Assembly: GCA_021555075.1 (NCBI GenBank)
Contig: JAKGBX010000002.1
Location: forward strand, 305,001-369,000
Source: Rhodobacteraceae bacterium LMO-JJ12
Lineage (GTDB): Bacteria; Pseudomonadota; Alphaproteobacteria; Rhodobacterales; Rhodobacteraceae
Direction of reading: 5' to 3'
DNA length: 64,000 nt
The position numbers and the translations under genes were made by a program. The notes beneath the pieces were generated by a model, which saw only the letters and a list, made by a program, of their open reading frames with translations, had not been told where the DNA came from and searched no databases. Numbering within the stretch: position 1 is the stretch's first letter; every line of letters starts with the position of its first letter. Of this stretch, positions 1 to 64,000 are shown piece by piece.

Positions 1-426
1 ACAGACGTTCGAAGCGAAGCAGCGCTGAGTTATGGCGATGTGATTTTCCAGGATAAGACGATCGGCAGGGAAACCTATGTCACCTACGGCTTTGGCCGGA
101 CATATGGACCTTTTCAGCCAGTGATCGGGGCATCTGTGACCGACAGCGGCGACGCATGGGTCGGGATCGGAGCCACTTATACCGCCAATTTTGCGGCAAA
201 CAGGCTTTATGCCAAAATGTCGTTGATGCCTGGCTATTATAGCCACGGAAACGGACCGGATCTCGGCCATGACCTAGAATTTCGTTCGGGTCTTGAACTG
301 GGGTATCGGGCCAACAATGGGATCAAGATCGGGATCAGCTATGATCATCGGTCGAATGCCGAACTTGCTTCGGTAAATCCCGGGATGGAAACCCTGCAAC
401 TCAGGGTCAGCATCCCCCTCAATTGA
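1..426 (+). CDS. Acyloxyacyl hydrolase / lipid A 3-O-deacylase (PagL type), 3' part
   Basis: The frame is open from base 1, so the 5' end lies outside the window; the first ATG at 40 is probably internal. The visible 141 residues alternate short polar and hydrophobic stretches, as expected of outer-membrane beta strands, and the protein ends in a strand-like tail (LQLRVSIPLN). Near the C-terminus the segment YDHRSNAELA contains the His-x-Ser-Asn pattern that carries the catalytic His and Ser in PagL enzymes. The family removes the 3-O acyl chain of lipid A in the outer membrane. The signal peptide is not in view. The stop at 424-426 is followed within 25 bases by truncated 23S rRNA, an odd junction treated in the findings. 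The family call is fairly safe; actual deacylase activity is inferred. Confidence 0.7.
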   Translation, partial: TDVRSEAALSYGDVIFQDKTIGRETYVTYGFGRTYGPFQPVIGASVTDSGDAWVGIGATYTANFAANRLYAKMSLMPGYYSHGNGPDLGHDLEFRSGLELGYRANNGIKIGISYDHRSNAELASVNPGMETLQLRVSIPLN

Positions 427-450
427 GGTTGTCATTAGTGTCCAGTCTTG

Positions 451-2711
<2,261 letters not shown>

Positions 2712-2796
2712 CAGTAGAAGACAGATTTTCTACTCGGCTAATCAAAAGCATACACTTAAAACAGTCGTAGTTGACTTGGAATACAGAGGTTTTTTC

Positions 2797-2914
2797 GGTT
2801 TGGTGGTCATAGCGCAAGCAAAACACCCAGCCCCATCCCGAACCTGGCCGTTAAGTGCTGTAGCGCCGATGGTACTGCGTCTTAAGACGTGGGAGAGTAG
2901 GACACTGCCAAACC
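2797..2914 (+). rRNA. rrf: 5S ribosomal RNA
   Basis: A 118-base block about 85 bases after the 23S 3' end. The terminal stem pairs GGTTTGG (2797-2803) with CCAAACC (2908-2914). The conserved internal sequences CCCATCCCGAACC and GATGGTACTG are present. It follows the usual 23S-5S order and is complete. Confidence 0.93.
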
Positions 2915-2929
2915 TAAAAAGCCTCTGTG

Positions 2930-2946
2930 CGAAACCTCAGGTTTCG
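2930..2946 (+). terminator. Weak hairpin after 5S rRNA
   Basis: CGAAACC (2930-2936) and GGTTTCG (2940-2946) form a 7-bp stem with a TCA loop, followed by TTGATATC. It could end or help process the rRNA transcript. The T-tract is poor and the tRNA-fMet downstream may be co-transcribed, so the call is tentative. Confidence 0.3.
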
Positions 2947-3143
2947 TTGATATCTCTCTAACGATGATTTCTGCACAATTCTGGTTTCAAGCACGCTTAG
3001 CAGGCGTGCATTTTGCTGAGTCCTCTTGGTAACACTCGTTCCCAGGGCCTCGGCCATATGCTTGACGGTCATCCCGATTGCGTGGATTCTGTGCGAAAAA
3101 GTAAGCAAAATCAGATATATCGAGGCAGAGGCGGAACCGAGGC

Positions 3144-4025
3144 ATGAGCATTGCGGCAGTAACGATGGTATGGAACGACAATTGGTTCCTGCGCCGCTGG
3201 ATATCGTACTATGGCCCAATTCTTGGCGAGAGAAACCTCTATGTCGTCAGCCATGGGCGCGACGACAGCCTGAACGAGATCGTGGGCGAAGCGAATGTGA
3301 TCGAACTCCCGCGTAATCCCGATGACATTTCCTTTGATACGCGCCGCTGGGGTTTCTTGTCGTCTTATACGTCGGCGTTGACCCGCTATCATGACGCGGT
3401 GATCTGTCTTGACGTTGACGAGCTTTTGGTTCCGTCCGGCCCCGAGAAATCCTTGCCCGAGGTGATTGCGGCGTTTGGCTGCGATGCACCGCGCGTGGTG
3501 CCGGGCTTTGAGCTTTTTCCAGAAGAGAATGACGCCAAACTTGTTGACGGTGCCGACAGGATCGCGCCCCATATGGAGGGCGCGCTTTTCTCGCCGTTCT
3601 ACAGCAAAGCTGGCATCGCGATGCGTCCGGTTGAATTCTTTCCCGGCGCTCATGGCATGATGGACGAGCCTGCGAAATATTGTCCTGATCTGGTGTTGAT
3701 GCATCTTCGCTATGCAAATTTAAACGAGTTGAAACGGCGCAACAGCGAGCGTCTAATAATTTCTGAACGCGTGGCTGATGACCGCAAGGAATACCTGGAA
3801 GAAGGCAAGCCCTTTGCCACATGGCGCAACGCTGACAAGATTACGCGCCGCGCATTTCGCAGTTTTCGCAAGGCGCGGCAGGTGGAATGGGATGACATGC
3901 TGAACACGGTTGCTACAGAATTGGAGCGATTACGAGTACGGCGCGGTCGGGTTCACAAATTTCTCAACAAGCGTTATGAACCGCTTCGTGCGCCACTACC
4001 CGACTGGATGGTGACGCAGTTCTGA
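3144..4025 (+). CDS. Glycosyltransferase family 2-like protein
   Basis: The 293-aa product starts SIAAVTMVWNDNWFLRRWI, the opening of family-2-like glycosyltransferases that begin with a beta strand and a short basic helix. The segment VICLDVDELLVPSG around residues 90-103 supplies the Asp-x-Asp metal/nucleotide-sugar motif. The C-terminal ~80 residues are basic and probably helical. It should transfer a sugar from a nucleotide donor at the cytoplasmic side of the membrane; the acceptor cannot be told. GAGG lies about 8 bases before the ATG at 3144. The gene sits alone between 5S rRNA and tRNA-fMet on the same strand, so it could be read with the rRNA transcript. Family assignment is reasonable; substrate unknown. 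Confidence 0.7.
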   Translation: MSIAAVTMVWNDNWFLRRWISYYGPILGERNLYVVSHGRDDSLNEIVGEANVIELPRNPDDISFDTRRWGFLSSYTSALTRYHDAVICLDVDELLVPSGPEKSLPEVIAAFGCDAPRVVPGFELFPEENDAKLVDGADRIAPHMEGALFSPFYSKAGIAMRPVEFFPGAHGMMDEPAKYCPDLVLMHLRYANLNELKRRNSERLIISERVADDRKEYLEEGKPFATWRNADKITRRAFRSFRKARQVEWDDMLNTVATELERLRVRRGRVHKFLNKRYEPLRAPLPDWMVTQF

Positions 4026-4161
4026 GGCGTTCTAAGATGCCGCAATTTGATGCTTTGCATGGTTCTGTCCGAAGCTCTGAAAAGAGTATCGGAAAATACC
4101 GAATACTTCGTCTACGCCCCTTGCGGCCCTTCGTGTGGTGCGATAACACGTCGGATATTGG

Positions 4162-5925
<1,764 letters not shown>

Positions 5926-5929
<4 letters not shown>

Positions 5930-6072
5930 CGCGAGCTTTCCTTCCGAGTCCTGGCAACATAAGCTTTTGCGATCACTGAAACGAGATTCGACAGTGTGAT
6001 TTCTACCGATTTTTCACCTCCTGGATTGTCGTTCGCGGCGGTGAGGGTAGTCTTATTGGGCTGATTGTTCAT
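5926..6072 (-). CDS. Small conserved partner ORF of serine recombinase (48 aa)
   Basis: ATG at 6072-6070 is preceded by GAGGAA at good spacing and gives a 48-aa protein starting [19 protein letters not shown]. Its stop (5928-5926) overlaps the recombinase ATG as ATGA, so the two are translationally coupled. Short ORFs beginning in this way commonly sit directly before large serine recombinases in Alphaproteobacteria, as far as I recall the family. The centre ([17 protein letters not shown]) looks like an amphipathic helix. A role as recombination directionality factor or helper is a guess from position. The ORF itself is intact, although its downstream partner is not. Confidence 0.65.
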
Positions 6073-6319
6073 GCCGAGATTTCCTCAATTTTCTCAGATT
6101 GCCGTGTTTGGTGGCTACCTGATGCGGTTTCACAGACGCCGAATTGGTGTCTGATGAGGAAGTGCAATCGGATCTGACGGAGCAGCCGGATGTTTGATTA
6201 AGGTTCGATATCTCGAAGGTCAAAGCCACCAAATCTTCGGATCAAACACGGCCATGCGGGCGTTATAATCTTAGCCTTCGGTGGCGGATTGCTATCTGTG
6301 CCGAGAATGGTTTTCCCTC
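6073..6319. other. Short region without a recognisable gene
   Basis: About 250 bases upstream of the 48-aa ORF. Beyond its ribosome binding site I see no coding frame, repeat or RNA that can be supported. It probably holds the promoter of the small ORF and recombinase. Confidence 0.4.
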
Positions 6320-6421
6320 TCAATCCTTTGACAGGCCAGCCCCGTGCTGGCGGAGATACCCCTGCGTGTCGGCAGTCGCGTCGTAGCGGGCCTGGTCAAT
6401 GTTGACGATGGTGTTGAGCAT
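6320..6421 (-). CDS. Possible 33-aa ORF of unknown function
   Basis: ATG at 6421-6419 follows AGGGAGA and encodes MLNTIVNIDQARYDATADTQ plus 13 more residues ending LSKD. The composition is ordinary for a soluble peptide, and third positions are GC-rich. I do not recognise it. It might be the N-terminal scrap of a longer gene or a genuine small gene of the integrated element. The about 220 bases to the next gene (6422-6644) hold nothing I can support. Confidence 0.3.
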   Translation of the reverse strand: MLNTIVNIDQARYDATADTQGYLRQHGAGLSKD

Positions 6422-6644
6422 GATGGTCTCCCTTTGCATGCGTGATCGGTATTGGTGCCTGTTTCATCGGCGTCATGATCCGTGCATTGCAGGAACGGTT
6501 TTGGCGTGTGGGTGTCTCCTTGTTCTGGTGCTGGGGATGTTGGTCGTTCTTTCTCGGAACGAAGGAAAAATCTGCAGGCTGGCACCCTTTTTGTACGGAG
6601 GGATGGCCGCACCTCGGCCGAGGAGCCGGGGCGCGGCCTTAACA

Positions 6645-7040
6645 TCAAGCAGCACGCCCGTCCGAGGCGGGGAAGATGTCGGCGCCGCGCAGGGCGTCGT
6701 CAAGCCCATCCGCCAGCAGACAGATGTCGTCGACCATGGGTTCTGACGGGTCGATCATGGCGAAGCAGGCGGCCTCCACACGGTTATCGTCGTGGACGTT
6801 CCTAAGTGTGAGGATGTCGAGCAGGTCGAACATCCTGGTCCGAAGTCGGCGGGTGATGGCCATTTGGTTGGCAAGACCGTCGAGAATCTCGCGAACAATA
6901 CAGGCTCCTTTCCCGCCTGCGAGAAGGGCGGCACTGTTGGCAAGGTCCTCCGAGTGTTCCGAGAGAAAACGGCATAGGCCGATATCGCGGTTAGGCTGAG
7001 CATTTGTGTGCGTTTCCGCAGTGATCTTTCCGTGGTACAT
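6645..7040 (-). CDS. Hypothetical protein, 131 aa
   Basis: ATG at 7040 lies 5 bases after a strong AGGAGG site, which fixes the start. The 131-aa product (MYHGKITAETHTNAQPNRD) is mostly helical by eye, acidic overall, with no signal peptide or membrane segment. It carries two cysteines in the middle and a hydrophobic helix NSAALLAGGKGACIVREILD. I do not recognise the family. It sits in the decayed region next to the recombinase and may belong to the integrated element. The good ribosome binding site and normal codon use argue that it is real. Confidence 0.6.
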   Translation of the reverse strand: MYHGKITAETHTNAQPNRDIGLCRFLSEHSEDLANSAALLAGGKGACIVREILDGLANQMAITRRLRTRMFDLLDILTLRNVHDDNRVEAACFAMIDPSEPMVDDICLLADGLDDALRGADIFPASDGRAA

Positions 7041-7356
7041 GACACCTCCTGTAATTTGTTAGGCAGTCCGGGTTTCGTCCCGGTCAAGTTGGAGGCCGAT
7101 GTCATTTGTGCCCGCTTCGGATCGGCGCATCTTTCCAGGATTGATGCGCTTGTCGGTGTGGGCGGTCGGTTTGCCTTTCCTTGCAAAAATTCTTCGCATT
7201 TCGTCTCGATCGAACTTGATATTGGCCAGTTCTGTCAGGGACGAAGAAAATAATTCACTGAGACGCCAATTTTGTGAAGCCGACTGCGCGGCATGATTGC
7301 CCCTACGGCCTTTCGCCCTTAGGCTGCCGCAAAATAGAAACTATCGGCAGGCCATC
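7041..7356. other. Intergenic, no gene seen
   Basis: Upstream of the 131-aa gene. Short frames on both strands lack ribosome binding sites and recognisable sequence. It may hold the promoter of that gene; I see no repeat or RNA. Confidence 0.4.
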
Positions 7357-7813
7357 ATGCTCACAGGCACCATCCGCTCTCAAATCGATCAGATCTGGAA
7401 CGCTTTCTGGTCCGGCGGCGTTCTTCAGCTATTCCGACAACTACCTGACGGGTGATCATCGACAATCCCAAAACGATGGTGGCCGGACGGTCGGATTTCT
7501 CTCCAGAGTCGACGCTGTGCACCAGAACAGGGTCTGCACCGACGCCAGTCGTACCGCGCCGATGACTGAAGAGACGACCCGAGATGTCACCAGCGCAGCA
7601 CCGAAGGAACAGCTCGAAGATGCCCGAGAAGTGAGGAAGAGCTGTGGATTCAGGGATATTCCGATTATCAGTTCAGGCGTCGACCCGCCCAGTATCTTGA
7701 GTGCCCGCAACGCTCTTCAAAATCTCTGGCAGGTGATTCAGCAAGAAGAATACTTGTGGTCCAATCATCTGGTGAATCTTGGCTGCCGTTGAAAATATGT
7801 GGGAAAAACAATC
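7357..7813 (+). pseudogene. HsdM N-terminal scrap and degenerate sequence
   Basis: From the ATG at 7357 to about 7419 the sequence encodes MLTGTIRSQIDQIWNAFWSG, which closely follows the start of type I restriction methyltransferase subunits (HsdM). The next expected segment (about ISNPLEVIEQ) is replaced by unrelated sequence and a stop after 32 codons. The rest up to the mrp start shows no frame I recognise. This looks like a leftover from deletion or recombination in the old integrated element. Only about 20 residues support the HsdM call, but they are the distinctive ones. Confidence 0.5.
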
Positions 7814-9036
7814 ATGTCCGATCCACTAGACTCGACCAATACCGATGCAACCGCGCCGCGCCGCGAATCCGTATCGGATGGGTCGCGCTCCGGGCCCCAT
7901 GGGAATCTGGGACGTATGATAGCGATCGCAAGCGGCAAGGGCGGGGTGGGCAAGTCCACAGTTACTGCCAACCTTGCGGTGATGCTGGCGCAACGCGGCC
8001 TGCGTATCGGGCTGGTGGATGCCGATCTCTACGGCCCCTCGATTCCTGGCATGCTTGGCATCTTCGCCGACAAGCCTCCGGCGATGACGCCCGAAAAAAG
8101 GTAATTCCCGCCGAGGCGCACGGAGTCAAGGTGATCTCGATGGGAATGCTCACCGGCGATGATGAACCGGCAATCCTGCGGGGCCCGATGGTGACAAAAT
8201 ATCTGCGGATGTTCATCACGCAGGTGGAATGGGGCGAGTTGGATATCTTGCTGCTCGATCTGCCGCCGGGCACAGGCGATACGCAACTGACGCTGGCGCA
8301 GGCGTTTCCTTTGACTGGTGCCGTCGTTGTTTCCACGCCCCAGGATGTCAGCCTCAAGATCGCGCGGCGCGGATTGCGGATGCTGGAAAAAGTAAACGTG
8401 CCAATCCTCGGGATTATCGAAAACATGAGCGGCTTTACCTGCCCTTCCTGCGGCGAGGTCACGCATATTTTCCATAAAGGCGGGGGCGAGCTTATCGCAG
8501 ACAGTCTCGCTGTACCCTATCTTGGCGCCATCCCTCTTGATCCGGCGATTGTCGATGGTGGTGACAGCGGCGTGCCGTTGGTGGCGACCGCGACAGACAG
8601 CCCGGCGGCGCGGGCTTACGCCGCTATTGCCGATGTGCTGATCGGAGGTACGGGACAAGACGCCGGTTTGCAGGTGCCGTTCGACTGGAACATCGCGACG
8701 GGAGCCGGTCATCCTGCACCAGCACCGGAAGGCACCGCGACGGACCGGCCGCTGGCATTGGATTATGACGCTACGGGCCTGACGATAAGATGGTCCGATA
8801 CGGTCCAGAAGATCGACCCGCGTGACCTGCGACTGTCCTGCCGTTGCGCGGTTTGCCGCGATGAAGTGAGCGGCAGGCCGCTTCTGAACCCGGACACACT
8901 TCCACTGGATGTGGCCCCGACCAGGATCTGGAGCGTCGGCAACTACGCGCTCGGTGTGGCCTTTAGCGATGGGCATAATTCGGGGATTTATAGCTATCCC
9001 GCACTGCGCGAGATCTATTCACAATTGACGGTGTGA
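7814..9036 (+). CDS. mrp: Mrp/NBP35-type Fe-S carrier ATPase with C-terminal DUF971, frameshifted
   Basis: The N-terminal part (7814-8104) contains the deviant Walker A motif [10 protein letters not shown] and the segment [16 protein letters not shown]. Translation then hits a stop after PEKR. The rest (about 8098-9036) is in the next frame and carries [13 protein letters not shown], the metal-binding FTCPSCGE and, in its last ~90 residues, a DUF971 domain ([13 protein letters not shown]). Joined, they make a normal Mrp-DUF971 fusion, which loads Fe-S clusters onto apoproteins in the cytoplasm. The break is at a run of six A (8094-8099); seven would restore the frame, so a sequencing error or a recent mutation is likely. 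ATG 7814 was chosen over GTG 7799. The stop overlaps the next gene (TGATG). Confidence 0.8.
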
Positions 9037-9979
9037 TGCATGTGCAGGTGACGGGCGAGACGATCCTTGTGACGCGCGCAACCGGCCACGATTGGCAGGT
9101 GCTCAAAGGTCCCATCGCCGCAGCGATCCGTGCGGTTCTGGACAGCACCGACCAGCCACTCGGAGACGGAGCGGCGACACCAGCCACCGCAAAACGCGAC
9201 GCAAAGCTTTTGGCTGCAATCAGCGAATTGCTCGACGCCAAGACAAACCCTTCGATTGCAAGCCATGGCGGCCATGTCAGCGCCGAGAGCGTGGAGAACG
9301 GCATCGTTCATCTGCGAATGGCGGGCGGCTGCCAGGGCTGCGCCGCCTCGGCGGTGACGCTCCGCCAAGGGGTCGAGACAATGTTGCGCGCCGCCTTGCC
9401 GACAATCCGCGAGATTGTGGATGTGACCGATCACGCCAGCGGGCAGACGCCGTTTTACGGTGACAAACCGGGGCAAAGCCCGGTGTTCAGGCGTCTGGTT
9501 CCGGCTGACGTCCTTGCCTGGGAGGAAGGTCAACTGAGGATCGCGCCGACCTATGTCGCGCCACGTCTTGGGCTGAAACCGGAAGATTTGCAGGCCGGAT
9601 TCTCGCGCGGCGAGATCGTCATGGAGACCGGTCCTGGCCCCCAATCCGAGGCGACTCGCGTGATCGTGCGCGGGCCTACCTTGAGGACCTGTCGATCGAG
9701 GAGGTGCCAATTGCTTATGGGCGTCTGGCACGCAAATTGGGGATGTTCGCGCCGGGCTCGATCCGCAAGATCACTGACGCGCTGGAGGTCACGATGCGCG
9801 AGGATTGCGAGGCAGACAGGCCGTTTGTCGCGGCGCGTGTCGTAGGCCGTGGCCCTGAACGGCTCCCCGGCAATGGGTTCTTTGACCTAGCTGACGCTCT
9901 GGGGCGGGGGCCGCATTCGGGCGAGACAAAGCAGGCCTTTCACCAAAGGCTTCTCACGAGCAGCTTTGGTCCGGATTGA
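9036..9979 (+). CDS. NifU-domain protein, frameshifted near 9670
   Basis: ATG at 9036 overlaps the mrp stop, so the two are coupled. Residues ~60-130 form a NifU-like scaffold domain with the paired cysteines in GGCQGCAASAVTLRQGVE. A second region (DVLAWEEGQLRIAPTYVAPR and following) may be a small sensor-like domain of the DUF6522 kind. At about 9668-9675 the frame changes: the natural continuation (ARAYLEDLSIEEVPIAYGR, then LPGNGFFDLADAL) lies in another frame and ends at 9979. One missing base would explain this. A NifU domain next to Mrp points to Fe-S cluster delivery in the cytoplasm. The C-terminal ~95 residues are conserved-looking but I cannot name them, and they could be a separate gene. 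Confidence 0.65.
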
Positions 9980-9984
9980 CTTGA

Positions 9985-10175
9985 TAGAAAGACGCAACGC
10001 GCGTCTTGGCGGTCAGGTCCGAAAACCGCGGCATGATCTCATCATCCGCGCCGCCCTGCATCCTCCAGCGCCAATGTGCGTGGTGCGCGGGAGCCTCGAC
10101 AGTCAATGAACGCCCCTCGGGAAACCAGAAATCGAGAACACCATCCCATTCCTGACGACTCGTGATGGCCATCAT
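9985..10175 (-). pseudogene. DUF924 protein, N-terminal fragment
   Basis: Starting at 10175 the frame encodes MAITSRQEWDGVLDFWFPEG after an extra Met; VLDFWF is the signature start of DUF924 proteins (helical repeat proteins, unknown function). The reading continues about 58 residues to DLTAKT and then turns into unrelated sequence ending at 9954. A full member has roughly 200 residues, so the C-terminal two thirds are gone. The breakpoint near 9985-9990 touches the end of the convergent NifU-domain gene, suggesting a deletion joined them. Confidence 0.6.
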
Positions 10176-10176
10176 A

Positions 10177-10962
10177 TCAACTCCAAATGATTGTGGAAAT
10201 CGTCATCACCCATGTTCCTTTCAGGACCCATGGACAAATATCACTGATACGCAGAAGATCGGACACTCTCGCGATTGTAATAACGGCCGCATAGAACGAC
10301 CAGTGCGCGAAGTAGGAATAGGCCAGCCCGTTAGGGACCTTCAACATCAGGTAGGGGAAAACCAGACCAAACAGGCTGGCCACAAAGGAAAATATTACTA
10401 CATAGCCGACAGGCGCTCCACCAAACAGCAGAAGCAAATGGCTGGCACCGAACAATGCGGCGCAGGTGACGGAAATTCTCTGGAAACTGTACCCAAGCGA
10501 TGCAAGCGACAACACAAGGGCTGCCACCAGCAACTGCTGAAAAAGAATATCCACAGATTTCGGAAGGAAATACCAAGGATTCGCATATGGGAGCTCACGC
10601 GGGAAAACGCCTGGTGGTGGTACAAACGGTGGCAACGCCGGTACTATATAACCTACAAAAAGCACGGCTCCGACAAAGAATACTGTCCAGACTGTTGCGC
10701 TCATTATCCGGTTGTCAAACGCGCCCCAACGCGATCTTTCTTGCCATGTTGAATAGAGCGGTGTGAAAAGGACCACGCAGAGGCCAACCCAATAGAAATA
10801 GTAAAGCGCAACCGCCATGCTGTTTTCATTATAGCCCGGGGTAACTCCCAGACGGGGCAGCAGGAGATAGTAGCCGAGATCCGATAGCACCCAGATGAAG
10901 CCAATCAGTGCGATGGGGCTGTTTCGTATTTTGGTCATCAACGACATTAACCTTCCGATCAA
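10177..10962 (-). CDS. Integral membrane protein of unknown function, 261 aa
   Basis: The product has about seven hydrophobic segments (for example IALIGFIWVLSDLGYYLLLP, VFFVGAVLFVGYIVPALPPF, LLVAALVLSLASLGYSF, YVVIFSFVASLFGLVFPYLM) joined by short loops, so it is a polytopic inner-membrane protein. No charged motif or metal ligand cluster stands out. I do not recognise the family. Start candidates are 10962 and two internal Met codons within 10 residues; none has a clear ribosome binding site. It is separated from the metal genes by a terminator-like inverted repeat, and the DUF924 scrap begins right after its stop. Confidence 0.55.
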   Translation of the reverse strand: MIGRLMSLMTKIRNSPIALIGFIWVLSDLGYYLLLPRLGVTPGYNENSMAVALYYFYWVGLCVVLFTPLYSTWQERSRWGAFDNRIMSATVWTVFFVGAVLFVGYIVPALPPFVPPPGVFPRELPYANPWYFLPKSVDILFQQLLVAALVLSLASLGYSFQRISVTCAALFGASHLLLLFGGAPVGYVVIFSFVASLFGLVFPYLMLKVPNGLAYSYFAHWSFYAAVITIARVSDLLRISDICPWVLKGTWVMTISTIIWS

Positions 10963-11080
10963 TTACCGATGTCCGCCTCGACAAATTTCATTGCCATATC
11001 TGCGCAAGGGCAAACCAGCCGTAGGTATTCGGGCGAGAGCAAGATAGCGGGCTTATAAGCCACGCTCCACCAAGCGAATA

Positions 11081-11103
11081 GCCCGCGCCACAAAGGCGCG
11101 GGC
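11081..11103. terminator. Strong inverted repeat, probable terminator
   Basis: GCCCGCGCC (11081-11089) and GGCGCGGGC (11095-11103) form a perfect 9-bp stem around ACAAA, followed on the plus strand by GCTTTTCGTTTCT. It lies 22 bases beyond the stop of the minus-strand ATPase gene. The T-rich side faces the plus strand, so it may act in both directions or be a stability hairpin for the ATPase mRNA. Confidence 0.5.
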
Positions 11104-11125
11104 GCTTTTCGTTTCTGTCAATACC

Positions 11126-13045
<1,920 letters not shown>

Positions 13046-13107
13046 GTGCTTTCTCCTTGCGTGATAACCCCCACCGCTTGGGGGCAGAGGGGTGGAATGA
13101 ACGAGGG

Positions 13108-13338
13108 TCAGAATGCCGAAGGTTTGGCGGTATAACCGGTCTTGGCGATGGAATTCACCAAGGCGGCCACGTCGCTGAGCGCCGGGTCATGCTCGACCTC
13201 GATCCGCCCGCTGGCGAACTTCACCTCGGCCTTCTCCACGCCGGGCAGTGCCAGCAGCGCACTCTCGATTTTCGGCACGCAGGAAGGACAGGAAAGCTCG
13301 TCGCTGCGCAGTTTGGTGCGGATTGTCGAATTGGTCAT
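13108..13338 (-). CDS. Heavy-metal-associated (HMA) domain protein, 76 aa
   Basis: A free-standing ferredoxin-fold metal chaperone. The metal site is SCPSC (residues ~16-20), followed by PKIESALLALPGVEKAEV, and the typical end is AKTGYTAK. It sits 62 bases upstream of the P-type ATPase on the same strand, and most likely hands metal to the pump or replaces the N-terminal HMA domain that the pump lacks. AAAGGA lies before the ATG. The extra Pro in the CxxC site (CPSC) differs from copper chaperones of the MSCGHC type elsewhere in the window, which fits a non-copper metal. Confidence 0.8.
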   Translation of the reverse strand: MTNSTIRTKLRSDELSCPSCVPKIESALLALPGVEKAEVKFASGRIEVEHDPALSDVAALVNSIAKTGYTAKPSAF

Positions 13339-13434
13339 GGCGTGATCCTTTCATGTGAACGTCATTGCGTCTGACCCCAATATGGCTACACACTCAGCGC
13401 ACAGTGAGTGGCCAAAACAGAAAGGCGACCTTGC

Positions 13435-14328
13435 ATGAATGCACAGCTTGCGAATTGGGACGATCTGCGGGTGTTTCTGGCCGTGGCGCGCGCGGGCAGC
13501 CTCTCGGGGGCGGCACGCCGCCTTGGCGTCAACCATTCCACGGTGTTCCGCCGGATTGCCGGGCTCGAGGAAACGCTGGGGGTGCGGCTGTTCGAGCGCC
13601 TGGCGACCGGCTATGCCCTGACCCCGGCGGGCGAGGAAACCCTTGGCATCGTCGAGTGCATCGAGGCCGATGTCGCCACCCTTGACCGCACCGTCACCGG
13701 CCAGGATCTGCGCCTCAGCGGCACCGTGCGGATCACCGCGACCGACATGCTCGCCTTTTGGCTGCTGCCGGATCTCCTTCGCCAGTTTCGGGAGAGCTAT
13801 CCGGGGATCGAGGTGGAAATCGTGGTGGGCAACGAGACGCTCAACCTGTCGCGGCGCGAAACCGATATCGCCCTGCGGATCGGCAACACCCCGCCCGAAA
13901 CACTGGTGGGGCGGCGCGTCGGTCGTCTGGATTTCGCGATCTACGGCGCGCCGGATTATTGCGCCGCCCACACCGACACCGATCTCGCGCAGCACGACTG
14001 GATCGGGTTTGACAGCGCCCACGCGCCCCTGACCCGCCAGCTCGAAAAGCTCGTGCCCGGTCTGTGCCCGACCGTGCGCTCGAACTCGGTGGCCTGCGCC
14101 GTGCGGCTGGCCAAGGCCGGGCTTGGCCTTGCGGTGCTGCCCTGCGCCATCGCCGATCAGAAGCGCGACCTGACCCGCGTCGCCGAACTGCCTGACAACT
14201 TAGGCCTTGACCTGTGGTTGCTGACCCACGAAGACCTGCGCCACACCGCCCGCATCCGCGCCGTGCTGGATTTCATGACGCCCGCGCTGGCTGAAAGCCT
14301 GAAGGGAGGCAAGGTTTCCGACATGTGA
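13435..14328 (+). CDS. LysR-family transcriptional regulator
   Basis: From ATG 13435 the 297-aa product starts MNAQLANWDDLRVFLAVARA, with the LysR winged helix-turn-helix at residues ~10-65 (GSLSGAARRLGVNHSTVFRR). A substrate-binding domain follows from ~95 (GTVRITATDMLAFWLLPDLL). It is transcribed away from the HMA/ATPase pair across a 96-base gap, the usual arrangement for a LysR regulator of the divergent operon, though LysR control of a metal pump would be unusual (MerR or ArsR are common). The inducer cannot be deduced. An upstream GTG (13408) keeps the frame, but AAAGG before 13435 favours the ATG. Confidence 0.85.
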   Translation: MNAQLANWDDLRVFLAVARAGSLSGAARRLGVNHSTVFRRIAGLEETLGVRLFERLATGYALTPAGEETLGIVECIEADVATLDRTVTGQDLRLSGTVRITATDMLAFWLLPDLLRQFRESYPGIEVEIVVGNETLNLSRRETDIALRIGNTPPETLVGRRVGRLDFAIYGAPDYCAAHTDTDLAQHDWIGFDSAHAPLTRQLEKLVPGLCPTVRSNSVACAVRLAKAGLGLAVLPCAIADQKRDLTRVAELPDNLGLDLWLLTHEDLRHTARIRAVLDFMTPALAESLKGGKVSDM

Positions 14329-14452
14329 CCGGAACCCTTCCATCAGCGCAAACAATCACGGGATCAGGTTGGAGGCCGCGCCGCGTACCAGATTTTTCAC
14401 CTTGATTCCCCGATAGACAACCTCGAAGCCACAGCAGATGTGCCTAAGGTGC

Positions 14453-15814
14453 TCAGGTTGGCAATTCCACGGGGCCTACGTGCTGCAGCGTGACGATGAC
14501 GGCAAACGTACCCTTGCCTGTTCCGCCCTCGAAACTGACGGTTCCGCCGTGCAACTCGGCAATCCGCAAGACAATCGAGAGCCCGAGGCCGCACCCCTGC
14601 CGCCCGCTCCCCGCCACACGGTAAAATCTGTCAAACACCCTGTCCTGCAAGTCCGGGGGAATGCCGGGTCCGCTGTCGGTGATCCGAAGAATGACGGTCT
14701 GATCGGAGGTCTCAACAGAGGCCGTCACCTCGCCGCCCCTGGGGGTGTAGCGAACCGCATTATCAAGCAGATTGCGAAGCATGATGCGAAGAAGATCAGC
14801 GTTCCCGCTCACAACCGCCAGATCGGAAAGCATGTCAGCCGCCCCCAGATCGATACCATCGGCTCCCGCCTTGGGCGCTATTGCCGCAACGCATTCGATT
14901 ACCAAATCTGATAGGTTCACCGGCTCGGTGACACCGACGATCGCATCCCGATCCAACCGCGATAGCACAAGCAGTTGTTCCACCAGGCGTGCGCCCCGAT
15001 CGGCACCTTCGATCACCCCGACAAGTGCCGAAGCGCAGTTGTCCGCATCCCGCTCCAACCGGGCAACCTGGGCATGGGTCTTGATCGCGGCGAGCGGGGT
15101 GCGCAACTCATGCGCGGCATCGGTGGCAAAATGGCGTTCGCGTTCAAGAAGCACGGCGATCCGTCCGAACAACCGGTCAAGCGCCTCAAGAAGCGGGCGG
15201 ATTTCATCGGGTGCGTCGTCGACACCGATTGGCCGCATGTCATCGGGGCTGCGCCATTCGACCACCGAGGTGACGTTTCGCAACGGTCGCAGCCCCCAAC
15301 CCACCGACAGCCAGATCAACCCTCCGAGCAGCGGAATTGCGACCCAGAGCGGATGCAGGATGTGAACTGCAACGAGGTCGGCGAACTTCCCCTTCACATC
15401 ATGGCGCAGCGCCACCTCGACTGAGCGCCCTTCGCCATCTGATGTTCCGAACACGCGCCAGATCTGACTATCGGCGGCGGCATCGTGAAACCCTGATTGC
15501 CAACGGTCCGTTGGAAAACCCGGCGACGCCACCGTCTCGCGCGCCGCCCCGCCTGCGCCAGCATGGACACGGAAGGCGATTATATGATCTGCATCGGCCT
15601 CCGGTTGATGCAGCATCGCTTCATTCAGATCGTCCGGCGGCAGGCGGTCGAGCAGAACAAGCAGGAGATCGGCCGATTGTACAAGATGGGTGTCCAGCAT
15701 CTCGTCAATCAGTTGTCTTGTATCGAGATAGGTAAAGAATGCCGTGGCCAGCCAGGCGGCAATGATGCTGCCGCCGAGAATCACCAGCAACCGTTGGCGC
15801 AGCGAACGGATCAT
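14453..15814 (-). CDS. Sensor histidine kinase (QseC/CopS-like)
   Basis: The 453-aa kinase has a first membrane helix at ~9-29, a periplasmic loop of about 130 residues and a second helix around 160-180 (LWVAIPLLGGLIWLSVGWGL). The H box follows (ATDAAHELRTPLAAIKTHAQ, phospho-His at about residue 243). Then come an N box (LLDNAVRYTPRGG), G1 (DSGPGIP) and G2 (GLGLSI). ATG overlaps the stop of the response regulator (ATGA), so both are co-translated. With the metal-resistance neighbours it probably senses periplasmic copper or another metal, but the loop has no obvious Met/His cluster, so the signal is inferred from context only. Confidence 0.88.
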   Translation of the reverse strand: MIRSLRQRLLVILGGSIIAAWLATAFFTYLDTRQLIDEMLDTHLVQSADLLLVLLDRLPPDDLNEAMLHQPEADADHIIAFRVHAGAGGAARETVASPGFPTDRWQSGFHDAAADSQIWRVFGTSDGEGRSVEVALRHDVKGKFADLVAVHILHPLWVAIPLLGGLIWLSVGWGLRPLRNVTSVVEWRSPDDMRPIGVDDAPDEIRPLLEALDRLFGRIAVLLERERHFATDAAHELRTPLAAIKTHAQVARLERDADNCASALVGVIEGADRGARLVEQLLVLSRLDRDAIVGVTEPVNLSDLVIECVAAIAPKAGADGIDLGAADMLSDLAVVSGNADLLRIMLRNLLDNAVRYTPRGGEVTASVETSDQTVILRITDSGPGIPPDLQDRVFDRFYRVAGSGRQGCGLGLSIVLRIAELHGGTVSFEGGTGKGTFAVIVTLQHVGPVELPT

Positions 15815-16476
15815 CTGTCGCCTACCGCGATGATATAGCCGACGCCACGGATGGTGCGAATGAGTTCCGCATAAAGCTTCCGGCGCAGGTTGTGGATGTA
15901 GACTTCGATCGTGTTGCTGCCGATCTCCTCGCCCCAGCCATAAAGGCTGTCTTCCAGCTGGCTGCGGGTGCGCACCCGCCCTGCATTCATCATCAGTTCC
16001 TGCAAGGTGGCGAATTCACGCGCGGACAACTCCACCTTTTGGCCGTCCAGAAACACCGCATGGCTGGCCAAATCGAGCGCGACCCTGCCATGCTGCAGAA
16101 GCGGGCCCGCCGCACCCTTTGAGCGGCGCAGCAGGGCGCGCAGCCGCGCCTGAAGCTCGGCCAGTTCGAACGGTTTGATCAGGTAATCGTCACCCCCCGC
16201 ATCAAGCCCGGAAACGCGGTCGGCAAGAGTGTCTCGGGCGGTCAAGACGAGGACAGGGGTTGGGTCCTTCGATACACGCAGCCGCCTGAGCAATGTCAGC
16301 CCGTTGATGCCCGGCAATCCGAGGTCGAGGACGACGGCGTCATAGGAATTGGTGTGCAACGCTGCTTCGCCATCAAGACCGTCGACGACCCAGTCGACCG
16401 CCCAACCGGCTTGGGCAAGCCCTGTGGACACGCCCTTGCCCAGAAGGGTATCGTCTTCGACCAACAGAATGCGCAT
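15811..16476 (-). CDS. OmpR-family response regulator (QseB/CopR-like)
   Basis: The receiver domain (RILLVEDDTLLGKGVSTGL, phosphorylated Asp in VVLDLGLPGINGL at about residue 51, Lys in LIKPF) is followed by an OmpR winged helix (ELSAREFATLQELM, YIHNLRRKL, VRGVGYII). The total of 221 aa is typical. ATG at 16476 is used; a TTG six codons upstream also keeps the frame but makes an unusual N-terminus. It lies between a secreted protein gene upstream and its kinase downstream on the same strand. DNA targets are not evident nearby. Confidence 0.9.
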   Translation of the reverse strand: MRILLVEDDTLLGKGVSTGLAQAGWAVDWVVDGLDGEAALHTNSYDAVVLDLGLPGINGLTLLRRLRVSKDPTPVLVLTARDTLADRVSGLDAGGDDYLIKPFELAELQARLRALLRRSKGAAGPLLQHGRVALDLASHAVFLDGQKVELSAREFATLQELMMNAGRVRTRSQLEDSLYGWGEEIGSNTIEVYIHNLRRKLYAELIRTIRGVGYIIAVGDR

Positions 16477-16554
16477 CGTCCCAACGAACCTCAATTTTCT
16501 ACAATTTCATACCGTCATAACACTGAACGTCAGAACCGGTACCGAGACAAGTGC

Positions 16555-16576
16555 GGGCCGCGATCTCTTGCGGCCC
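16555..16576 (-). terminator. Hairpin between secreted-protein gene and response regulator
   Basis: GGGCCGC (16555-16561) and GCGGCCC (16570-16576) make a 7-bp GC stem located 29 bases past the stop of the 157-aa gene. There is no clear T-tract, so it may be a weak terminator or attenuator before the regulator gene. Confidence 0.35.
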
Positions 16577-16604
16577 GTGGGTCTTGTGGCTCTGATCGCC
16601 CGGA

Positions 16605-17078
16605 TCAATCCAGCGGCTGCCAACCGGGATGCTCGAAATGCTCGCCATAGGCATTGAGGGCCTGCACGATCATCACCGCGCCCGCGCGGGGCTCGCTCCC
16701 GGCCTCCATGTCGGATGCACCTTCGATGACCTGTCCGAGAACGCTGTGCAGTTGCTCATCGACCTCTGGCTCCAATACGCAGTTCTCGATCATGAAGTTG
16801 GTCTGCTCCATCACCGTAGCAGCCAGCGACTTATAATCTTCAGCCGGGAGGCGATCTTCGTGGATCGCGGCAAGCTGTCCGGCGAGCGCATTGCGAATGG
16901 CATCCATACCTTTGTGCATGTTGTCGTCGCCTTGCCATTTCTCACCTGCATTCAGCGACAAGGCAAGCTCGCTTGCGCCATGTCCCTGATGAGAACTGCT
17001 CTGTGCGAAGCCGGGGGCGGCAGCAAGGGAAAGTGCAATCCCGAACAACGCCGGTGCGATATATTTGACAGTAAACAT
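16605..17078 (-). CDS. Secreted periplasmic protein, unknown, 157 aa
   Basis: The N-terminus (KYIAPALFGIALSLAAAPGFAQ) is a classical signal peptide with an AxA-like site at about residue 25. The mature part starts SSSHQGHGASE and is helical, with a His/Asp-rich patch GDDNMHKGMDAIRNALAGQL. A single Cys is in FMIENCVLEPEVDEQL. I recall similar short proteins in alphaproteobacterial copper clusters but cannot name the family. It is the first gene of a leftward group with the response regulator and kinase, and is divergent from copA. Function unknown; periplasmic metal binding is a guess. Confidence 0.7.
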   Translation of the reverse strand: MFTVKYIAPALFGIALSLAAAPGFAQSSSHQGHGASELALSLNAGEKWQGDDNMHKGMDAIRNALAGQLAAIHEDRLPAEDYKSLAATVMEQTNFMIENCVLEPEVDEQLHSVLGQVIEGASDMEAGSEPRAGAVMIVQALNAYGEHFEHPGWQPLD

Positions 17079-17326
17079 TTCAGGTCTCCTTTTAAGATCC
17101 TTTTTGGCATCTCGATGGACGCGCTGGATCCTGTCTGAGCACTGTTCCTTAAACGCCGCTTAAAGCGATGGTCCAAAACCTGTATTACTCGGGATTTTAT
17201 CAAACCTCTTCGCAGTGTGAGCTTCGATTTCGCCCTAAGAAGTCGTTCCAAGGCTCGCGAGGTTCTGTTCGAGCCTGTGTTGCGCATTGGACCTGTGAGA
17301 GCGAATACGGGCATCACGAAAGGAGC

Positions 17327-17357
17327 TTGACCCTCCAGTAACTGGATAGCTTAGACG
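17327..17357 (+). promoter_or_regulatory. MerR/CueR-type promoter-operator of copA
   Basis: TTGACC (17327-17332) is followed by the perfect dyad CCAGT-A-ACTGG centred on 17340, and a candidate -10 TAGACG at 17352 gives a 19-bp spacer. The long spacer with a dyad between the boxes is the hallmark of promoters activated by MerR-family metal sensors. It lies 30 bases before copA in the 308-base divergent gap (17079-17386), which otherwise holds nothing I can identify. See the finding on the five shared sites. Confidence 0.7.
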
Positions 17358-17386
17358 GAAATAAATCAGAAGAAAGTTGGCAGGAC

Positions 17387-19720
17387 ATGGAACATGATCA
17401 TTCGCACGCAAAGTCGAGCATTCCGGAGGGAGCCGAAACGGCTAAGGACCCGGTCTGCGGCATGACAGTCGCGCTTGGGCCCGACACGCTTCACGCGGAG
17501 TTTCAGGACGAGACCTTCCATTTCTGCTCCGAGAACTGTCATGTCAGGTTCAAGGCCGATCCGTGGTTCTACGCCTCGGGGCGGGCCGCCGGGCAAAAGA
17601 AAACCGCTCCGGCCGACGCGCAGTACACCTGCCCGATGCACCCCGAGATCGTCCGCGATGTGCCGGGGGACTGCCCGATCTGCGGCATGGCGCTGGAGCC
17701 AATCATGCCCTCGGAAGAGCCCAGTGAGGAACTGAACGACTTCACCCGCCGGATGTGGATCTCGTCTGTGGCAGCGGTGCCGCTTATCATCCTGGCGATG
17801 GGTGAAATGGTCGCCCTGCCGGTGCGCGACTGGATCGGGCATCAGACGGCCAGCTATCTGGAGTTTGTGCTGGCAACGCCGATCGTGCTCTGGGCGGCCT
17901 TGCCGTTCTTCAAGCGTGGCTGGGAGTCGGTGCTGAACCGCTCGCCCAACATGTGGACCCTGATCAGCCTCGGCGTGGCGGCGGCCTATCTCTATTCGCT
18001 GGTCGCGACATTCCTGCCCGGCGTGTTTCCGGAACAATACCGGACGGGTGAAGCTGTCGGCAACTATTTCGAGGCGGCGGTGGTGATCGTGACGCTGGTC
18101 TTTGTCGGGCAGGTGTTGGAGTTGCGCGCCCGCGAACGCACCGGCGACGCGATCCGCGCATTGCTGGACCTCGCGCCCAAGATCGCGCGACGGATCCTGC
18201 CCGATGGCACCGAATATGACGCACCGCTGGAACACATCATGGAGGGCGACCGGCTGCGGGTGCGCCCCGGCGATGCCGTGCCGGTGGATGGCGTGGTGAT
18301 CGAGGGGCGATCCAGCCTCGATGAAAGCATGCTGACGGGCGAGTCGATGCCGGTGGAAAAGGGGCCGGGCGATGCGGTGACCGGGGCCACAATAAACCAT
18401 AACGGCAGCCTCGTGATCGAGGCGGGCAAGGTGGGTGCCGACACCGTGCTGGCGCAGATCGTAGCCATGGTGTCGAATGCGCGCCGCTCCCGTGCGCCGA
18501 TTCAGGGGCTGGCTGACCGGGTCTCGGCGATCTTCGTCCCGACCGTGGTGGCGGTCGCGATTATCGCATTCGCCGTCTGGATGATCTTCGGACCGGAACC
18601 GGCACTGGTCTTTGCCATCGCCTCGGCGGTCTCGGTTCTGATCATCGCCTGCCCCTGTGCGCTTGGGTTGGCGACGCCGATCTCGATCACCACGGCGGCG
18701 GGGCGCGGGGCGCAGGCCGGGGTGTTGATCAAGGATGCCGAGGCGCTGGAGCGTATGGCAGCCGTTGATATGCTGATCGTCGACAAGACCGGGACGCTGA
18801 CCATGGGCAAGCCGAAGCTGACCGATACCGTCGTGCTTGGGGGACTGCCGCAAGCCGACCTCTTGTCCCTTGCCGCTGCGCTGGAGCGTGGCTCGGAGCA
18901 CCCGCTGGCCGAGGCGATTGTCGAGGGGGCTGAAGCGCAAGGTGCGGCGCGGCAGGAGGCGACGGATTTCGAGGCGATCACCGGCAAGGGCGTGCGCGGC
19001 AAGGTCAATGGGCGCACAGTGGCGCTCGGCAATAGCGCGATGATGCAAGAGATGGGGTTGGATACCGCCACAGCGGAGGCAGAGGCCGACGCCCTGCGCG
19101 CGATGGGCAAGACGGCGATGTTCATTGCGGTCGATGGTGCGCTTGCCGGCATCGTGGCGGTTGCCGACCCGATCAAGGACAGCAGCGCAGAGGCGATCAA
19201 GGAGCTACATGCACAGGGGCTGCGTATCATCATGGCGACCGGCGACAATGAACGGACGGGTCAGGCGGTAGCGAGCAAGCTCGGCATCGACGAGGTGCGC
19301 GCGGGCGTGTTGCCCGAGGCCAAGAAAGACCTGATCGACCAGTTGCGAACCAAGGGCCACAAGATCGCGATGGCGGGTGACGGGGTGAACGATGCCCCCG
19401 CGCTGGCCGCAGCCGACGTCGGCATCGCCATGGGCACCGGCGCCGACGTGGCGATGGAAAGCGCCGGCATCACCCTGCTGGGCGGCGACCTGATGGGCAT
19501 CGTGCGGGCGCGCAAACTGGCGCGCGCCACGCTGCGCAACATCAAGCAGAACCTGTTCTTTGCCTTCGCCTACAATGCGCTCGGGGTGCCTATTGCGGCC
19601 GGGCTGCTATATCCCGTGACCGGGTTGCTGCTGTCGCCGATGATCGCCGCGGCGGCGATGAGCCTGTCTTCGGTGTCGGTCATCACCAACGCCCTGCGCC
19701 TGCGGCGGCTTGATCTATAG
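17387..19720 (+). CDS. copA: Cu(I)-exporting P-type ATPase with YHS and HMBD domains
   Basis: The 777-aa protein has a His-rich start and a YHS domain (~20-65, DPVCGM, FCSENC). A heavy-metal-binding domain follows (~80-105, [19 protein letters not shown]), in place of HMA domains. The core has TGES (~318), CPC at 422-424 followed by [10 protein letters not shown] (copper type), DKTGT (Asp ~466) and [10 protein letters not shown]. It should pump Cu(I) (or Ag) from cytoplasm to periplasm. It is followed after 22 bases by copZ and preceded by a CueR-type operator. Both N-terminal domains bind soft metals through cysteines and may take copper from CopZ. A second copA in the window (48190) is frame-disrupted, so this is the intact copy. 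Confidence 0.93.
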
Positions 19721-19742
19721 GCAATTTCAATAGGAGATAAGC

Positions 19743-19940
19743 ATGAAGAGCTTCCACATCCCCGACATGAGTTGCGGCCATTGTAAGTCAACGGTCGAGA
19801 ATACGATCCATGCTTTGGACCCGGAGGCGCGGGTTGAATTCGACATGCAAGCGCGTCAGATCACACTGGACACCATGGTCGAAGCGATGATCGTGCAGGC
19901 GGCTTTGGCCGCAGCTGGATACCCAGCCACAGCAGCCTGA
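19743..19940 (+). CDS. copZ: CopZ-like copper chaperone (HMA), 65 aa
   Basis: A single HMA domain with the copper site MSCGHC at residues ~9-14 and the usual C-terminal AAGYPA. It binds Cu(I) with the two cysteines and delivers it to CopA, encoded immediately upstream. AGGAG lies just before the ATG. A paralogue with the same MSCGHC motif is at 47839. Third-position GC and size match typical members. Confidence 0.88.
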   Translation: MKSFHIPDMSCGHCKSTVENTIHALDPEARVEFDMQARQITLDTMVEAMIVQAALAAAGYPATAA

Positions 19941-20176
19941 TGCCATGGCCCGATCGAACTCCGACCTTGTTCACTCGGACTAAAGCGGGGGCTGGCATCG
20001 GTGGGTCAGCGGAATCTGATGTCCTATGTCCTAAAGGATGTCAGTGATCTCAACCTTGCGCGGCACGTCCGTGACCGCTGGTGGTCCTGAACCGTGAAAC
20101 TGGATACCTGATTGCCATCCAAACTGGAGGAATGGAATTCCGCCGCAGTTCTGCCCATGGCTCGTTGCCGGCGTGC

Positions 20177-20723
20177 CTATTCGACCTTCTGTCGTGGTGT
20201 CTCCGGGGCAGCATCACCATTGGCCTCGATATCGCTGATGTAGCGCTTCATCTCGGCAATCTCGCCGCGCTGTGCTTCGATGATCGCATCGGCCAGTGCG
20301 CGCACCCGCGGATCAGAAATATCGGCCCGCTCGCTGGTCAGGATGGCAATGGAGTGGTGCGGGATCATCGCGCGCATCCACGCGAGATCTTCCACACTCT
20401 CCTGACTTCGAACAACTCTCCTGACTTCGAACAAGCCACAGCGACACGCCGAAGGTAACGATGGCCCCGGCAAAGATCGCGATGTTGGCTTTTCGGTTGG
20501 AATACATACCCAACATGAAGGCGAGCATGATCACCGCCATAGCTGCGCCCATGTAGAGCGCCATTCACATCCGGGTCTGCGAGAAAAAGACCTGATCCAG
20601 CGCATAGGTATTTAGATACATCAGCCCGAACATCACGACTGTCGATGTTGCCATCATCGCCGCAAACCGACCGCATCCCATTCCGCCGCCTTCATTTTTG
20701 CCTTTTGACGTGTGTTGATCCAT
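20177..20723 (-). pseudogene. DUF305 membrane protein, broken copy
   Basis: Read from ATG 20723 the protein starts MDQHTSKGKNEGGGMGCGRF and continues with the same membrane segments as the intact paralogue at 51662 ([37 protein letters not shown]). It ends in the DUF305 signature [18 protein letters not shown]. Two lesions break it: a TGA at 20567-20565 where the paralogue has Tyr, and a 19-bp tandem duplication at 20396-20433. Deleting one repeat copy rejoins VRSQES to [10 protein letters not shown] in frame. DUF305 proteins are periplasmic, His-rich and common in copper clusters. The intact paralogue may have made this copy dispensable. Confidence 0.85.
20396..20433. repeat. 19-bp perfect tandem duplication
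   Basis: The unit ACTCTCCTGACTTCGAACA occurs twice without gap (20396-20414 and 20415-20433). Because 19 is not a multiple of three it shifts the frame of the DUF305 gene. It looks like a recent slippage or an assembly error. Confidence 0.9.
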
Positions 20724-20938
20724 GGCGTTTCCTTCCTCCTTGCCAAAGGCATACGCCCCATAGGTATCAACCCAGCTAAATGGGGAATTGTTCCATCAGC
20801 GGCTTTCCGTAGCGAGCTAAGAGAAGGAAAACAAACAGAGGACGTTCGATCGGCTTGCCCGTCTCGAAGGACATGAAGTCAGAGGGCAGCGAGGTACGGC
20901 TGTCGCATCGAAGACGGCCGCACCATGCTTTCACGCGG

Positions 20939-21379
20939 CTAATGGATGCCGTTTTCGCGTTGGAGGGCGCGCACATAGGCGACGATGTTAAGCACGTCGC
21001 CTTGGGTGACACCCTTGACCGGCGGCATATTGCCGAATTTCCAGTGATGGGCCCGCACTCCGTTTTTCGCGGCCAGAACGAATGCCATGTCGCCATGGTG
21101 GTTGGGTTCGTAAAACCTGTGCACCAACGGGGGTGCAACACCCTGCTGGCCTTGCGCATTAACACCGTGGCAGGCGGCGCAAACCGCATCAAAGGCCTGC
21201 TTTCCGGTCTGCTCTTGTTCGCCAAGGGATTCAGGCACTGCAACGGCGACAATCGCATCCCCCTGAAGGATAGCGGTATTCGCGCTGCTGGCACCCATGG
21301 TGGTTTCGCCCCGCTGCATGACATACCATGCACCTGCAACCAACACGATCACAGCCAGCAATATTGTACCCCGTCTCAT
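20939..21379 (-). CDS. Membrane-anchored cytochrome c, 146 aa
   Basis: An N-terminal hydrophobic helix (TILLAVIVLVAGAWYVM) serves as anchor or uncleaved signal. The haem motif CAACH is at residues ~69-73. The segment YEPNHHGDMAFVLAAKNGVR and then FGNMPPV supplies a His-rich patch and the axial Met. It is a class I c-type cytochrome in the periplasm. A close paralogue is encoded at 44549 (CAQCH), again next to a multicopper oxidase, so the two probably work as electron partners of those oxidases. It belongs to the leftward group with the cupredoxin, oxidase and TolC genes. Confidence 0.85.
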   Translation of the reverse strand: MRRGTILLAVIVLVAGAWYVMQRGETTMGASSANTAILQGDAIVAVAVPESLGEQEQTGKQAFDAVCAACHGVNAQGQQGVAPPLVHRFYEPNHHGDMAFVLAAKNGVRAHHWKFGNMPPVKGVTQGDVLNIVAYVRALQRENGIH

Positions 21380-21481
21380 CCTTCTCGCTCCTTCGTCTAC
21401 GATTTTTCATTGATTGGGCATCATCTTCATGGTCGTGCCCGGAGGGGGCGCTGACACGCATCGGCGCCCCCAAAAGGTTGT

Positions 21482-22207
21482 TTACTTCAATGTTGTCACG
21501 GTCAGCTTGCCCTTGACCCGGTCAGCGACAAACTCGATGTCCTGGCCTTCTGACATCCGTGCGATTATCGCCTCGTCGGCGCGAAACACCATTGTCATCG
21601 CGGCCATATCAAGGTTGACCAGCGGGCCGTGAATGATGGTTACCTTGCCTGCCTTGGCGTCGATCTTCTTGATCTTGCCGGTGGTGTATACGACATCCGC
21701 CTGTGCCATCTTTTCACCCACGGTAATCGGCCCGTGCATGCCGGATTCGTAATGACCCGGGATCAGGCAGGCGAACTCGAAGGTGCCGGCATTGGTGAAG
21801 GTCCAGATCACCTCGCCAGACCCACCCTCATCAAGACGGACGGAGTTGGGGTCATCATGCTCCATATCCATTTTCGCCATCGCTTTCCCGTGCTCGGCAT
21901 TGCCCTCCATCGTGTCAATTACGAATTCATGCTCCAACTCACCCTTGTTCATGACGTTGAAACGGATGGTCTCGCCCGGTTCAATCTCAAGCGAAGCGGG
22001 CTCAAAGATCATCTCGCTGTCGTCGGTTTCACGCATGATGACGTCAATCGTGCGGTCCACCTTGGCGGGATCACCCGGCATGCCGATCATCATTTCGGCA
22101 TGTTCGCTTGCATGGTCGTCATCATGACCGCCCTTGTGGGCGCCCGCCGCGAAGGCCGGTGTGGACAGTGTGACTGCCAGAATGGTTGTCAAAAGAAGAT
22201 TTTTCAT
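21482..22207 (-). CDS. Cupredoxin fused to CusF-like copper-binding domain
   Basis: After a signal peptide (MKNLLLTTILAVTLSTPAFA) and a His/Asp-rich stretch (HKGGHDDDHASEHAE), residues ~45-155 are a cupredoxin. The type-1 copper ligands are His in ELEHEFVI and the set ACLIPGHYESGM. The last ~75 residues are a CusF-type barrel with MAAMTMVF; the Trp that caps copper in CusF is replaced by Met here (see findings). It probably buffers and relays copper in the periplasm. ATG at 22207 follows AGGAAA; the longer frame from 22249 would spoil the signal peptide. Stop to next gene and co-orientation indicate one operon with the multicopper oxidase upstream. Confidence 0.85.
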   Translation of the reverse strand: MKNLLLTTILAVTLSTPAFAAGAHKGGHDDDHASEHAEMMIGMPGDPAKVDRTIDVIMRETDDSEMIFEPASLEIEPGETIRFNVMNKGELEHEFVIDTMEGNAEHGKAMAKMDMEHDDPNSVRLDEGGSGEVIWTFTNAGTFEFACLIPGHYESGMHGPITVGEKMAQADVVYTTGKIKKIDAKAGKVTIIHGPLVNLDMAAMTMVFRADEAIIARMSEGQDIEFVADRVKGKLTVTTLK

Positions 22208-22257
22208 CAGTGTTTTTCCTGTGGTTTTCTGGTTGGTAAATTGGACCAAAGGGCCGG

Positions 22258-23616
22258 TCAGCCCTTCGAAGTCGGCTTCGGGGTAATCACGGTTTTAGGG
22301 CTGTTGTTGGATGCGAATTCGGGCAGTTCGCCGGTCCACTCATAGGCTTGCTCACCCGGAGGGTTCTCGTACCAGCCGGGATCGGAGTAATCGTCCACAT
22401 CGATACCATCGCGTACCTTTACAACCGAAAACATGCCGCCCATTTCGATCGGCCCATAAGGGCCCCAGCCTGTCATCATCGCGACGGTATTGTCCGGCAG
22501 GGGCATTTCCATCTTGCCCATGTCGGCCATGCCGGCGGTGCCCATCGGCATGTATTCAGGCTGGAATTCGCGGATCTTCCGGGTCAGCGGTTTCTTGTTG
22601 ACCCCGATAAACGTCGGCACATCGTGGCCCATGGCGTTCATCGTGTGGTGGGACTTGTGACAATGGATTGCCCAGTCGCCCAGATGGTCGGCGGTGAACT
22701 CATAGGCGCGCATCGCCCCCACGGGGATGTCGATGCTGACCTCGGGCCATTGCGCGGCCTCTGGCACCCAGCCGCCATCCGTGCAGGTGACCTTGAAGTC
22801 GTAGCCGTGCATGTGGATCGGGTGGTTCGTCATCGTCAAGTTACCCACCCGTACACGCACCTTGTCGCCCTTGTTCACGACAAGCGGGTCGATGTCTGGG
22901 AAGATCCGGCTGTTCCACGTCCAGAGGTTGAAATCCGTCATCGTCATGATGCGCGGCACATAGGTCCCCGGATCGATGTCGAACGCGTTCAGCATGATCA
23001 GGAAATCACGGTCCACCGGCATGAAGGTCGGGTCCTTGGGGTGGACCACGAACATGCCCATCATACCCATCGCCATCTGCACCATCTCATCAGCGTGCGG
23101 GTGGTACATGAAGGTGCCGGATTTGATCAGGTCAAACTCGTAGACGTAGGTCTTGCCCGGTGGAATGCCGGGATGGCTCAGCCCGCCGACGCCGTCCATG
23201 CCCGAGGGCAGGATCATGCCATGCCAATGCACGGTCGTGTGTTCCGGCAGCCTGTTGGTGACGTAAATGCGAACCCGATCGCCCTCTACCGCCTCGATGG
23301 TGGGGCCGGTCGATTGGCCGTTATAGCCCCACAAATGCGCGATCATGCCATCGGCCAGTTCGCGCTCGACCGGTTCGGCAACGAGGTGAAATTCCTTGAT
23401 TCCATTGTTCATCCGGTGCGGCAGGGTCCAACCGTTCAGTGTGACGACAGGGTTGTAGTCCGGCCCTGTCGAGGGGCGAGGAGTGATCGCGGTGGCAGCA
23501 CTGTCCATCTGGGCTGCTTCTGGCAAGCCCATGTTCGAGGTCTTGCCCCATGCTTGGGATGAAACGAGCGCGGCCCCTGCGGCCCCGGCTCCGAGTAGTT
23601 GACGTCTGTTTATCAT
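22258..23616 (-). CDS. Multicopper oxidase (CopA/CueO-like), 452 aa
   Basis: The Tat-like start (NRRQLLGAGAAGAALV) points to export in folded form. The four copper-binding segments are present in order: TVHWHGM, MYHPHAD, HPIHMHGYDF and HCHKSHHTMNAM. The C-terminal ~110 residues include Met-rich stretches (MPMGTAGMADMGKMEMP), typical of Cu(I)-oxidising members. It should oxidise Cu(I) to Cu(II) in the periplasm, passing electrons to O2 or another partner. At 452 aa it is shorter than most three-domain enzymes but has all ligand motifs. A second oxidase is at 45180, so the two are probably not identical in role. Confidence 0.9.
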   Translation of the reverse strand: MINRRQLLGAGAAGAALVSSQAWGKTSNMGLPEAAQMDSAATAITPRPSTGPDYNPVVTLNGWTLPHRMNNGIKEFHLVAEPVERELADGMIAHLWGYNGQSTGPTIEAVEGDRVRIYVTNRLPEHTTVHWHGMILPSGMDGVGGLSHPGIPPGKTYVYEFDLIKSGTFMYHPHADEMVQMAMGMMGMFVVHPKDPTFMPVDRDFLIMLNAFDIDPGTYVPRIMTMTDFNLWTWNSRIFPDIDPLVVNKGDKVRVRVGNLTMTNHPIHMHGYDFKVTCTDGGWVPEAAQWPEVSIDIPVGAMRAYEFTADHLGDWAIHCHKSHHTMNAMGHDVPTFIGVNKKPLTRKIREFQPEYMPMGTAGMADMGKMEMPLPDNTVAMMTGWGPYGPIEMGGMFSVVKVRDGIDVDDYSDPGWYENPPGEQAYEWTGELPEFASNNSPKTVITPKPTSKG

Positions 23617-23627
23617 GTCCGTTCCTT

Positions 23628-25088
23628 TCAGTGTCCTGCGCCACCGGCGGCAAGTGTTGCACCCGTCCCACCGGCGCCGCTGCTACCCGCGCCGCCGCCA
23701 TAGATCGCGGCAGTCAGATCAGCCTGAGCCATGAAGAATTCACGTTTTGCGTTAGCAGATTCGAGCGATGCGCCGAGCCTTTCGCGCACGTCTGTCAGTA
23801 GCTCGAAGGTGTTGGTGATCATGCCGTTGTAAGACAGCAAACCTTCTTCCTCGACGGTCTTGCGCAACGGCACCAGAACGTCTCGGTAGTGTCGCGCGAT
23901 CTTGTAGGACGCGTAATAGGCGGTTTCAGCACCACGCGCCTCAGACCTGACATTGACGGCCTTTTCGGCAAGGACATTCGCCGCCTGGAGATAGGCCAGT
24001 TCCGCCTTGCGCATTCGCGCTTTGCCGGTGTCGTAGATCGGAATGGCGAACTCCAACTCAAGTTGCGGGGTGGTTTTTGTTTCGATATCTCCCGCATCCG
24101 CCTCGCGCTCCGCCTCAAAGCCCGCGATGAGCTCAAGGTCTGTCACCAGTCGGGTCTGGTCGGTCAATCCAAACGCCGCCGCTTGCGCCTCAAGGCCCAT
24201 CTTCGCAACCCGCAGATCAAGACGGTTGCGAAGCGCCTTGCCCTCAACGTTGGTGATCCGACCGATAGAACGCGGCAATGTGGGCAGGGCATCGGGCACG
24301 TAGTAATCCACGTCGGCCCCCCATAGGCCCATCCGCCGTGTCAGGTCTTCCTTGGCACGGGTCGCGTTCAGGCGTGCCCGCGCCAGTTGTCCTGCCAATT
24401 CGGCGTTGAAGGCCTGTTCACGGGCCTGTCCGGCCTTGTTCAGCGCACCTGTTTCACCCAGCTTGCGCGCCAGTTCGGATCCGGCATCGGATGTGGCCTT
24501 GGCCCTCTTGAGATAGCTAACTGTCTCGAAGGCAGCGACCGCATTGATCCAGGCCTGTCGTGTCTGATTGGCCAGGGTGAGCGTGTCGTTCACCGCCACC
24601 AGCTGTGCCGTGCGGAAATTTACGTCCGCCAGCGCGACCCGCTGCTTGCGCGTCTTGGCGTCCAGAATATTGGTCGTGATCATGCCTTCGATCGCACGGT
24701 ATGCGCCCAGTTCGGCGGCCCCAATGCCCAACACACCGATGGAGACGACCGGATTTTCAGGCGTCGCCTGTTGCCATGCTTCGGCGGCTGACAGTCCGAC
24801 ATTTGCGTAAGCGGCCTGCAATCCCTTGTTGTTGAGCAGGGCGACCTGAACAGCGGTATCGGCCGAAATCGTCTTGCGATGCACCATGGCGCGCACTTCG
24901 CGGCTCAAGGCTTCGCTTTCCGCCTGAGTTTGGGCAAATGCTGTTCGCTTTTCGAGCGCCACCGCGGTTTGACTCGCCACATTGGCAAACCCTGCCTTGG
25001 GCTCGGTATAGGCACCGGGGATCGCGGTGGCGCAGGCGCCGAGGACCAAGGGGAAACCAAGGGCAAGCGGGAGGCTTCTAATGCGCAT
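23628..25088 (-). CDS. TolC/CusC-family outer-membrane efflux lipoprotein
   Basis: The 486-aa product has a lipobox (LVLGAC, Cys at ~18) and the two long helical repeats of outer-membrane factors, each with coiled heptads (for example LTLANQTRQAWINAVAAFET and VNVRSEARGAETAYYASYKI). The C-terminus is unusually rich in Gly and Ala. It should form the outer-membrane channel of an efflux route. No RND pump or membrane fusion partner is encoded in the window, so its partners are elsewhere or it has another use; I note this as odd. The ATG overlaps the stop of the small lipoprotein gene by one base. Confidence 0.85.
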   Translation of the reverse strand: MRIRSLPLALGFPLVLGACATAIPGAYTEPKAGFANVASQTAVALEKRTAFAQTQAESEALSREVRAMVHRKTISADTAVQVALLNNKGLQAAYANVGLSAAEAWQQATPENPVVSIGVLGIGAAELGAYRAIEGMITTNILDAKTRKQRVALADVNFRTAQLVAVNDTLTLANQTRQAWINAVAAFETVSYLKRAKATSDAGSELARKLGETGALNKAGQAREQAFNAELAGQLARARLNATRAKEDLTRRMGLWGADVDYYVPDALPTLPRSIGRITNVEGKALRNRLDLRVAKMGLEAQAAAFGLTDQTRLVTDLELIAGFEAEREADAGDIETKTTPQLELEFAIPIYDTGKARMRKAELAYLQAANVLAEKAVNVRSEARGAETAYYASYKIARHYRDVLVPLRKTVEEEGLLSYNGMITNTFELLTDVRERLGASLESANAKREFFMAQADLTAAIYGGGAGSSGAGGTGATLAAGGAGH

Positions 25089-25309
25089 TAGTTGCCCTCC
25101 GACTGTTCTTGATTGACCGAGCGCCAGTCACGCGGACCGGTGGGGCCACGATAGGTGTATCCCGCCAAGGGGTTGCGGTAGCTGATCGGTGAGAAAATTG
25201 CTGTGTCGGCGACTGCTTGTTGCGCGGTCACGTTAGGCAGCGGCGCAGGTTCGTATGCACATGCGCCGAGTGCGAGGGCCGAAGCCCCCATAAATAGATA
25301 AAATTTCAT
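25088..25309 (-). CDS. Small lipoprotein, unknown, 73 aa
   Basis: Starting at 25309 the protein is MKFYLFMGASALALGACAYE, with a clear lipobox (ALGAC) and Cys at residue 17. The mature part is short and Pro-rich (LPNVTAQQAV..., SYRNPLAGYTYRGPTGP). Its stop overlaps the TolC-family ATG. It probably sits in the outer membrane and may assist the channel; the family is unknown to me. An upstream Met at 25342 keeps the frame but gives no better signal. Confidence 0.7.
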   Translation of the reverse strand: MKFYLFMGASALALGACAYEPAPLPNVTAQQAVADTAIFSPISYRNPLAGYTYRGPTGPRDWRSVNQEQSEGN

Positions 25310-25385
25310 GATGATAACCTGACTGATGGACTTCGAGTTCACGCACGGAAATGCGCAAAGCGAAAACCCTGCTAAGGGCCTTGGA

Positions 25386-25790
25386 TCAGATCAGATGTTG
25401 GGGAGGCCTCAGAAGACCAGACGGTTCAATCGAGTCTGTCTGGTCATGAAGCATCAGGTATTTGGCACGTGTGGCGTGTTCGGCGAAAGCGAAACCGGAC
25501 TCGCTGAGAACACCCGAAACGCAGATGCCGCTGCAACACTGGCCAGACGCGTGGTTCTCGTGATCCGCTTGGGAAGCAGAGCCGCTATCGTCATGCTTGG
25601 AACTTGAGGAGGCAGCACCATGCGCATGTTTAGCAACCGCGTGGTCGGCGCTGACTGATGCGACCTGCCGGTCGCTGTGCACGCCAGACTCAGCGTGGGT
25701 TGCGGAGGGTGGCAAGAACATCAATGCGCAAGCCACCACAAGGCAAGAGAGCGCCTTGAGATATGCAGAAATGGTATTCCTCATATTCAT
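25386..25790 (-). CDS. Secreted His-rich protein, unknown, 134 aa
   Basis: From ATG 25790 (MNMRNTISAYLKALSCLVVA) there is a long signal peptide ending near SATHAES. The mature part is His-rich (DHAVAKHAHGAASSSSKHDD, QADHENHASG) with a CCSGIC cysteine cluster, and ends in RPPQHLI. His and Cys groups suggest metal binding in the periplasm. Similar short secreted proteins occur in alphaproteobacterial metal clusters as far as I recall. It is probably the first gene of the leftward block with the lipoprotein, TolC and oxidase genes. No convincing ribosome binding site is seen, so the start could be the second Met. Confidence 0.6.
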   Translation of the reverse strand: MNMRNTISAYLKALSCLVVACALMFLPPSATHAESGVHSDRQVASVSADHAVAKHAHGAASSSSKHDDSGSASQADHENHASGQCCSGICVSGVLSESGFAFAEHATRAKYLMLHDQTDSIEPSGLLRPPQHLI

Positions 25791-26509
25791 GTTTAGGTAG
25801 TTGGGCGAAAGAGGAAGGCTTGTCAATCCGTGCAATGCTGGAAGATCTCCAACTTTTCCGTGAACTGTACTGATTGTCGCGCATCATGTATTGCAATTGC
25901 CGGTATCTGGCTGATGGAGGCGATCCGTCAACCGGTAAGCTTGTTGCCAAGTTCCTGAATCTGCGACCCACCATTATCAGCGCTGCCCTCTATGAGGTTG
26001 CCCTCCACGAAAATTGATTCTTTCACCCACGCATGCAGTTTCTATTCTTGCTTGCTGATGTGGACCACCAGGAAAACAGAAGCCGCGTCGGCTATTACAG
26101 TAAAACCGCAACTTTCGCGATAGGTCGAAGGAGTGTGATGCCGAGTGACGTGGTCGTTAGCAAGTCGGCAACGCATCTTCTGACCGCAGATGACGGGTGA
26201 AAACACTCGTCTCACAGCATGTTCCAGAAGATTGCTGCGCGGACTCAGGCCGAAAGGCCATCACCACCATTTCGGGCAGCGTGAAATCTCTCATCGATCA
26301 CCCTGCGGTTCAATCGCGATTATCCGACGTGTTTTATTGAGCGAAAGTGGGGCAAATTCCCCCTGGAGTGGAGGTCTTCCTCAAGACATTTGTGCTTGCA
26401 TGGCGCGATACTTGGATCGCCATGCGTTTGGCAATCTGGCACGGGCAAATTTATTACACCTTGAACGCCACTCAAGTGAGACACGCGTTTGCCCCAAACA
26501 AGTCGCTTC
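25791..26509. other. 700-base stretch without a recognisable gene
   Basis: Neither strand shows a frame with sequence I recognise; frames such as plus 26190-26609 have atypical composition and no ribosome binding site. The minus-strand promoter for the 134-aa gene should lie at its left end. A MerR-type site at the right end points leftward into this stretch. It may be a decayed gene or a long leader. Confidence 0.45.
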
Positions 26510-26510
26510 G

Positions 26511-26541
26511 AATGTGGAGGTTCCACAAGATGTAAGGTCAA
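26511..26541 (-). promoter_or_regulatory. MerR/CueR-type site, degenerate, leftward
   Basis: On the minus strand TTGACC (26541-26536) is followed by TTACA and TGGAA centred on 26528, then ACCTCC. It resembles the copA-2 operator at 48128 base for base in its flanks (TTGACCTT...CAT...GTGGAACCTC). One half of the dyad is imperfect and the -10 is weak. It overlaps the lgt stop and points toward the gene-free stretch and the His-rich protein gene. Confidence 0.45.
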
Positions 26542-27461
26542 GTGGCCGCAGTCAAGTCGGTCTCAGAATCACCTCTCAGCCTTCGAAAGGACCACCAGAT
26601 CAGCCCTAGCCCGGCCGCGATCATCGGCAGTGAAAGCGTCTGCCCCATCGTCAGCCCCCAGGTCCCGAAATGCAGCGCATGTCCAATGGGGTTCTCTTCG
26701 GTCACAAACTGCATGTCCGGCTGCCGGAAGAACTCGACGAAGCCTCGTGAAAGGCCGTAGCCCACCAGGAATGTTCCCGTGAGGACACCGGGCTTTTTCA
26801 ACCAACCGCGCCGCCAGGCAAGGATCAGCAGCAAGGCGCCCAGAACGAGACCTTCCAGCAGCGCTTCATAGAGCTGGGAGGGGTGCCGTGCGCACAGGTC
26901 CGTGATGCCGGGGCAAGTTTGCGCGGCCAGTCCTGGAAAAATAACAGCCCAAGGAACATCAGCCGGGCGGCCCCAGAGTTCGTTGTTTGTGAAGTTGGCA
27001 AGACGCCCGAGTAAGAGCCCTAGAGGTGTGGCCAAAGCGAGAAGGTCTGCGGTGCTGAGAAGCGGAGCGCGCTGGCGAATACAAAACACCAGACCGGCCA
27101 CCACCACGCCGACAAAGCCGCCGTGAAACGACATGCCCCCTTGCCAGACCATGGGAATTTCGAGCGGGTTTTGCAGGTAGTATTGTGGTTGATAGAACAG
27201 GACGAAACCCAGACGGCCGCCGATAATCACACCGAGGATGATCCATGTGAGCAGATTTTCGACCTGGCCGGGGTTGAGCGGAGGCCCAGCTTTAGACCAA
27301 AGCGCAGGTCTCCTGACCGCCATGACGCAAATCCGCCAGCCAATGAGAATACCTGCGATATAGGCGAGGGCATACCAGCGCAGCGCGAAGTGAAAAGTGC
27401 CGATATCGATCGCAAAGAGTTCCGTGCCGATATCTGGGAAGGGAATGGCGGCGGTTAGCAT
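26538..27461 (-). CDS. lgt: Prolipoprotein diacylglyceryl transferase
   Basis: The 307-aa enzyme (from ATG 27461, [18 protein letters not shown]) has seven or so membrane helices and the Lgt signature [12 protein letters not shown] with the following HGGFVG (catalytic His). It also has [14 protein letters not shown] and [13 protein letters not shown]. It moves a diacylglyceryl group from phosphatidylglycerol to the lipobox Cys of prolipoproteins at the inner membrane. AGGAAG precedes 27461; the longer frame from 27536 overlaps the upstream gene and lacks similarity. A normal chromosome already has lgt, so finding one at the end of a metal-island operon is unusual. It may be a paralogue kept for metal stress. 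Confidence 0.9.
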
Positions 27462-27472
27462 GGCTTGTCTTC

Positions 27473-28795
27473 CTACATGTGCGAGTGTGATTGGGAATGG
27501 CCTTCGTCGCTTGGGCGATGACGCAGAAACAGCCATTCAAAAGCGAAGACAGCTGCCATCAGACCGAACGAGACAAGCACGATGAGCGGGTCGCTTTGCC
27601 ATTTCAGCCCTGCGAAGACCGAAAGCACAACGACGTCCAATATGATCGCGACGAGCATCACCCATCCGGATGCTTTGATTTCCTGCCTCAGGTGGCGGAA
27701 CACACCCCAGTGGATAATGATATCCATCACCAGATAGAAGAACGCGCCGAGCGAGGCGATCCGGCCGAGATCGAAAAACACCGTCAGAAAGCCGGCGATC
27801 ACCACAGTATAGACCAGCGTATGATCGCGGACCACTCCTGGCATGCCGAAGTGGCTGTGGGGGATCAGTTTCATGTCGGTTAGCATGGCGAGCATACGGG
27901 AAACTGCGAAGATGCTCGCGATCAAGCCCGAGGAGGTTGCGACGATGGCCAGAAGGACGGTTAGATAGAAGCCGGTCTGGCCGAGGGTCGGACCTGCTGC
28001 TTCTGCCAAGGCATAGTTCTTGGCGGCAATGATCTGTTCCAAAGTCAGACTGGAACCTACGGCAAATGCGACCAGTAGATAGACAATGACGCAGAGGCCT
28101 ATGGATACGATGATCGCCCGTCCGACATTGCGATGCGGATCGGTAACTTCGGCACCGCTGTTGGTGATTGTGGTGAACCCTTTGAACGCGAGGATCGACA
28201 GCGCCACGGACGCTACAAAGCCTGCGACTTGCGTCGATTGTCGATCAGAAGCAGCCTCGAAAGAAATGCCGCCCGCCCAGAGCGCGGCCGCCCCGAACAG
28301 CGCGATGCCGCCGACCTTGATGACGGCCATGACGATCGAGAACAGCCCGACGGACCGGTTGCCTGCGGCATTGATAAGATAGGTAAAGACGATGAGGCCT
28401 AAGCCGAGGGCTGGAACCAGCCAGCCGGACCGCTCGATTCCCAGGCCACGCAGAAGATAAGTGGCGAAGGTTCTCGCAACGAGGCTTTCGTTAATCACCA
28501 TCGACAGCGCCATGAGAAGCGCGGCCCCAGCGGCGATGGTTGTCGGTCCATAGGCCTTTTGCAGGATCATCGCGATCCCGCCGGCCGATGGATAGGCATT
28601 CGACATTTTGATGTAGGTATAGGCGCTGAACGCGGTGACGATTGCACCGACAATGAAAGATAGTGGAAAGAGTGGACCGGCGAGCTGCGCGATCTGACCC
28701 GTCAGAGCAAATATTCCGGCACCGATCATCACGCCGGTGCCCATTGCGATCGCTCCGGATAATGTAATGCTGTTCGCCTTATATTCCGAAACCAT
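27473..28795 (-). CDS. APC-superfamily amino acid/polyamine permease
   Basis: The 440-aa protein has about twelve membrane helices and the APC opening [20 protein letters not shown]. The usual TM6 region [20 protein letters not shown] is present, with the conserved Glu. The end is His-rich (GHSQSHSHM), which may bind metal. Substrate cannot be told; the family moves amino acids or amines across the inner membrane. It lies between the ATC-hydrolase-like gene and lgt with gaps of 0 to 11 bases, so they form one operon. Its place in a metal island suggests uptake of a protective amino acid (for example Cys or His), but this is speculation. Confidence 0.8.
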
Positions 28796-29596
28796 CTAAG
28801 GTGCCCTTTCTCTGGATTGCGGCATGTCGTTCGATTGCAGCATTTGTCCTGATCCGCGCGCTTTCCAGCACATGTCGCAAACCGGGTCCCCGGCCGACAG
28901 CGTATGAGGCCTCTGGTAATGCCCTCGCCTACCATCGGCGGCGATAAGGTCTGCGCCGGGCCAGTCGTAAAGACACCAGCTTTGCCGGAATGCCTCCAGC
29001 ATTTCAGGATCCTCGCGACGCTCGGCGACAGCGCGCGCGAAGGTCTGCGGCGGACAATGCGTGAAATGCGTGTGCAGGTCTTCGCCATCCCGAAAGACAC
29101 GCGTTTCGTAGCCCGGTGCGCCGACCGGACGGAACGGAAAGATCAGCAATTCCTGAATTGTCCAACGAAGCCTGCGCCCCGGATTGCGGCTGACAATCCG
29201 TGATGGGAGGGATGACAGCCCGAGCATGCGGCGATAAAGATCCCAACCGACATCGGCCACGACCGAATGTGCAGAGGCCGTCTCGACTCCGTGGGACCGC
29301 AGCGCTGCGTCGGCAGCGACCGTATGGATCGCCAGTTCAACCATCAGCCGACTCCCGGCATTCGGAAGCTGCGGCAAATCGGCAATCGCTCTCATCTCCG
29401 CGCTTTCGCGCTCCAGCGTGTCGAGGAAGCGGTCAGTGTCGTCGGGCAACCAGCGCAGCGCATCGCCGCTGGTCAGCCGCAGTGTCCGGTTGGCCAGATG
29501 CCGATGGCACGTGCGCCTGACGCCTTTCCACAGAAGCCAGCTGATTATTCTCCAACCAAGGGGAGTGCGTTCATCCGCTATAGATTGTTCAGTCAT
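28796..29596 (-). CDS. ATC hydrolase-like protein, 266 aa
   Basis: The C-terminal part (HTLSAGDPVCDMCWKA) resembles the ending of L-2-amino-thiazoline-4-carboxylate hydrolase-like proteins, whose conserved motif is a Gly-Asp-x-x-Cys-Asp. The central WTIQELLIFPF and FTHCPPQTFARAVAERREDP also fit that family. These proteins are soluble and mostly of unknown substrate; the founder opens a thiazoline ring to make cysteine. It overlaps the TVP38 gene by 8 bases and abuts the permease. If it made or sensed a thiol it would suit a copper island, but I infer this only from family and context. Confidence 0.55.
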   Translation of the reverse strand: MTEQSIADERTPLGWRIISWLLWKGVRRTCHRHLANRTLRLTSGDALRWLPDDTDRFLDTLERESAEMRAIADLPQLPNAGSRLMVELAIHTVAADAALRSHGVETASAHSVVADVGWDLYRRMLGLSSLPSRIVSRNPGRRLRWTIQELLIFPFRPVGAPGYETRVFRDGEDLHTHFTHCPPQTFARAVAERREDPEMLEAFRQSWCLYDWPGADLIAADGRRGHYQRPHTLSAGDPVCDMCWKARGSGQMLQSNDMPQSRERAP

Positions 29597-30275
29597 GAGA
29601 TACCCGCTTTCTGCGCCGGTCCCTTACCGCTACGATGACAAGAGGTGTTAGCGTCAACGCACCCAACCCGATGGCGGCCCAAGCGGCACGCCCTAGTTCT
29701 CCACTGACGGCTTCATTGCCGAAATGCGCCAGAACGAAACTGGCTGGAATGATCCCGGCAAGGGTAGCCACCGCAAAGCGCCACAGGTGTAGACAGCTGA
29801 ATCCGGCAGCGTAGCTGACGATGTCGAAAGAGATAAAAGGCATCAATCGGCTGGCAAAAACCGTGAATGTCAGCAGGTTTTGTGAACCGAGCCAGCCCGT
29901 ATCCACCTTCTCACCCAACCATCGGGTGAGCACGTCGCGCCCCAGAAACCGAGCCAGCCCAAAGGCGACCAAGGCGCCGATTTCAGCGCCGATGACAATG
30001 TAGATGGTGCCCAGTATATGCCCGTATGCGGCACCGGCTGCCAGAGCGATCGGTGCGCTTGGAATCGGCGTGGCCACGATCGCAATGGACATAAGCGCAA
30101 CGATAAGGATCGGTCCCCAAACACCAGCGGCGTTCACCCAATCGGATATGCGCTCGCCGTTCAGGTTTCTGATAAGATCGGACAAGGGGCCGACGAACAG
30201 CGCCACAGCAGCAAGGACGAGGACAGCTGCGACGGCAGCCTTTGCGATCATTCCAATCGAGAATCCAGACGTCAC
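29589..30275 (-). CDS. TVP38/TMEM64 (DedA-like) membrane protein
   Basis: About six hydrophobic segments and the family core: GPILIVALMSIAIVATPIP, AAGAAYGHILGTIYIVIGAE and FASRLMPFISFDIVSYAAG. GTG at 30275 with GAGGAG just before it is the best start and overlaps the upstream stop (GTGA). TVP38/DedA proteins are inner-membrane proteins linked to phospholipid flipping and membrane stress. Here it may help the envelope under metal stress. Part of the leftward operon from 30736 to 26538. Confidence 0.8.
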   Translation of the reverse strand: MTSGFSIGMIAKAAVAAVLVLAAVALFVGPLSDLIRNLNGERISDWVNAAGVWGPILIVALMSIAIVATPIPSAPIALAAGAAYGHILGTIYIVIGAEIGALVAFGLARFLGRDVLTRWLGEKVDTGWLGSQNLLTFTVFASRLMPFISFDIVSYAAGFSCLHLWRFAVATLAGIIPASFVLAHFGNEAVSGELGRAAWAAIGLGALTLTPLVIVAVRDRRRKRVSHD

Positions 30276-30736
30276 TGAACTCTCCTCACGGGAGATAAAG
30301 AACAAGGAGAGATGCAACTGCGAGCAGACGAAAAACGACGCAGAACGACCCAGAACAGGATATACCCTTTCGGAACTGGCGCGCCGAATACCCCTTTGTG
30401 GTGCAGAAAACTGTGGTGCAGAAAACCCCGAACGGCATATGCCGCAAGCCCCAGCGGCAAGGCAAGCGGGTTCCGGAGCAACCCAGCAAGCGCCACGGCC
30501 CCGTAGAATATGGTGACCCCAAGTTCCGGCCAGAAGGTCGTCATTGACCTGGCCGAAGCGCCAAAGCTGATATTGGCACCCGCGATCAATGCGAGCGCCA
30601 GTGCGCCACCCACAACAAAGAGTTCTTCAGCCTCCAACAAGTGGTTCGGCACAATGGCACTGAACCGACCCACTCCAATGGAATTTTTACCAAGGTTCTG
30701 GACGGGTGCTAGGGACTGAGTTCCATCGTCTGACAT
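30272..30736 (-). CDS. Small membrane protein, unknown, 154 aa
   Basis: First gene of the leftward operon, 48 bases after a CueR-type site. It has three clear membrane segments (LFVVGGALALALIAGANISF, GVTIFYGAVALAGLLRNPLA, YILFWVVL). The end (SSARSCISPCSLSPVRRVQ) looks less natural than the other reading frame (LLAVASLLVLYLP), so a frameshift near 30320 is possible. However, the stop overlaps the next start as GTGA, which supports the frame given. An in-frame 15-bp tandem repeat duplicates five residues around HHSFLHH. The function is unknown. Confidence 0.6.
   Translation of the reverse strand: MSDDGTQSLAPVQNLGKNSIGVGRFSAIVPNHLLEAEELFVVGGALALALIAGANISFGASARSMTTFWPELGVTIFYGAVALAGLLRNPLALPLGLAAYAVRGFLHHSFLHHKGVFGAPVPKGYILFWVVLRRFSSARSCISPCSLSPVRRVQ
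30397..30426. repeat. 15-bp in-frame tandem duplication
   Basis: TGTGGTGCAGAAAAC is present twice back to back (30397-30411, 30412-30426) inside the 154-aa membrane protein gene and keeps its frame. It resembles the 19-bp duplication at 20396 in kind. Confidence 0.85.
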
Positions 30737-30783
30737 GTTGCGAGACTTCCCTCGTCCAGCCGGTTTCGCGTTCGATTCCCGCC

Positions 30784-30815
30784 AAGCCTAATGATTCCAT
30801 TCGCTGGAAGGTCAA
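30784..30815 (-). promoter_or_regulatory. MerR/CueR-type promoter-operator of the lgt operon
   Basis: Minus strand: TTGACC (30815-30810), then the perfect dyad TTCCA-N5-TGGAA (30809-30805 with 30799-30795, centre 30802), then TAGGCT at 30790-30785 as -10 with 19-bp spacing. It sits between the DUF302 gene end (30839) and the 154-aa gene start (30736), so it should drive the five-gene operon ending in lgt. Confidence 0.7.
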
Positions 30816-30838
30816 GGTATTGTCGAAAAGCACCTCTC

Positions 30839-31225
30839 TCATGCAGCATCAACAGCCGTGCGCATCATGTCGCGCACTTCGCCCGCAACCTTGTGCAATT
30901 CGTCATTGTCGATGGCCTGCATCGAGGCCACCGGGTCGATAGCGCTTATCTCTGTGTCGCCGTCCACTTTGCGCAGGATAACATTACAGGGCAACATCGC
31001 GCCCACGCGGGGCTCGATCCCTATGGCCTTGTGGGCCATTTGCGGGTTGCAGGCGCCAAGGATACGGTAAGGCTCCATATCGGCGTCGATCTTCGTTTTC
31101 ATCGTCGCCTTAACATCGATCTCAGTCAGTACGCCGAAGCCGTTTTCAGCCAGAGCATCACGGATGCGCATTTCCGCGTCGTCAATTTCAACATTTTTCA
31201 GGATGCGGTCATAAGTATAAGACAT
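30839..31225 (-). CDS. DUF302 family protein, 128 aa
   Basis: The 128-aa protein has the DUF302 pattern: VLTEIDVKATMKTKID, then YRILGACNPQMAHKAI and GAMLPCNVILRKVDG, with a conserved Cys in each of the last two. There is no signal peptide, so it is probably cytoplasmic. DUF302 proteins are common in sulfur- and metal-related clusters; activity is not known. The gene lies downstream of a 35-codon membrane peptide gene on the same strand, and its promoter is probably shared with it. Confidence 0.85.
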   Translation of the reverse strand: MSYTYDRILKNVEIDDAEMRIRDALAENGFGVLTEIDVKATMKTKIDADMEPYRILGACNPQMAHKAIGIEPRVGAMLPCNVILRKVDGDTEISAIDPVASMQAIDNDELHKVAGEVRDMMRTAVDAA

Positions 31226-31241
31226 TTCACTTTCCTTTCGA

Positions 31242-31349
31242 TCAATTGAGTGGGGATTTGACCAGCGCCAGGATCGCCAACATGACCAATATGGAGATGA
31301 GCAGCATCCAGATGCTGCTCATTTCGAATATCATATTGACAGGTGCCAT
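31242..31349 (-). CDS. Single-span membrane peptide, 35 aa
   Basis: ATG at 31349-31347 encodes MAPVNMIFEMSSIWMLLISI followed by LVMLAILALVKSPLN and a stop at 31242. It is one hydrophobic helix with short polar ends, the form of known bacterial small membrane proteins. It is 17 bases upstream of DUF302 on the same strand. Third positions and the clean helix argue for a real gene, but it is too short for certainty. Function unknown. Confidence 0.5.
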   Translation of the reverse strand: MAPVNMIFEMSSIWMLLISILVMLAILALVKSPLN

Positions 31350-31396
31350 TCATGTAGGACGGTTCTAGCGTCGGCATCTTGTCGGTGCCTAAATCC

Positions 31397-31987
31397 TCAA
31401 TTGTCGTTCATCTTGGCGCCATCACCCATACCCATGCCTTGACCGGGCTGACCCTGCATTTTTCCTTGACTGGCGCGCATCTTCTGCATGCGCTCCATTT
31501 TGTCGGCAGGCGCGGTCATTTCGTCGCTTGTGATTTTGCCGTCGCCATCCGCATCAAGTTGCTGGAACCGATCCACCATCATTTCGCGGATCATTGCGCT
31601 ATGCAGAGTTTCGAACTCGGAAATCGATAGTGTGCCGTCGCTATCGCTGTCATATTCGGTCAGCTTGGTTTGCATTTGCTCGCGCATCTCCTGAGGTGTC
31701 ACCTTGCCATCCCCATCGGCGTCGAACATCTGCATCATGACGCCGCCCATGTGGCCCATTCCGCCCATCATGCCACCGCCCATCTTGTTGCCATGCATGC
31801 GCTGCATCATGCCCGACATGCCATCCATTTTGCCCATCATGCCGGAGCCGCCGTCTTGCATCATCATGCCTGATCGGTCATTCGGCCCGGATTGACCTTT
31901 GTGCCCGTGATGGGAATCTGCGAATGCCGCCCCGCCGATGGCGGCTACAGTCAGAACGGTCGCTGCGAAAAGAGTTTTGCGGTTCAT
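31397..31987 (-). CDS. Secreted Met-rich EF-hand protein, 196 aa
   Basis: From ATG 31987 there is a signal peptide (NRKTLFAATVLTVAAIGGAA FADS, split here) and a Met/Gly-rich linker (residues ~41-87, 18 Met in 47). Three EF-hand loops follow (DADGDGKVTPQE, DSDSDGTLSISE, DADGDGKITSDE). The C-terminus is again Met-rich (MERMQKMRASQGKM). EF-hands bind Ca; Met clusters bind Cu(I) or Ag. Divergent from the response regulator gene, with two 22-bp repeats between them. A longer frame (up to 32581) in the same phase runs antisense through the regulator and is not real. Copper capture in the periplasm is my inference. Confidence 0.8.
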   Translation of the reverse strand: MNRKTLFAATVLTVAAIGGAAFADSHHGHKGQSGPNDRSGMMMQDGGSGMMGKMDGMSGMMQRMHGNKMGGGMMGGMGHMGGVMMQMFDADGDGKVTPQEMREQMQTKLTEYDSDSDGTLSISEFETLHSAMIREMMVDRFQQLDADGDGKITSDEMTAPADKMERMQKMRASQGKMQGQPGQGMGMGDGAKMNDN

Positions 31988-32067
31988 GATGATTACCTCG
32001 TGATCTGGTTGCGATGGATCACATATGGCAGCGCCAAGTCCCAATGTAATGCCGGGTGAGCAGCCGA

Positions 32068-32117
32068 TTTGTATCACTCGGTCGCAAATGCCTGCTTTGA
32101 TACACTTCGTGACAAAT
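32068..32117. promoter_or_regulatory. Two 22-bp imperfect repeats, likely response-regulator sites
   Basis: Two blocks of the form TTTG-N13/14-CAAAT (32068-32089 and 32096-32117) start 28 bases apart in the divergent gap between the EF-hand gene and the response regulator. Each half resembles the other end inverted. The core CTCGGTCGCA recurs, inverted, at 34650-34666 before the beta-propeller gene. They are good candidates for binding by the adjacent OmpR-family regulator. Confidence 0.55.
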
Positions 32118-32158
32118 CTCTTCGGGAAAGCCGCGCGGTAATCATTAGAAGGAACACC

Positions 32159-32881
32159 ATGACTGATCAGCCCCATATTCTCGTTGTGGATGACCACCGC
32201 GAAATCCGCGATTCCGTGACACGGTATCTGGAGAAGAACGGCATGCGCGCAACGGCGGCACGCGATGCCGTCGATATGGATGCGAGGCTGGCGAACGGCC
32301 AGTTCGATCTGATCGTGCTGGACGTCATGATGCCCGGAGAAGACGGCCTTTCGGTCTGTCGTCGTCTCTCGGCCAAGGGCACCATGCCCATCCTGATGCT
32401 GACGGCGCTCGGCGAAGAGACGGACCGGATCGTCGGCCTCGAGATCGGCGCGGACGACTACCTCGCCAAGCCGTTCAACCCACGCGAGTTGATCGCCCGG
32501 ATCAAGGCGATCCTGCGTCGGGCTTCCCGGCCAGAGCTTCATGCGGGCTCCCTGTCTGGCCGCCGAATCGCATTCGCGCATTGGATCCTGGACGCCGACA
32601 GTCGGTTACTCACGCCGGAAGACGGTGAGCAGGTCGATCTGACCGGAGCCGAGTTCAAGCTGCTCACAGTCCTGTTGGAGCGTCCTCGCGTCGTGCTCAA
32701 CCGCGATCAATTGCTCGATCTAACGGCGAGCCGGGCAGCCTCAGTCTTTGATCGGACCATCGACAATCAAATTAGCCGGTTGCGCCGCAAGATTGAGCTC
32801 GACCCAGCGCGGCCGCGTCTCATCACGACAGTGCGTGGCGGCGGGTATTGTCTGGCGGCCGACGTGGAAGTGCTGAGCTGA
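32159..32881 (+). CDS. OmpR-family response regulator
   Basis: ATG at 32159 follows AGAAGGA. The receiver domain shows ILVVDDHREIRDSV, phospho-Asp in LIVLDVMMPGEDG and Lys in YLAKPFNPRELIAR. The winged helix shows LTGAEFKLLTVLLERPRVVL and DNQISRLRRKIELD with TTVRGGGY. The 240-aa length is normal. Its stop overlaps the kinase ATG. It is divergent from the EF-hand gene and probably controls it and itself through the repeats at 32068-32117. Confidence 0.92.
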   Translation: MTDQPHILVVDDHREIRDSVTRYLEKNGMRATAARDAVDMDARLANGQFDLIVLDVMMPGEDGLSVCRRLSAKGTMPILMLTALGEETDRIVGLEIGADDYLAKPFNPRELIARIKAILRRASRPELHAGSLSGRRIAFAHWILDADSRLLTPEDGEQVDLTGAEFKLLTVLLERPRVVLNRDQLLDLTASRAASVFDRTIDNQISRLRRKIELDPARPRLITTVRGGGYCLAADVEVLS

Positions 32882-34296
32882 TGCCTCGGATTTTTGACAG
32901 CCTTCGGGTCCAACTGGTCCTCCTGATCATTGCGGCACTCGCAGTCGCCCAAGCGGTCAGTCTCTGGCTGTTTGTAGACGAACGCAGCCTTGCCGTGCGC
33001 GCCGCACTCGGCTTTGAGGCCGCGGGCCGCGCCGCCAATGTGGTGCGTTTGATCGAGGAGGCACCCGATAGCCTGCAACCAGCAATTCTGCGGGCTGCAA
33101 ATTCGCCGCTTGTCCGGTTCGATCTGTCGGATGCACCGACTGTCGACCATAAAACCCATGCAGACAGCGGTGCTGTTGAAGCACGGGTGCGTGGTCTACT
33201 TGGCCAATCGAACCGCCGAGAAATCCGTGTGGAACTGCATGAGGTCGAACACGGCATAATGCCGATGCCACATCTCACCCCCGAAATGGCTGAAATGCAT
33301 CTGGCGATGATGCGCGGAGACCTGTCCGCGATCGAAATGCAGCTCTCCATCGCATTGACCAATGGGCAATGGCTGAACGTCGGAACGCGGTTTGAGCGAC
33401 CGCCACTTCAATGGCCGTGGATTTCGTTTGTCAGTTTCGGGATGACAGCTGCGATCATCCTGGTGGTGGCGTTCTGGTTTTTGCTCACACGGTTGACGGG
33501 GCCGCTTCGGCGGGTCTCGCAGGCCGCCGACCAGCTTGGGCGCGGCGAAGACGTTAATTCCCTGCCGCTGATTGGCCCGGGTGAAGTGCGCGATCTGACC
33601 CGTGCGTTCAACCGAATGCAGGACAGGCTGACCCGCTTCATTGCCGACCGAACACAGCTTCTGGCGGCCCTGGGCCACGACTTGCGCTCGCCGCTGACGG
33701 CATTGCGGGTGCGTGCCGAAATGGTCGAAGAAGACGAGACGCGCGACAGCCTGATCGTCTCCATAGAAGAAATGCAGGAGATGGTGGACGCAACCCTTGC
33801 CTTTGCACGAGGGATGGCCAGTGCAGAAAGCTATGAGACGGTGGAACTGGGCGCATATCTCGCGCGCCTTCGATCAGACATGATGGGTGCCTTCACGCTG
33901 GAGGATGATGGCACAGCGCCCGTGCGCCTGCGTCTGCGGCCTCAATCGCTGCGACGTGCCCTGCGCAACATCATCGAGAACGCGCAGCGTTACGGTGGCG
34001 CGGCCCATGTCGCCTTCGGACAGGATGCCGACCACGCCTTGATCACCGTTTCCGACGACGGCCCCGGTATTCCCGAAACCGATCTGGAACAAGTGTTCGA
34101 GCCGTTCTTCAGGCTCGAAAAATCCCGATCGCGTGAAACTGGCGGCACAGGGCTTGGCCTGTCAATTGCCCGGACAATCATCCGTGCGCATGGCGGTGAC
34201 GTGAGCCTGTCGAACAAAAGTGCCGGTGGCCTTGAAGCGACCGTGACACTGCCACTCGAACTGCAATCTCAGACAGATGAAAGGAAACAATCATGA
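32881..34296 (+). CDS. Sensor histidine kinase
   Basis: The 471-aa kinase has membrane helices at ~10-30 and ~175-195 (WISFVSFGMTAAIILVVAFW). The periplasmic loop between them holds His/Met residues (HEVEHGIMPMPHLTPEMAEM, HLAMMRGD) that could bind copper or silver. After a HAMP region the H box reads ALGHDLRSPLTALRVRAEM; N box IIENAQRYGG, G1 DDGPGIPE and G2 GTGLGLSI follow. ATG overlaps the regulator stop, and its own stop overlaps the SHOCT gene start (ATGA). The His/Met loop makes a metal signal more credible here than for the kinase at 14453. Confidence 0.9.
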   Translation: MPRIFDSLRVQLVLLIIAALAVAQAVSLWLFVDERSLAVRAALGFEAAGRAANVVRLIEEAPDSLQPAILRAANSPLVRFDLSDAPTVDHKTHADSGAVEARVRGLLGQSNRREIRVELHEVEHGIMPMPHLTPEMAEMHLAMMRGDLSAIEMQLSIALTNGQWLNVGTRFERPPLQWPWISFVSFGMTAAIILVVAFWFLLTRLTGPLRRVSQAADQLGRGEDVNSLPLIGPGEVRDLTRAFNRMQDRLTRFIADRTQLLAALGHDLRSPLTALRVRAEMVEEDETRDSLIVSIEEMQEMVDATLAFARGMASAESYETVELGAYLARLRSDMMGAFTLEDDGTAPVRLRLRPQSLRRALRNIIENAQRYGGAAHVAFGQDADHALITVSDDGPGIPETDLEQVFEPFFRLEKSRSRETGGTGLGLSIARTIIRAHGGDVSLSNKSAGGLEATVTLPLELQSQTDERKQS

Positions 34297-34598
34297 AAAC
34301 TCGCATGTTTATCGCCACACCTATCCTCCTGTGGTCCTTAACGGGCCCGGCACTGGCGGACAGCGACCGAGGCTTCGGCCATATGTGGGGTGGCGGATAC
34401 GGTATGTTTGGTGGCCTGATGATGGTGGTTTTCTGGGGGCTGATCATCGGATTGATCGTGCTCGCAATCCGCGGATTTTCGGGCCGTTCCGACACTGGCG
34501 CAGGACAAAGCGCCTTGGACATTCTCAAAGAGCGCTATGCCCGCGGCGAGATCGAAGAAGACGAATATGAGCGGCGGAAGGCGAAACTGGAAAGCTGA
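34293..34598 (+). CDS. SHOCT-domain membrane protein, 101 aa
   Basis: A signal-like start (TRMFIATPILLWSLTGPALA), a Gly/Met-rich stretch (GHMWGGGYGMFGGLM) and one membrane helix (MVVFWGLIIGLIVLAIRGF) precede a C-terminal SHOCT motif (LDILKERYARGEIEEDEYER). Such proteins often accompany metal two-component systems. The ATGA overlap with the kinase shows co-translation. The role is unknown; it may fine-tune the kinase or sit in the membrane as an oligomeric scaffold. Confidence 0.8.
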   Translation: MKTRMFIATPILLWSLTGPALADSDRGFGHMWGGGYGMFGGLMMVVFWGLIIGLIVLAIRGFSGRSDTGAGQSALDILKERYARGEIEEDEYERRKAKLES

Positions 34599-34649
34599 AT
34601 AAAAATTATAACGCTGAGATTGTTGCAGACTGTAGCATCCGCCCCCGCT

Positions 34650-34667
34650 GCGACAGAGCGTTACACG
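34650..34667 (-). promoter_or_regulatory. Possible response-regulator site before the beta-propeller gene
   Basis: Read on the minus strand, GTAACGCTCTGTCGCA shares CTC-x-GTCGCA and flanking bases with the first repeat at 32068 (14 of 18 positions by eye). It is 86 bases upstream of the ATG at 34753. This suggests that the 32159 regulator also controls this gene. Confidence 0.4.
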
Positions 34668-34752
34668 ATAGGTCGTGTGCCAAGGTTGATGAAATCGCAT
34701 ACGTGGCTAGCTTTGAAATAACGCGCACGCTGAATATGAAAGGACGGAGCAT

Positions 34753-35766
34753 ATGAGACTAACTCTACTGACGCTCACCGCCGCACTGATGGCGAGCAGC
34801 GCCGCATTGGCCGACGTTTACATTCCGGAGGGAGAACCCGGCACGGCGTTGCATCTCGATAGCAACCTCAACGTCGTCGATCGTATCACTGGTCTCCACA
34901 ATGTCCACGGCATGGCAGGTGCACCGAAGCGCGGATTGCTGGTTGCGGGCAGCCTATCGGCTACCATTCCGGGAGAGGTGGCCAAGCCGGCCGCTGTTTC
35001 TGAGGAAGACCACGCGGCCCATCATGGCGGAGCTACCAAGCCTTCCCCCGCGACCGCGAGCCAGGTGACGCTGGTCGATGCCGAAAGCCACGAGATTTTG
35101 CGCCGGATCGAGGTTCCGGGCATCGTTCACCACGTCGAGGTTTCGACCGACGAACGCTATGCGGTTGTCACTCATCCTGGGCTTGGCGCGGTCTCCGTGA
35201 TCGACCTCGAGTCCGGCGAAGTCCCTGCAACCGTCATGACCGGGCCGATACCGGAATACGCCGTTGTAGACCCGGTAACAGGACGTTTCTTCGTTTCGAA
35301 CGCGGGCAACAACACGATCAGCGATCTCGATCCCGAGGACGGGATCGTGACGCGGAATTTCAGGCTCCAGGGAGCGCCCAAGCACATGCAATTGGATGCC
35401 GAAACCCGTATGTTGATGGTGAGCGAAGCAGACGCCGGTCGTGTCAGTATGATTGACGCGGACAGCGGTGAAACCGTTGACCACATCAACATCGGCGGCG
35501 AATTGCACGGTATCGCGGTCGACGGCAACGCAATTTGGTCGAGTGCGCGCGAGCGCAACAAGGTCGTTCGGATCAACCGTGGGACCGGTGAACGCCTGGA
35601 AGCCGACGTGGGCCCCGAACCCTATCACATGGCGCGCGTTGGTGACGCCCTGCTCGTCAGCAGTGCCGCCGAGCCGGTAGTCTGGGTGTTGGACCCGAAC
35701 ACGCTGCAGCTGCGCAAGACCATACAGGCTGATGATACCGCGCACCAATTAGTGAATATGCCATAG
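34753..35766 (+). CDS. Secreted YncE-like beta-propeller protein
   Basis: A signal peptide (RLTLLTLTAALMASSAALA) precedes a 315-residue mature protein with six or seven repeats of the YVTN/YncE type. Examples are TLVDAESHEILRRIEV, SVIDLESGEVPATVMTG, STISDLDPEDG-like and SMIDADSGETVDHINIG. A His-rich insert (EEDHAAHHGG) lies near residue 90 and may bind metal. GGACGGAG precedes the ATG. Such propellers act as periplasmic binding or scaffold proteins; the ligand is unknown. It follows the two-component genes and has a strong hairpin after it. Confidence 0.8.
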   Translation: MRLTLLTLTAALMASSAALADVYIPEGEPGTALHLDSNLNVVDRITGLHNVHGMAGAPKRGLLVAGSLSATIPGEVAKPAAVSEEDHAAHHGGATKPSPATASQVTLVDAESHEILRRIEVPGIVHHVEVSTDERYAVVTHPGLGAVSVIDLESGEVPATVMTGPIPEYAVVDPVTGRFFVSNAGNNTISDLDPEDGIVTRNFRLQGAPKHMQLDAETRMLMVSEADAGRVSMIDADSGETVDHINIGGELHGIAVDGNAIWSSARERNKVVRINRGTGERLEADVGPEPYHMARVGDALLVSSAAEPVVWVLDPNTLQLRKTIQADDTAHQLVNMP

Positions 35767-35782
35767 CGCATTGCGAACCACC

Positions 35783-35812
35783 CCGGGGCGAACGACAGGC
35801 TGTTCGCCCCGG
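35783..35812 (+). terminator. Strong hairpin after the beta-propeller gene
   Basis: CCGGGGCGAAC (35783-35793) pairs fully with GTTCGCCCCGG (35802-35812) around an 8-base loop. There is no T-tract, so termination may depend on other factors, but the 11-bp stem should separate this unit from the ccm genes. Confidence 0.55.
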
Positions 35813-35838
35813 CAAATCCCGGTCGACCAAGAGCAATC

Positions 35839-36042
35839 ATGTCCGAAAAGCCCCCAGATCTACAGGCCGCACCCCCGGTTGTAGCCATTGCCGAAAACCG
35901 GGCGAGAGTAACCGCGCCGACCGGAAGCGGTCCGGCCGTCATCGCAAGCGTGATCGCACGCTGTACTGCAGCCATTGACCTTCCCATAACGGAGGGTGGC
36001 AATCACTTCGACAATAATCAATTCATTGGATTTGGCATATGA
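35839..36042 (+). CDS. Possible 67-aa ORF before ccmF
   Basis: ATG at 35839 gives a 67-aa product (MSEKPPDLQAAPPVVAIAEN...) whose stop overlaps the ccmF ATG as ATGA. The overlap and a modest AAGAG site favour translation. The sequence matches no family I know, and the opposite strand is also open here, so it may be chance or an old leader peptide. It is not CcmD or CcmE. Confidence 0.3.
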   Translation: MSEKPPDLQAAPPVVAIAENRARVTAPTGSGPAVIASVIARCTAAIDLPITEGGNHFDNNQFIGFGI

Positions 36043-38039
36043 TACCGGAAATAGGACAATTTGCACTCGCGCTCGCTCTGTCCATCGCTGTGGTTCAGGG
36101 TGTCGTGCCCATGTTGGGCGCTGCGCGTGGTAACATCCTGTGGATGCAGTCTGCGCGGACTTCCTCGGTCGCGCAGTTGATCTTCATCGGCATCGCATTC
36201 GCGGCCCTCATGCGGTCCTTTGTAGTCAGCGATTTCACCGTGGCCAACGTGGTCGAAAATTCGAATTCGCTGAAGCCGATGTTGTTCAAAATCGCAGGCA
36301 CCTGGGGCAGCCACGAAGGCTCCTTGCTGCTTTGGGTGCTGATCCTCGCGGCCTTTGGCGCAGCTGTGGCGCTTTTCGGATCGAACATTCCGGATGCGCT
36401 CAAGGCCCGAACACTGTCGGTTCAGGCATGGATCAGCACTGGGTTCCTGTCGTTCCTGTTGCTCACCTCCAACCCATTTGAGCGTGTCTTTCCGCCGCCC
36501 CTTGACGGTAACGACCTCAACCCGCTCTTGCAGGATGTCGGACTGGCATTGCATCCGCCGCTGCTCTATTTCGGCTATGTCGGTTTTTCTATCGTCTTTT
36601 CCTTCGCGGTTGCAGCGCTGATCGAAGGCCGCGTCGATGCCGCTTGGGCCCGCTGGGTCCGGCCCTGGACATTGGCCGCTTGGATGAGTCTGACAGCAGG
36701 GATCGTCCTTGGATCATGGTGGGCCTATTACGAACTCGGCTGGGGCGGCTGGTGGTTTTGGGATCCGGTCGAGAATGTGAGCTTCATGCCCTGGCTTTTG
36801 GGCACCGCGCTACTGCATTCAGCCATCGTTACGGAAAAGCGCGATGCGTTCAAAAGCTGGACGATTCTGCTGGCAATCCTGACTTTCTCTCTGTCTTTGC
36901 TGGGGACGTTCATTGTCCGGTCGGGACTTTTGACATCGGTCCACGCTTTTGCCGTCGATCCCGAACGGGGGCTCTACATTCTTGGTCTGCTAAGCCTCTC
37001 CATTGGAGGGTCACTGGGCCTTTTTGCCTGGCGGGCTCCGGTGATGGAGGGTGGTGGCCTTTTCAGCCCGATCAGCCGCGAGGCGGGGTTGCTCATCAAC
37101 AACTTGTTGCTGGCCACCGCTACGGGCACTGTCCTTTTCGGAACGCTTTATCCCCTATTCATGGAGGCTGTTGCCGATGAAAAGATCTCGGTCGGCCCGC
37201 CGTTTTTCAATGCGACATTCATCCCGATCATGTTGCCGCTTGTACTGCTTATGGCCATCGGTCCGTTCCTGTCATGGAAACGTGCCGATTTTAAGGGCGT
37301 TTTCCAGCGGCTGCGGTTTGTTGCGTTGCTGGCGGGGTTGGTCGGGCTGGCGGTCTGGTATCTGACCGAAGGAGGCCCGGTTCTCGCGTATCTCTCTATC
37401 GTTATTGCCGCATGGCTTTTGTTCGCAACACTTAGCGAATGGGCAGGCCGGATCAGACTTTTCGACATTCCCTTCCCGGATTCCATACGTCGGGCGCGCA
37501 ACCTACCGCGCGCGTCATACGGCATGACACTTGCGCATGCAGGTCTCGCTGTTGTGATGTTCGGATTTATTGGATCAAGTGCATGGAAATCCGAAGAAAT
37601 TGTTTTTGTGAAACCCGGAGACAAGATTATGATTGCCGGGTTCGATGTGCGATTTGACGGTGTCGAGCAGCTGCGCGGCCCTAACTATGTTGCAGATCGT
37701 GGAACGCTCGTTGTAAGCCGCAATGGCAACCCGGTCACCACATTGTATCCAGAGCGTAGGTCGTATCCGGTTGCACAGAGCAGCACGACGGAATCAGCTA
37801 TCCGTTCGACCCTCGCAGGCGATCTCTACGCATCCCTCGCCGAACCGGCGTCCGAGGAGGCCGCCGATCATGGGGCGTGGACATTGCGCATTCTATACGA
37901 GCCACTGGTTAACTTTATCTGGATCGGTTCGGCCTTACTGGTGCTGGGCGGCGGCCTGTCGCTTTCCGACCGCAGGCTGCGTGTCGGGGCGCCCCGTCGT
38001 GTCCCCCGCGCTGCGGTTCAAACGACACCAGCGGAGTAA
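36039..38039 (+). CDS. ccmF: Cytochrome c-type biogenesis protein CcmF
   Basis: The 666-aa membrane protein has about fifteen helices and the tryptophan-rich haem-handling motif WGGWWFWDPVENVSFMPW at ~225-242. Other conserved parts are GTWGSHEGSLLLWVL, LLYFGYVGFS and ATSTG-like LLATATGTVLFG. CcmF receives haem from CcmE and ligates it to the CxxCH of apocytochromes together with CcmH and CcmI at the periplasmic face. It begins a four-gene unit ccmF-G-H-I; ccmA-E are not in the window. This accessory set next to several small cytochromes c is discussed in the findings. Confidence 0.95.
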   Translation: MIPEIGQFALALALSIAVVQGVVPMLGAARGNILWMQSARTSSVAQLIFIGIAFAALMRSFVVSDFTVANVVENSNSLKPMLFKIAGTWGSHEGSLLLWVLILAAFGAAVALFGSNIPDALKARTLSVQAWISTGFLSFLLLTSNPFERVFPPPLDGNDLNPLLQDVGLALHPPLLYFGYVGFSIVFSFAVAALIEGRVDAAWARWVRPWTLAAWMSLTAGIVLGSWWAYYELGWGGWWFWDPVENVSFMPWLLGTALLHSAIVTEKRDAFKSWTILLAILTFSLSLLGTFIVRSGLLTSVHAFAVDPERGLYILGLLSLSIGGSLGLFAWRAPVMEGGGLFSPISREAGLLINNLLLATATGTVLFGTLYPLFMEAVADEKISVGPPFFNATFIPIMLPLVLLMAIGPFLSWKRADFKGVFQRLRFVALLAGLVGLAVWYLTEGGPVLAYLSIVIAAWLLFATLSEWAGRIRLFDIPFPDSIRRARNLPRASYGMTLAHAGLAVVMFGFIGSSAWKSEEIVFVKPGDKIMIAGFDVRFDGVEQLRGPNYVADRGTLVVSRNGNPVTTLYPERRSYPVAQSSTTESAIRSTLAGDLYASLAEPASEEAADHGAWTLRILYEPLVNFIWIGSALLVLGGGLSLSDRRLRVGAPRRVPRAAVQTTPAE

Positions 38040-38615
38040 ATGGACATGAAACGCGCCATAGCGGCCCTTCCCATTCTGATTGCGCTGATTCTCGGTGCGT
38101 TCTTTCTGTGGGGGTTGAACCCTGATCGCGATCCAAACGCCATTCCATCGGTGTTGATCGCACAACCCGCCCCCGATTTCGATCTTCCCACTGTAGACGG
38201 CGTGGACGTTCCGGGTCTTTCCCGTAGCAATCTAATAGGAAACCCTACGCCGGTTGTGGTCAATGTATTTGCATCCTGGTGTGTGCCATGTCGCGCTGAA
38301 CATGCGGTTCTGACCCGGATGGTGGAGCGCGATAGCGTTCGGCTTTTCGGCATCAATTACAAGGATAAGCCCGAGGCCGCACGAGGCTGGCTAGAGGATC
38401 TTGGCAACCCTTACGAGAGGATTGGCTCAGATCTGACTGGCCGCGCCGGCATCGAATGGGGAATATCGGGCGTACCTGAAACCTTCATTGTCGCCGGAGA
38501 CGGAACTGTCCTTTACCGTTATGTCGGCCCGATTGTCGGTTCCGAGGCGGAGGAAGAATTTGCGCTGGCGCTTGCCCAAGCCAGAGCAGCAAATGGAGCA
38601 GGAACAGGAATATGA
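38040..38615 (+). CDS. ccmG: Thiol:disulfide interchange protein CcmG (DsbE)
   Basis: An N-terminal membrane anchor (RAIAALPILIALILGAFFLW) precedes a thioredoxin fold with the active site ASWCVPCRAEH (~78-88) and the typical CcmG segments FGINYKDKPEAARGWL and GVPETFIVAGDG. It keeps apocytochrome and CcmH cysteines reduced for haem attachment in the periplasm. The ATG directly follows the ccmF stop (no gap), and its stop overlaps ccmH. In the family it takes electrons from CcdA or DsbD; here the ScsB-like protein at 40880 might serve. Confidence 0.94.
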   Translation: MDMKRAIAALPILIALILGAFFLWGLNPDRDPNAIPSVLIAQPAPDFDLPTVDGVDVPGLSRSNLIGNPTPVVVNVFASWCVPCRAEHAVLTRMVERDSVRLFGINYKDKPEAARGWLEDLGNPYERIGSDLTGRAGIEWGISGVPETFIVAGDGTVLYRYVGPIVGSEAEEEFALALAQARAANGAGTGI

Positions 38616-39088
38616 TACGTAAACTTCTTTTCATGACCTTGTTTTTGAGCGCGATGCCGTTTGCTGTCTACGCTGTCGAACCCGACGAGATGCTGGCTGA
38701 CTCGGTTCTGGAGGTGCGGGCGCGCGAGGTCTCCAAGAAATTGCGTTGCGTCGTCTGCCAGAACCAGGACATCGACAGCTCCAATTCGGGGGTGGCGCGG
38801 GATTTGCGCATTCTGGTTCGTGAACGATTGACCAAAGGCGACACGAACGCGGAGGTTTTGACATTTATCCATGCGCGCTACGGCGACTTCGTTTTGCTGA
38901 AACCGCCTTTCAAGCCGGAAACCTATGCCCTGTGGCTGGCTCCGATCATCCTGATCCTGATTGGCACCGGTGGCGTGATCGCGGTGCTGTCGAAAGCAAG
39001 TCGGCTCACGGCAATAACGGCGCTGAATACGGATGACGAACGCGCGGTTGCCGACATGCTGGCACAAGACAAGAAAGATAGGTCGTAA
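38612..39088 (+). CDS. ccmH: Cytochrome c maturation protein CcmH (CycL)
   Basis: A 158-aa protein with a signal sequence (LLFMTLFLSAMPFAVYA), the haem-lyase thiol motif LRCVVCQNQDIDSSNS (~45-60) and a C-terminal membrane helix (LWLAPIILILIGTGGVIAVL). It reduces or holds the apocytochrome CxxCH in the CcmFHI complex. Overlaps ccmG and ccmI by 4 and 1 bases. The three-helix N-terminal domain and length are normal. Confidence 0.94.
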   Translation: MIRKLLFMTLFLSAMPFAVYAVEPDEMLADSVLEVRAREVSKKLRCVVCQNQDIDSSNSGVARDLRILVRERLTKGDTNAEVLTFIHARYGDFVLLKPPFKPETYALWLAPIILILIGTGGVIAVLSKASRLTAITALNTDDERAVADMLAQDKKDRS

Positions 39089-40251
39089 TGCTCTGGATCA
39101 TATTTGCTACATTGGCGGTTCTGGCCGCTACTTTCATGGCTCTACCGCTGCGGTTTCGGGCGCAAACCGTATCCGACCGCAACGAGGGATCGGTTTCCAT
39201 TCTTGCGGATCAACTGCGCGAGGTCGAGACAGATGCCGAACGTGGCCTGATTTCGGAAGGGGATGCGCGGGCGGCACAGATCGAGATCAAACGCCGCCTT
39301 CTGGCACTCAGTCGAAGGGGTCCGCCCGCCATCCTGCGTCAATCCGTTCGCAAAGGGCACGGGGTATTATGGGCCGCGGCAATTGCCGTCCCCCTGGCGG
39401 CAGGGGCGCTCTACGCACAGCTCGGCTCCCCCGAGATCCCCGGCATCGCCTTTGCCGAGCGGCAGGACGAGCGCGATGAACAAGCTCAGATCACAGCACT
39501 GATCGGGCGGTTGGAGCAGCGTCTGCAAGACGACCCGGCTGGCGGCCCAACCGAAGGCTGGATGCTGCTGGGACAAACCTACATGCGCATGGGCTATTAT
39601 GGCGATGCGGCAGCGGCGATAGAGAATGTGATCGACCGCGCCGATGCAACCTCGCCGGTCCTGTCGCAATACGCCGAGGCTCTGGTCGCGTCTGAGGATG
39701 GCATCGTCACTCCCAACGCTCGCGCCGCCATCGCCCGCGCGCGAAAGATGGACTCGTCGAATCCTGCGGCCGCCTATTATGAGGCCATCGCGCTTGACCA
39801 GGCGGGTGATAGCACGGAAGCGCATAACTTGCTGCTTGCCCGGCTGGATGACGCAACAGGGTCGGAATCCTGGGTGGAGCTTTTCGTCGCACAGGCCAAT
39901 CGCATCGGCGAAACGCTTGGGCGCGAGCCTATCAGTCTTGCCTCCTTCGCTCCGATAGTTGACGAGCACATACCCGGTCCGACGGCGGTTGATATAGCTG
40001 CGGCTGGTGACATGAGTGAGGCGGATAGGAGCGCGTTCATCCAGACGATGGTTGATCGCCTTGCGAACCGCCTGACCGAGACACCCGAGGATCTGGACGG
40101 CTGGATGCGTCTTGCGAGTGCCTATAGCGTTCTTGGGGACGTTGGAAACGCACGGAACGCATACAGGACGGCCGAGCGACTTGCCGAGAGCTTGCCGACA
40201 GACGACCAGCGCAGGCAAACCATCCGGCAGGCACTGTCCGAACTTGATTGA
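39088..40251 (+). CDS. ccmI: Cytochrome c maturation protein CcmI (CycH)
   Basis: The 387-aa protein has two membrane helices (1-22 and ~93-113) with a cytoplasmic helical loop between (REVETDAERGLISEGDARAA). A periplasmic TPR region follows (GWMLLGQTYMRMGYYGDAAA and similar repeats). CcmI binds apocytochrome C-termini and presents them to CcmFH. The start overlaps the ccmH stop. It ends the ccm unit; the L,D-transpeptidase follows after 19 bases and may be co-transcribed. Confidence 0.92.
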   Translation: MLWIIFATLAVLAATFMALPLRFRAQTVSDRNEGSVSILADQLREVETDAERGLISEGDARAAQIEIKRRLLALSRRGPPAILRQSVRKGHGVLWAAAIAVPLAAGALYAQLGSPEIPGIAFAERQDERDEQAQITALIGRLEQRLQDDPAGGPTEGWMLLGQTYMRMGYYGDAAAAIENVIDRADATSPVLSQYAEALVASEDGIVTPNARAAIARARKMDSSNPAAAYYEAIALDQAGDSTEAHNLLLARLDDATGSESWVELFVAQANRIGETLGREPISLASFAPIVDEHIPGPTAVDIAAAGDMSEADRSAFIQTMVDRLANRLTETPEDLDGWMRLASAYSVLGDVGNARNAYRTAERLAESLPTDDQRRQTIRQALSELD

Positions 40252-40270
40252 TGAGTGAAAGGAATGGAAC

Positions 40271-40861
40271 ATGAGGCGGCGGGAATTTCTTACCGGAACA
40301 ACGGCAGCAGCAGGAATGACCATTGCCGCGGGCGCCGCCATTGCGCATCCGCCAAAACGGCTGCCGGACTACAATCTTCCGGAAGACATGCTTCCCCAGG
40401 TCGTGCCTATCGCCAAGGGGTTCCTGCCGTACGAAGTTCATGTCGACCCGGGTCAATTTGCCCTCTACTGGACGCTTCCTGAGGACATGGCCCTGCGCTA
40501 TGTCGTCGGCATCGGGCGACCGGGGCTTTACGAGGCAGGCGAATTCTACGTCGGTGCCAAGAAGGAATGGCCCAGTTGGAAGCCCACCCCGGGAATGTTG
40601 CGCCGCCAGCCGGAGCTATACGGCCAGTGGAAGGACGGGATGCCCGGCGGGCTGAATAACCCGCTTGGGTCTCGCGCGCTCTATCTGTTTACGCCCGAAC
40701 GCGGCGATACGTTTCTGCGGATCCATGGCACGAACGACCCCTCCACATTGGCGCGCCGTGTCTCTAATGGATGCGCGCGGCTGGTGAATGACCAGATGAT
40801 CGATCTCTATGATCGCGTGCCGACAGGCACACGAGTGGTGCTTTATGCGCCACAGGCATGA
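40271..40861 (+). CDS. L,D-transpeptidase (YkuD), Tat-type signal
   Basis: The start RRREFLTGTTAAAGMTIAAG resembles a Tat signal peptide. The YkuD catalytic region shows LRIHGTNDPSTLARRVSNGC followed by ARL, with the nucleophile Cys about residue 172 and the conserved His of HGTN. These enzymes make 3-3 peptidoglycan cross-links or attach proteins to peptidoglycan in the periplasm. AAGGAA precedes the ATG. It follows ccmI closely and converges with the ScsB-like gene. A second enzyme of the same kind is at 43939. Export of the folded protein might protect the thiol from copper; that is inference. Confidence 0.88.
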   Translation: MRRREFLTGTTAAAGMTIAAGAAIAHPPKRLPDYNLPEDMLPQVVPIAKGFLPYEVHVDPGQFALYWTLPEDMALRYVVGIGRPGLYEAGEFYVGAKKEWPSWKPTPGMLRRQPELYGQWKDGMPGGLNNPLGSRALYLFTPERGDTFLRIHGTNDPSTLARRVSNGCARLVNDQMIDLYDRVPTGTRVVLYAPQA

Positions 40862-40879
40862 TTGGCCAGTATTGGCCAA

Positions 40880-43027
40880 TCAGTTCCGGCTAGTGACGAG
40901 GTCCAGTCCCCGTGCGTCTTCAAGTGCCTGCACAACGGCGTCCGCCGTCAGAAGTTCAGGTAACACGATGCCGTCGGGCGCTGCCGGACCATAGACGGCA
41001 TTGAATGGTATGCCGTAACGTCCGAACCCTTCGAGATAGCGTGATATGGTCTCGTCAGGACGGGTCCAGTCCGCTTGCATCGAGATCGTTCCCGGTCGGC
41101 GCAATAAGGAGATGACGGGTTCACGGTCCAGAACGATTACCTTATTGGCTTTGCAAGTGAGGCACCAATCGGCGGTCACATCGACGAAAACCACGTTACC
41201 CTGCGAAATTTGGCGGGCGATTTCCGAGCGATCAAAGGCGGACCAGTTTGTCGCAAATTTCTTCGTTGGAAGGTCGGATTGGGACATGAGACCAGCGAGC
41301 ATGATTGCCACACCCGACAGCACGATCGCCCCCATAACACGAGCGAAACTCGGTAGTCGCCTGAGAGACAGGAAGACCACGACAGTCAAACTCATTCCAG
41401 CAATCCATAGCGCGGTTTGCTGGCCGGCAACACCGTTTAGAACCCACATAAGCCACCCTGCCGTTCCCGCCAGAGCCAGGCCCAGCAAGATTTTCAGCCA
41501 GATCATCCAGCGGCCCGGCTTTGGCAATCGCGTGACCATTTGGGGGAAGGCTGCGATGATCAGGTAGGGCAATGCCAGCCCCAACCCGAGCGCTGTGAAG
41601 ATGACGGCGATATCGACCGTCCGCCCAGCCAGTGCAAAGGCGACGGCAGTGCCGAGGAAAGGAGCTGAACAGGGGGTGGCGAGAATGGATGCAAAGGCGC
41701 CGGTTGCGAAGTCGCCACCATATCCCTTGCCGCCGCCAGCGCGAACAAGCTGGGTCTGAAGCGAGGATGGGAGGGTGAATTCAAACGCACCAAACAGATT
41801 GGCCGAAAAGATGACGAGGATGACAAACATCACTGTCAAAAACACCGGATTCTGAAATTGCAGGCCCCAACCGACGGTCATCCCAAAACTGCGCGCCACT
41901 AACGTTGCGGCCGCGAGTGCCCACATGAACGCCAGAACTCCGAGTGCGGAGACTGCAAAGCCCTTGCGGATACGTGCCGGAGATTGATCGGGCGACCTCA
42001 GGGCCGAAGAAAGTTTAATCGATAGCACGGGAAGAACACAAGGCATGACGTTCAGGATCAGCCCGCCGAGCAAGGCTATCACGGCGATCCAGGCCAATTC
42101 TGCAAACCCCGTCAGCGTCTGGTCTATCCTGAAAGGTGGCACCGCTGCACCTTCAGACAAGTCAGGTGTCAGCGTCGCAGCACGATTGCCATCGGTTACG
42201 GTGATCTGCAATGCAGTTGGTTCATTGGCCGATGTCAAGATTGGCAGCTCCACCCAAAGCAGACGATTATTATCACCCAACCGGATATCGGGTTTACCAA
42301 AGGCCGTGCCTTCGCCCAGCTCCGGAAAAACATCCGGATTAACGAAACGCTGATCGCTGCGGGCCGTCAGCGTCAAGGCCGTCATTTCGGGGTTGAGGTA
42401 GGCCGTTTCAATCGAGATGCCGCTGGAGACACCATCGTCGGGCACCTTGTCTGCGTAGGCCGAGATGAGCGCCGCCGCGGCATCGTCAATTCCACTTGCC
42501 CTAGGCAGTGTCAGCGAAAGGTTGAAATCCTGCGGCACACAGACCGTGGAGCAGATCAACAGATTTACCCGCGCAGACAATCGCGCAGGTGCGCCGGGCT
42601 CGGACAGCGTGACCCGGAGCGGAAACACGACCTCGTCATGGTAGCCGAAATTCTCGATACCGAAGGCGGTGAAACGTTCCGGCGCTGGCCAGAGAAAGCT
42701 GACATCTGCCACATTCTGTGAACCGGCCCAATCGATCGAAGGCGGAAAGCCGACTTCTCCCGGCGAGCGCCAGTAGGTTTTCCAGTTTTCTCCCAGTTGC
42801 AGATGCAGGCCGGCCGACAGGGTCGTCGCACCGGGCGTGACACCGTTCTCAGCGGTTATCAAATGGGCTTCGACCGCCGAATCGGCGAAGCTTTCCGATG
42901 TGGCTGCATTCAGCGAACCCGTGAGCGCGACAAAGACCGCCACTAAGAGGGCGAGGGATACAATCAACCGACGAACCGCGTTCGGCGTTTTAGTGATCAT
43001 GTGACAACGTATGTCGATGCCCATCAT
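40880..43027 (-). CDS. ScsB/DsbD-like membrane thiol-disulfide reductase
   Basis: The 715-aa protein has a signal peptide and an N-terminal periplasmic domain (~45-290) with a Cys pair in LLICSTVCVPQDF. A membrane domain of about eight helices holds Cys in NVMPCVLPVLSIKL and ATPCSAPFLG, and a C-terminal thioredoxin domain has VTADWCLTCKANK. This is the DsbD-type electron relay (cytoplasm to periplasm), and the long N-terminal domain is typical of ScsB, known for copper tolerance. Its likely periplasmic partner is the ScsC-like protein at 47050. GGAG lies 10 bases before ATG 43027. Convergent with the transpeptidase at 40271. Confidence 0.88.
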   Translation of the reverse strand: MMGIDIRCHMITKTPNAVRRLIVSLALLVAVFVALTGSLNAATSESFADSAVEAHLITAENGVTPGATTLSAGLHLQLGENWKTYWRSPGEVGFPPSIDWAGSQNVADVSFLWPAPERFTAFGIENFGYHDEVVFPLRVTLSEPGAPARLSARVNLLICSTVCVPQDFNLSLTLPRASGIDDAAAALISAYADKVPDDGVSSGISIETAYLNPEMTALTLTARSDQRFVNPDVFPELGEGTAFGKPDIRLGDNNRLLWVELPILTSANEPTALQITVTDGNRAATLTPDLSEGAAVPPFRIDQTLTGFAELAWIAVIALLGGLILNVMPCVLPVLSIKLSSALRSPDQSPARIRKGFAVSALGVLAFMWALAAATLVARSFGMTVGWGLQFQNPVFLTVMFVILVIFSANLFGAFEFTLPSSLQTQLVRAGGGKGYGGDFATGAFASILATPCSAPFLGTAVAFALAGRTVDIAVIFTALGLGLALPYLIIAAFPQMVTRLPKPGRWMIWLKILLGLALAGTAGWLMWVLNGVAGQQTALWIAGMSLTVVVFLSLRRLPSFARVMGAIVLSGVAIMLAGLMSQSDLPTKKFATNWSAFDRSEIARQISQGNVVFVDVTADWCLTCKANKVIVLDREPVISLLRRPGTISMQADWTRPDETISRYLEGFGRYGIPFNAVYGPAAPDGIVLPELLTADAVVQALEDARGLDLVTSRN

Positions 43028-43208
43028 TCTTCTTTCTCCATGGCGGCAACCAGCAGCAGTGTATTGTGGTTAGCATCACCTTGAATGACTGCACAACCGA
43101 TCAGCGTATTGCGCAAGATCATCGTCACGTCGGGGAGCCCATTCACTCACTTCCCATTGAGCATTTGAAGTTTCCAGTGTCGATTGGGAGAGACACATAC
43201 CGAAACTC

Positions 43209-43469
43209 TTATGTGGGCGGTGTCGTTTCGAACGAGAAGCCCTCGCGACCGTCCTGGCACTCAAGAACCTTCAGTCCATTCGCCCCCAAATCCTTCGCAG
43301 TACAGCCCTCCGGCACCAGGGCAGATCTGGCACTTGTCGACACTCTCGTGACATCGCGTTGAAGACATTGCTGGGGAGATTGGGAACACGCGCCAAGAAT
43401 AAGAACGAGCGAAAGTGCGAGGAGCCGCCGGAATGCTGTGCAGCTCCGGCAGAAGCTACTCAGCTGCAA
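43209..43469 (-). CDS. Small lipoprotein, unknown, 86 aa
   Basis: The start (basic, then LLALSLVLILGACSQ) has a good lipobox LGAC with Cys at ~28. The mature part has three further Cys (QQCLQRD, PEGCTAKD, VLECQDG) in a compact 58 residues, enough for a disulfide-linked fold or a metal site. The gene overlaps the end of the DUF2933-like gene by 14 bases. I do not recognise the family. The 180 bases between this gene and the ScsB-like gene show nothing else. Confidence 0.65.
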   Translation of the reverse strand: MQLSSFCRSCTAFRRLLALSLVLILGACSQSPQQCLQRDVTRVSTSARSALVPEGCTAKDLGANGLKVLECQDGREGFSFETTPPT

Positions 43470-43752
43470 TCTCTCGGTCTACCGGAATCGGCGCTTTTTC
43501 GGCAGCGATATCGGTATCCTTCGAGGTATTATGGCACGATTTTCCCATGAAACGATGCATCACAAAATGAGCACCTACGCAAAGGAGCAATGGCGCAAAA
43601 ACGAAGATGTTGCTGGTTACTCCAGCCGACAAACCGCCCGCAGCAAAATAGATAGCGATTGGTACGAACATCACGGCGCAGCAGGCCCACATGCCGTATT
43701 TCATCAGATTGGCTGGGGTACCGCTTTGTGACCTCACTACGACTTCTTTCAT
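43456..43752 (-). CDS. DUF2933-like small membrane protein, 98 aa
   Basis: Two membrane helices (LMKYGMWACCAVMFVPIAIYF and IFVFAPLLLCVGAHFVMHRFM) with Cys, Met and His in and near them (ACCAVM, CVGAHFVMH, GKSCH). This follows the DUF2933 pattern, small proteins often found in copper and silver clusters. The paired Cys in the first helix might bind Cu(I). Divergent from the L,D-transpeptidase at 43939, with a CueR-type operator in the gap that could serve both sides. Confidence 0.7.
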   Translation of the reverse strand: MKEVVVRSQSGTPANLMKYGMWACCAVMFVPIAIYFAAGGLSAGVTSNIFVFAPLLLCVGAHFVMHRFMGKSCHNTSKDTDIAAEKAPIPVDREIAAE

Positions 43753-43872
43753 TCGAATTACATCTCCAATAGTTCAACCTTGTTCCTAGCGGCGTTCCTA
43801 GCGGCTTCCCGAACGGGAAAGTCAACGATACAAACCGTTACAAAAATCACTGTTTTGTCAGGCTGCCGTTGC

Positions 43873-43903
43873 TTGACCCTCCCGTGCGGGAAGGTGATTA
43901 AAA
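43873..43903 (+). promoter_or_regulatory. CueR-type promoter-operator of the second copper operon
   Basis: TTGACC (43873-43878) overlaps a 20-bp dyad at 43876-43895, halves ACCCTCCCGT and GCGGGAAGGT (8 of 10 positions pair). It resembles known CueR operators (ACCTTCC...GGAAGGT) more than any other site in the window. TTAAAA at 43898 gives a 19-bp spacer. It lies 36 bases before the ATG of the L,D-transpeptidase and should control the rightward operon 43939-47778. Confidence 0.75.
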
Positions 43904-43938
43904 CTCCGACAACAGATAAACAAATCAGGACGCAGGCT

Positions 43939-44514
43939 ATGGCAAAGCAAACTCTCAAGCCGATCGATCGGCGCGGGTTCCTTGTTGCATCGGCAGGCAG
44001 CATGATCGCGCTGGCGAGCCCGTCGGTGCTTCGCGCGCAGGAGGAAGCGCCAGTGCGCAGAAATGTATCGTCTTTCCGGTTACATGAATGGCAGGACCAT
44101 TTTGATGCCTTGGGAAAGGGTATTCTGTTGTCAGACACCACGACCATGGTGTTGCAACACTGGACAGCGGATGGCGAGATGAATGTTTATCCAACATCAG
44201 TGCCGCTGACCGATGAATTGACCCGCCGCGGTTATACCGAGGTGATCAGAAAGGTCGATGGGCCAAGCTGGGCGCCGACGCCGTCAATGAAAAAGCGCAA
44301 TCCCGAATGGCCGGATTTCGTAGGCCCAGGCCCCGACAACCCGCTGGGAACGCATGCGCTATATCTTTCATGGCAGTACTACCGAATCCATGGCACCAAC
44401 GACACGCGCAAGATTGGCCGTAAATCCTCGAACGGCTGCATCGGACTCTACAACGAACAGATTGAAGAGGTTTTCGACCGCACGCCTGTCGGAACGCAGG
44501 TTAAACTAATCTGA
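43939..44514 (+). CDS. L,D-transpeptidase (YkuD), second copy
   Basis: ATG at 43939 gives MAKQTLKPIDRRGFLVASAG, a Tat-like signal. The catalytic region reads YRIHGTNDTRKIGRKSSNGC followed by IGL, with Cys about residue 172 and the HGTN His. The enzyme cross-links or modifies peptidoglycan in the periplasm. It is the first gene after a CueR-type operator, which makes copper induction likely. It shares the LGT/LGS-HALYL and HGTND features with the copy at 40271, but the two differ over much of their length, so they are not recent duplicates. The upstream in-frame ATG at 43780 overlaps the operator and is not used. Confidence 0.88.
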   Translation: MAKQTLKPIDRRGFLVASAGSMIALASPSVLRAQEEAPVRRNVSSFRLHEWQDHFDALGKGILLSDTTTMVLQHWTADGEMNVYPTSVPLTDELTRRGYTEVIRKVDGPSWAPTPSMKKRNPEWPDFVGPGPDNPLGTHALYLSWQYYRIHGTNDTRKIGRKSSNGCIGLYNEQIEEVFDRTPVGTQVKLI

Positions 44515-44548
44515 ATTGTTTGTGAGACACAAGAGGACAAATGAAAAC

Positions 44549-45007
44549 ATGAACAAAATGCTTTTGGCGATCATCGCATTTTTCGTGCTGGGTGGCGTCG
44601 CTTTCTTTTGGAATGCATCGCAACCCTCCGCGCAGGGTGCTGGCCACTCTATGGTACCCCCCGATACGAGTGCGTTGGCAGAAGGCGCACCTATCGCGCA
44701 GGTGACGCTTCCGGCCGAGCTGTCGGCCAACGCCGAGATGGGAAAGCGCGCATTTGAGGCGAAATGCGCGCAGTGCCATGGCGAGGACGCAGCTGGCCAG
44801 AACGGTGTCGCCCCTCCACTGGTTCACATATTATATGAGCCGAACCACCATTCGGATATGGCTTTTGTTATGGCGGCGAAAAACGGAGTTCAGTCCCATC
44901 ACTGGCGCTTTGGCAATATGCCTCCCGTCGAGGGCTTAACCGATGCCGATGTGAAAATGATCGCGCGCTATGTGCGCGAGCTTCAGAAAGAAAACGGCAT
45001 CTTTTGA
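44549..45007 (+). CDS. Membrane-anchored cytochrome c, paralogue of 20939
   Basis: The N-terminal helix (LLAIIAFFVLGGVAFFW) anchors a class I cytochrome c with CAQCH (~79-83). The segment YEPNHHSDMAFVMAAKNGVQ and then FGNMPPV supplies the axial Met. It aligns along nearly its whole length with the cytochrome at 20939. ATG 44549 follows GAGG by 12 bases. It lies between the transpeptidase and a multicopper oxidase in the CueR-type operon and may carry electrons from or to that oxidase. Confidence 0.85.
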   Translation: MNKMLLAIIAFFVLGGVAFFWNASQPSAQGAGHSMVPPDTSALAEGAPIAQVTLPAELSANAEMGKRAFEAKCAQCHGEDAAGQNGVAPPLVHILYEPNHHSDMAFVMAAKNGVQSHHWRFGNMPPVEGLTDADVKMIARYVRELQKENGIF

Positions 45008-45179
45008 GAGGTGAAAGACCTATCGTCGAACCAATTGTTTTGCTGCGCGCTTTTCACTTTTGGCACGGCGCCACAGTGTGCTGTGACGCAGGCTGTTGCG
45101 TCCGGTATCCGAGCCAAAATTCGACCAACTAGGCGGTGCGGCCTGCCCCGTCCCGTCAAACCCCAGGACACGGAATACA

Positions 45180-46571
45180 ATGACGACACGGCGACACTTC
45201 CTTATGCAGGGCGCGGCAACCGCCGCAGCCTTGGCATTGCCCAGATTGGCTGGCGCCGCAACGCCCGGATTTGTTGAGATCAAGGCTCAGACGGCGGCTG
45301 TCCAATTGGCACCGACGTCCTACCCAAGGACGGAAATTTGGGGCTATGGCGGCGTGATGCCCGGCCCCGAAGTGCGGTTGGCGCAAGGGTCGCGCGTGCA
45401 ACGCTCGTTCCGCAACGAAGTGCCGCAGGCAAGTTCCATCCATTGGCACGGGATTCGCACCGACAACTCGATGGACGGGGTTGCTGGCTTGACTCAACTG
45501 GCCGTCGAACCCGGCGAGAGCTTCAACTATGATTTCCTGGTACCCGATGCTGGAACCTATTGGTATCACGCTCATAACCGATCGGCCGAGCAGGTGGCAC
45601 GTGGCCTCTACGGCGCGCTGATCGTGGAGGAGGCCGATGCACCTGACGTGGATAGCGAAGAGGTATTAATCTTAGATGATTGGCTGCTTGATCCGGAAAC
45701 GGCACAGATCGACACGGATTTCTCTTCGCGCCACGATCGCAGCCATGCAGGTCGCCGCGGCAATTTTATCGCCACAAACGGGCGCTTTGACCATTCGCGG
45801 GGGGTGCAACAGAACGAGCGATTGCGCCTCCGGCTCATCAATGCGGCGAATGCGAGGATTTTCGTGCTGACGTTTTCGGGGATGGAAGGCTGGACCGTCG
45901 CGCTCGACGGGATGCCATTGAGCCAACCGGAACCGGTGACCGAGACATTGATCCTGGGCCCGGGCCAACGCGCTGATCTGATCGTGGATATCACCGCAGA
46001 GCCGGGCGAAGCGGCACATCTTGTTCGCATCGAGGACCAGGAAGGCGTGTCGCAAGTGGCCTTCCCCGTCAAAGGTCGGGCTTCAACTGCCCGCCGTGCC
46101 GAGCCTTTGGCCTTGCCGCCCAATCCCAGGATGGTGGTGACGGGCCTCGATACCGCCACACATGCGCGTCTTAACATGCAGGGCGGTGCAATGGGAACGC
46201 TGGATTCTGCCATCCTGAATAGTGAACGCAAGAGCTTTCGCGAACTGGTCGAGGCGAACGAGTTCTGGGCCTTCAACGGAACAATCGGCATGACCGATAC
46301 ACCGCTCTTGAGTGTCTCTAAAGGCGAGACTGTCGCGCTTGAGATATATAATGACACGTCCTTCCCCCATGCGATGCATCTTCATGGCATGCACTTTCGC
46401 GAGATCGGTAAAGACGGTGGTCTTGGCCCGTTTCGCGATACACTTTTGATGTTCGGAGGCGAGACCCGGACCATCGGGTTTGTCGCTGACAATCCGGGGG
46501 ACTGGCTGTTTCATTGTCACATGCTCAGTCATGCGGCGTCGGGTATGATAACTTGGATGAAGGTAACGTGA
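45180..46571 (+). CDS. Multicopper oxidase (CueO-like), second copy
   Basis: ATG 45180 gives a Tat signal (TTRRHFLMQGAATAAALALP). The 463-aa enzyme has the four ligand motifs SIHWHGI, WYHAHN, HAMHLHGMHF and HCHMLSHAASGM in order. It should oxidise Cu(I) in the periplasm. It lacks the long Met-rich insert of the enzyme at 22258. The longer frame from 45096 adds 28 residues without signal features. The next gene starts at a GTG overlapping its stop. The 172 bases before the start hold no feature I can support. Confidence 0.9.
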   Translation: MTTRRHFLMQGAATAAALALPRLAGAATPGFVEIKAQTAAVQLAPTSYPRTEIWGYGGVMPGPEVRLAQGSRVQRSFRNEVPQASSIHWHGIRTDNSMDGVAGLTQLAVEPGESFNYDFLVPDAGTYWYHAHNRSAEQVARGLYGALIVEEADAPDVDSEEVLILDDWLLDPETAQIDTDFSSRHDRSHAGRRGNFIATNGRFDHSRGVQQNERLRLRLINAANARIFVLTFSGMEGWTVALDGMPLSQPEPVTETLILGPGQRADLIVDITAEPGEAAHLVRIEDQEGVSQVAFPVKGRASTARRAEPLALPPNPRMVVTGLDTATHARLNMQGGAMGTLDSAILNSERKSFRELVEANEFWAFNGTIGMTDTPLLSVSKGETVALEIYNDTSFPHAMHLHGMHFREIGKDGGLGPFRDTLLMFGGETRTIGFVADNPGDWLFHCHMLSHAASGMITWMKVT

Positions 46572-47047
46572 AGCGAGGATACCTGATCCTAACCGTTATT
46601 CTGATTTCAACTGCCAGCCTTGGCGGCTGGCTGATAACGCACGGGAGCACCCAGATCCACGACGCACCGCAGTCGTTTGATCTGGCAGAAGGCGAACGGC
46701 TTTACCAGAGCAGCTGCGCTTCCTGCCACGGCGCCAGTCTTGAAGGGCAGCCCGACTGGCGCTCACCCGACCCAAATGGCGTTCTTCCTGCCCCACCCCA
46801 TGATGAAACCGGCCACACATGGCACCACGCCGATAGCATTTTGTTCGACTACACCAAATTGGGGGGCAAAGCGGCCCTCGCACGTCAGGGTGTCGATTTT
46901 GAAAGTGGCATGCCGGGCTTTGGTGATCAACTGAGCGATACGCAAATCTGGAACATCCTCGCCTATATCAAATCCACTTGGCCGAACCGACAGCGCGAAG
47001 TGCAGGCTGAACGCAGCGCCGCTGAGACCCAGAGAGAAGGAAATTGA
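46568..47047 (+). CDS. Membrane-anchored cytochrome c, 159 aa
   Basis: GTG at 46568 overlaps the oxidase stop (GTGA), with GAAGGT just before. The protein has an N-terminal helix (GYLILTVILISTASLGGWLI), CASCH (~53-57) and the segments ETGHTWHHADSILFDYTKLG and ESGMPGF typical of a class I cytochrome with His/Met ligation. It is a different branch from the cytochromes at 20939 and 44549. It is probably an electron partner of the oxidase or a terminal oxidase. AAGGAA at its 3' end serves the next gene. Confidence 0.85.
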   Translation: MKRGYLILTVILISTASLGGWLITHGSTQIHDAPQSFDLAEGERLYQSSCASCHGASLEGQPDWRSPDPNGVLPAPPHDETGHTWHHADSILFDYTKLGGKAALARQGVDFESGMPGFGDQLSDTQIWNILAYIKSTWPNRQREVQAERSAAETQREGN

Positions 47048-47049
47048 CA

Positions 47050-47778
47050 ATGCGCCCTATACAAACCACCGCCCTAGCGCTTGGCCTGGCAATCACCCCG
47101 ATCGCAAGCTTCGCCCAGAATCTGAGCGATGCACGTATCAAAGAACTCACGCTGGAAGCCATCCGAGAAAACCCGCAGATCGTTATGGAAGCGGTGCAAC
47201 TGCTTGAAATGCAGCAAGCGGTGGATCAGGCCACAGCGCAAGCGGATGTTCTGGAAAACCAGCGCCAGATGCTGGAACATGACCCAAACGCGCCCGTTCT
47301 GGGGAACCCAGAGGGTGATGTGACCGTCGTGGAGTTCTTTGACTACAACTGTCCATATTGCAAACGGGCCATGCCCGAGGTTCAGGGGTTGTTGGACGCT
47401 GATCGGAATATCCGGCTCGTCTATCGCGAATGGCCCATCCTTGGGGACGGTTCGGTATTTGCGGCCAAAGCTGCCCTTGCCGCGCGGCAACAAGGCAAAT
47501 ACGAGGAATTTCACTTGGCACTAATGGGTTTGAAAGGACGCGCAGAGGAAACGTCGGTTATGCGCGTGGCCGAGGAAGTCGGGCTCGACATTAAACAACT
47601 GCGCGCCGATATGGAAGCGCCCGAGGTGCAGCAACATATTGACGTTTCAATGCGCCTGACACAGGCACTAGGATTCAACGGAACACCGTCTTTCGTGATC
47701 GGTGACAATCTGGTTCCGGGCTTTGTCGAACAGGAACAGCTAGAGTCACTTGTCGAAAAGGTTCGGGACAAAGATTGA
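47050..47778 (+). CDS. DsbA-family thiol oxidoreductase, ScsC-like
   Basis: A signal peptide (RPIQTTALALGLAITPIASF) is followed by a helical N-terminal extension (RIKELTLEAIRENPQIVMEA, LEMQQAVDQATAQADVLENQ) like the oligomerisation stalk of ScsC proteins. A DsbA fold follows with FFDYNCPYCKRAMPE and the cis-Pro in NGTPSFVIG. It shuffles disulfides in periplasmic proteins and is known in this family to help copper tolerance; the ScsB-like protein at 40880 would keep it reduced. ATG 47050 follows AAGGAA. It ends the CueR-type operon. Confidence 0.88.
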   Translation: MRPIQTTALALGLAITPIASFAQNLSDARIKELTLEAIRENPQIVMEAVQLLEMQQAVDQATAQADVLENQRQMLEHDPNAPVLGNPEGDVTVVEFFDYNCPYCKRAMPEVQGLLDADRNIRLVYREWPILGDGSVFAAKAALAARQQGKYEEFHLALMGLKGRAEETSVMRVAEEVGLDIKQLRADMEAPEVQQHIDVSMRLTQALGFNGTPSFVIGDNLVPGFVEQEQLESLVEKVRDKD

Positions 47779-47838
47779 TCTCATCGATCACATGAAGTGT
47801 TGAAATTTGCGCCGGAGTAGTCGGCGCCATTTCTTGTG

Positions 47839-48045
47839 TCAGGTCGCCGCCGGCGTTCTTACGTCATAACCGGCATCGCGGATTGCTTCGGATATGGCTC
47901 GCTCGCTCAGAAAGCTTTCTACGTCGACAGTGTGCGCGCCGAGATCACAGGAAATCTTGGCGGTTGGATCGATCGCCATGATCGCCTTCTCGATTACAGC
48001 GGTGCAGTGCCCGCAGCTCATGTCCGGAACGTTCAATCTGGTCAT
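47839..48045 (-). CDS. copZ: CopZ-like copper chaperone (HMA), 68 aa
   Basis: One HMA domain with MSCGHC (~9-14) and the end DAGYDVRTPAAT. It should bind and deliver cytoplasmic Cu(I). It is divergent from the disrupted copA at 48190, with a MerR-type site in the gap. GGAG lies before the ATG. Paralogue of the gene at 19743, with moderate similarity. Confidence 0.85.
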   Translation of the reverse strand: MTRLNVPDMSCGHCTAVIEKAIMAIDPTAKISCDLGAHTVDVESFLSERAISEAIRDAGYDVRTPAAT

Positions 48046-48127
48046 GTCTATCTCCTTCGAACTTGCATTCAGGTGAGGCGTTCCACCGTGAGAAGGTCAA
48101 GAGTCGACGGAAAATATTGTGACCTTA

Positions 48128-48159
48128 TTGACCTTCCATTGGGTGGAACCTCTATCTAA
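48128..48159 (+). promoter_or_regulatory. MerR/CueR-type promoter-operator of the second copA
   Basis: TTGACC (48128-48133), dyad TTCCA-N5-TGGAA (48134-48138 and 48144-48148, centre 48141) and TATCTA at 48154 as -10 with a 20-bp spacer. It lies 31 bases before the copA-2 ATG and downstream of the divergent copZ promoter region, so it could affect both. Confidence 0.7.
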
Positions 48160-48189
48160 TCTAAAGGTAAACAAACTCAAGAGTCGTCC

Positions 48190-50696
48190 ATGCCAACCCC
48201 ACTAACCCTTCGAATTTCGGTGCAGAACATGTCCTGCGCGTCTTGTGTCGGGCGGGTCGAGCGGGCTCTGTCTGTGCTGCCGGGGGTCAGTAACGTCAGT
48301 GTCAATCTTGCCAGTGAAACAGCGCAGGCATAGATTGATGCGCCCGGTCGCATCTCCGAAGCCATAAAGGCGCTTGACGAGGCGGGCTATCCTGCCCGGA
48401 CTCAAAGCGTCCGGCTGAACGTGGCGTCGATGACCTGCGCCTCTTGCGTGGGGCGCGTTGACAAGGCCCTGGGGGCTGTGCCGGGTGTACTGGATGTGAA
48501 CGTGAATCTCGCCTCCGAGACTGCGACGGTCACCTATGTTGAAGGTGCGGTGGATCTGGCAGACTTGCTTAAGGCGGCGAAGGATGCCGGCTATCCGGCA
48601 GAGTCCGCGCAGGACACTGCGCCCGAAGACCACAGCGCCCGCAAAGAGGGCGAGGCGCGTAAGCTGGCCCGAAGACAGCGTTGGTTGCGGCGCTTGCCTT
48701 GCCGGTGTTCCTGTTGGAAATGGGCGCGCATATTATCCCAGGCATGCATGATCTGATCGGTCGCACGATCGGCCATCAGACCAGTTGGATGATCCAGTTC
48801 GTGCTGACCACAGCTATCTTAGTCTGGCCCGGTCGTGCCTTCTATACGAAGGGCTTTCCGGCGCTCTTCAAGGGCGCGCCGGACATGAACAGCCTTGTCG
48901 CGGTCGGCACCTCGGCTGCCTATCTTTATTCGCTTGTGGCGCTGTTTGCCCCCGCACTTTTGCCCGAAGCCTCGCGTGCTGTCTATTTTGAAGCGGCGGC
49001 GGTGATCGTGGGTCTGATCCTTCTGGGCCGCTGGATGGAGGCGCGTGCCAAGGGGCGCACCGGGGCCGCGATCCAGAAACTGCTTGGCCTGCAGGCGCGT
49101 ACCGCGCGGGTCTTGGTGGGCGGCGACACACAAGACGTGGCAATCGAACAGATTCGCACGGGCGATATCCTTGTCGTGCGCCCGGGCGAGCGGATCGCCG
49201 TGGACGGTGAGGTGACCGATGGTAGCGCACGGGTTGATGAAAGCATGATTACCGGCGAACCGGTGCCCGTGGCCAAGACGACTGGCGATCCTGTTACCGG
49301 CGGCACGGTCAACGGCACAGGGGCCTTCCAGTTTCGGGCAACCCGCGTCGGGGCCGATACGACCCTGGCGCAAATTATTCGGATGGTCGAAGAGGCGCAG
49401 GGGGCCAAGCTGCCAATTCAGGGCATGGTGGACCGGATCACTCTCTGGTTCGTGCCCGCTGTCATGATGCTGGCCGTTTTGACGGTGATCGTCTGGTTGC
49501 TGGCCGGACCATCACCCGCTCTCTCCTACGCATTGGTGGCGGGCGTGTCTGTGCTGATCATTGCCTGCCCCTGCGCGATGGGACTGGCCTCGCCGACCTC
49601 GATCATGGTCGGTACCGGCCGGGCTGCCGAGATGGGCGTGCTGTTTCGCAAGGGCGACGCGCTACAACAGCTGACGAGCGTCGATGTCGTGGCGCTAGAC
49701 AAAACCGGCACGGTAACTGAAGGCCGCCCCGAACTGACCGATCTGGTTTTGACCGACGGGTTCGACAGGGCGGACGTCTTGGCGCTTATCGCAGCGGTGG
49801 AAGCGCAGTCGGAACATTCCGTCGCCGACGCAATCGTTCGGGCAGCGCGTGCAGAGAACGTCGCGCGGCATAACATCGAAAACTTTGAGTCCATCACCGG
49901 ACACGGTGTCCGCGCAGAGGTGGCTGGACGCGATGTCCTAGTCGGGGCCGACCGCCTGATGATACGCGAAGGGCTGGAAATCGGCGTGCTGGCCGATGAA
50001 GAACGGCGTCTCGCGGAACAGGGCCGCACCGCGCTGTTCGCGGCCATCGAAGGGCGTGTGGCCGCAGTGATCGCCGTGGCCAACCCGGTGAAACCCGCCA
50101 GCGCAGCGGCGATCAGCGCGCTGCATGATCTGGGGCTGAAGGTCGCCATGATAACGGGCGACAAACGTGAGACCGCAGAGGCCATTGCGCGAGAAACGGG
50201 CATCGACCACGTGATCGCTGGCGTCTTGCCGGACGGTAAAGTCGCGGCGCTGGACGAATTGCGCGGGAACGGACGGCGCATCGCTTTTGTCGGTGACGGG
50301 ATCAACGATGCTCCTGCGCTCGCTCATGCGGATGTGGGGATCGCCATCGGCACCGGGACCGACGTGGCCATCGAATCCGCCGATGTGGTCTTGATGTCCG
50401 GCGATTTGCGTGGCGTCGTGAACGCGTTCGAGGTTTCGACCCGCACCATGCGCAACATTCGTCAGAACCTGTTCTGGGCCTTTGGCTACAACGTCGCCCT
50501 GATCCCCGTGGCGGCAGGCGTGCTTTACCCGGTATTTGGCCTTCTGCTCTCACCGGTGCTGGCCGCGGGAGCCATGGCGCTCAGTTCCGTTTTCGTCCTG
50601 ACGAACGCATTGCGCCTGCGCCGGGTTCGTCCGGCGATGGATGAGGCGAAATTGGCCCAGCCTTCCGCGTCCCTGTCACCTGAACCAGCCGAATGA
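48190..50696 (+). CDS. copA: Cu(I)-exporting P-type ATPase, second copy, disrupted
   Basis: Two N-terminal HMA domains are encoded (NMSCASC at 48226-48246 and SMTCASC at 48430-48450). A TAG at 48331-48333 interrupts the first. A second break follows near 48681, where one missing T shifts the frame; from there to 50696 the core is intact, with TGEPV, the copper-type [18 protein letters not shown] and [10 protein letters not shown]. Unbroken it would be a normal ~835-aa CopA pumping Cu(I). As written it could only be made as fragments. Both lesions are single-base events and may be errors. It sits under a MerR-type operator and upstream of cueR. Confidence 0.85.
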
Positions 50697-50709
50697 AAAG
50701 GAATAGACG

Positions 50710-51105
50710 ATGAACATCGGAGAAGTGGCCAACTTTTCGGGCGTACCCGCCAAAACGATCCGCTACTATGAAGATATCGGGCTTGTGCAGCCCTTGCGCA
50801 GTGCCAACGGCTACCGCAGTTTCCGGCAAAGCGACGTGCACAAGCTGGCATTTCTGAGCAGAGCCCGTGCCTTGGGCTTTACCATCGAGGACTGTCGAAA
50901 CCTTTTGAAGCTTTACGCTGACACTGACCGTGCCAGCGCCGAGGTGAAACAGATCGCAGAAGAGCATCTTGAGAGGATCGACCATAAGATAGTGGAGCTT
51001 AACCAGATGCGCGCGACGCTCGCACATCTGGTTAACGCTTGCGCGGGCGACCACCGTCCCGACTGTCCAATCCTGGCCGATCTGGCGAGGGAGCAAAAAA
51101 AATAA
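50710..51105 (+). CDS. cueR: CueR/HmrR-family copper-responsive regulator
   Basis: The 131-aa MerR-type protein has the N-terminal helix-turn-helix (MNIGEVANFSGVPAKTIRYY) and a dimerisation helix. The metal loop is near the C-terminus (NACAGDHRPDCPIL), with the Cys-x7-Cys spacing of Cu(I)/Ag/Au sensors. AAAGGA precedes the ATG. It follows copA-2 by 13 bases in the same direction. It is the only MerR-family gene in the window and the natural candidate to act at the five MerR-type sites. Confidence 0.93.
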   Translation: MNIGEVANFSGVPAKTIRYYEDIGLVQPLRSANGYRSFRQSDVHKLAFLSRARALGFTIEDCRNLLKLYADTDRASAEVKQIAEEHLERIDHKIVELNQMRATLAHLVNACAGDHRPDCPILADLAREQKK

Positions 51106-51144
51106 AGAACAACTGAAAGAGACCGGCTAGAGCGGCAGTCCGCT

Positions 51145-51557
51145 ATGGGTTGGGCCGCGATACTGGCAGTCGTACTCTTCGGTCTGAGCGGGCTTTTGCA
51201 TGTTCGTGCAGTGTCTTTCGCCATGGAAAGAACGAAGCTGGTGGCATCACGCAATGGCAGTTTGCTGGTCGCACTCTAGTGCTGGCGCCCGCTCATGTGA
51301 TCGAATCCGGGTTCTATGCCGTCGGCCTGGTAATCGGCGAATCGATGGGTCTCGGTGGCTTGGTCCAAGAAAACGTCATTTCGCCCATGGACGTCTTCTA
51401 TTTCTCAGTCGTGAACTATACCTCACTGGGGCTTGGCGACATTTATCCCACAGGGCATCTGCGCTTGCTCGCAGGGGTCGAGACGCTGAACGGTTTTCTG
51501 CTCATCAGTTGTTCCGCTTCGACGATCTTCTTGATCACGACACACCGTGACGATTGA
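51145..51557 (+). pseudogene. Two-helix K+ channel-like protein, frameshifted
   Basis: From ATG 51145 the frame gives MGWAAILAVVLFGLSGLLHV and runs to a stop at about 51277. The continuation is in another frame from about 51275 (LVLAPAHVIESGFYAVGLVI, then VVNYTSLGLGDIYPTG and a second helix FLLISCSASTIFLIT). TSLGLGDIYP matches the potassium selectivity-filter region of small ion-channel proteins. A 2-base insertion around GCACTCTAGTG (51271-51281) explains the break. Whether this gene belongs to the copper operon or simply sits between cueR and DUF305 is not clear. Confidence 0.65.
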
Positions 51558-51661
51558 GCAATCCGGCCACATGCCAAACATTTCCGGACAAGATGGAACA
51601 TTCCAGCGCTGGAGAGTTGTTCCCTACAACAGTAAATACATTTTCGATACCGGAGATACTC

Positions 51662-52552
51662 ATGTCATACGGACGTTTTTTTGCGATGATTGCCACCTCT
51701 ACGGTGGTGATGTTCATCCTGATGTATTTGAACACCTTTCTCTGGACCCACGTATTTTGGTCAGAGACGCGCGCCTACATGGCGCTGCTGATGGGCGCGA
51801 CGATGGCGGTCATCATGCTTGGTTTCATGCTGTCCATGTATTCCAGCAAGAGCATCAATGCCGCCATTTTTGCCGGAGCCGTCGTGGCCTTTGCCGCCTC
51901 GCTCTGGCTCGTCCGCAGTCAGGTTACGGTTGGGGACACCAGCTACATGCGTGCGATGATACCGCACCACTCCATCGCGATCATGACGTCAAGCCGCGCC
52001 AATATCTCTGATCCGCGCGTCAGAAAACTGGCGGACCAAATTATCTTTGCTCAGGATAAGGAAATCGCCGAGATGCAGTATCTTGTGAACGACATCGACG
52101 CGAATGGTGAAGCGACCGAACAGGGCAAGGGCAATAGTGAACCGGCCCAGATTGTCGGCTTGGACGAGGCGCTTTCATCCGCCGAAATAGCCATCCTCGA
52201 TCTTGAATTTCTGACCGACGAAGACATTGCACAGTTGTTTCCCAGCGGTGCCACCTGCACATTCAACTATACGACGACCAGCAAACCTGCGCTTGTGGTT
52301 GGCGAAGTGGGCGGCAGTGCGGCGGCCCTCGTCAAGATCAGCGGCGATCTGGTGCGACTCGACGACGAGAGCAGCGGCAACAGCCCGATAACGACGTGGA
52401 ACATCGACGGCATGTCTCTGCGGCTGATCACGCCGGACGGGACCGATACCCTGGAGATAGGCAATCGCGAGATGCAGGAAGCCAACCTCGTTCTTGAACT
52501 CGATGTCGGCCTGCGGGCAGGGTATCGCGGTTTTTATGACTGTGGTGCCTGA
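51662..52552 (+). CDS. DUF305 membrane protein with extra C-terminal domain
   Basis: ATG 51662 follows GGAG. Three N-terminal membrane helices (MIATSTVVMFILMYLNTF, MALLMGATMAVIMLGFML, NAAIFAGAVVAFAASLWL) precede the DUF305 part with [19 protein letters not shown] further ~120-residue domain follows (AEIAILDLEFLTDEDIAQLF, CTFNYTTTSKPALVVGEVGG). The His pair of PHHS is the expected copper ligand. The C-terminal domain is absent from the broken paralogue at 20177 and I cannot name it. It probably binds copper in the periplasm. The glutaredoxin-MauE gene follows after 22 bases. Confidence 0.8.
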   Translation: MSYGRFFAMIATSTVVMFILMYLNTFLWTHVFWSETRAYMALLMGATMAVIMLGFMLSMYSSKSINAAIFAGAVVAFAASLWLVRSQVTVGDTSYMRAMIPHHSIAIMTSSRANISDPRVRKLADQIIFAQDKEIAEMQYLVNDIDANGEATEQGKGNSEPAQIVGLDEALSSAEIAILDLEFLTDEDIAQLFPSGATCTFNYTTTSKPALVVGEVGGSAAALVKISGDLVRLDDESSGNSPITTWNIDGMSLRLITPDGTDTLEIGNREMQEANLVLELDVGLRAGYRGFYDCGA

Positions 52553-52574
52553 ACCTGAAAGCGGAGGGAGTTTC

Positions 52575-53339
52575 GTGTCCAAGAACACACCTAGTACAGC
52601 CGAGCTTTACCGGATGGTCATGCCCGATCATCTCTGCCCCTATGGTCTCAAATCGAAAGACTTGCTCGAACGTGAAGGATACCGGGTCGAGGATCACCAT
52701 CTGACCACACGTGAGGAAACCGACGCTTTCATGGAAAAGCACGGCGTCGAAACGACACCGCAAACCTGGATCACCGGTGAGCGGATCGGCGGATATGACG
52801 AATTGCGGGTTCATTTCGATATCGACGCACCCAAAAATGAACGCGCCGAGACATCCTATCAACCGGTGATCGCGATCTTCTCCGTCGCATTCCTGATGGC
52901 GCTCGGCCTGTCGTGGTTCAGCTTCCAGGCCTTATTCACCCTGAGGGCCATCGAGTGGTCTATTGCAATTTCCATGTGTTTCCTCGCCGTGCAAAAGCTG
53001 CAGGACGTAGAGAGTTTTTCAACGATGTTCCTGAATTACGACCTGCTGGCGCGCAAATGGGTACGCTACGGCAAGATTTATCCGTTCGGCGAGGCATTCG
53101 CCGGTATCCTCATGGTCGCCGGCGCGCTCACCTGGCTGTCGGCACCCGTCGCTTTGTTCATCGGAACGGTCGGCGCGATATCGGTTATCAAAGCGGTCTA
53201 TATAGACAAGCGCGAGTTGAAATGCGCCTGTGTTGGCGGGGAGAGCAATGTCCCGCTTGGTTTCGTCTCGCTCACCGAAAATGTCATGATGGTGGTGATG
53301 GGTCTCTGGATGCCGATCAGAATTTTCGTGCTGGGCTAA
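52575..53339 (+). CDS. Glutaredoxin domain fused to MauE-type membrane domain
   Basis: GTG 52575 sits after a strong GGAGGGAG site. Residues ~10-85 form a glutaredoxin-like domain with the motif CPYG (one Cys) and the binding-site segments TTPQTWITGERIGGYDEL. The rest has four or five membrane helices of the MauE/DoxX type (PVIAIFSVAFLMALGLSWF; GEAFAGILMVAGALTWLS) and a Cys pair in KCACVGGESNVPLGF. MauE-like proteins are membrane thiol-redox partners. The fusion suggests transfer of reducing power or glutathione chemistry at the membrane. It ends the cueR-DUF305 block. Domain calls are firm, function inferred. Confidence 0.75.
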   Translation: MSKNTPSTAELYRMVMPDHLCPYGLKSKDLLEREGYRVEDHHLTTREETDAFMEKHGVETTPQTWITGERIGGYDELRVHFDIDAPKNERAETSYQPVIAIFSVAFLMALGLSWFSFQALFTLRAIEWSIAISMCFLAVQKLQDVESFSTMFLNYDLLARKWVRYGKIYPFGEAFAGILMVAGALTWLSAPVALFIGTVGAISVIKAVYIDKRELKCACVGGESNVPLGFVSLTENVMMVVMGLWMPIRIFVLG

Positions 53340-53642
53340 GAGATCAGGAGCATTTGCGCTGCACGATCTTTCCATTTCTTGTAAAAGTGCAGTATCTGCA
53401 CTCAATCGCAAGTCTGACACGAACGGCTCGATTTTCGGACCCGCGTACGCGATATTTAACATAACTCTCATTGTACGTATTACATATGTAGCCGCAAAGC
53501 GATAATGTCACCCCTGCGCAATTCAGGAATGTCACTCTCCTCGAAAAACGATGTGAGGATAAGCGGACTGTCTGTCGTTAGGGTTTTTGGCACCAATGGC
53601 TGCGTAAACTAAGAGAGAGTTTGGCTCATCTGGTTGGTTTGA
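53340..53642. other. Intergenic region between island and IS remnant
   Basis: No gene is seen. AATGTCAC occurs at 53504-53511 and 53528-53535 with the same orientation, 24 bases apart, which may be part of a transposon end. The 3' end of the IS element (inverted repeat not identified) should lie near 53590-53640. Confidence 0.4.
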
Positions 53643-54071
53643 TTATGCGGTGCGTTGCCTGTGATGCAAGCGTCGCGCTTCGAGTGTCTTTCGTTTGATC
53701 CTTTCCCTTTGCTGCAGAATGGCTTTGTCACGACCGAAGTAGACGTCGGCAGGCGTGACGTTGTTCAGGCTCTCGTGATATCGCTGATGGTTGTAGTGAT
53801 CGACGAAGGCTTCGATCTGAGCGTCGAGGTCTCCGGGCAGGAAGTAGTTTTCCAGCAAGATGCGGTTCTTCAATGTCTGGTGCCAACGCTCGATCTTGCC
53901 TTGGCTTTGCGGGTGATACGGTGCGCCGCGTGAGTGCTTCATCCCCTTGTCTTTCAACCAATCGGCAAGGTCGCCTGAGACGTAACTGGAGCCGTTGTCG
54001 CTGAGCAGCCGTGGCGGCCCGAAAACACGCAGGTCTCGATAGTCCGCATGAGCTTCTGTCGCATATTTCAC
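53643..54071 (-). mobile_element. IS3-family transposase, C-terminal remnant
   Basis: The frame encodes the second half of a DDE integrase core. Asp is in RLLSDNGSSYVSGDLADWL and Glu in QGKIERWHQTLKNRILLENY; then come FVDHYNHQRYHESLNNVTPA and a basic tail. This matches orfB of IS3-type elements. The first Asp of the triad and the whole orfA are missing: upstream of 54071 the frame reaches a stop within nine codons. So this is a truncated copy that cannot move by itself. It marks the right edge of the metal island. Confidence 0.85.
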
Positions 54072-54137
54072 CCCTCGGATGGGCGCATATCTTGCTCACA
54101 GGCGAATACAGGTGGCCAAAATCGTGATCAAAAGAGC

Positions 54138-54422
<285 letters not shown>

Positions 54423-54499
54423 CTACAGTACAATTCTGGTTCCCGATCGAAACCTGCTTTGGGCATGGAGCGGCCCAAGGGGAACACCTTTGCAGAATG

Positions 54500-55081
54500 T
54501 CAGTGGAATCCGAAGTACCAAACTGCCATCGGTACACCCGATAAAAGAAACAACGCGCCCACCATCAATGCGCCGTCGCGGGTCAGCAGCGCGGCCGCGA
54601 AGAGCGCGATGACGGCAGACGCGATGGAGCCCGATGTCGGAACCAGTTCCATGAAAGGCATGAAAAGCGTGAGCGCCATGATCAGCAGTAACGGCAGGTA
54701 AAAGCAGGGACGATGAAACAGGAAGGTAAGCCGTTCCTTCAGGAACCGTTCAACGAAGTGCAAAGGCTTGCGGAGCCATCCGATCCCCTTGCAGAGCTTG
54801 GCGGTCGACAGACGTCTGCGAGTGATAGAGCCAGGCAGCCAGAGGTGGCCGCGTCCGAGGATCATTTGCACAACCAAGAGAAACGTGATGGCGGCAACCA
54901 CCGCGGTGATGCCCGGTATCGCACTGGCGGGTGAGGTGGAAATGAGCGAAAAAATCAGCATGACGGACGCGAACGACCTTCGTCCAAGCCTTTCAATGAC
55001 TTCCTGCACCGTGATCTCATCTCCATCGACGGCGGACTCCAGTCGGTCAAGAACATCGCTGAGCGCGTGATTTTCAGTCAT
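54500..55081 (-). CDS. exoD: ExoD-family exopolysaccharide synthesis membrane protein
   Basis: From ATG 55081 the 193-aa product has the ExoD opening (LSDVLDRLESAVDGDEITVQ, then RSFASVMLIFSLISTSPASA) and several membrane helices (ITAVVAAITFLLVVQMIL, LPLLLIMALTLFMPFMEL). ExoD proteins affect exopolysaccharide production and alkaline tolerance in rhizobia. The start overlaps the upstream cytochrome gene by 8 bases, so it is the last gene of the respiratory operon as far as spacing shows, although its job seems unrelated. Confidence 0.8.
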   Translation of the reverse strand: MTENHALSDVLDRLESAVDGDEITVQEVIERLGRRSFASVMLIFSLISTSPASAIPGITAVVAAITFLLVVQMILGRGHLWLPGSITRRRLSTAKLCKGIGWLRKPLHFVERFLKERLTFLFHRPCFYLPLLLIMALTLFMPFMELVPTSGSIASAVIALFAAALLTRDGALMVGALFLLSGVPMAVWYFGFH

Positions 55082-56135
55082 GCCCCGGGTCGCTTTCGCT
55101 GGCAGGCAAGGTGGCGTAATAGGCGACAAGCGCGCCGATATCGCTGTCGCTCAGATTGCGGGCCGCCTTGCGCATCAGCTCCGCCCGCGCACCACCGCCC
55201 CGTCCGGCGTCGCGCCACAACCGCAGTTGCGTGCTGAGATAGGGGGCGGGCAGGCCGGACAGGACCGGAAACAGCTCGGAGGTCTCGCTGGCGTTCGGGC
55301 CATGGCAGGCGGCGCAGGCGGGCACGTCGGGATCGGCGGTAGCGGCATGGGCCAGCGCGCGGCCCTGTTCGGCAAGCTGTGGCGACATCTGCGGTGCTGG
55401 GCCGGGTTCGGGGGTCTGCTCTGCGAACCAAAGCGCCAGGTCGTTCAGGGCGTCGGGGGAAACCCGGCTCACCGACTGCGCCATGATTCCGCTGGCGCGG
55501 GTGCCTTCCAGATAGGCGTGCAGCGACATCTCAAGGTAGGCGGCGCTTTGCTGCCCGAGGGGCGGCACATGGGCGCTGCCACCTTGCCCGTGGCAGCCAA
55601 GGCAATAGGCTTGGGGGGCGTCGCCCTTTGGCAGGCGGGTCAGGGCGGTGTAGTCGGCACCATCCATTCCCCGCTGTACCGAGGTCAGAAAGGCGACGAC
55701 CGGCCAGACATCGTCATCCCGCGCGGCGGGCCAATGGGGCATCCCGCTCATCTTCACGCCATTAGCGACGATCCAATGCAGATGATGCGGCTGCCAGTCC
55801 TGCACGGCGATCTCGATATGGGGCGGTGCCGGCACCATCGCCGCCATGGTGGCAGTGCGGGTCTGGCCGGGGGCGGCATGACAGGTGCGGCAGGCGGTAT
55901 CGTAATGGCGCGCGCCCAGTTCGATCAGGTCGGGATCGCCCAGGTCCGGCATGTTTGCGGGTTTTTCCGCGCGCAGCCGTACCGAGTTGCGGAACGTGGT
56001 GTGCAGCACCCAGGACACGCCCGGCAGATGCCCCATCCGCGCGGACACGTTGTAAAGCCCGAACCCGACGACCGCGCCGCCGACCATAATACCCAGCACC
56101 GCCAGAACCGTCAGGGTCTGCCAGATACGCCTCAT
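55074..56135 (-). CDS. Three-haem cytochrome c, membrane-anchored
   Basis: An N-terminal helix (WQTLTVLAVLGIMVGGAVVG) precedes three haem sites: CRTCH (~82-86), CLGCH (~188-192) and CAACH (~285-289). Met ligands are likely in KMSGMPHWP and in later segments. At 353 aa it is larger than the usual mono-haem carriers. It lies downstream of ctaG in the operon with the caa3 oxidase. It may feed electrons to the oxidase subunit II haem or accept them from another dehydrogenase. Start overlaps the ctaG stop. Confidence 0.85.
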   Translation of the reverse strand: MRRIWQTLTVLAVLGIMVGGAVVGFGLYNVSARMGHLPGVSWVLHTTFRNSVRLRAEKPANMPDLGDPDLIELGARHYDTACRTCHAAPGQTRTATMAAMVPAPPHIEIAVQDWQPHHLHWIVANGVKMSGMPHWPAARDDDVWPVVAFLTSVQRGMDGADYTALTRLPKGDAPQAYCLGCHGQGGSAHVPPLGQQSAAYLEMSLHAYLEGTRASGIMAQSVSRVSPDALNDLALWFAEQTPEPGPAPQMSPQLAEQGRALAHAATADPDVPACAACHGPNASETSELFPVLSGLPAPYLSTQLRLWRDAGRGGGARAELMRKAARNLSDSDIGALVAYYATLPASESDPGHD

Positions 56136-56710
56136 GGGTGCGCCTCCATCTTGCCGAGGGCGCGCCCGGTCAGGAACAGCCCGGCCACCAGATAGACCGG
56201 CGTGCCGATCGCAAGCATCAGCAGCCCGCCCAGTTGCTGCGCTGAAAGGTCAGGCGCCACGCCACAGATCTCGGCGTAAAGATCGCGCGGCGACAGCACG
56301 ATCAGCGCGCCCAGCAGCGTCATGTGCATCGACGTGAGCAGCAATCCGCCCGCGCCCATCAGCGGCTGATCGGTGCGCAGACAGCCGGCCCAGACAAGCA
56401 GACCCGCAGCCAGAAAACTGCCCTGTTCGGCCACGAAGCCGACGTCGCTGAGAAAGGCCAGCCCATAAGCGCCGGGCAGATGCCAGGCCCAGACCAGCAC
56501 GAATTCGATGGCCGCGGCGATCATCGGCGGCAGCGCCACCCGGTCCGCCCACCCGGGCGCGCCTAGTACCAGCAGCGGCGGTATCACCGCGACCAGCATC
56601 ATGTGGCGCAGCATATGGGCGGGAAACGCCGCGCCGAACCATGCCTCCAGCGGGGCCGCCCAGATGAATGCGGCCAGCACACACGCGGATATCAACGCCG
56701 CGCCCCTCAT
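56132..56710 (-). CDS. ctaG: Cytochrome c oxidase assembly protein, CtaG (caa3 type)
   Basis: The 192-aa membrane protein starts at ATG 56710 (overlapping the upstream stop) and has five or six helices, with AHMLRHMMLVAVIPPLLVLG and WAWHLPGAYGLAF. The conserved HMxxH-like arrangement and HMTLLGALIVLSPRDLYAEI fit the caa3_CtaG family. It helps to insert copper into the oxidase at the inner membrane. The longer frame from 57133 is antiparallel noise over the neighbour. Close to the oxidase genes as usual. Confidence 0.82.
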   Translation of the reverse strand: MRGAALISACVLAAFIWAAPLEAWFGAAFPAHMLRHMMLVAVIPPLLVLGAPGWADRVALPPMIAAAIEFVLVWAWHLPGAYGLAFLSDVGFVAEQGSFLAAGLLVWAGCLRTDQPLMGAGGLLLTSMHMTLLGALIVLSPRDLYAEICGVAPDLSAQQLGGLLMLAIGTPVYLVAGLFLTGRALGKMEAHP

Positions 56711-57114
56711 CGGCAGGTGTCCAGCAACAGAACGGGCAGGGTGCCATAGATCACGCCGATGGCCGAGATCAGCGCCAGCAACACCGCCGCATGGCCGAGG
56801 AACTGGTGCCGGTCCTCGGACACGCCCAGGGCGTTGGTGTAGTCGCCGGTATTGCCAACGTCCCATTGCCGCCAGGCACGCCACCCCAGCCACGCGACCA
56901 CCGCCAGCGCGAGAACCGTGGCCAGCATCAGCCCCAATCGGGCTGTGTCCAGCAGGCCGGGCGCCTTGGCACAGATCACCGCAGCAACGGCGTAGCTGGT
57001 CACGAAATGCGCGGCCCATATGACCGGGGCAAGGGTGATGCGCCACAGGCTCTCGCGCTCTTCGCGGAATTCGCGGCGCTCTTCGTCGGGGCGTGGCTGG
57101 TGTTCGCCAGTCAT
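56707..57114 (-). CDS. Unknown small membrane protein in caa3 operon, 135 aa
   Basis: ATG 57114 overlaps the oxidase stop (TGATG), and its own stop overlaps ctaG. A charged N-terminus (PRPDEERREFREERESLWRI) is followed by three helices (PVIWAAHFVTSYAVAAVICA, LGLMLATVLALAVVAWLGW, AVLLALISAIGVIYGTLPVL). Similar three-helix proteins sit in caa3 oxidase clusters; I do not know their function, perhaps an assembly factor. Confidence 0.7.
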   Translation of the reverse strand: MTGEHQPRPDEERREFREERESLWRITLAPVIWAAHFVTSYAVAAVICAKAPGLLDTARLGLMLATVLALAVVAWLGWRAWRQWDVGNTGDYTNALGVSEDRHQFLGHAAVLLALISAIGVIYGTLPVLLLDTCR

Positions 57115-59672
57115 CACAGAACCCCCGGTGCAAGGCCGATCACCGCGCCGGCAACCAGCACGGTCAGGCACAGGAAATGCCAGAACAGCGTGATGTTCCA
57201 CAGGTCCGCATCATGGCGCGGCGTCAGCTTGCCGGTCAGGCTGCCCGCCAGGCAATAAAGCTGCATGATGATGCCGACCAGCGCATGGGCCACGACCCAG
57301 ATCATCAGCGCCCAGATGATCGCCGGATAGACATGGCTGGACGGCTCAAGTTGCTGCACCGACAGGATCAGCGCCGCACAGCCCCCCGCCGCCAGCAAGG
57401 GCGCGCCAACCAGCGCACCGCGCGCCGCGCCCAGGCGCCCCGCGCCATTCCAGTGCCGCGCGCCCAGCGTCAGCGCCCAGGACAGGGCCAGCGCCGCCAC
57501 TGCAAGGCCCACAAGCACCGGGGCGGCATGCACTGCGCCTTCGGGCGGGAAATCCGACTTTGCAGTCCAGTAGAAAAAGAACCCGAACACGACGCTGGCG
57601 AATGCGGTGGCATCGCCCAGCATGGTGATCCAGACCGCCCACCAGCCGACCGCCTTTGGCCCCGAGGCATAGGTCGGCAGAGACAGTCCCAGCCCGGCAT
57701 CGCGCATGCCATGTTCCGGCGGGCGGGCGGTGGACGTCCAAAGCCAGTAGAGGATGCACACCACTGCGAAGGCACCCGAGACGATAGCGGACACGTACAT
57801 ATGGAACGTCGGAAAGATGAACGCGCCGCCGGTAAAACCAGCCGCCCAAAGCGTGATCCATGTGGGGCCGGTCACCCGCTGGGCCAGTTCGGGGCTGGCA
57901 TCGATCACGCTGGTCACCAGCGTTTCACGGTGGCCATGCGGGCTGTCGGGCAGGTAGTAGCGCCCCGCATCCATCCGCTCGACCAGCTTGGGGTCGTCCC
58001 AGAGCGGATAACGCGACGTGATATGCGGGATCGACCGTGCGCCCCAGAATTCTGCCGGAACGTTATGGCTCCACTCCAGCGTGCCGGCATCCCACGGGTT
58101 GCGCGGCACCTGTTTCTGGTCACCCTTGGGGCGCAGAAGGTCCCAGACGAACACGGCGAACCCGGCGGCAATGACAAAGGCGCCAAGGGTGGAAATCATG
58201 TTCAGCAAGCCCCAGCCCGCCGCCTCGGGGTAGGTGAACACCCGCCTGGGCATGCCCAGCAGGCCGGTCAGATGCATCGGCAGGAACGTCACGTTGAACC
58301 CGGTAAAGATCAGCCAGAAGGCCCAGCGGCCCAGACGTTCGCTCAGCATTTTCTTGCGGATGAAGGGGAAGAAGTAATAGACCCCCGCGATCACCGGAAA
58401 CACCATGCCGCCGAACAGCGTGTAATGCAGATGCGCCACGATGAAATAGGTGTCATGCACCTGCCAGTTGAACGGCGCGATCGCCAGCATCACGCCGGTC
58501 AGCCCGCCGGCGATGAAAATCGCCAGTGCGCCTGCGATCCACAGCATCGGCAGGCTCATCTTCACCCGACCGACAATCAGCGTCGCGGCAAAGGCGAACA
58601 GCTGGATTCCGGTAGGAATCACCACCGCCTCGCTTGCCGCCGAAAAGAACCCCAGCGAAATGTTGGGCAGCCCCGTGGTGAACATGTGATGCACCCACAA
58701 CCCGAAGGACAGGAATCCAGTGCCGACGGCGCTCAGCACGATCCACGAATAGCCGACGATGGGCCGTCGCGCGACGGTGGGGATCACCATGGCGGCGATG
58801 GCGATGGAGGGCAGGAAGACGATGTAAACCTCGGGATGACCGAAGATCCAGAACAGGTGTTGCCACAGCATCGGGTCGCCGCCGCGCGTGGGGTCAAAGA
58901 ACGGCCAGTCAAAACTGCGCTCGAGCTCGAAGAGGAAATCACCCGCGATCAGCGGCGGAAAGGCGAACAGGATCATTCCGCCCACCACCAGCACATACCA
59001 CGCATAAAGCGGCATGATGTTGACGCGCATCCCCGGCGGGCGGCATTTCAGGACACCGACAATCAACTCGACCGCAGCGGCAATCGACGCGATCTCGATG
59101 AAGCTTAGGCCCAGCAGCCAGATATCGCTGCCCGGTCCCTCGTCCTGGGTAGCCAGGGGTGGATACATGAACCACCCGGCGGTGGGGGCCGCGTCGAACA
59201 GCAGCGAGCCCATGACAAAGACGCCGCCGATGACGAAACACCAGAACCCGAAGGCCGACAGGCGCGGGAACGGCATGTCGCGCCCGCCCAGAAACGCCGG
59301 CAGGATCAGGATCGCGATGGCCTCGAACATCGGCACCGCAAAGAGGAACATCATCGCCGAGCCGTGCATGGTGAAGAACTGGTTGAACCGGTCGGCCGAG
59401 ATCAGATCGTTCCCAGGCACCGCCAGCTGCACCCGCATCAGCAACGCCAGGATCCCCGCCAGCAGCATGAAGCCGAAGGCGGTCAGCGCGTACCACAGCC
59501 CGACCTCGGAGTTGTTAACGGCGGTGAAGTAGCGCCAGCCTTTCGGCGGCTCCCACGCCGCGCGCAACTCTGCCGCAGTGCGGTCCTGTTCGTCCTGCGG
59601 CACGGGTTCGGCCAGCATCGCCTCGGTTGGCGGATAGGGGCCGCTGGGGCCGGTCTGTGTGGTGTCGCTCAT
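57114..59672 (-). CDS. Cytochrome c oxidase subunits I+III fusion (caa3)
   Basis: Residues ~1-550 are subunit I: haem a ligand in FFTMHGSAMMF, the GHPEVYIVFLP motif (Cu-B His, Tyr and proton-channel Glu), HH in WVHHMFTTG, and HDTYFIVAHLHYTLFGG. From ~620 a subunit III part follows, with its helices (WWAVWITMLGDATAFASVVF, HVYPAIIWALMIWVVAHALV). The K-channel Lys normally in PTGIKVF is Gln here (IPTGIQLFAF). The 852-aa fusion reduces O2 and pumps protons at the inner membrane. Neighbours are subunit II with a cytochrome c domain, CtaG and cytochromes c, so this is a caa3-type terminal oxidase. Confidence 0.92.
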   Translation of the reverse strand: MSDTTQTGPSGPYPPTEAMLAEPVPQDEQDRTAAELRAAWEPPKGWRYFTAVNNSEVGLWYALTAFGFMLLAGILALLMRVQLAVPGNDLISADRFNQFFTMHGSAMMFLFAVPMFEAIAILILPAFLGGRDMPFPRLSAFGFWCFVIGGVFVMGSLLFDAAPTAGWFMYPPLATQDEGPGSDIWLLGLSFIEIASIAAAVELIVGVLKCRPPGMRVNIMPLYAWYVLVVGGMILFAFPPLIAGDFLFELERSFDWPFFDPTRGGDPMLWQHLFWIFGHPEVYIVFLPSIAIAAMVIPTVARRPIVGYSWIVLSAVGTGFLSFGLWVHHMFTTGLPNISLGFFSAASEAVVIPTGIQLFAFAATLIVGRVKMSLPMLWIAGALAIFIAGGLTGVMLAIAPFNWQVHDTYFIVAHLHYTLFGGMVFPVIAGVYYFFPFIRKKMLSERLGRWAFWLIFTGFNVTFLPMHLTGLLGMPRRVFTYPEAAGWGLLNMISTLGAFVIAAGFAVFVWDLLRPKGDQKQVPRNPWDAGTLEWSHNVPAEFWGARSIPHITSRYPLWDDPKLVERMDAGRYYLPDSPHGHRETLVTSVIDASPELAQRVTGPTWITLWAAGFTGGAFIFPTFHMYVSAIVSGAFAVVCILYWLWTSTARPPEHGMRDAGLGLSLPTYASGPKAVGWWAVWITMLGDATAFASVVFGFFFYWTAKSDFPPEGAVHAAPVLVGLAVAALALSWALTLGARHWNGAGRLGAARGALVGAPLLAAGGCAALILSVQQLEPSSHVYPAIIWALMIWVVAHALVGIIMQLYCLAGSLTGKLTPRHDADLWNITLFWHFLCLTVLVAGAVIGLAPGVL

Positions 59673-60691
59673 TCCAGCCCCTTCAAAAATTGCGCCAGAT
59701 CGGACAGGTCGGCGGTGCTCAGATGGTCATAGCCGGGCATCTCCACCTCGGGCTTGATCGCGCCGGTATGCGTCACCCACTGCTCGAAATCCGCCAGTGT
59801 GGTGCCCAGCGTGCCGGCACCGAGGCTGAGGCGGCTGCCTACATGGGTCAGGTCCGGCCCCACCGCGCCGCGCGCATCGGTGCCGCGCACTGCATGACAG
59901 GCGCCGCAGCCCTCGCGCGCAAATACCCGCGCGCCGCGTTCGGCGGCTTCGGTTTTCGGTGCGGTGGCGGGGGCGGCCTGCGCCTGCAACCAGTCGGCGA
60001 AATCGTCGGGCGGCATCGCCACCACCTCAAACGCCATCAGCGCATGGCTGGCACCGCAGAACTCGGCGCATTGCCCGCGCCAGCTGCCCGGCGCTTCCGG
60101 CAACAGCGACATGCGGGTTTCGCGGCCCGGAAACATGTCCATCTTGCCCCCGAGGCCCGGAATCCAGAAAGAATGAATGACCCGTGCAGATTCCAGCACG
60201 ATCTCGCTGCGCCGACCTGCCGGCAGGCGGATTTCGTTGGCCGCGACAATGGGAGCGTCGGCCCTCTCGGGCCAGTATTCCACCCGCCACCACCATTGCT
60301 CGCCCGTCACCCGCAGCGTCAGCCCTTCGCCCGGCGCGCGCTGGTCGGGCATGATCGACAGCCCATAGGTCAGCAGCGCGCCCAGAACCACGGTGGGGAA
60401 AACCACGCCGCCGCCGACGATCAGCCCGTTGGCAAACCGGCGCGACATCGCCGCGCGGTTGATCCGGGTGACATAAAAGAACAACCCGTTGACCAGCAGC
60501 CACAGGACAACCGCGCCGACCAGCATGACCCAGAACAGATCGCCCAGCACCCGCGCATCGGCCCCGCCCGGCGACAGCACCGATTGCCGCCCGTCGCAAC
60601 CGGCAAGGATCACCGGCACGAACAGCACCATACCCCGACCTGCGCTTCCCGGCGAACGGGCGGTGTGGTGTCCGTGGGTGGTGCGTTTCAT
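59669..60691 (-). CDS. Cytochrome c oxidase subunit II with fused cytochrome c (caa3)
   Basis: A lipobox-like LAGC (~32) and two membrane helices precede the Cu-A domain (HSFWIPGLGGKMDMFPGRET and QCAEFCGASHALMAFEV with both Cys, His and Met). A class I cytochrome c domain lies at the C-terminus (GCGACHAV, then MPGYDHLS). It takes electrons from soluble or membrane cytochromes c and passes them to subunit I. Stop overlaps the subunit I start by 4 bases. The three-haem cytochrome at 60729 is upstream, 37 bases away. Confidence 0.92.
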   Translation of the reverse strand: MKRTTHGHHTARSPGSAGRGMVLFVPVILAGCDGRQSVLSPGGADARVLGDLFWVMLVGAVVLWLLVNGLFFYVTRINRAAMSRRFANGLIVGGGVVFPTVVLGALLTYGLSIMPDQRAPGEGLTLRVTGEQWWWRVEYWPERADAPIVAANEIRLPAGRRSEIVLESARVIHSFWIPGLGGKMDMFPGRETRMSLLPEAPGSWRGQCAEFCGASHALMAFEVVAMPPDDFADWLQAQAAPATAPKTEAAERGARVFAREGCGACHAVRGTDARGAVGPDLTHVGSRLSLGAGTLGTTLADFEQWVTHTGAIKPEVEMPGYDHLSTADLSDLAQFLKGLE

Positions 60692-60728
60692 TGACCCTCA
60701 TTGCCGTGATTGCGGGCGCTGTGCTGCG

Positions 60729-62009
60729 TCAGCCCGGTGTGTCCGTGACCGCCTCGACCGACAGCGCCTGTTCGTGACCACCCCATCGCTGGCGCAGATA
60801 ATTGACCAGCGCGGTCAGCTCTGCATCGTTCAGCCTGTCCTTGAAGGCGGGCATTTCCTGCATTCGCTGGTACCCGGTCAGGTGGCGCGCCGGAATTCCT
60901 TCGCGGATGATGCGCACGAGGTTGAGCGGATTGTCGAACATGGTGCTGGTATTGCTGCGCAGAGGAACCGAGCCATAGGGCTGTCCTTCACCGTTTGCAC
61001 CATGACACCCGGCGCAAAGGCCAAGGTAATGGTTGTGACCCTCGGCGTTCTGCGCGATGGCCTCGGGGCGCGGTTCAGGCGACGTTGGCGCGGGCGCGTC
61101 TTGCATCAGATAGGTGGCGACAGCCGCGATATCCTCGGGCGTCATGTATTTCGTCGAATGGCTGAGCACCGGGAACATGCGGAAGGTCATCACCCCCTGC
61201 GGCGACAGGCCCTGGCCAAGGAAACGCTCCAGATCCTGCGTGTTCCACCCCCGTCGCGCCAGACCGGCAGGCGTGATGTCGGGGGCCAGCGCATCCTCGA
61301 TCACATTGCCCTGGAGGTGTGCATCGGCCTTGCGGGCATAGGCCAGGTTGCGCGGCGTATGGCATTCGCTGCAATGGCCCAGCACCTCGACCAGATACCG
61401 CCCCCGGGCCAATTGATCCTCCTGCGGCGCAGTGATGCCGTGAACCGGCTGGTCCGGCGGATCGGGACGATAGATCAGGTTCCAGAACGCCAGCAGCGGG
61501 CGCAGGTTGAACGGAAAGATCAGTTCGGCCGGCCGGTTGGGCCGCTCGACCGGTTCCTGCGCCATCAGCCAGACCCAGAGCGCATCGTTGTCGGCGCGCG
61601 AGATCGCGTGATACGAGGTATAGGGCATCGCCGGATACAGGTGCGAGCCGCCCGGCGCGATGCCGTAAACCATCACGCGATACAGATCGTCGGCGCTGTA
61701 TCCGCTGATGCCATGATCGCGCGACGGGGTGATGTTGCTGCCATAGATCGTGCCGAACGGCGTTTCCATCGGCGTGCCGCCCGCCAGCGACAGCCCGTCG
61801 GGCGATTTGTGACAGGCCACGCAATCGCCGGTGCGCGCCACATACTCCCCGGCTTGCGCCATCTCGGCGCGTTCCTCGGCGGACAGGTTTGCCAGATCGC
61901 GGCTGGCGGGCGGGATTTCGCCGGGGCCGGTGAAGGCGACATAGACGATCACCGCCGCCACAACGACAAATGCCAGCAGACCGGCGAGGATCAGCAGTGC
62001 CCGCCTCAT
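60729..62009 (-). CDS. Three-haem cytochrome c subunit of a dehydrogenase
   Basis: The 426-aa protein has one N-terminal helix (LLILAGLLAFVVVAAVIVYV) and three sites CVACH, CSECH and CAGCH, the layout of the AdhB-type cytochrome subunits of membrane-bound alcohol or aldehyde dehydrogenases. The segments GISGYSADDLYRVMVYGIAP and MPYTSYHAISRADNDALW are typical of that family. It overlaps the 2Fe-2S subunit gene by 4 bases, so it should take electrons from the molybdenum enzyme and pass them to the caa3 oxidase downstream. Confidence 0.9.
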   Translation of the reverse strand: MRRALLILAGLLAFVVVAAVIVYVAFTGPGEIPPASRDLANLSAEERAEMAQAGEYVARTGDCVACHKSPDGLSLAGGTPMETPFGTIYGSNITPSRDHGISGYSADDLYRVMVYGIAPGGSHLYPAMPYTSYHAISRADNDALWVWLMAQEPVERPNRPAELIFPFNLRPLLAFWNLIYRPDPPDQPVHGITAPQEDQLARGRYLVEVLGHCSECHTPRNLAYARKADAHLQGNVIEDALAPDITPAGLARRGWNTQDLERFLGQGLSPQGVMTFRMFPVLSHSTKYMTPEDIAAVATYLMQDAPAPTSPEPRPEAIAQNAEGHNHYLGLCAGCHGANGEGQPYGSVPLRSNTSTMFDNPLNLVRIIREGIPARHLTGYQRMQEMPAFKDRLNDAELTALVNYLRQRWGGHEQALSVEAVTDTPG

Positions 62010-62575
62010 GTGGCGGTGTCGCTTGCCGCGACCTCCCCAGTGGTCAGACCGGGCGTGTTCAGGATCACGTCGCGCGTCGCCTTAAGGTATCGCACATAGC
62101 CGGTGCAGCGGCAGATGTTGTCGTTCAGCGCCTCCAGCACGACATCCTCGACATCCTCGCGCGCAACCGGCCCGGCTTCCAGCCGTTCGACCAATGCAGT
62201 GGCGGCGGCCACGAAACCGGGGGTGCAATAGCTGCATTGAAACGAGAAATGATCCAGAAACGCTTGTTGCACTGGCAAAAGCTGCGTCACGTTGCCCTGT
62301 TCGTCGCGGGTTGCATGTCCCTCAACGGTGCGAAAACTGCGCCCGTTGGCCCAGGCCACGCCGGTGATGCAGGTGGGCACGACCTCCGGTCCGCCGGGCG
62401 CGTCGTGGATGACCGCGCAGGCGTGGCAGACCCCCTGACCGCAGCCATAGCGCGTGCCGGTCAAGTTCAGGTATTCCTGTAGATATTCGAGCAACATTAA
62501 ATCTTCGGGGAGATCGACGGGGTCGGTGTCCTTTCCGTTGATCCGCATCGTGACGGACAGCATGCGATCGCTCAT
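62006..62575 (-). CDS. 2Fe-2S small subunit of a molybdenum dehydrogenase
   Basis: A 189-aa protein with the plant-ferredoxin-type cluster (GCGQGVCHACAVIHD) and the second cluster domain (FQCSYCTPGFVAAATALVER, then NDNICRCTGYVRYLKA). This is the small subunit of xanthine/aldehyde oxidase-type enzymes (isoquinoline oxidoreductase IorA group). It moves electrons from the molybdopterin to the cytochrome subunit. ATGA overlap with the large subunit gene and a 4-base overlap with the cytochrome gene show one enzyme. Confidence 0.92.
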   Translation of the reverse strand: MSDRMLSVTMRINGKDTDPVDLPEDLMLLEYLQEYLNLTGTRYGCGQGVCHACAVIHDAPGGPEVVPTCITGVAWANGRSFRTVEGHATRDEQGNVTQLLPVQQAFLDHFSFQCSYCTPGFVAAATALVERLEAGPVAREDVEDVVLEALNDNICRCTGYVRYLKATRDVILNTPGLTTGEVAASDTAT

Positions 62576-64000
62576 GACAGGGCCTCCTTGATCCGGTCGG
62601 GCGTCAGCGGCGTTTCATGGAACCGCACCCCGATTGCGTCGTGAACCGCGTTGCAGACCGCCGATACCACGGGGATCATCACCACCTCGGCGATGCCCTT
62701 GGGCGGGTCCGTCGCTGACAGGGGTGCTATGACATCGCCTGTCTGCGACCAGACGGCGACATCGCTGGCGCGGGGCAAACGGTAGCGGTTAAAATTCCAT
62801 GTGCCGTTTCCGGGGCCGTCCTCATACAGCGGCATTTCCTCGTAAAGCGCGTGGCCGATCCCCATCGCGATCCCGCCCTGCAACTGTCCCGAGACAAGTT
62901 CGGGAACGATCATGTTGCCACATTCCATCCAGGATTTGTGCGACAGGATCTGCACCTCGCCCGAACCGGTGTTGACCGACAGTTCCACGATCGTGGCGAC
63001 CGGCGCGTAATAGACCACGGAAGCATTGTTGCGTTGCACCGGCGGGTAGGTCACTTTTGTCCGCGGCTGAAAGGCATATCCAGCGTCGCTCATCCGGGCT
63101 TTTTTCGCAGCGGTCGCGCCATCGCCCCATTTTACCGAAAGGGCATCAATGGCCCCCGTGACAGCGATGCCGTCCACGTCGAATTCGCCAGTTGCCCATG
63201 CCCAGCGGTTGAAGGTGTGAATCGTGACGCCGGTGATCAGCCCTTTTTCATGGACGCGTTTCGCAAGGTCAGCAAAACTCAGCGGTTGCAATCCGCTTGC
63301 CACCAGATGCCCGTCGCGCCATTCGGCCTGATCGCGGCGTATGGCCAGTGGACCGGCCTGACCGCCGCCGATGCCCTCCTGCCAGATGCTAAGTGCGGCC
63401 TGCCACAAGCCGAGGTCAAACAGCAGGCGCGCGGCCTCGCTTGTGGCATGGCTAAAGTAATAAGCGGAGTTCGACGCGCTGCGCGGAGATGTGATGCGCG
63501 GCACCCAATGGGGATCTTGCTCTGCCTCGTCCTGATCCGCTTGCGACATGGTATAGGGTTCGTTGTTGCTGGTCAGGGGCAGGCTTGGCCAGTCGATCAC
63601 CGCGAAATCGACACGGTCGGCATAACGACCCAGATGTCGCTCGGTCATCAGCATCTGCGACGTGGTCGACCCGCAGCCGATTTCCGACGCAACGTGCCGC
63701 ATATGCAATTCGCCCTCGGGCGTGATCTCCAACTGGACCAGCGCCGCCTCGGCCCCGGTGCCATAATCTTTTTGCACGCAGGACACGCCGACACCATGGC
63801 GATAGCCGGGATTGTCGGCCTCGAACTGTCGTTTGCGCTCGGCCCGCCCGGTCCAGAGCGGATCGGCCTCGGCCGCGTCCAGCAATTCGCCGGCGCGCAT
63901 GGTCCCCGCAGGGATTGCGCCCTGGGTATTTTTCATGCCGCTGTGCATCAGATTGCGCCGGCGCAACTCGATGGGGTCGAGTCCCAGATCCTCCGCCACC
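62572..64000 (-). CDS. Molybdopterin large subunit of aldehyde/xanthine-type dehydrogenase, C-terminal part
   Basis: The frame is open to the window end, so the N-terminal part (which usually holds a Tat signal and the first molybdopterin-binding domain) is missing. The visible ~475 residues have the family segments LDPIELRRRNLM, SEIGCGSTTSQMLMTERHLG, ATSEAARLL, the GIAMGIGHALYEEMPLYEDG region and, near the end, PKGIAEVVMIPVVSAVCNAV with the catalytic Glu. It oxidises aldehydes or N-heterocycles; the substrate cannot be told. First gene in view of the operon reaching exoD. Confidence 0.88.
   Translation of the reverse strand, partial: VAEDLGLDPIELRRRNLMHSGMKNTQGAIPAGTMRAGELLDAAEADPLWTGRAERKRQFEADNPGYRHGVGVSCVQKDYGTGAEAALVQLEITPEGELHMRHVASEIGCGSTTSQMLMTERHLGRYADRVDFAVIDWPSLPLTSNNEPYTMSQADQDEAEQDPHWVPRITSPRSASNSAYYFSHATSEAARLLFDLGLWQAALSIWQEGIGGGQAGPLAIRRDQAEWRDGHLVASGLQPLSFADLAKRVHEKGLITGVTIHTFNRWAWATGEFDVDGIAVTGAIDALSVKWGDGATAAKKARMSDAGYAFQPRTKVTYPPVQRNNASVVYYAPVATIVELSVNTGSGEVQILSHKSWMECGNMIVPELVSGQLQGGIAMGIGHALYEEMPLYEDGPGNGTWNFNRYRLPRASDVAVWSQTGDVIAPLSATDPPKGIAEVVMIPVVSAVCNAVHDAIGVRFHETPLTPDRIKEALS

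Follow-up and report, generated by a model that had tools for sequence, protein, structure and literature searches.

Gene content of the locus

Two intact genes for YkuD-type L,D-transpeptidases (LDT1 and LDT2) are present in the window, the 64,000-nucleotide stretch of DNA that was analysed. They lie in a copper island comprised of cytochrome c maturation (ccm) genes and genes for DsbD, a multicopper oxidase, cytochromes c and DsbA, together with cueR, copZ and a copA that is broken. The genes and candidate control elements are listed below in order of position.

32159..32881, +, OmpR-type response regulator (Response_reg and Trans_reg_C over cut-off; ATG chosen by eye, longest frame from 32069)
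32848..34296, +, sensor histidine kinase (HAMP, HisKA, HATPase_c), with a Met/His-rich stretch, HEVEHGIMPMPHLTPEMAEMHLAMMRG, ahead of HAMP
35978..35997, +, MerR/CueR-type dyad before ccmF, 20 bp, flush with TTGAC; dyad score 13/14
36039..40251, +, ccmF, ccmG/dsbE, ccmH and ccmI run, cytochrome c maturation (ORFs and tblastn; names from the Dinoroseobacter pDSHI01 counterparts)
40271-40861, +, LDT1, YkuD L,D-transpeptidase, 196 aa, intact, 19 bases 3' of ccmI
40880..43027, -, DsbD-type thiol-disulfide reductase (DsbD_N, DsbD_TM, Thioredoxin_7)
43456..43752, -, DUF2933 small protein (PF11666), divergent from LDT2
43803..43822, -, dyad facing the DUF2933 gene, 20 bp, TTGACTTTCCCGTTCGGGAAG
43827..43842, +, direct repeat GATACA-N4-GTTACA upstream of LDT2, candidate response-regulator box
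43876-43895, +, MerR/CueR-type dyad before LDT2, 20 bp, flush with TTGAC, ACCCTCCCGTGCGGGAAGGT
43939-44514, +, LDT2, YkuD L,D-transpeptidase, 191 aa, intact (YkuD profile and AlphaFold model)
44516..45007, +, cytochrome c directly 3' of LDT2 (PF00034; possible ATG at 44549)
45180..46571, +, multicopper oxidase with RR-type signal (Cu-oxidase domains; start chosen by eye, longest frame from 45096)
46514..47047, +, second cytochrome c (PF00034)
47044..47778, +, DsbA-like periplasmic thiol protein (PF01323 over cut-off; ScsC_N and DsbG below cut-off, a weak resemblance)
47839..48045, -, CopZ-like copper chaperone (HMA domain)
48078-48097, N6 dyad at copZ, 11/14
48131..48151, +, CueR-type dyad before copA, 21 bp (N7)
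48190..50696, +, copA copper ATPase, broken here (one in-frame stop, one change of frame)
50710..51105, +, CueR, Cu(I)-responsive MerR regulator (TIGR02044, 160.4 bits against a cut-off of 147.4)

LDT1 is the last gene of the ccm run, which is headed by a dyad of the same type as that before LDT2. A preliminary description of the window had included neither the ccmF dyad, the dyad at 43803-43822 and the direct repeat, nor the two-component system at 32159-34296 and the distinction between N6 and N7 spacing.

Domains, fold and export signals

YkuD enzymes with HGTN and SNGC motifs had been placed at 40271 and 43939, and analysis of the open reading frames confirmed both, with both motifs in each protein. 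The Pfam YkuD scores were 67.9 bits for LDT1 and 71.4 bits for LDT2, against a cut-off of 23.4. The two were correctly described as diverged from each other, with a local identity of 44% over 106 columns. The AlphaFold model of LDT2 (pLDDT 78) had 4lzh as its top Foldseek match (E 5.5e-12, TM(query) 0.61), and in this model the protein has a YkuD fold like that of solved L,D-transpeptidases. By domain, both proteins belong to the YkuD L,D-transpeptidase family. No equivalog assignment to LdtE, PRK10190 or PRK10260 (NCBIfam) was obtained, the top score being 83.2 bits against a cut-off of 517.

A twin-arginine motif is present in each signal region (RREFL in LDT1, RRGFL in LDT2). The RR-type signals described earlier are thus real, but they are not special to the island, as RR was present in 22/22 printed N-termini of non-island homologues, whose starts were picked so as to precede RR. 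They were dropped as evidence for a special role for this reason. A wider count (89/89 and 26/27) is biased, some rows being cut just before the motif.

Operator elements upstream of LDT2

The sequence before LDT2, with its -35 element, is TTGACCCTCCCGTGCGGGAAGGT, in which TTGAC is flush with a GGAAGGT-type dyad; we take this to be the consensus arrangement of CueR promoters. The preliminary description had set the LDT2 start 36 bases past a CueR-like dyad, the best in the window. The dyad was found, although 43 bases separate its end from the ATG, and its score of 13/14 is tied with that of the ccmF dyad. A weak -10 (TTAAAA) was seen by eye at a spacer of 19 bp, and a standard sigma-70 scan at 16-18 spacing found none.

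Two N6 dyads with at most one mismatch were found in the window, compared with 0.01 expected from shuffles. Across the whole 4.35 Mb genome, ACCYTCC-N6-GGAAGGT is present only before LDT2 and ccmF (reversed control, 0). The exact pattern TTGACYYTCC-N6-GGARG has four genomic sites, at ccmF, DUF2933, LDT2 and a paralogue of the cytochrome c neighbouring LDT2, with 0 sites for the reversed control genome-wide; the count of four is for one exact pattern, which the N6 dyad at copZ does not match. A further 12/14 N6 match at 9511-9530 (-), for which no target gene was recognised, is probably a chance occurrence.

The spacing of these dyads differs with the target gene. Dyads assigned to LDT2 had N6 in 40/41 cases and those assigned to copper ATPases had N7 in 74/74, with 79 further matches lacking an assigned target; both spacings occurred among dyads assigned to copZ (17 N6 and 29 N7). 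A 21-bp dyad with a 7-bp spacer, as at copA, was not found at LDT2. Because the LDT2 dyad is of the N6 type (20 bp) and not the N7 type (21 bp) of copper-ATPase genes, control of the N6 dyad by CueR is considered likely but unproven.

The direct repeat has the consensus GWTACA-N4-GWTACA, with a 10-bp period (about one helical turn) that resembles a response-regulator site, and is conserved upstream. Of its three genomic sites, one precedes LDT2, a second precedes the C5 homologue, and the third lies just upstream of an LDT and a DsbB-like gene (so named by eye) on C5; since the reversed control gave two sites, the positions and not the number are informative. The nearest NCBIfam models of the response regulator were OmpR, VirG and CreB, and those of the kinase EnvZ and CpxA, all below cut-off.

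Conservation in relatives and contrast with paralogues

Of 585 confirmed loci, the best 80 serve as the named relatives; they have only 66 distinct upstream regions, so counts over the 80 are not counts of independent events. A facing TTGAC-flush dyad was present in 37 of these best 80 loci, with N6 in 37/37 (background, 27/1917 stretches), and the direct repeat, with at most one mismatch, in 55 (background, 8/1917 stretches). The two elements were found together in 12/80 and none of the 80 lacked both; in the 43 loci without a facing dyad, the repeat was present in its place. In the group L107-L125, the dyad was present without the repeat in 15/19 loci. The ccmF dyad recurs in 4/32 loci.

Within the same best 80 loci, which end at 10 kb, a response regulator (at least 200 bits) was present in the stretch of 37, of which 32 had the repeat, compared with 23 of the other 43. 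The cytochrome c (cytcB query) was present in 75/80, DsbA in 71/80, and copA and/or cueR in 68/80; in the other 12, no copA or cueR match in the stretch examined passed the thresholds used.

The 22 paralogues without island neighbours (L024-L045) showed no dyad (0/22) and no repeat (0/22), whereas a dyad or repeat is present at each of the six island homologues L017-L022, which come from other genomes. The labels 'island' and 'other' were set by identity and after a first sight of the upstream regions, when the dyads of L022 and L023 were already visible. A neighbour check independent of the labels found island genes within 1.5 kb of L017, L018, L019 and L022, placed L020 and L021 in CopA-bearing regions (L161 and L159, respectively), and found no island neighbour within 1.5 kb of any of L024-L045. 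L023, which also had none within 1.5 kb and was unlabelled, is nevertheless counted among the 90 island-type rows described below.

Conserved residues and tree

His151 and Cys167, which we take to be the catalytic pair, are invariant in all 117 aligned rows (90 island-type and 27 other, repeats included), and also in 54 aligned proteins. Four further positions separate the groups: His49 (87/90), His54 (89/90), His74 (86/90) and Met81 (85/90) in island-type rows, against 0, 5, 0 and 0 of the 27 others, where the rows include repeats of the same gene and identical proteins. These residues suggest a possible copper site. The tree, built on the 71 and 24 different proteins, needs a single change for the island label, with weak support (56/85). 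The window LDT2 branches near the non-island group, with which it shares residues 104, 106, 108 and His139.

Copper loci and plasmids

An LDT gene was present within about 10 kb of 6/42 CueR loci (10 LDTs in all), compared with 1/38 other MerR-type loci. The CueR loci were those over cut-off in 51 genomes of the family, leaving out the window's own, and the 38 controls were hand-picked down the list of sub-cut-off matches; several of the stretches compared are shorter owing to contig ends. At these frequencies, the view of LDTs as general members of the CueR regulon was rejected as too strong.

LDT2 homologues were identified in 959/72,556 plasmid records. On Ochrobactrum pLM19O1, from a copper mine, the LDT lies among autotransporters in a stretch with no annotated copper genes, and a Klebsiella plasmid carries dsbB-ldtB, likewise with no annotated copper genes in the stretch. 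Two 102-kb Dinoroseobacter plasmid records carry an LDT2 homologue (H56 and H57). For a 102-kb plasmid of Dinoroseobacter on which copper and cobalt genes are annotated, PMC9426580 (in part) describes unchanged resistance to copper, cobalt and zinc and slightly raised resistance to silver.

Relation to known systems

Compared with the YkuD/ErfK LDTs (4lzh of Klebsiella; YkuD of Bacillus), the island proteins are alike in their above-cut-off YkuD domain, HGT and S-x-G-C motifs and Foldseek fold. They differ in being short and single-domain, with RR signals, SNGC where 4lzh has SHGC, the group His49/His54/His74, and a setting of copper island and operators. Copper inhibition of L,D-transpeptidases was reportedly described by Peters in 2018, and the protection of single-cysteine transpeptidases by DsbG and DsbD is said to go back to Depuydt in 2009.

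Inhibition by copper is described for a purified LDT of Vibrio cholerae and, in several species, for LD-crosslinking (PMC11390936, in part). The family and the metal are the same as here; there, housekeeping LDTs are inhibited, whereas the LDT genes of the island appear to be induced as part of copper defence. Single-cysteine transpeptidases are preferred contacts of DsbG (PMC3526765, in part), and in vitro a putative LDT can be reduced by HP0231 of Helicobacter pylori (PMC3463561, in part). The island resembles the DsbG/DsbD system in combining an LDT with DsbD and a DsbA-like protein; here these are copper-island neighbours, and the DsbG model is matched weakly. The known CueR regulon, as listed in an excerpt of PMC8456105, includes copA, copZ and cueO. 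The island shares with it a CueR over cut-off, TTGAC-flush ACC(T/C)TCC..GGAAGGT dyads and the presence of copA and copZ, and differs in that the apparent targets are LDTs, ccm, a cytochrome c and DUF2933, at which the spacing is N6, not N7. ErfK of Brucella, also an alphaproteobacterial LDT, is called a Tat substrate, with no copper link in the text available (PMC11836645). The accessible text of a copper-stressed biofilm methylome (PMC12579266) treats LDTs in general terms, and that of an Erwinia copper transcriptome (PMC12542790) names mrcB only. A literature search conducted mostly outside the subscription journals found nothing that we recognised as placing LDTs in a copper island or under the control of CueR.

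Interpretation

The proposal in the preliminary description that LDT2 is copper-inducible is partly supported: the copper-type operator before LDT2 is conserved in relatives, none of the 22 paralogues without island neighbours carries it, and the island holds CueR and other copper genes. The operator link of LDT1 was not part of that description. Regulation of the island LDTs is well supported at the sequence level, where the genes, the operators, their conservation and the contrast with the paralogues are observed directly, and we infer from it how the LDTs would function under copper. As published work indicates that copper inhibits LDTs, the best reading is that copper induces extra LDTs, which the thiol proteins of the island would keep active. 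On balance, and with moderate confidence, we consider LDT1 and LDT2 to be copper-regulated, island-borne LDTs, additional to or less copper-sensitive than the ordinary ones, whose activity under copper the thiol proteins would maintain.

As copper rises, an activator of the CueR type would bind the N6 dyad and switch on LDT2, its cytochrome c and the oxidase. In many relatives, a two-component regulator binding the direct repeat may also switch on these genes, and a dyad of the same type would switch on ccmFGHI and LDT1. With the ordinary LDTs inhibited by copper, the cell would supply extra or less copper-sensitive ones, the catalytic cysteines of which could be kept reduced by the DsbD and DsbA-like proteins of the island. 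The resulting peptidoglycan cross-links or outer-membrane tethers would outlast the copper stress. Several observations were counted against this reading, namely the N6 rather than N7 spacing, the 43 of the best 80 of 585 loci without a facing dyad, the broken copA, the plasmid without a copper phenotype, the few CueR loci with an LDT, the low recurrence of the ccmF dyad, the 12 loci in which neither copA nor cueR was found, and the residues and branching that bring the window LDT2 close to the non-island group.

The product of the LDTs may be other than 3-3 cross-links. Attachment of outer-membrane proteins by alphaproteobacterial LDTs is known, and copper-regulated LDTs could serve to anchor periplasmic or outer-membrane proteins in the peptidoglycan and so make the envelope tighter when copper would enter. 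The top NCBIfam matches, which are PRK10190, PRK10260 and LdtE and score far under their cut-offs, point the same way. So do the E. coli transpeptidases contacted by DsbG, which join the major lipoprotein to peptidoglycan (PMC3526765, in part). Anchoring and 3-3 cross-linking look the same in sequence, and we regard this alternative as unlikely while giving it some weight. Control mainly by envelope or redox stress through the OmpR-type two-component system, with copper as one of several signals and the MerR-type dyad as a secondary or subgroup feature, appears somewhat less probable still. It would fit the repeat being more frequent than the facing dyad (present in 55 and 37 loci, respectively, among the best 80 of 585) and the below-cut-off resemblance of regulator and kinase to OmpR and to EnvZ/CpxA. 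However, the window has both elements, its kinase has the Met/His-rich stretch, the exact N6 pattern lies in the genome only ahead of genes of this module, and most of the L107-L125 loci carry the dyad without the repeat.

The His and Met residues common to 85-89 of the 90 island-type rows could also mark the LDTs as sacrificial sinks, in which these residues and the cysteine take up copper or oxidation and spare the housekeeping enzymes. A pure sink would have no need of the invariant catalytic His and Cys, and total His is not higher in island-type proteins (4.8 against 5.3 per protein in the others); residues 47-49 of the LDT2 model have pLDDT <50, so that clustering of the His and Met cannot be judged there. 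We consider this explanation very improbable. Even less credence is given to the LDT genes being passengers that hitch-hike on metal-resistance plasmids with no part in copper defence. LDT2 homologues are indeed common on plasmids, at least one (pLM19O1) without copper context, but the recurrent place beside the same cytochrome c across genera, the conserved operators and the contrast with the 22 paralogues argue against it.

A further step from copper-induced LDTs is proposed tentatively, and we hold it to be possible rather than probable: that a mobile island with its own LDT group (conserved His altered), two converging copper regulators and dedicated thiol proteins sustains LD cross-linking despite poisoned housekeeping enzymes, as a bypass of a copper target. 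Accounts of bacterial copper resistance usually centre on efflux, oxidation and sequestration. The findings suggest that some marine bacteria make stand-in LDT copies when copper arrives; if the island does supply a copper-induced LDT, the cell wall would be a target of copper for which, as for drug targets, a dedicated resistance gene exists, and a widespread plasmid gene annotated only as 'L,D-transpeptidase' would gain a role. A cultured strain, Dinoroseobacter shibae (homologue DSHI_RS19085), is available for testing.

Gene layout of the copper island

The source genome comprises 10 contigs (4.35 Mb), and the closest relatives of LDT2, among the matches listed, are nearly all from Rhodobacterales, making a host of that order probable. 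The two YkuD L,D-transpeptidases (LDTs) of the preliminary description are both intact and lie where it had placed them.

40271-40861 (+), LDT1
43827-43842, direct repeat upstream of LDT2
43876-43895, MerR/CueR-type dyad, ACCCTCCCGTGCGGGAAGGT, left end flush with TTGAC
43939-44514 (+), LDT2

LDT1 follows ccmF-ccmG-ccmH-ccmI after a 19-base gap and is convergent with DsbD. Upstream of the ccm run lie genes for an OmpR-type response regulator and for a kinase containing a Met/His-rich stretch. Downstream of LDT2 are a cytochrome c, a multicopper oxidase, a second cytochrome c and a DsbA-like protein, in that order, and then copZ, copA and cueR. The copA gene (48190-50696) is broken twice, by an in-frame stop past its first HMA domain and by a frame change past its second, consistent with either decay or an assembly error; an intact copy is present on contig C5.

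Thirteen YkuD genes were found in the source genome, six of them in the island or on C5 (118.9 kb), whose two ends between them contain a second, similarly composed copper island. Contig C5 (L137-L139) has four YkuD genes, one of which, preceded by the direct repeat, adjoins a gene judged by eye to be DsbB-like. Elsewhere in the window, the region 11126-25088 holds genes with a metal-related look by eye or similarity, namely P-type ATPases at 11126 and 17387, a multicopper oxidase at 22258, an outer-membrane-factor-like protein at 23628 and a second two-component system at 14453-16494. A transposase-like fragment (by eye) lies downstream of the island at 53643-54071 (-).

Enzyme residues and fold

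His151 and Cys167 were unchanged in all 117 rows compared, and the predicted LDT2 model matched solved LDTs. The rows, repeats included, comprised 90 classed as island-type, by identity and after a first look at their upstream regions, and 27 others. His49 (87/90), His54 (89/90), His74 (86/90) and Met81 (85/90) were common to the island-type rows. Position 73 was Gln in 90/90, compared with His in the other group, and at position 139 Arg (82/90) replaced the other group's His, which the window LDT2 retains. Position 154 was Gln or Asn in 68/90 (Asn in LDT2), and LDT2 carries the other group's residues at 104, 106 and 108. The RR motif was common to both groups. In Brucella, the portion of the literature available names an LDT as a Tat substrate.

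Upstream elements and their conservation

TTGAC flush with a dyad is a MerR-type promoter arrangement. The preliminary description put the dyad 36 bases before LDT2 and called it the window's best; the measured distance to the ATG is 43 bases, and its top score is tied with that of the ccmF dyad (35978-35997). Two dyad matches at one mismatch were observed, against 0.01 in shuffles.

Exact matches in the whole source genome
TTGACYYTCC-N6-GGARG (20 bp), four sites, reversed control 0: before ccmF; before the divergent DUF2933 gene; before LDT2; C1:882920
N7 pattern (21 bp), five sites, reversed control 0: the window's copA; window 30795 (-); C4:250034, 2.5 kb from a cueR; C5:12405; C5:114439, directly before copZ
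Direct repeat, three sites, reversed control 2: before LDT2; before its C5 homologue; on C5 just upstream of the DsbB-like gene and LDT

The C1:882920 dyad (L148:1501-2049) precedes a paralogue of the first cytochrome c downstream of LDT2, which hints at an N6 regulon wider than the island. Two N6 matches escape the exact pattern, a weaker dyad at copZ and one scoring 12/14 at window 9511-9530, the latter probably due to chance.

Among the best 80 of 585 LDT2 relatives (66 distinct upstreams, so the counts are not independent events), a facing dyad (at least 11/14, with TTGAC at 4 of 5) was called in 37, the direct repeat (GWTACA-N4-GWTACA, at most one mismatch) in 55 and both in 12; no locus (0/80) lacked both. 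Random stretches of the same loci gave 27/1917 for the dyad and 8/1917 for the repeat. Fifty loci had an exact copy of the repeat ahead of LDT2; across all the loci it turned up elsewhere once. An upstream element was present at six island homologues in other genomes, and at 0/22 paralogues without island neighbours. As a binding box for the island's OmpR-type regulator, the direct repeat is a plausible candidate; regulator and kinase counterparts occur in many loci, upstream of ccm or closer to LDT2, with co-occurrence blurred by loci being cut at 10 kb.

Gene context in relatives

The same 80 stretches contained copA and/or cueR (68), cytcB-type cytochrome c (75), DsbA (71), multicopper oxidase (66), DsbD (52) and DUF2933 (52), and 35 held at least two LDTs. 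The annotated gene order of Dinoroseobacter shibae pDSHI01 is very similar to that of the island. Roseibium aggregatum p2_LZB033 (L147) carries two LDTs, DUF2933, oxidase, cytochromes c, DsbA and CcdA, with no copA in the examined stretch; the LDT module may thus be separable from the copper pump. Among loci chosen regardless of LDTs, an LDT was nearby in 6/42 CueR loci versus 1/38 controls, which ties these LDTs to one island type and not to CueR loci in general. Separately, dsbB adjoins ldtB, another pairing of a thiol-redox gene with an LDT, on a Klebsiella pneumoniae conjugative plasmid (L146), in a stretch with no annotated copper genes.

A proposed copper-linked supply of LDT function

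With its LDTs coupled to copper-type operators and thiol-redox proteins, the island most likely serves to supply LDT function when copper is present. The genes, the operators and their conservation are established from sequence; in the proposed scheme, copper would induce the LDTs through regulator binding at the operators, and the enzymes would remain active under copper, protected by the thiol-redox proteins. In the parts of the sources available, a purified LDT is inhibited by copper, as is LD-crosslinking in several species (PMC11390936), and DsbG preferentially contacts single-cysteine transpeptidases (PMC3526765); among the literature listings and passages covered, no report was recognised as describing such an island link between LDTs and copper. 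The observation behind the preliminary description is confirmed, and its proposal of copper-inducible LDTs is upheld in part and extended.

Three points count against such a supply: the N6 spacing, the window's broken copA and, in the portion of the source available, a 102-kb Dinoroseobacter plasmid that gave no copper phenotype. N6 spacing was found in 40/41 LDT2 and 38/40 DUF2933 dyad hits, and N7 in 74/74 dyads at copper ATPase genes, in a tally with 79 hits without an assigned target, including the window's own ten. CueR may accept both spacings, since copZ, a known CueR target in the literature extracts available, shows both (29 N7, 17 N6). As for the plasmid, the DFL 12 records place LDT2 homologues on two plasmids other than the 102-kb one.
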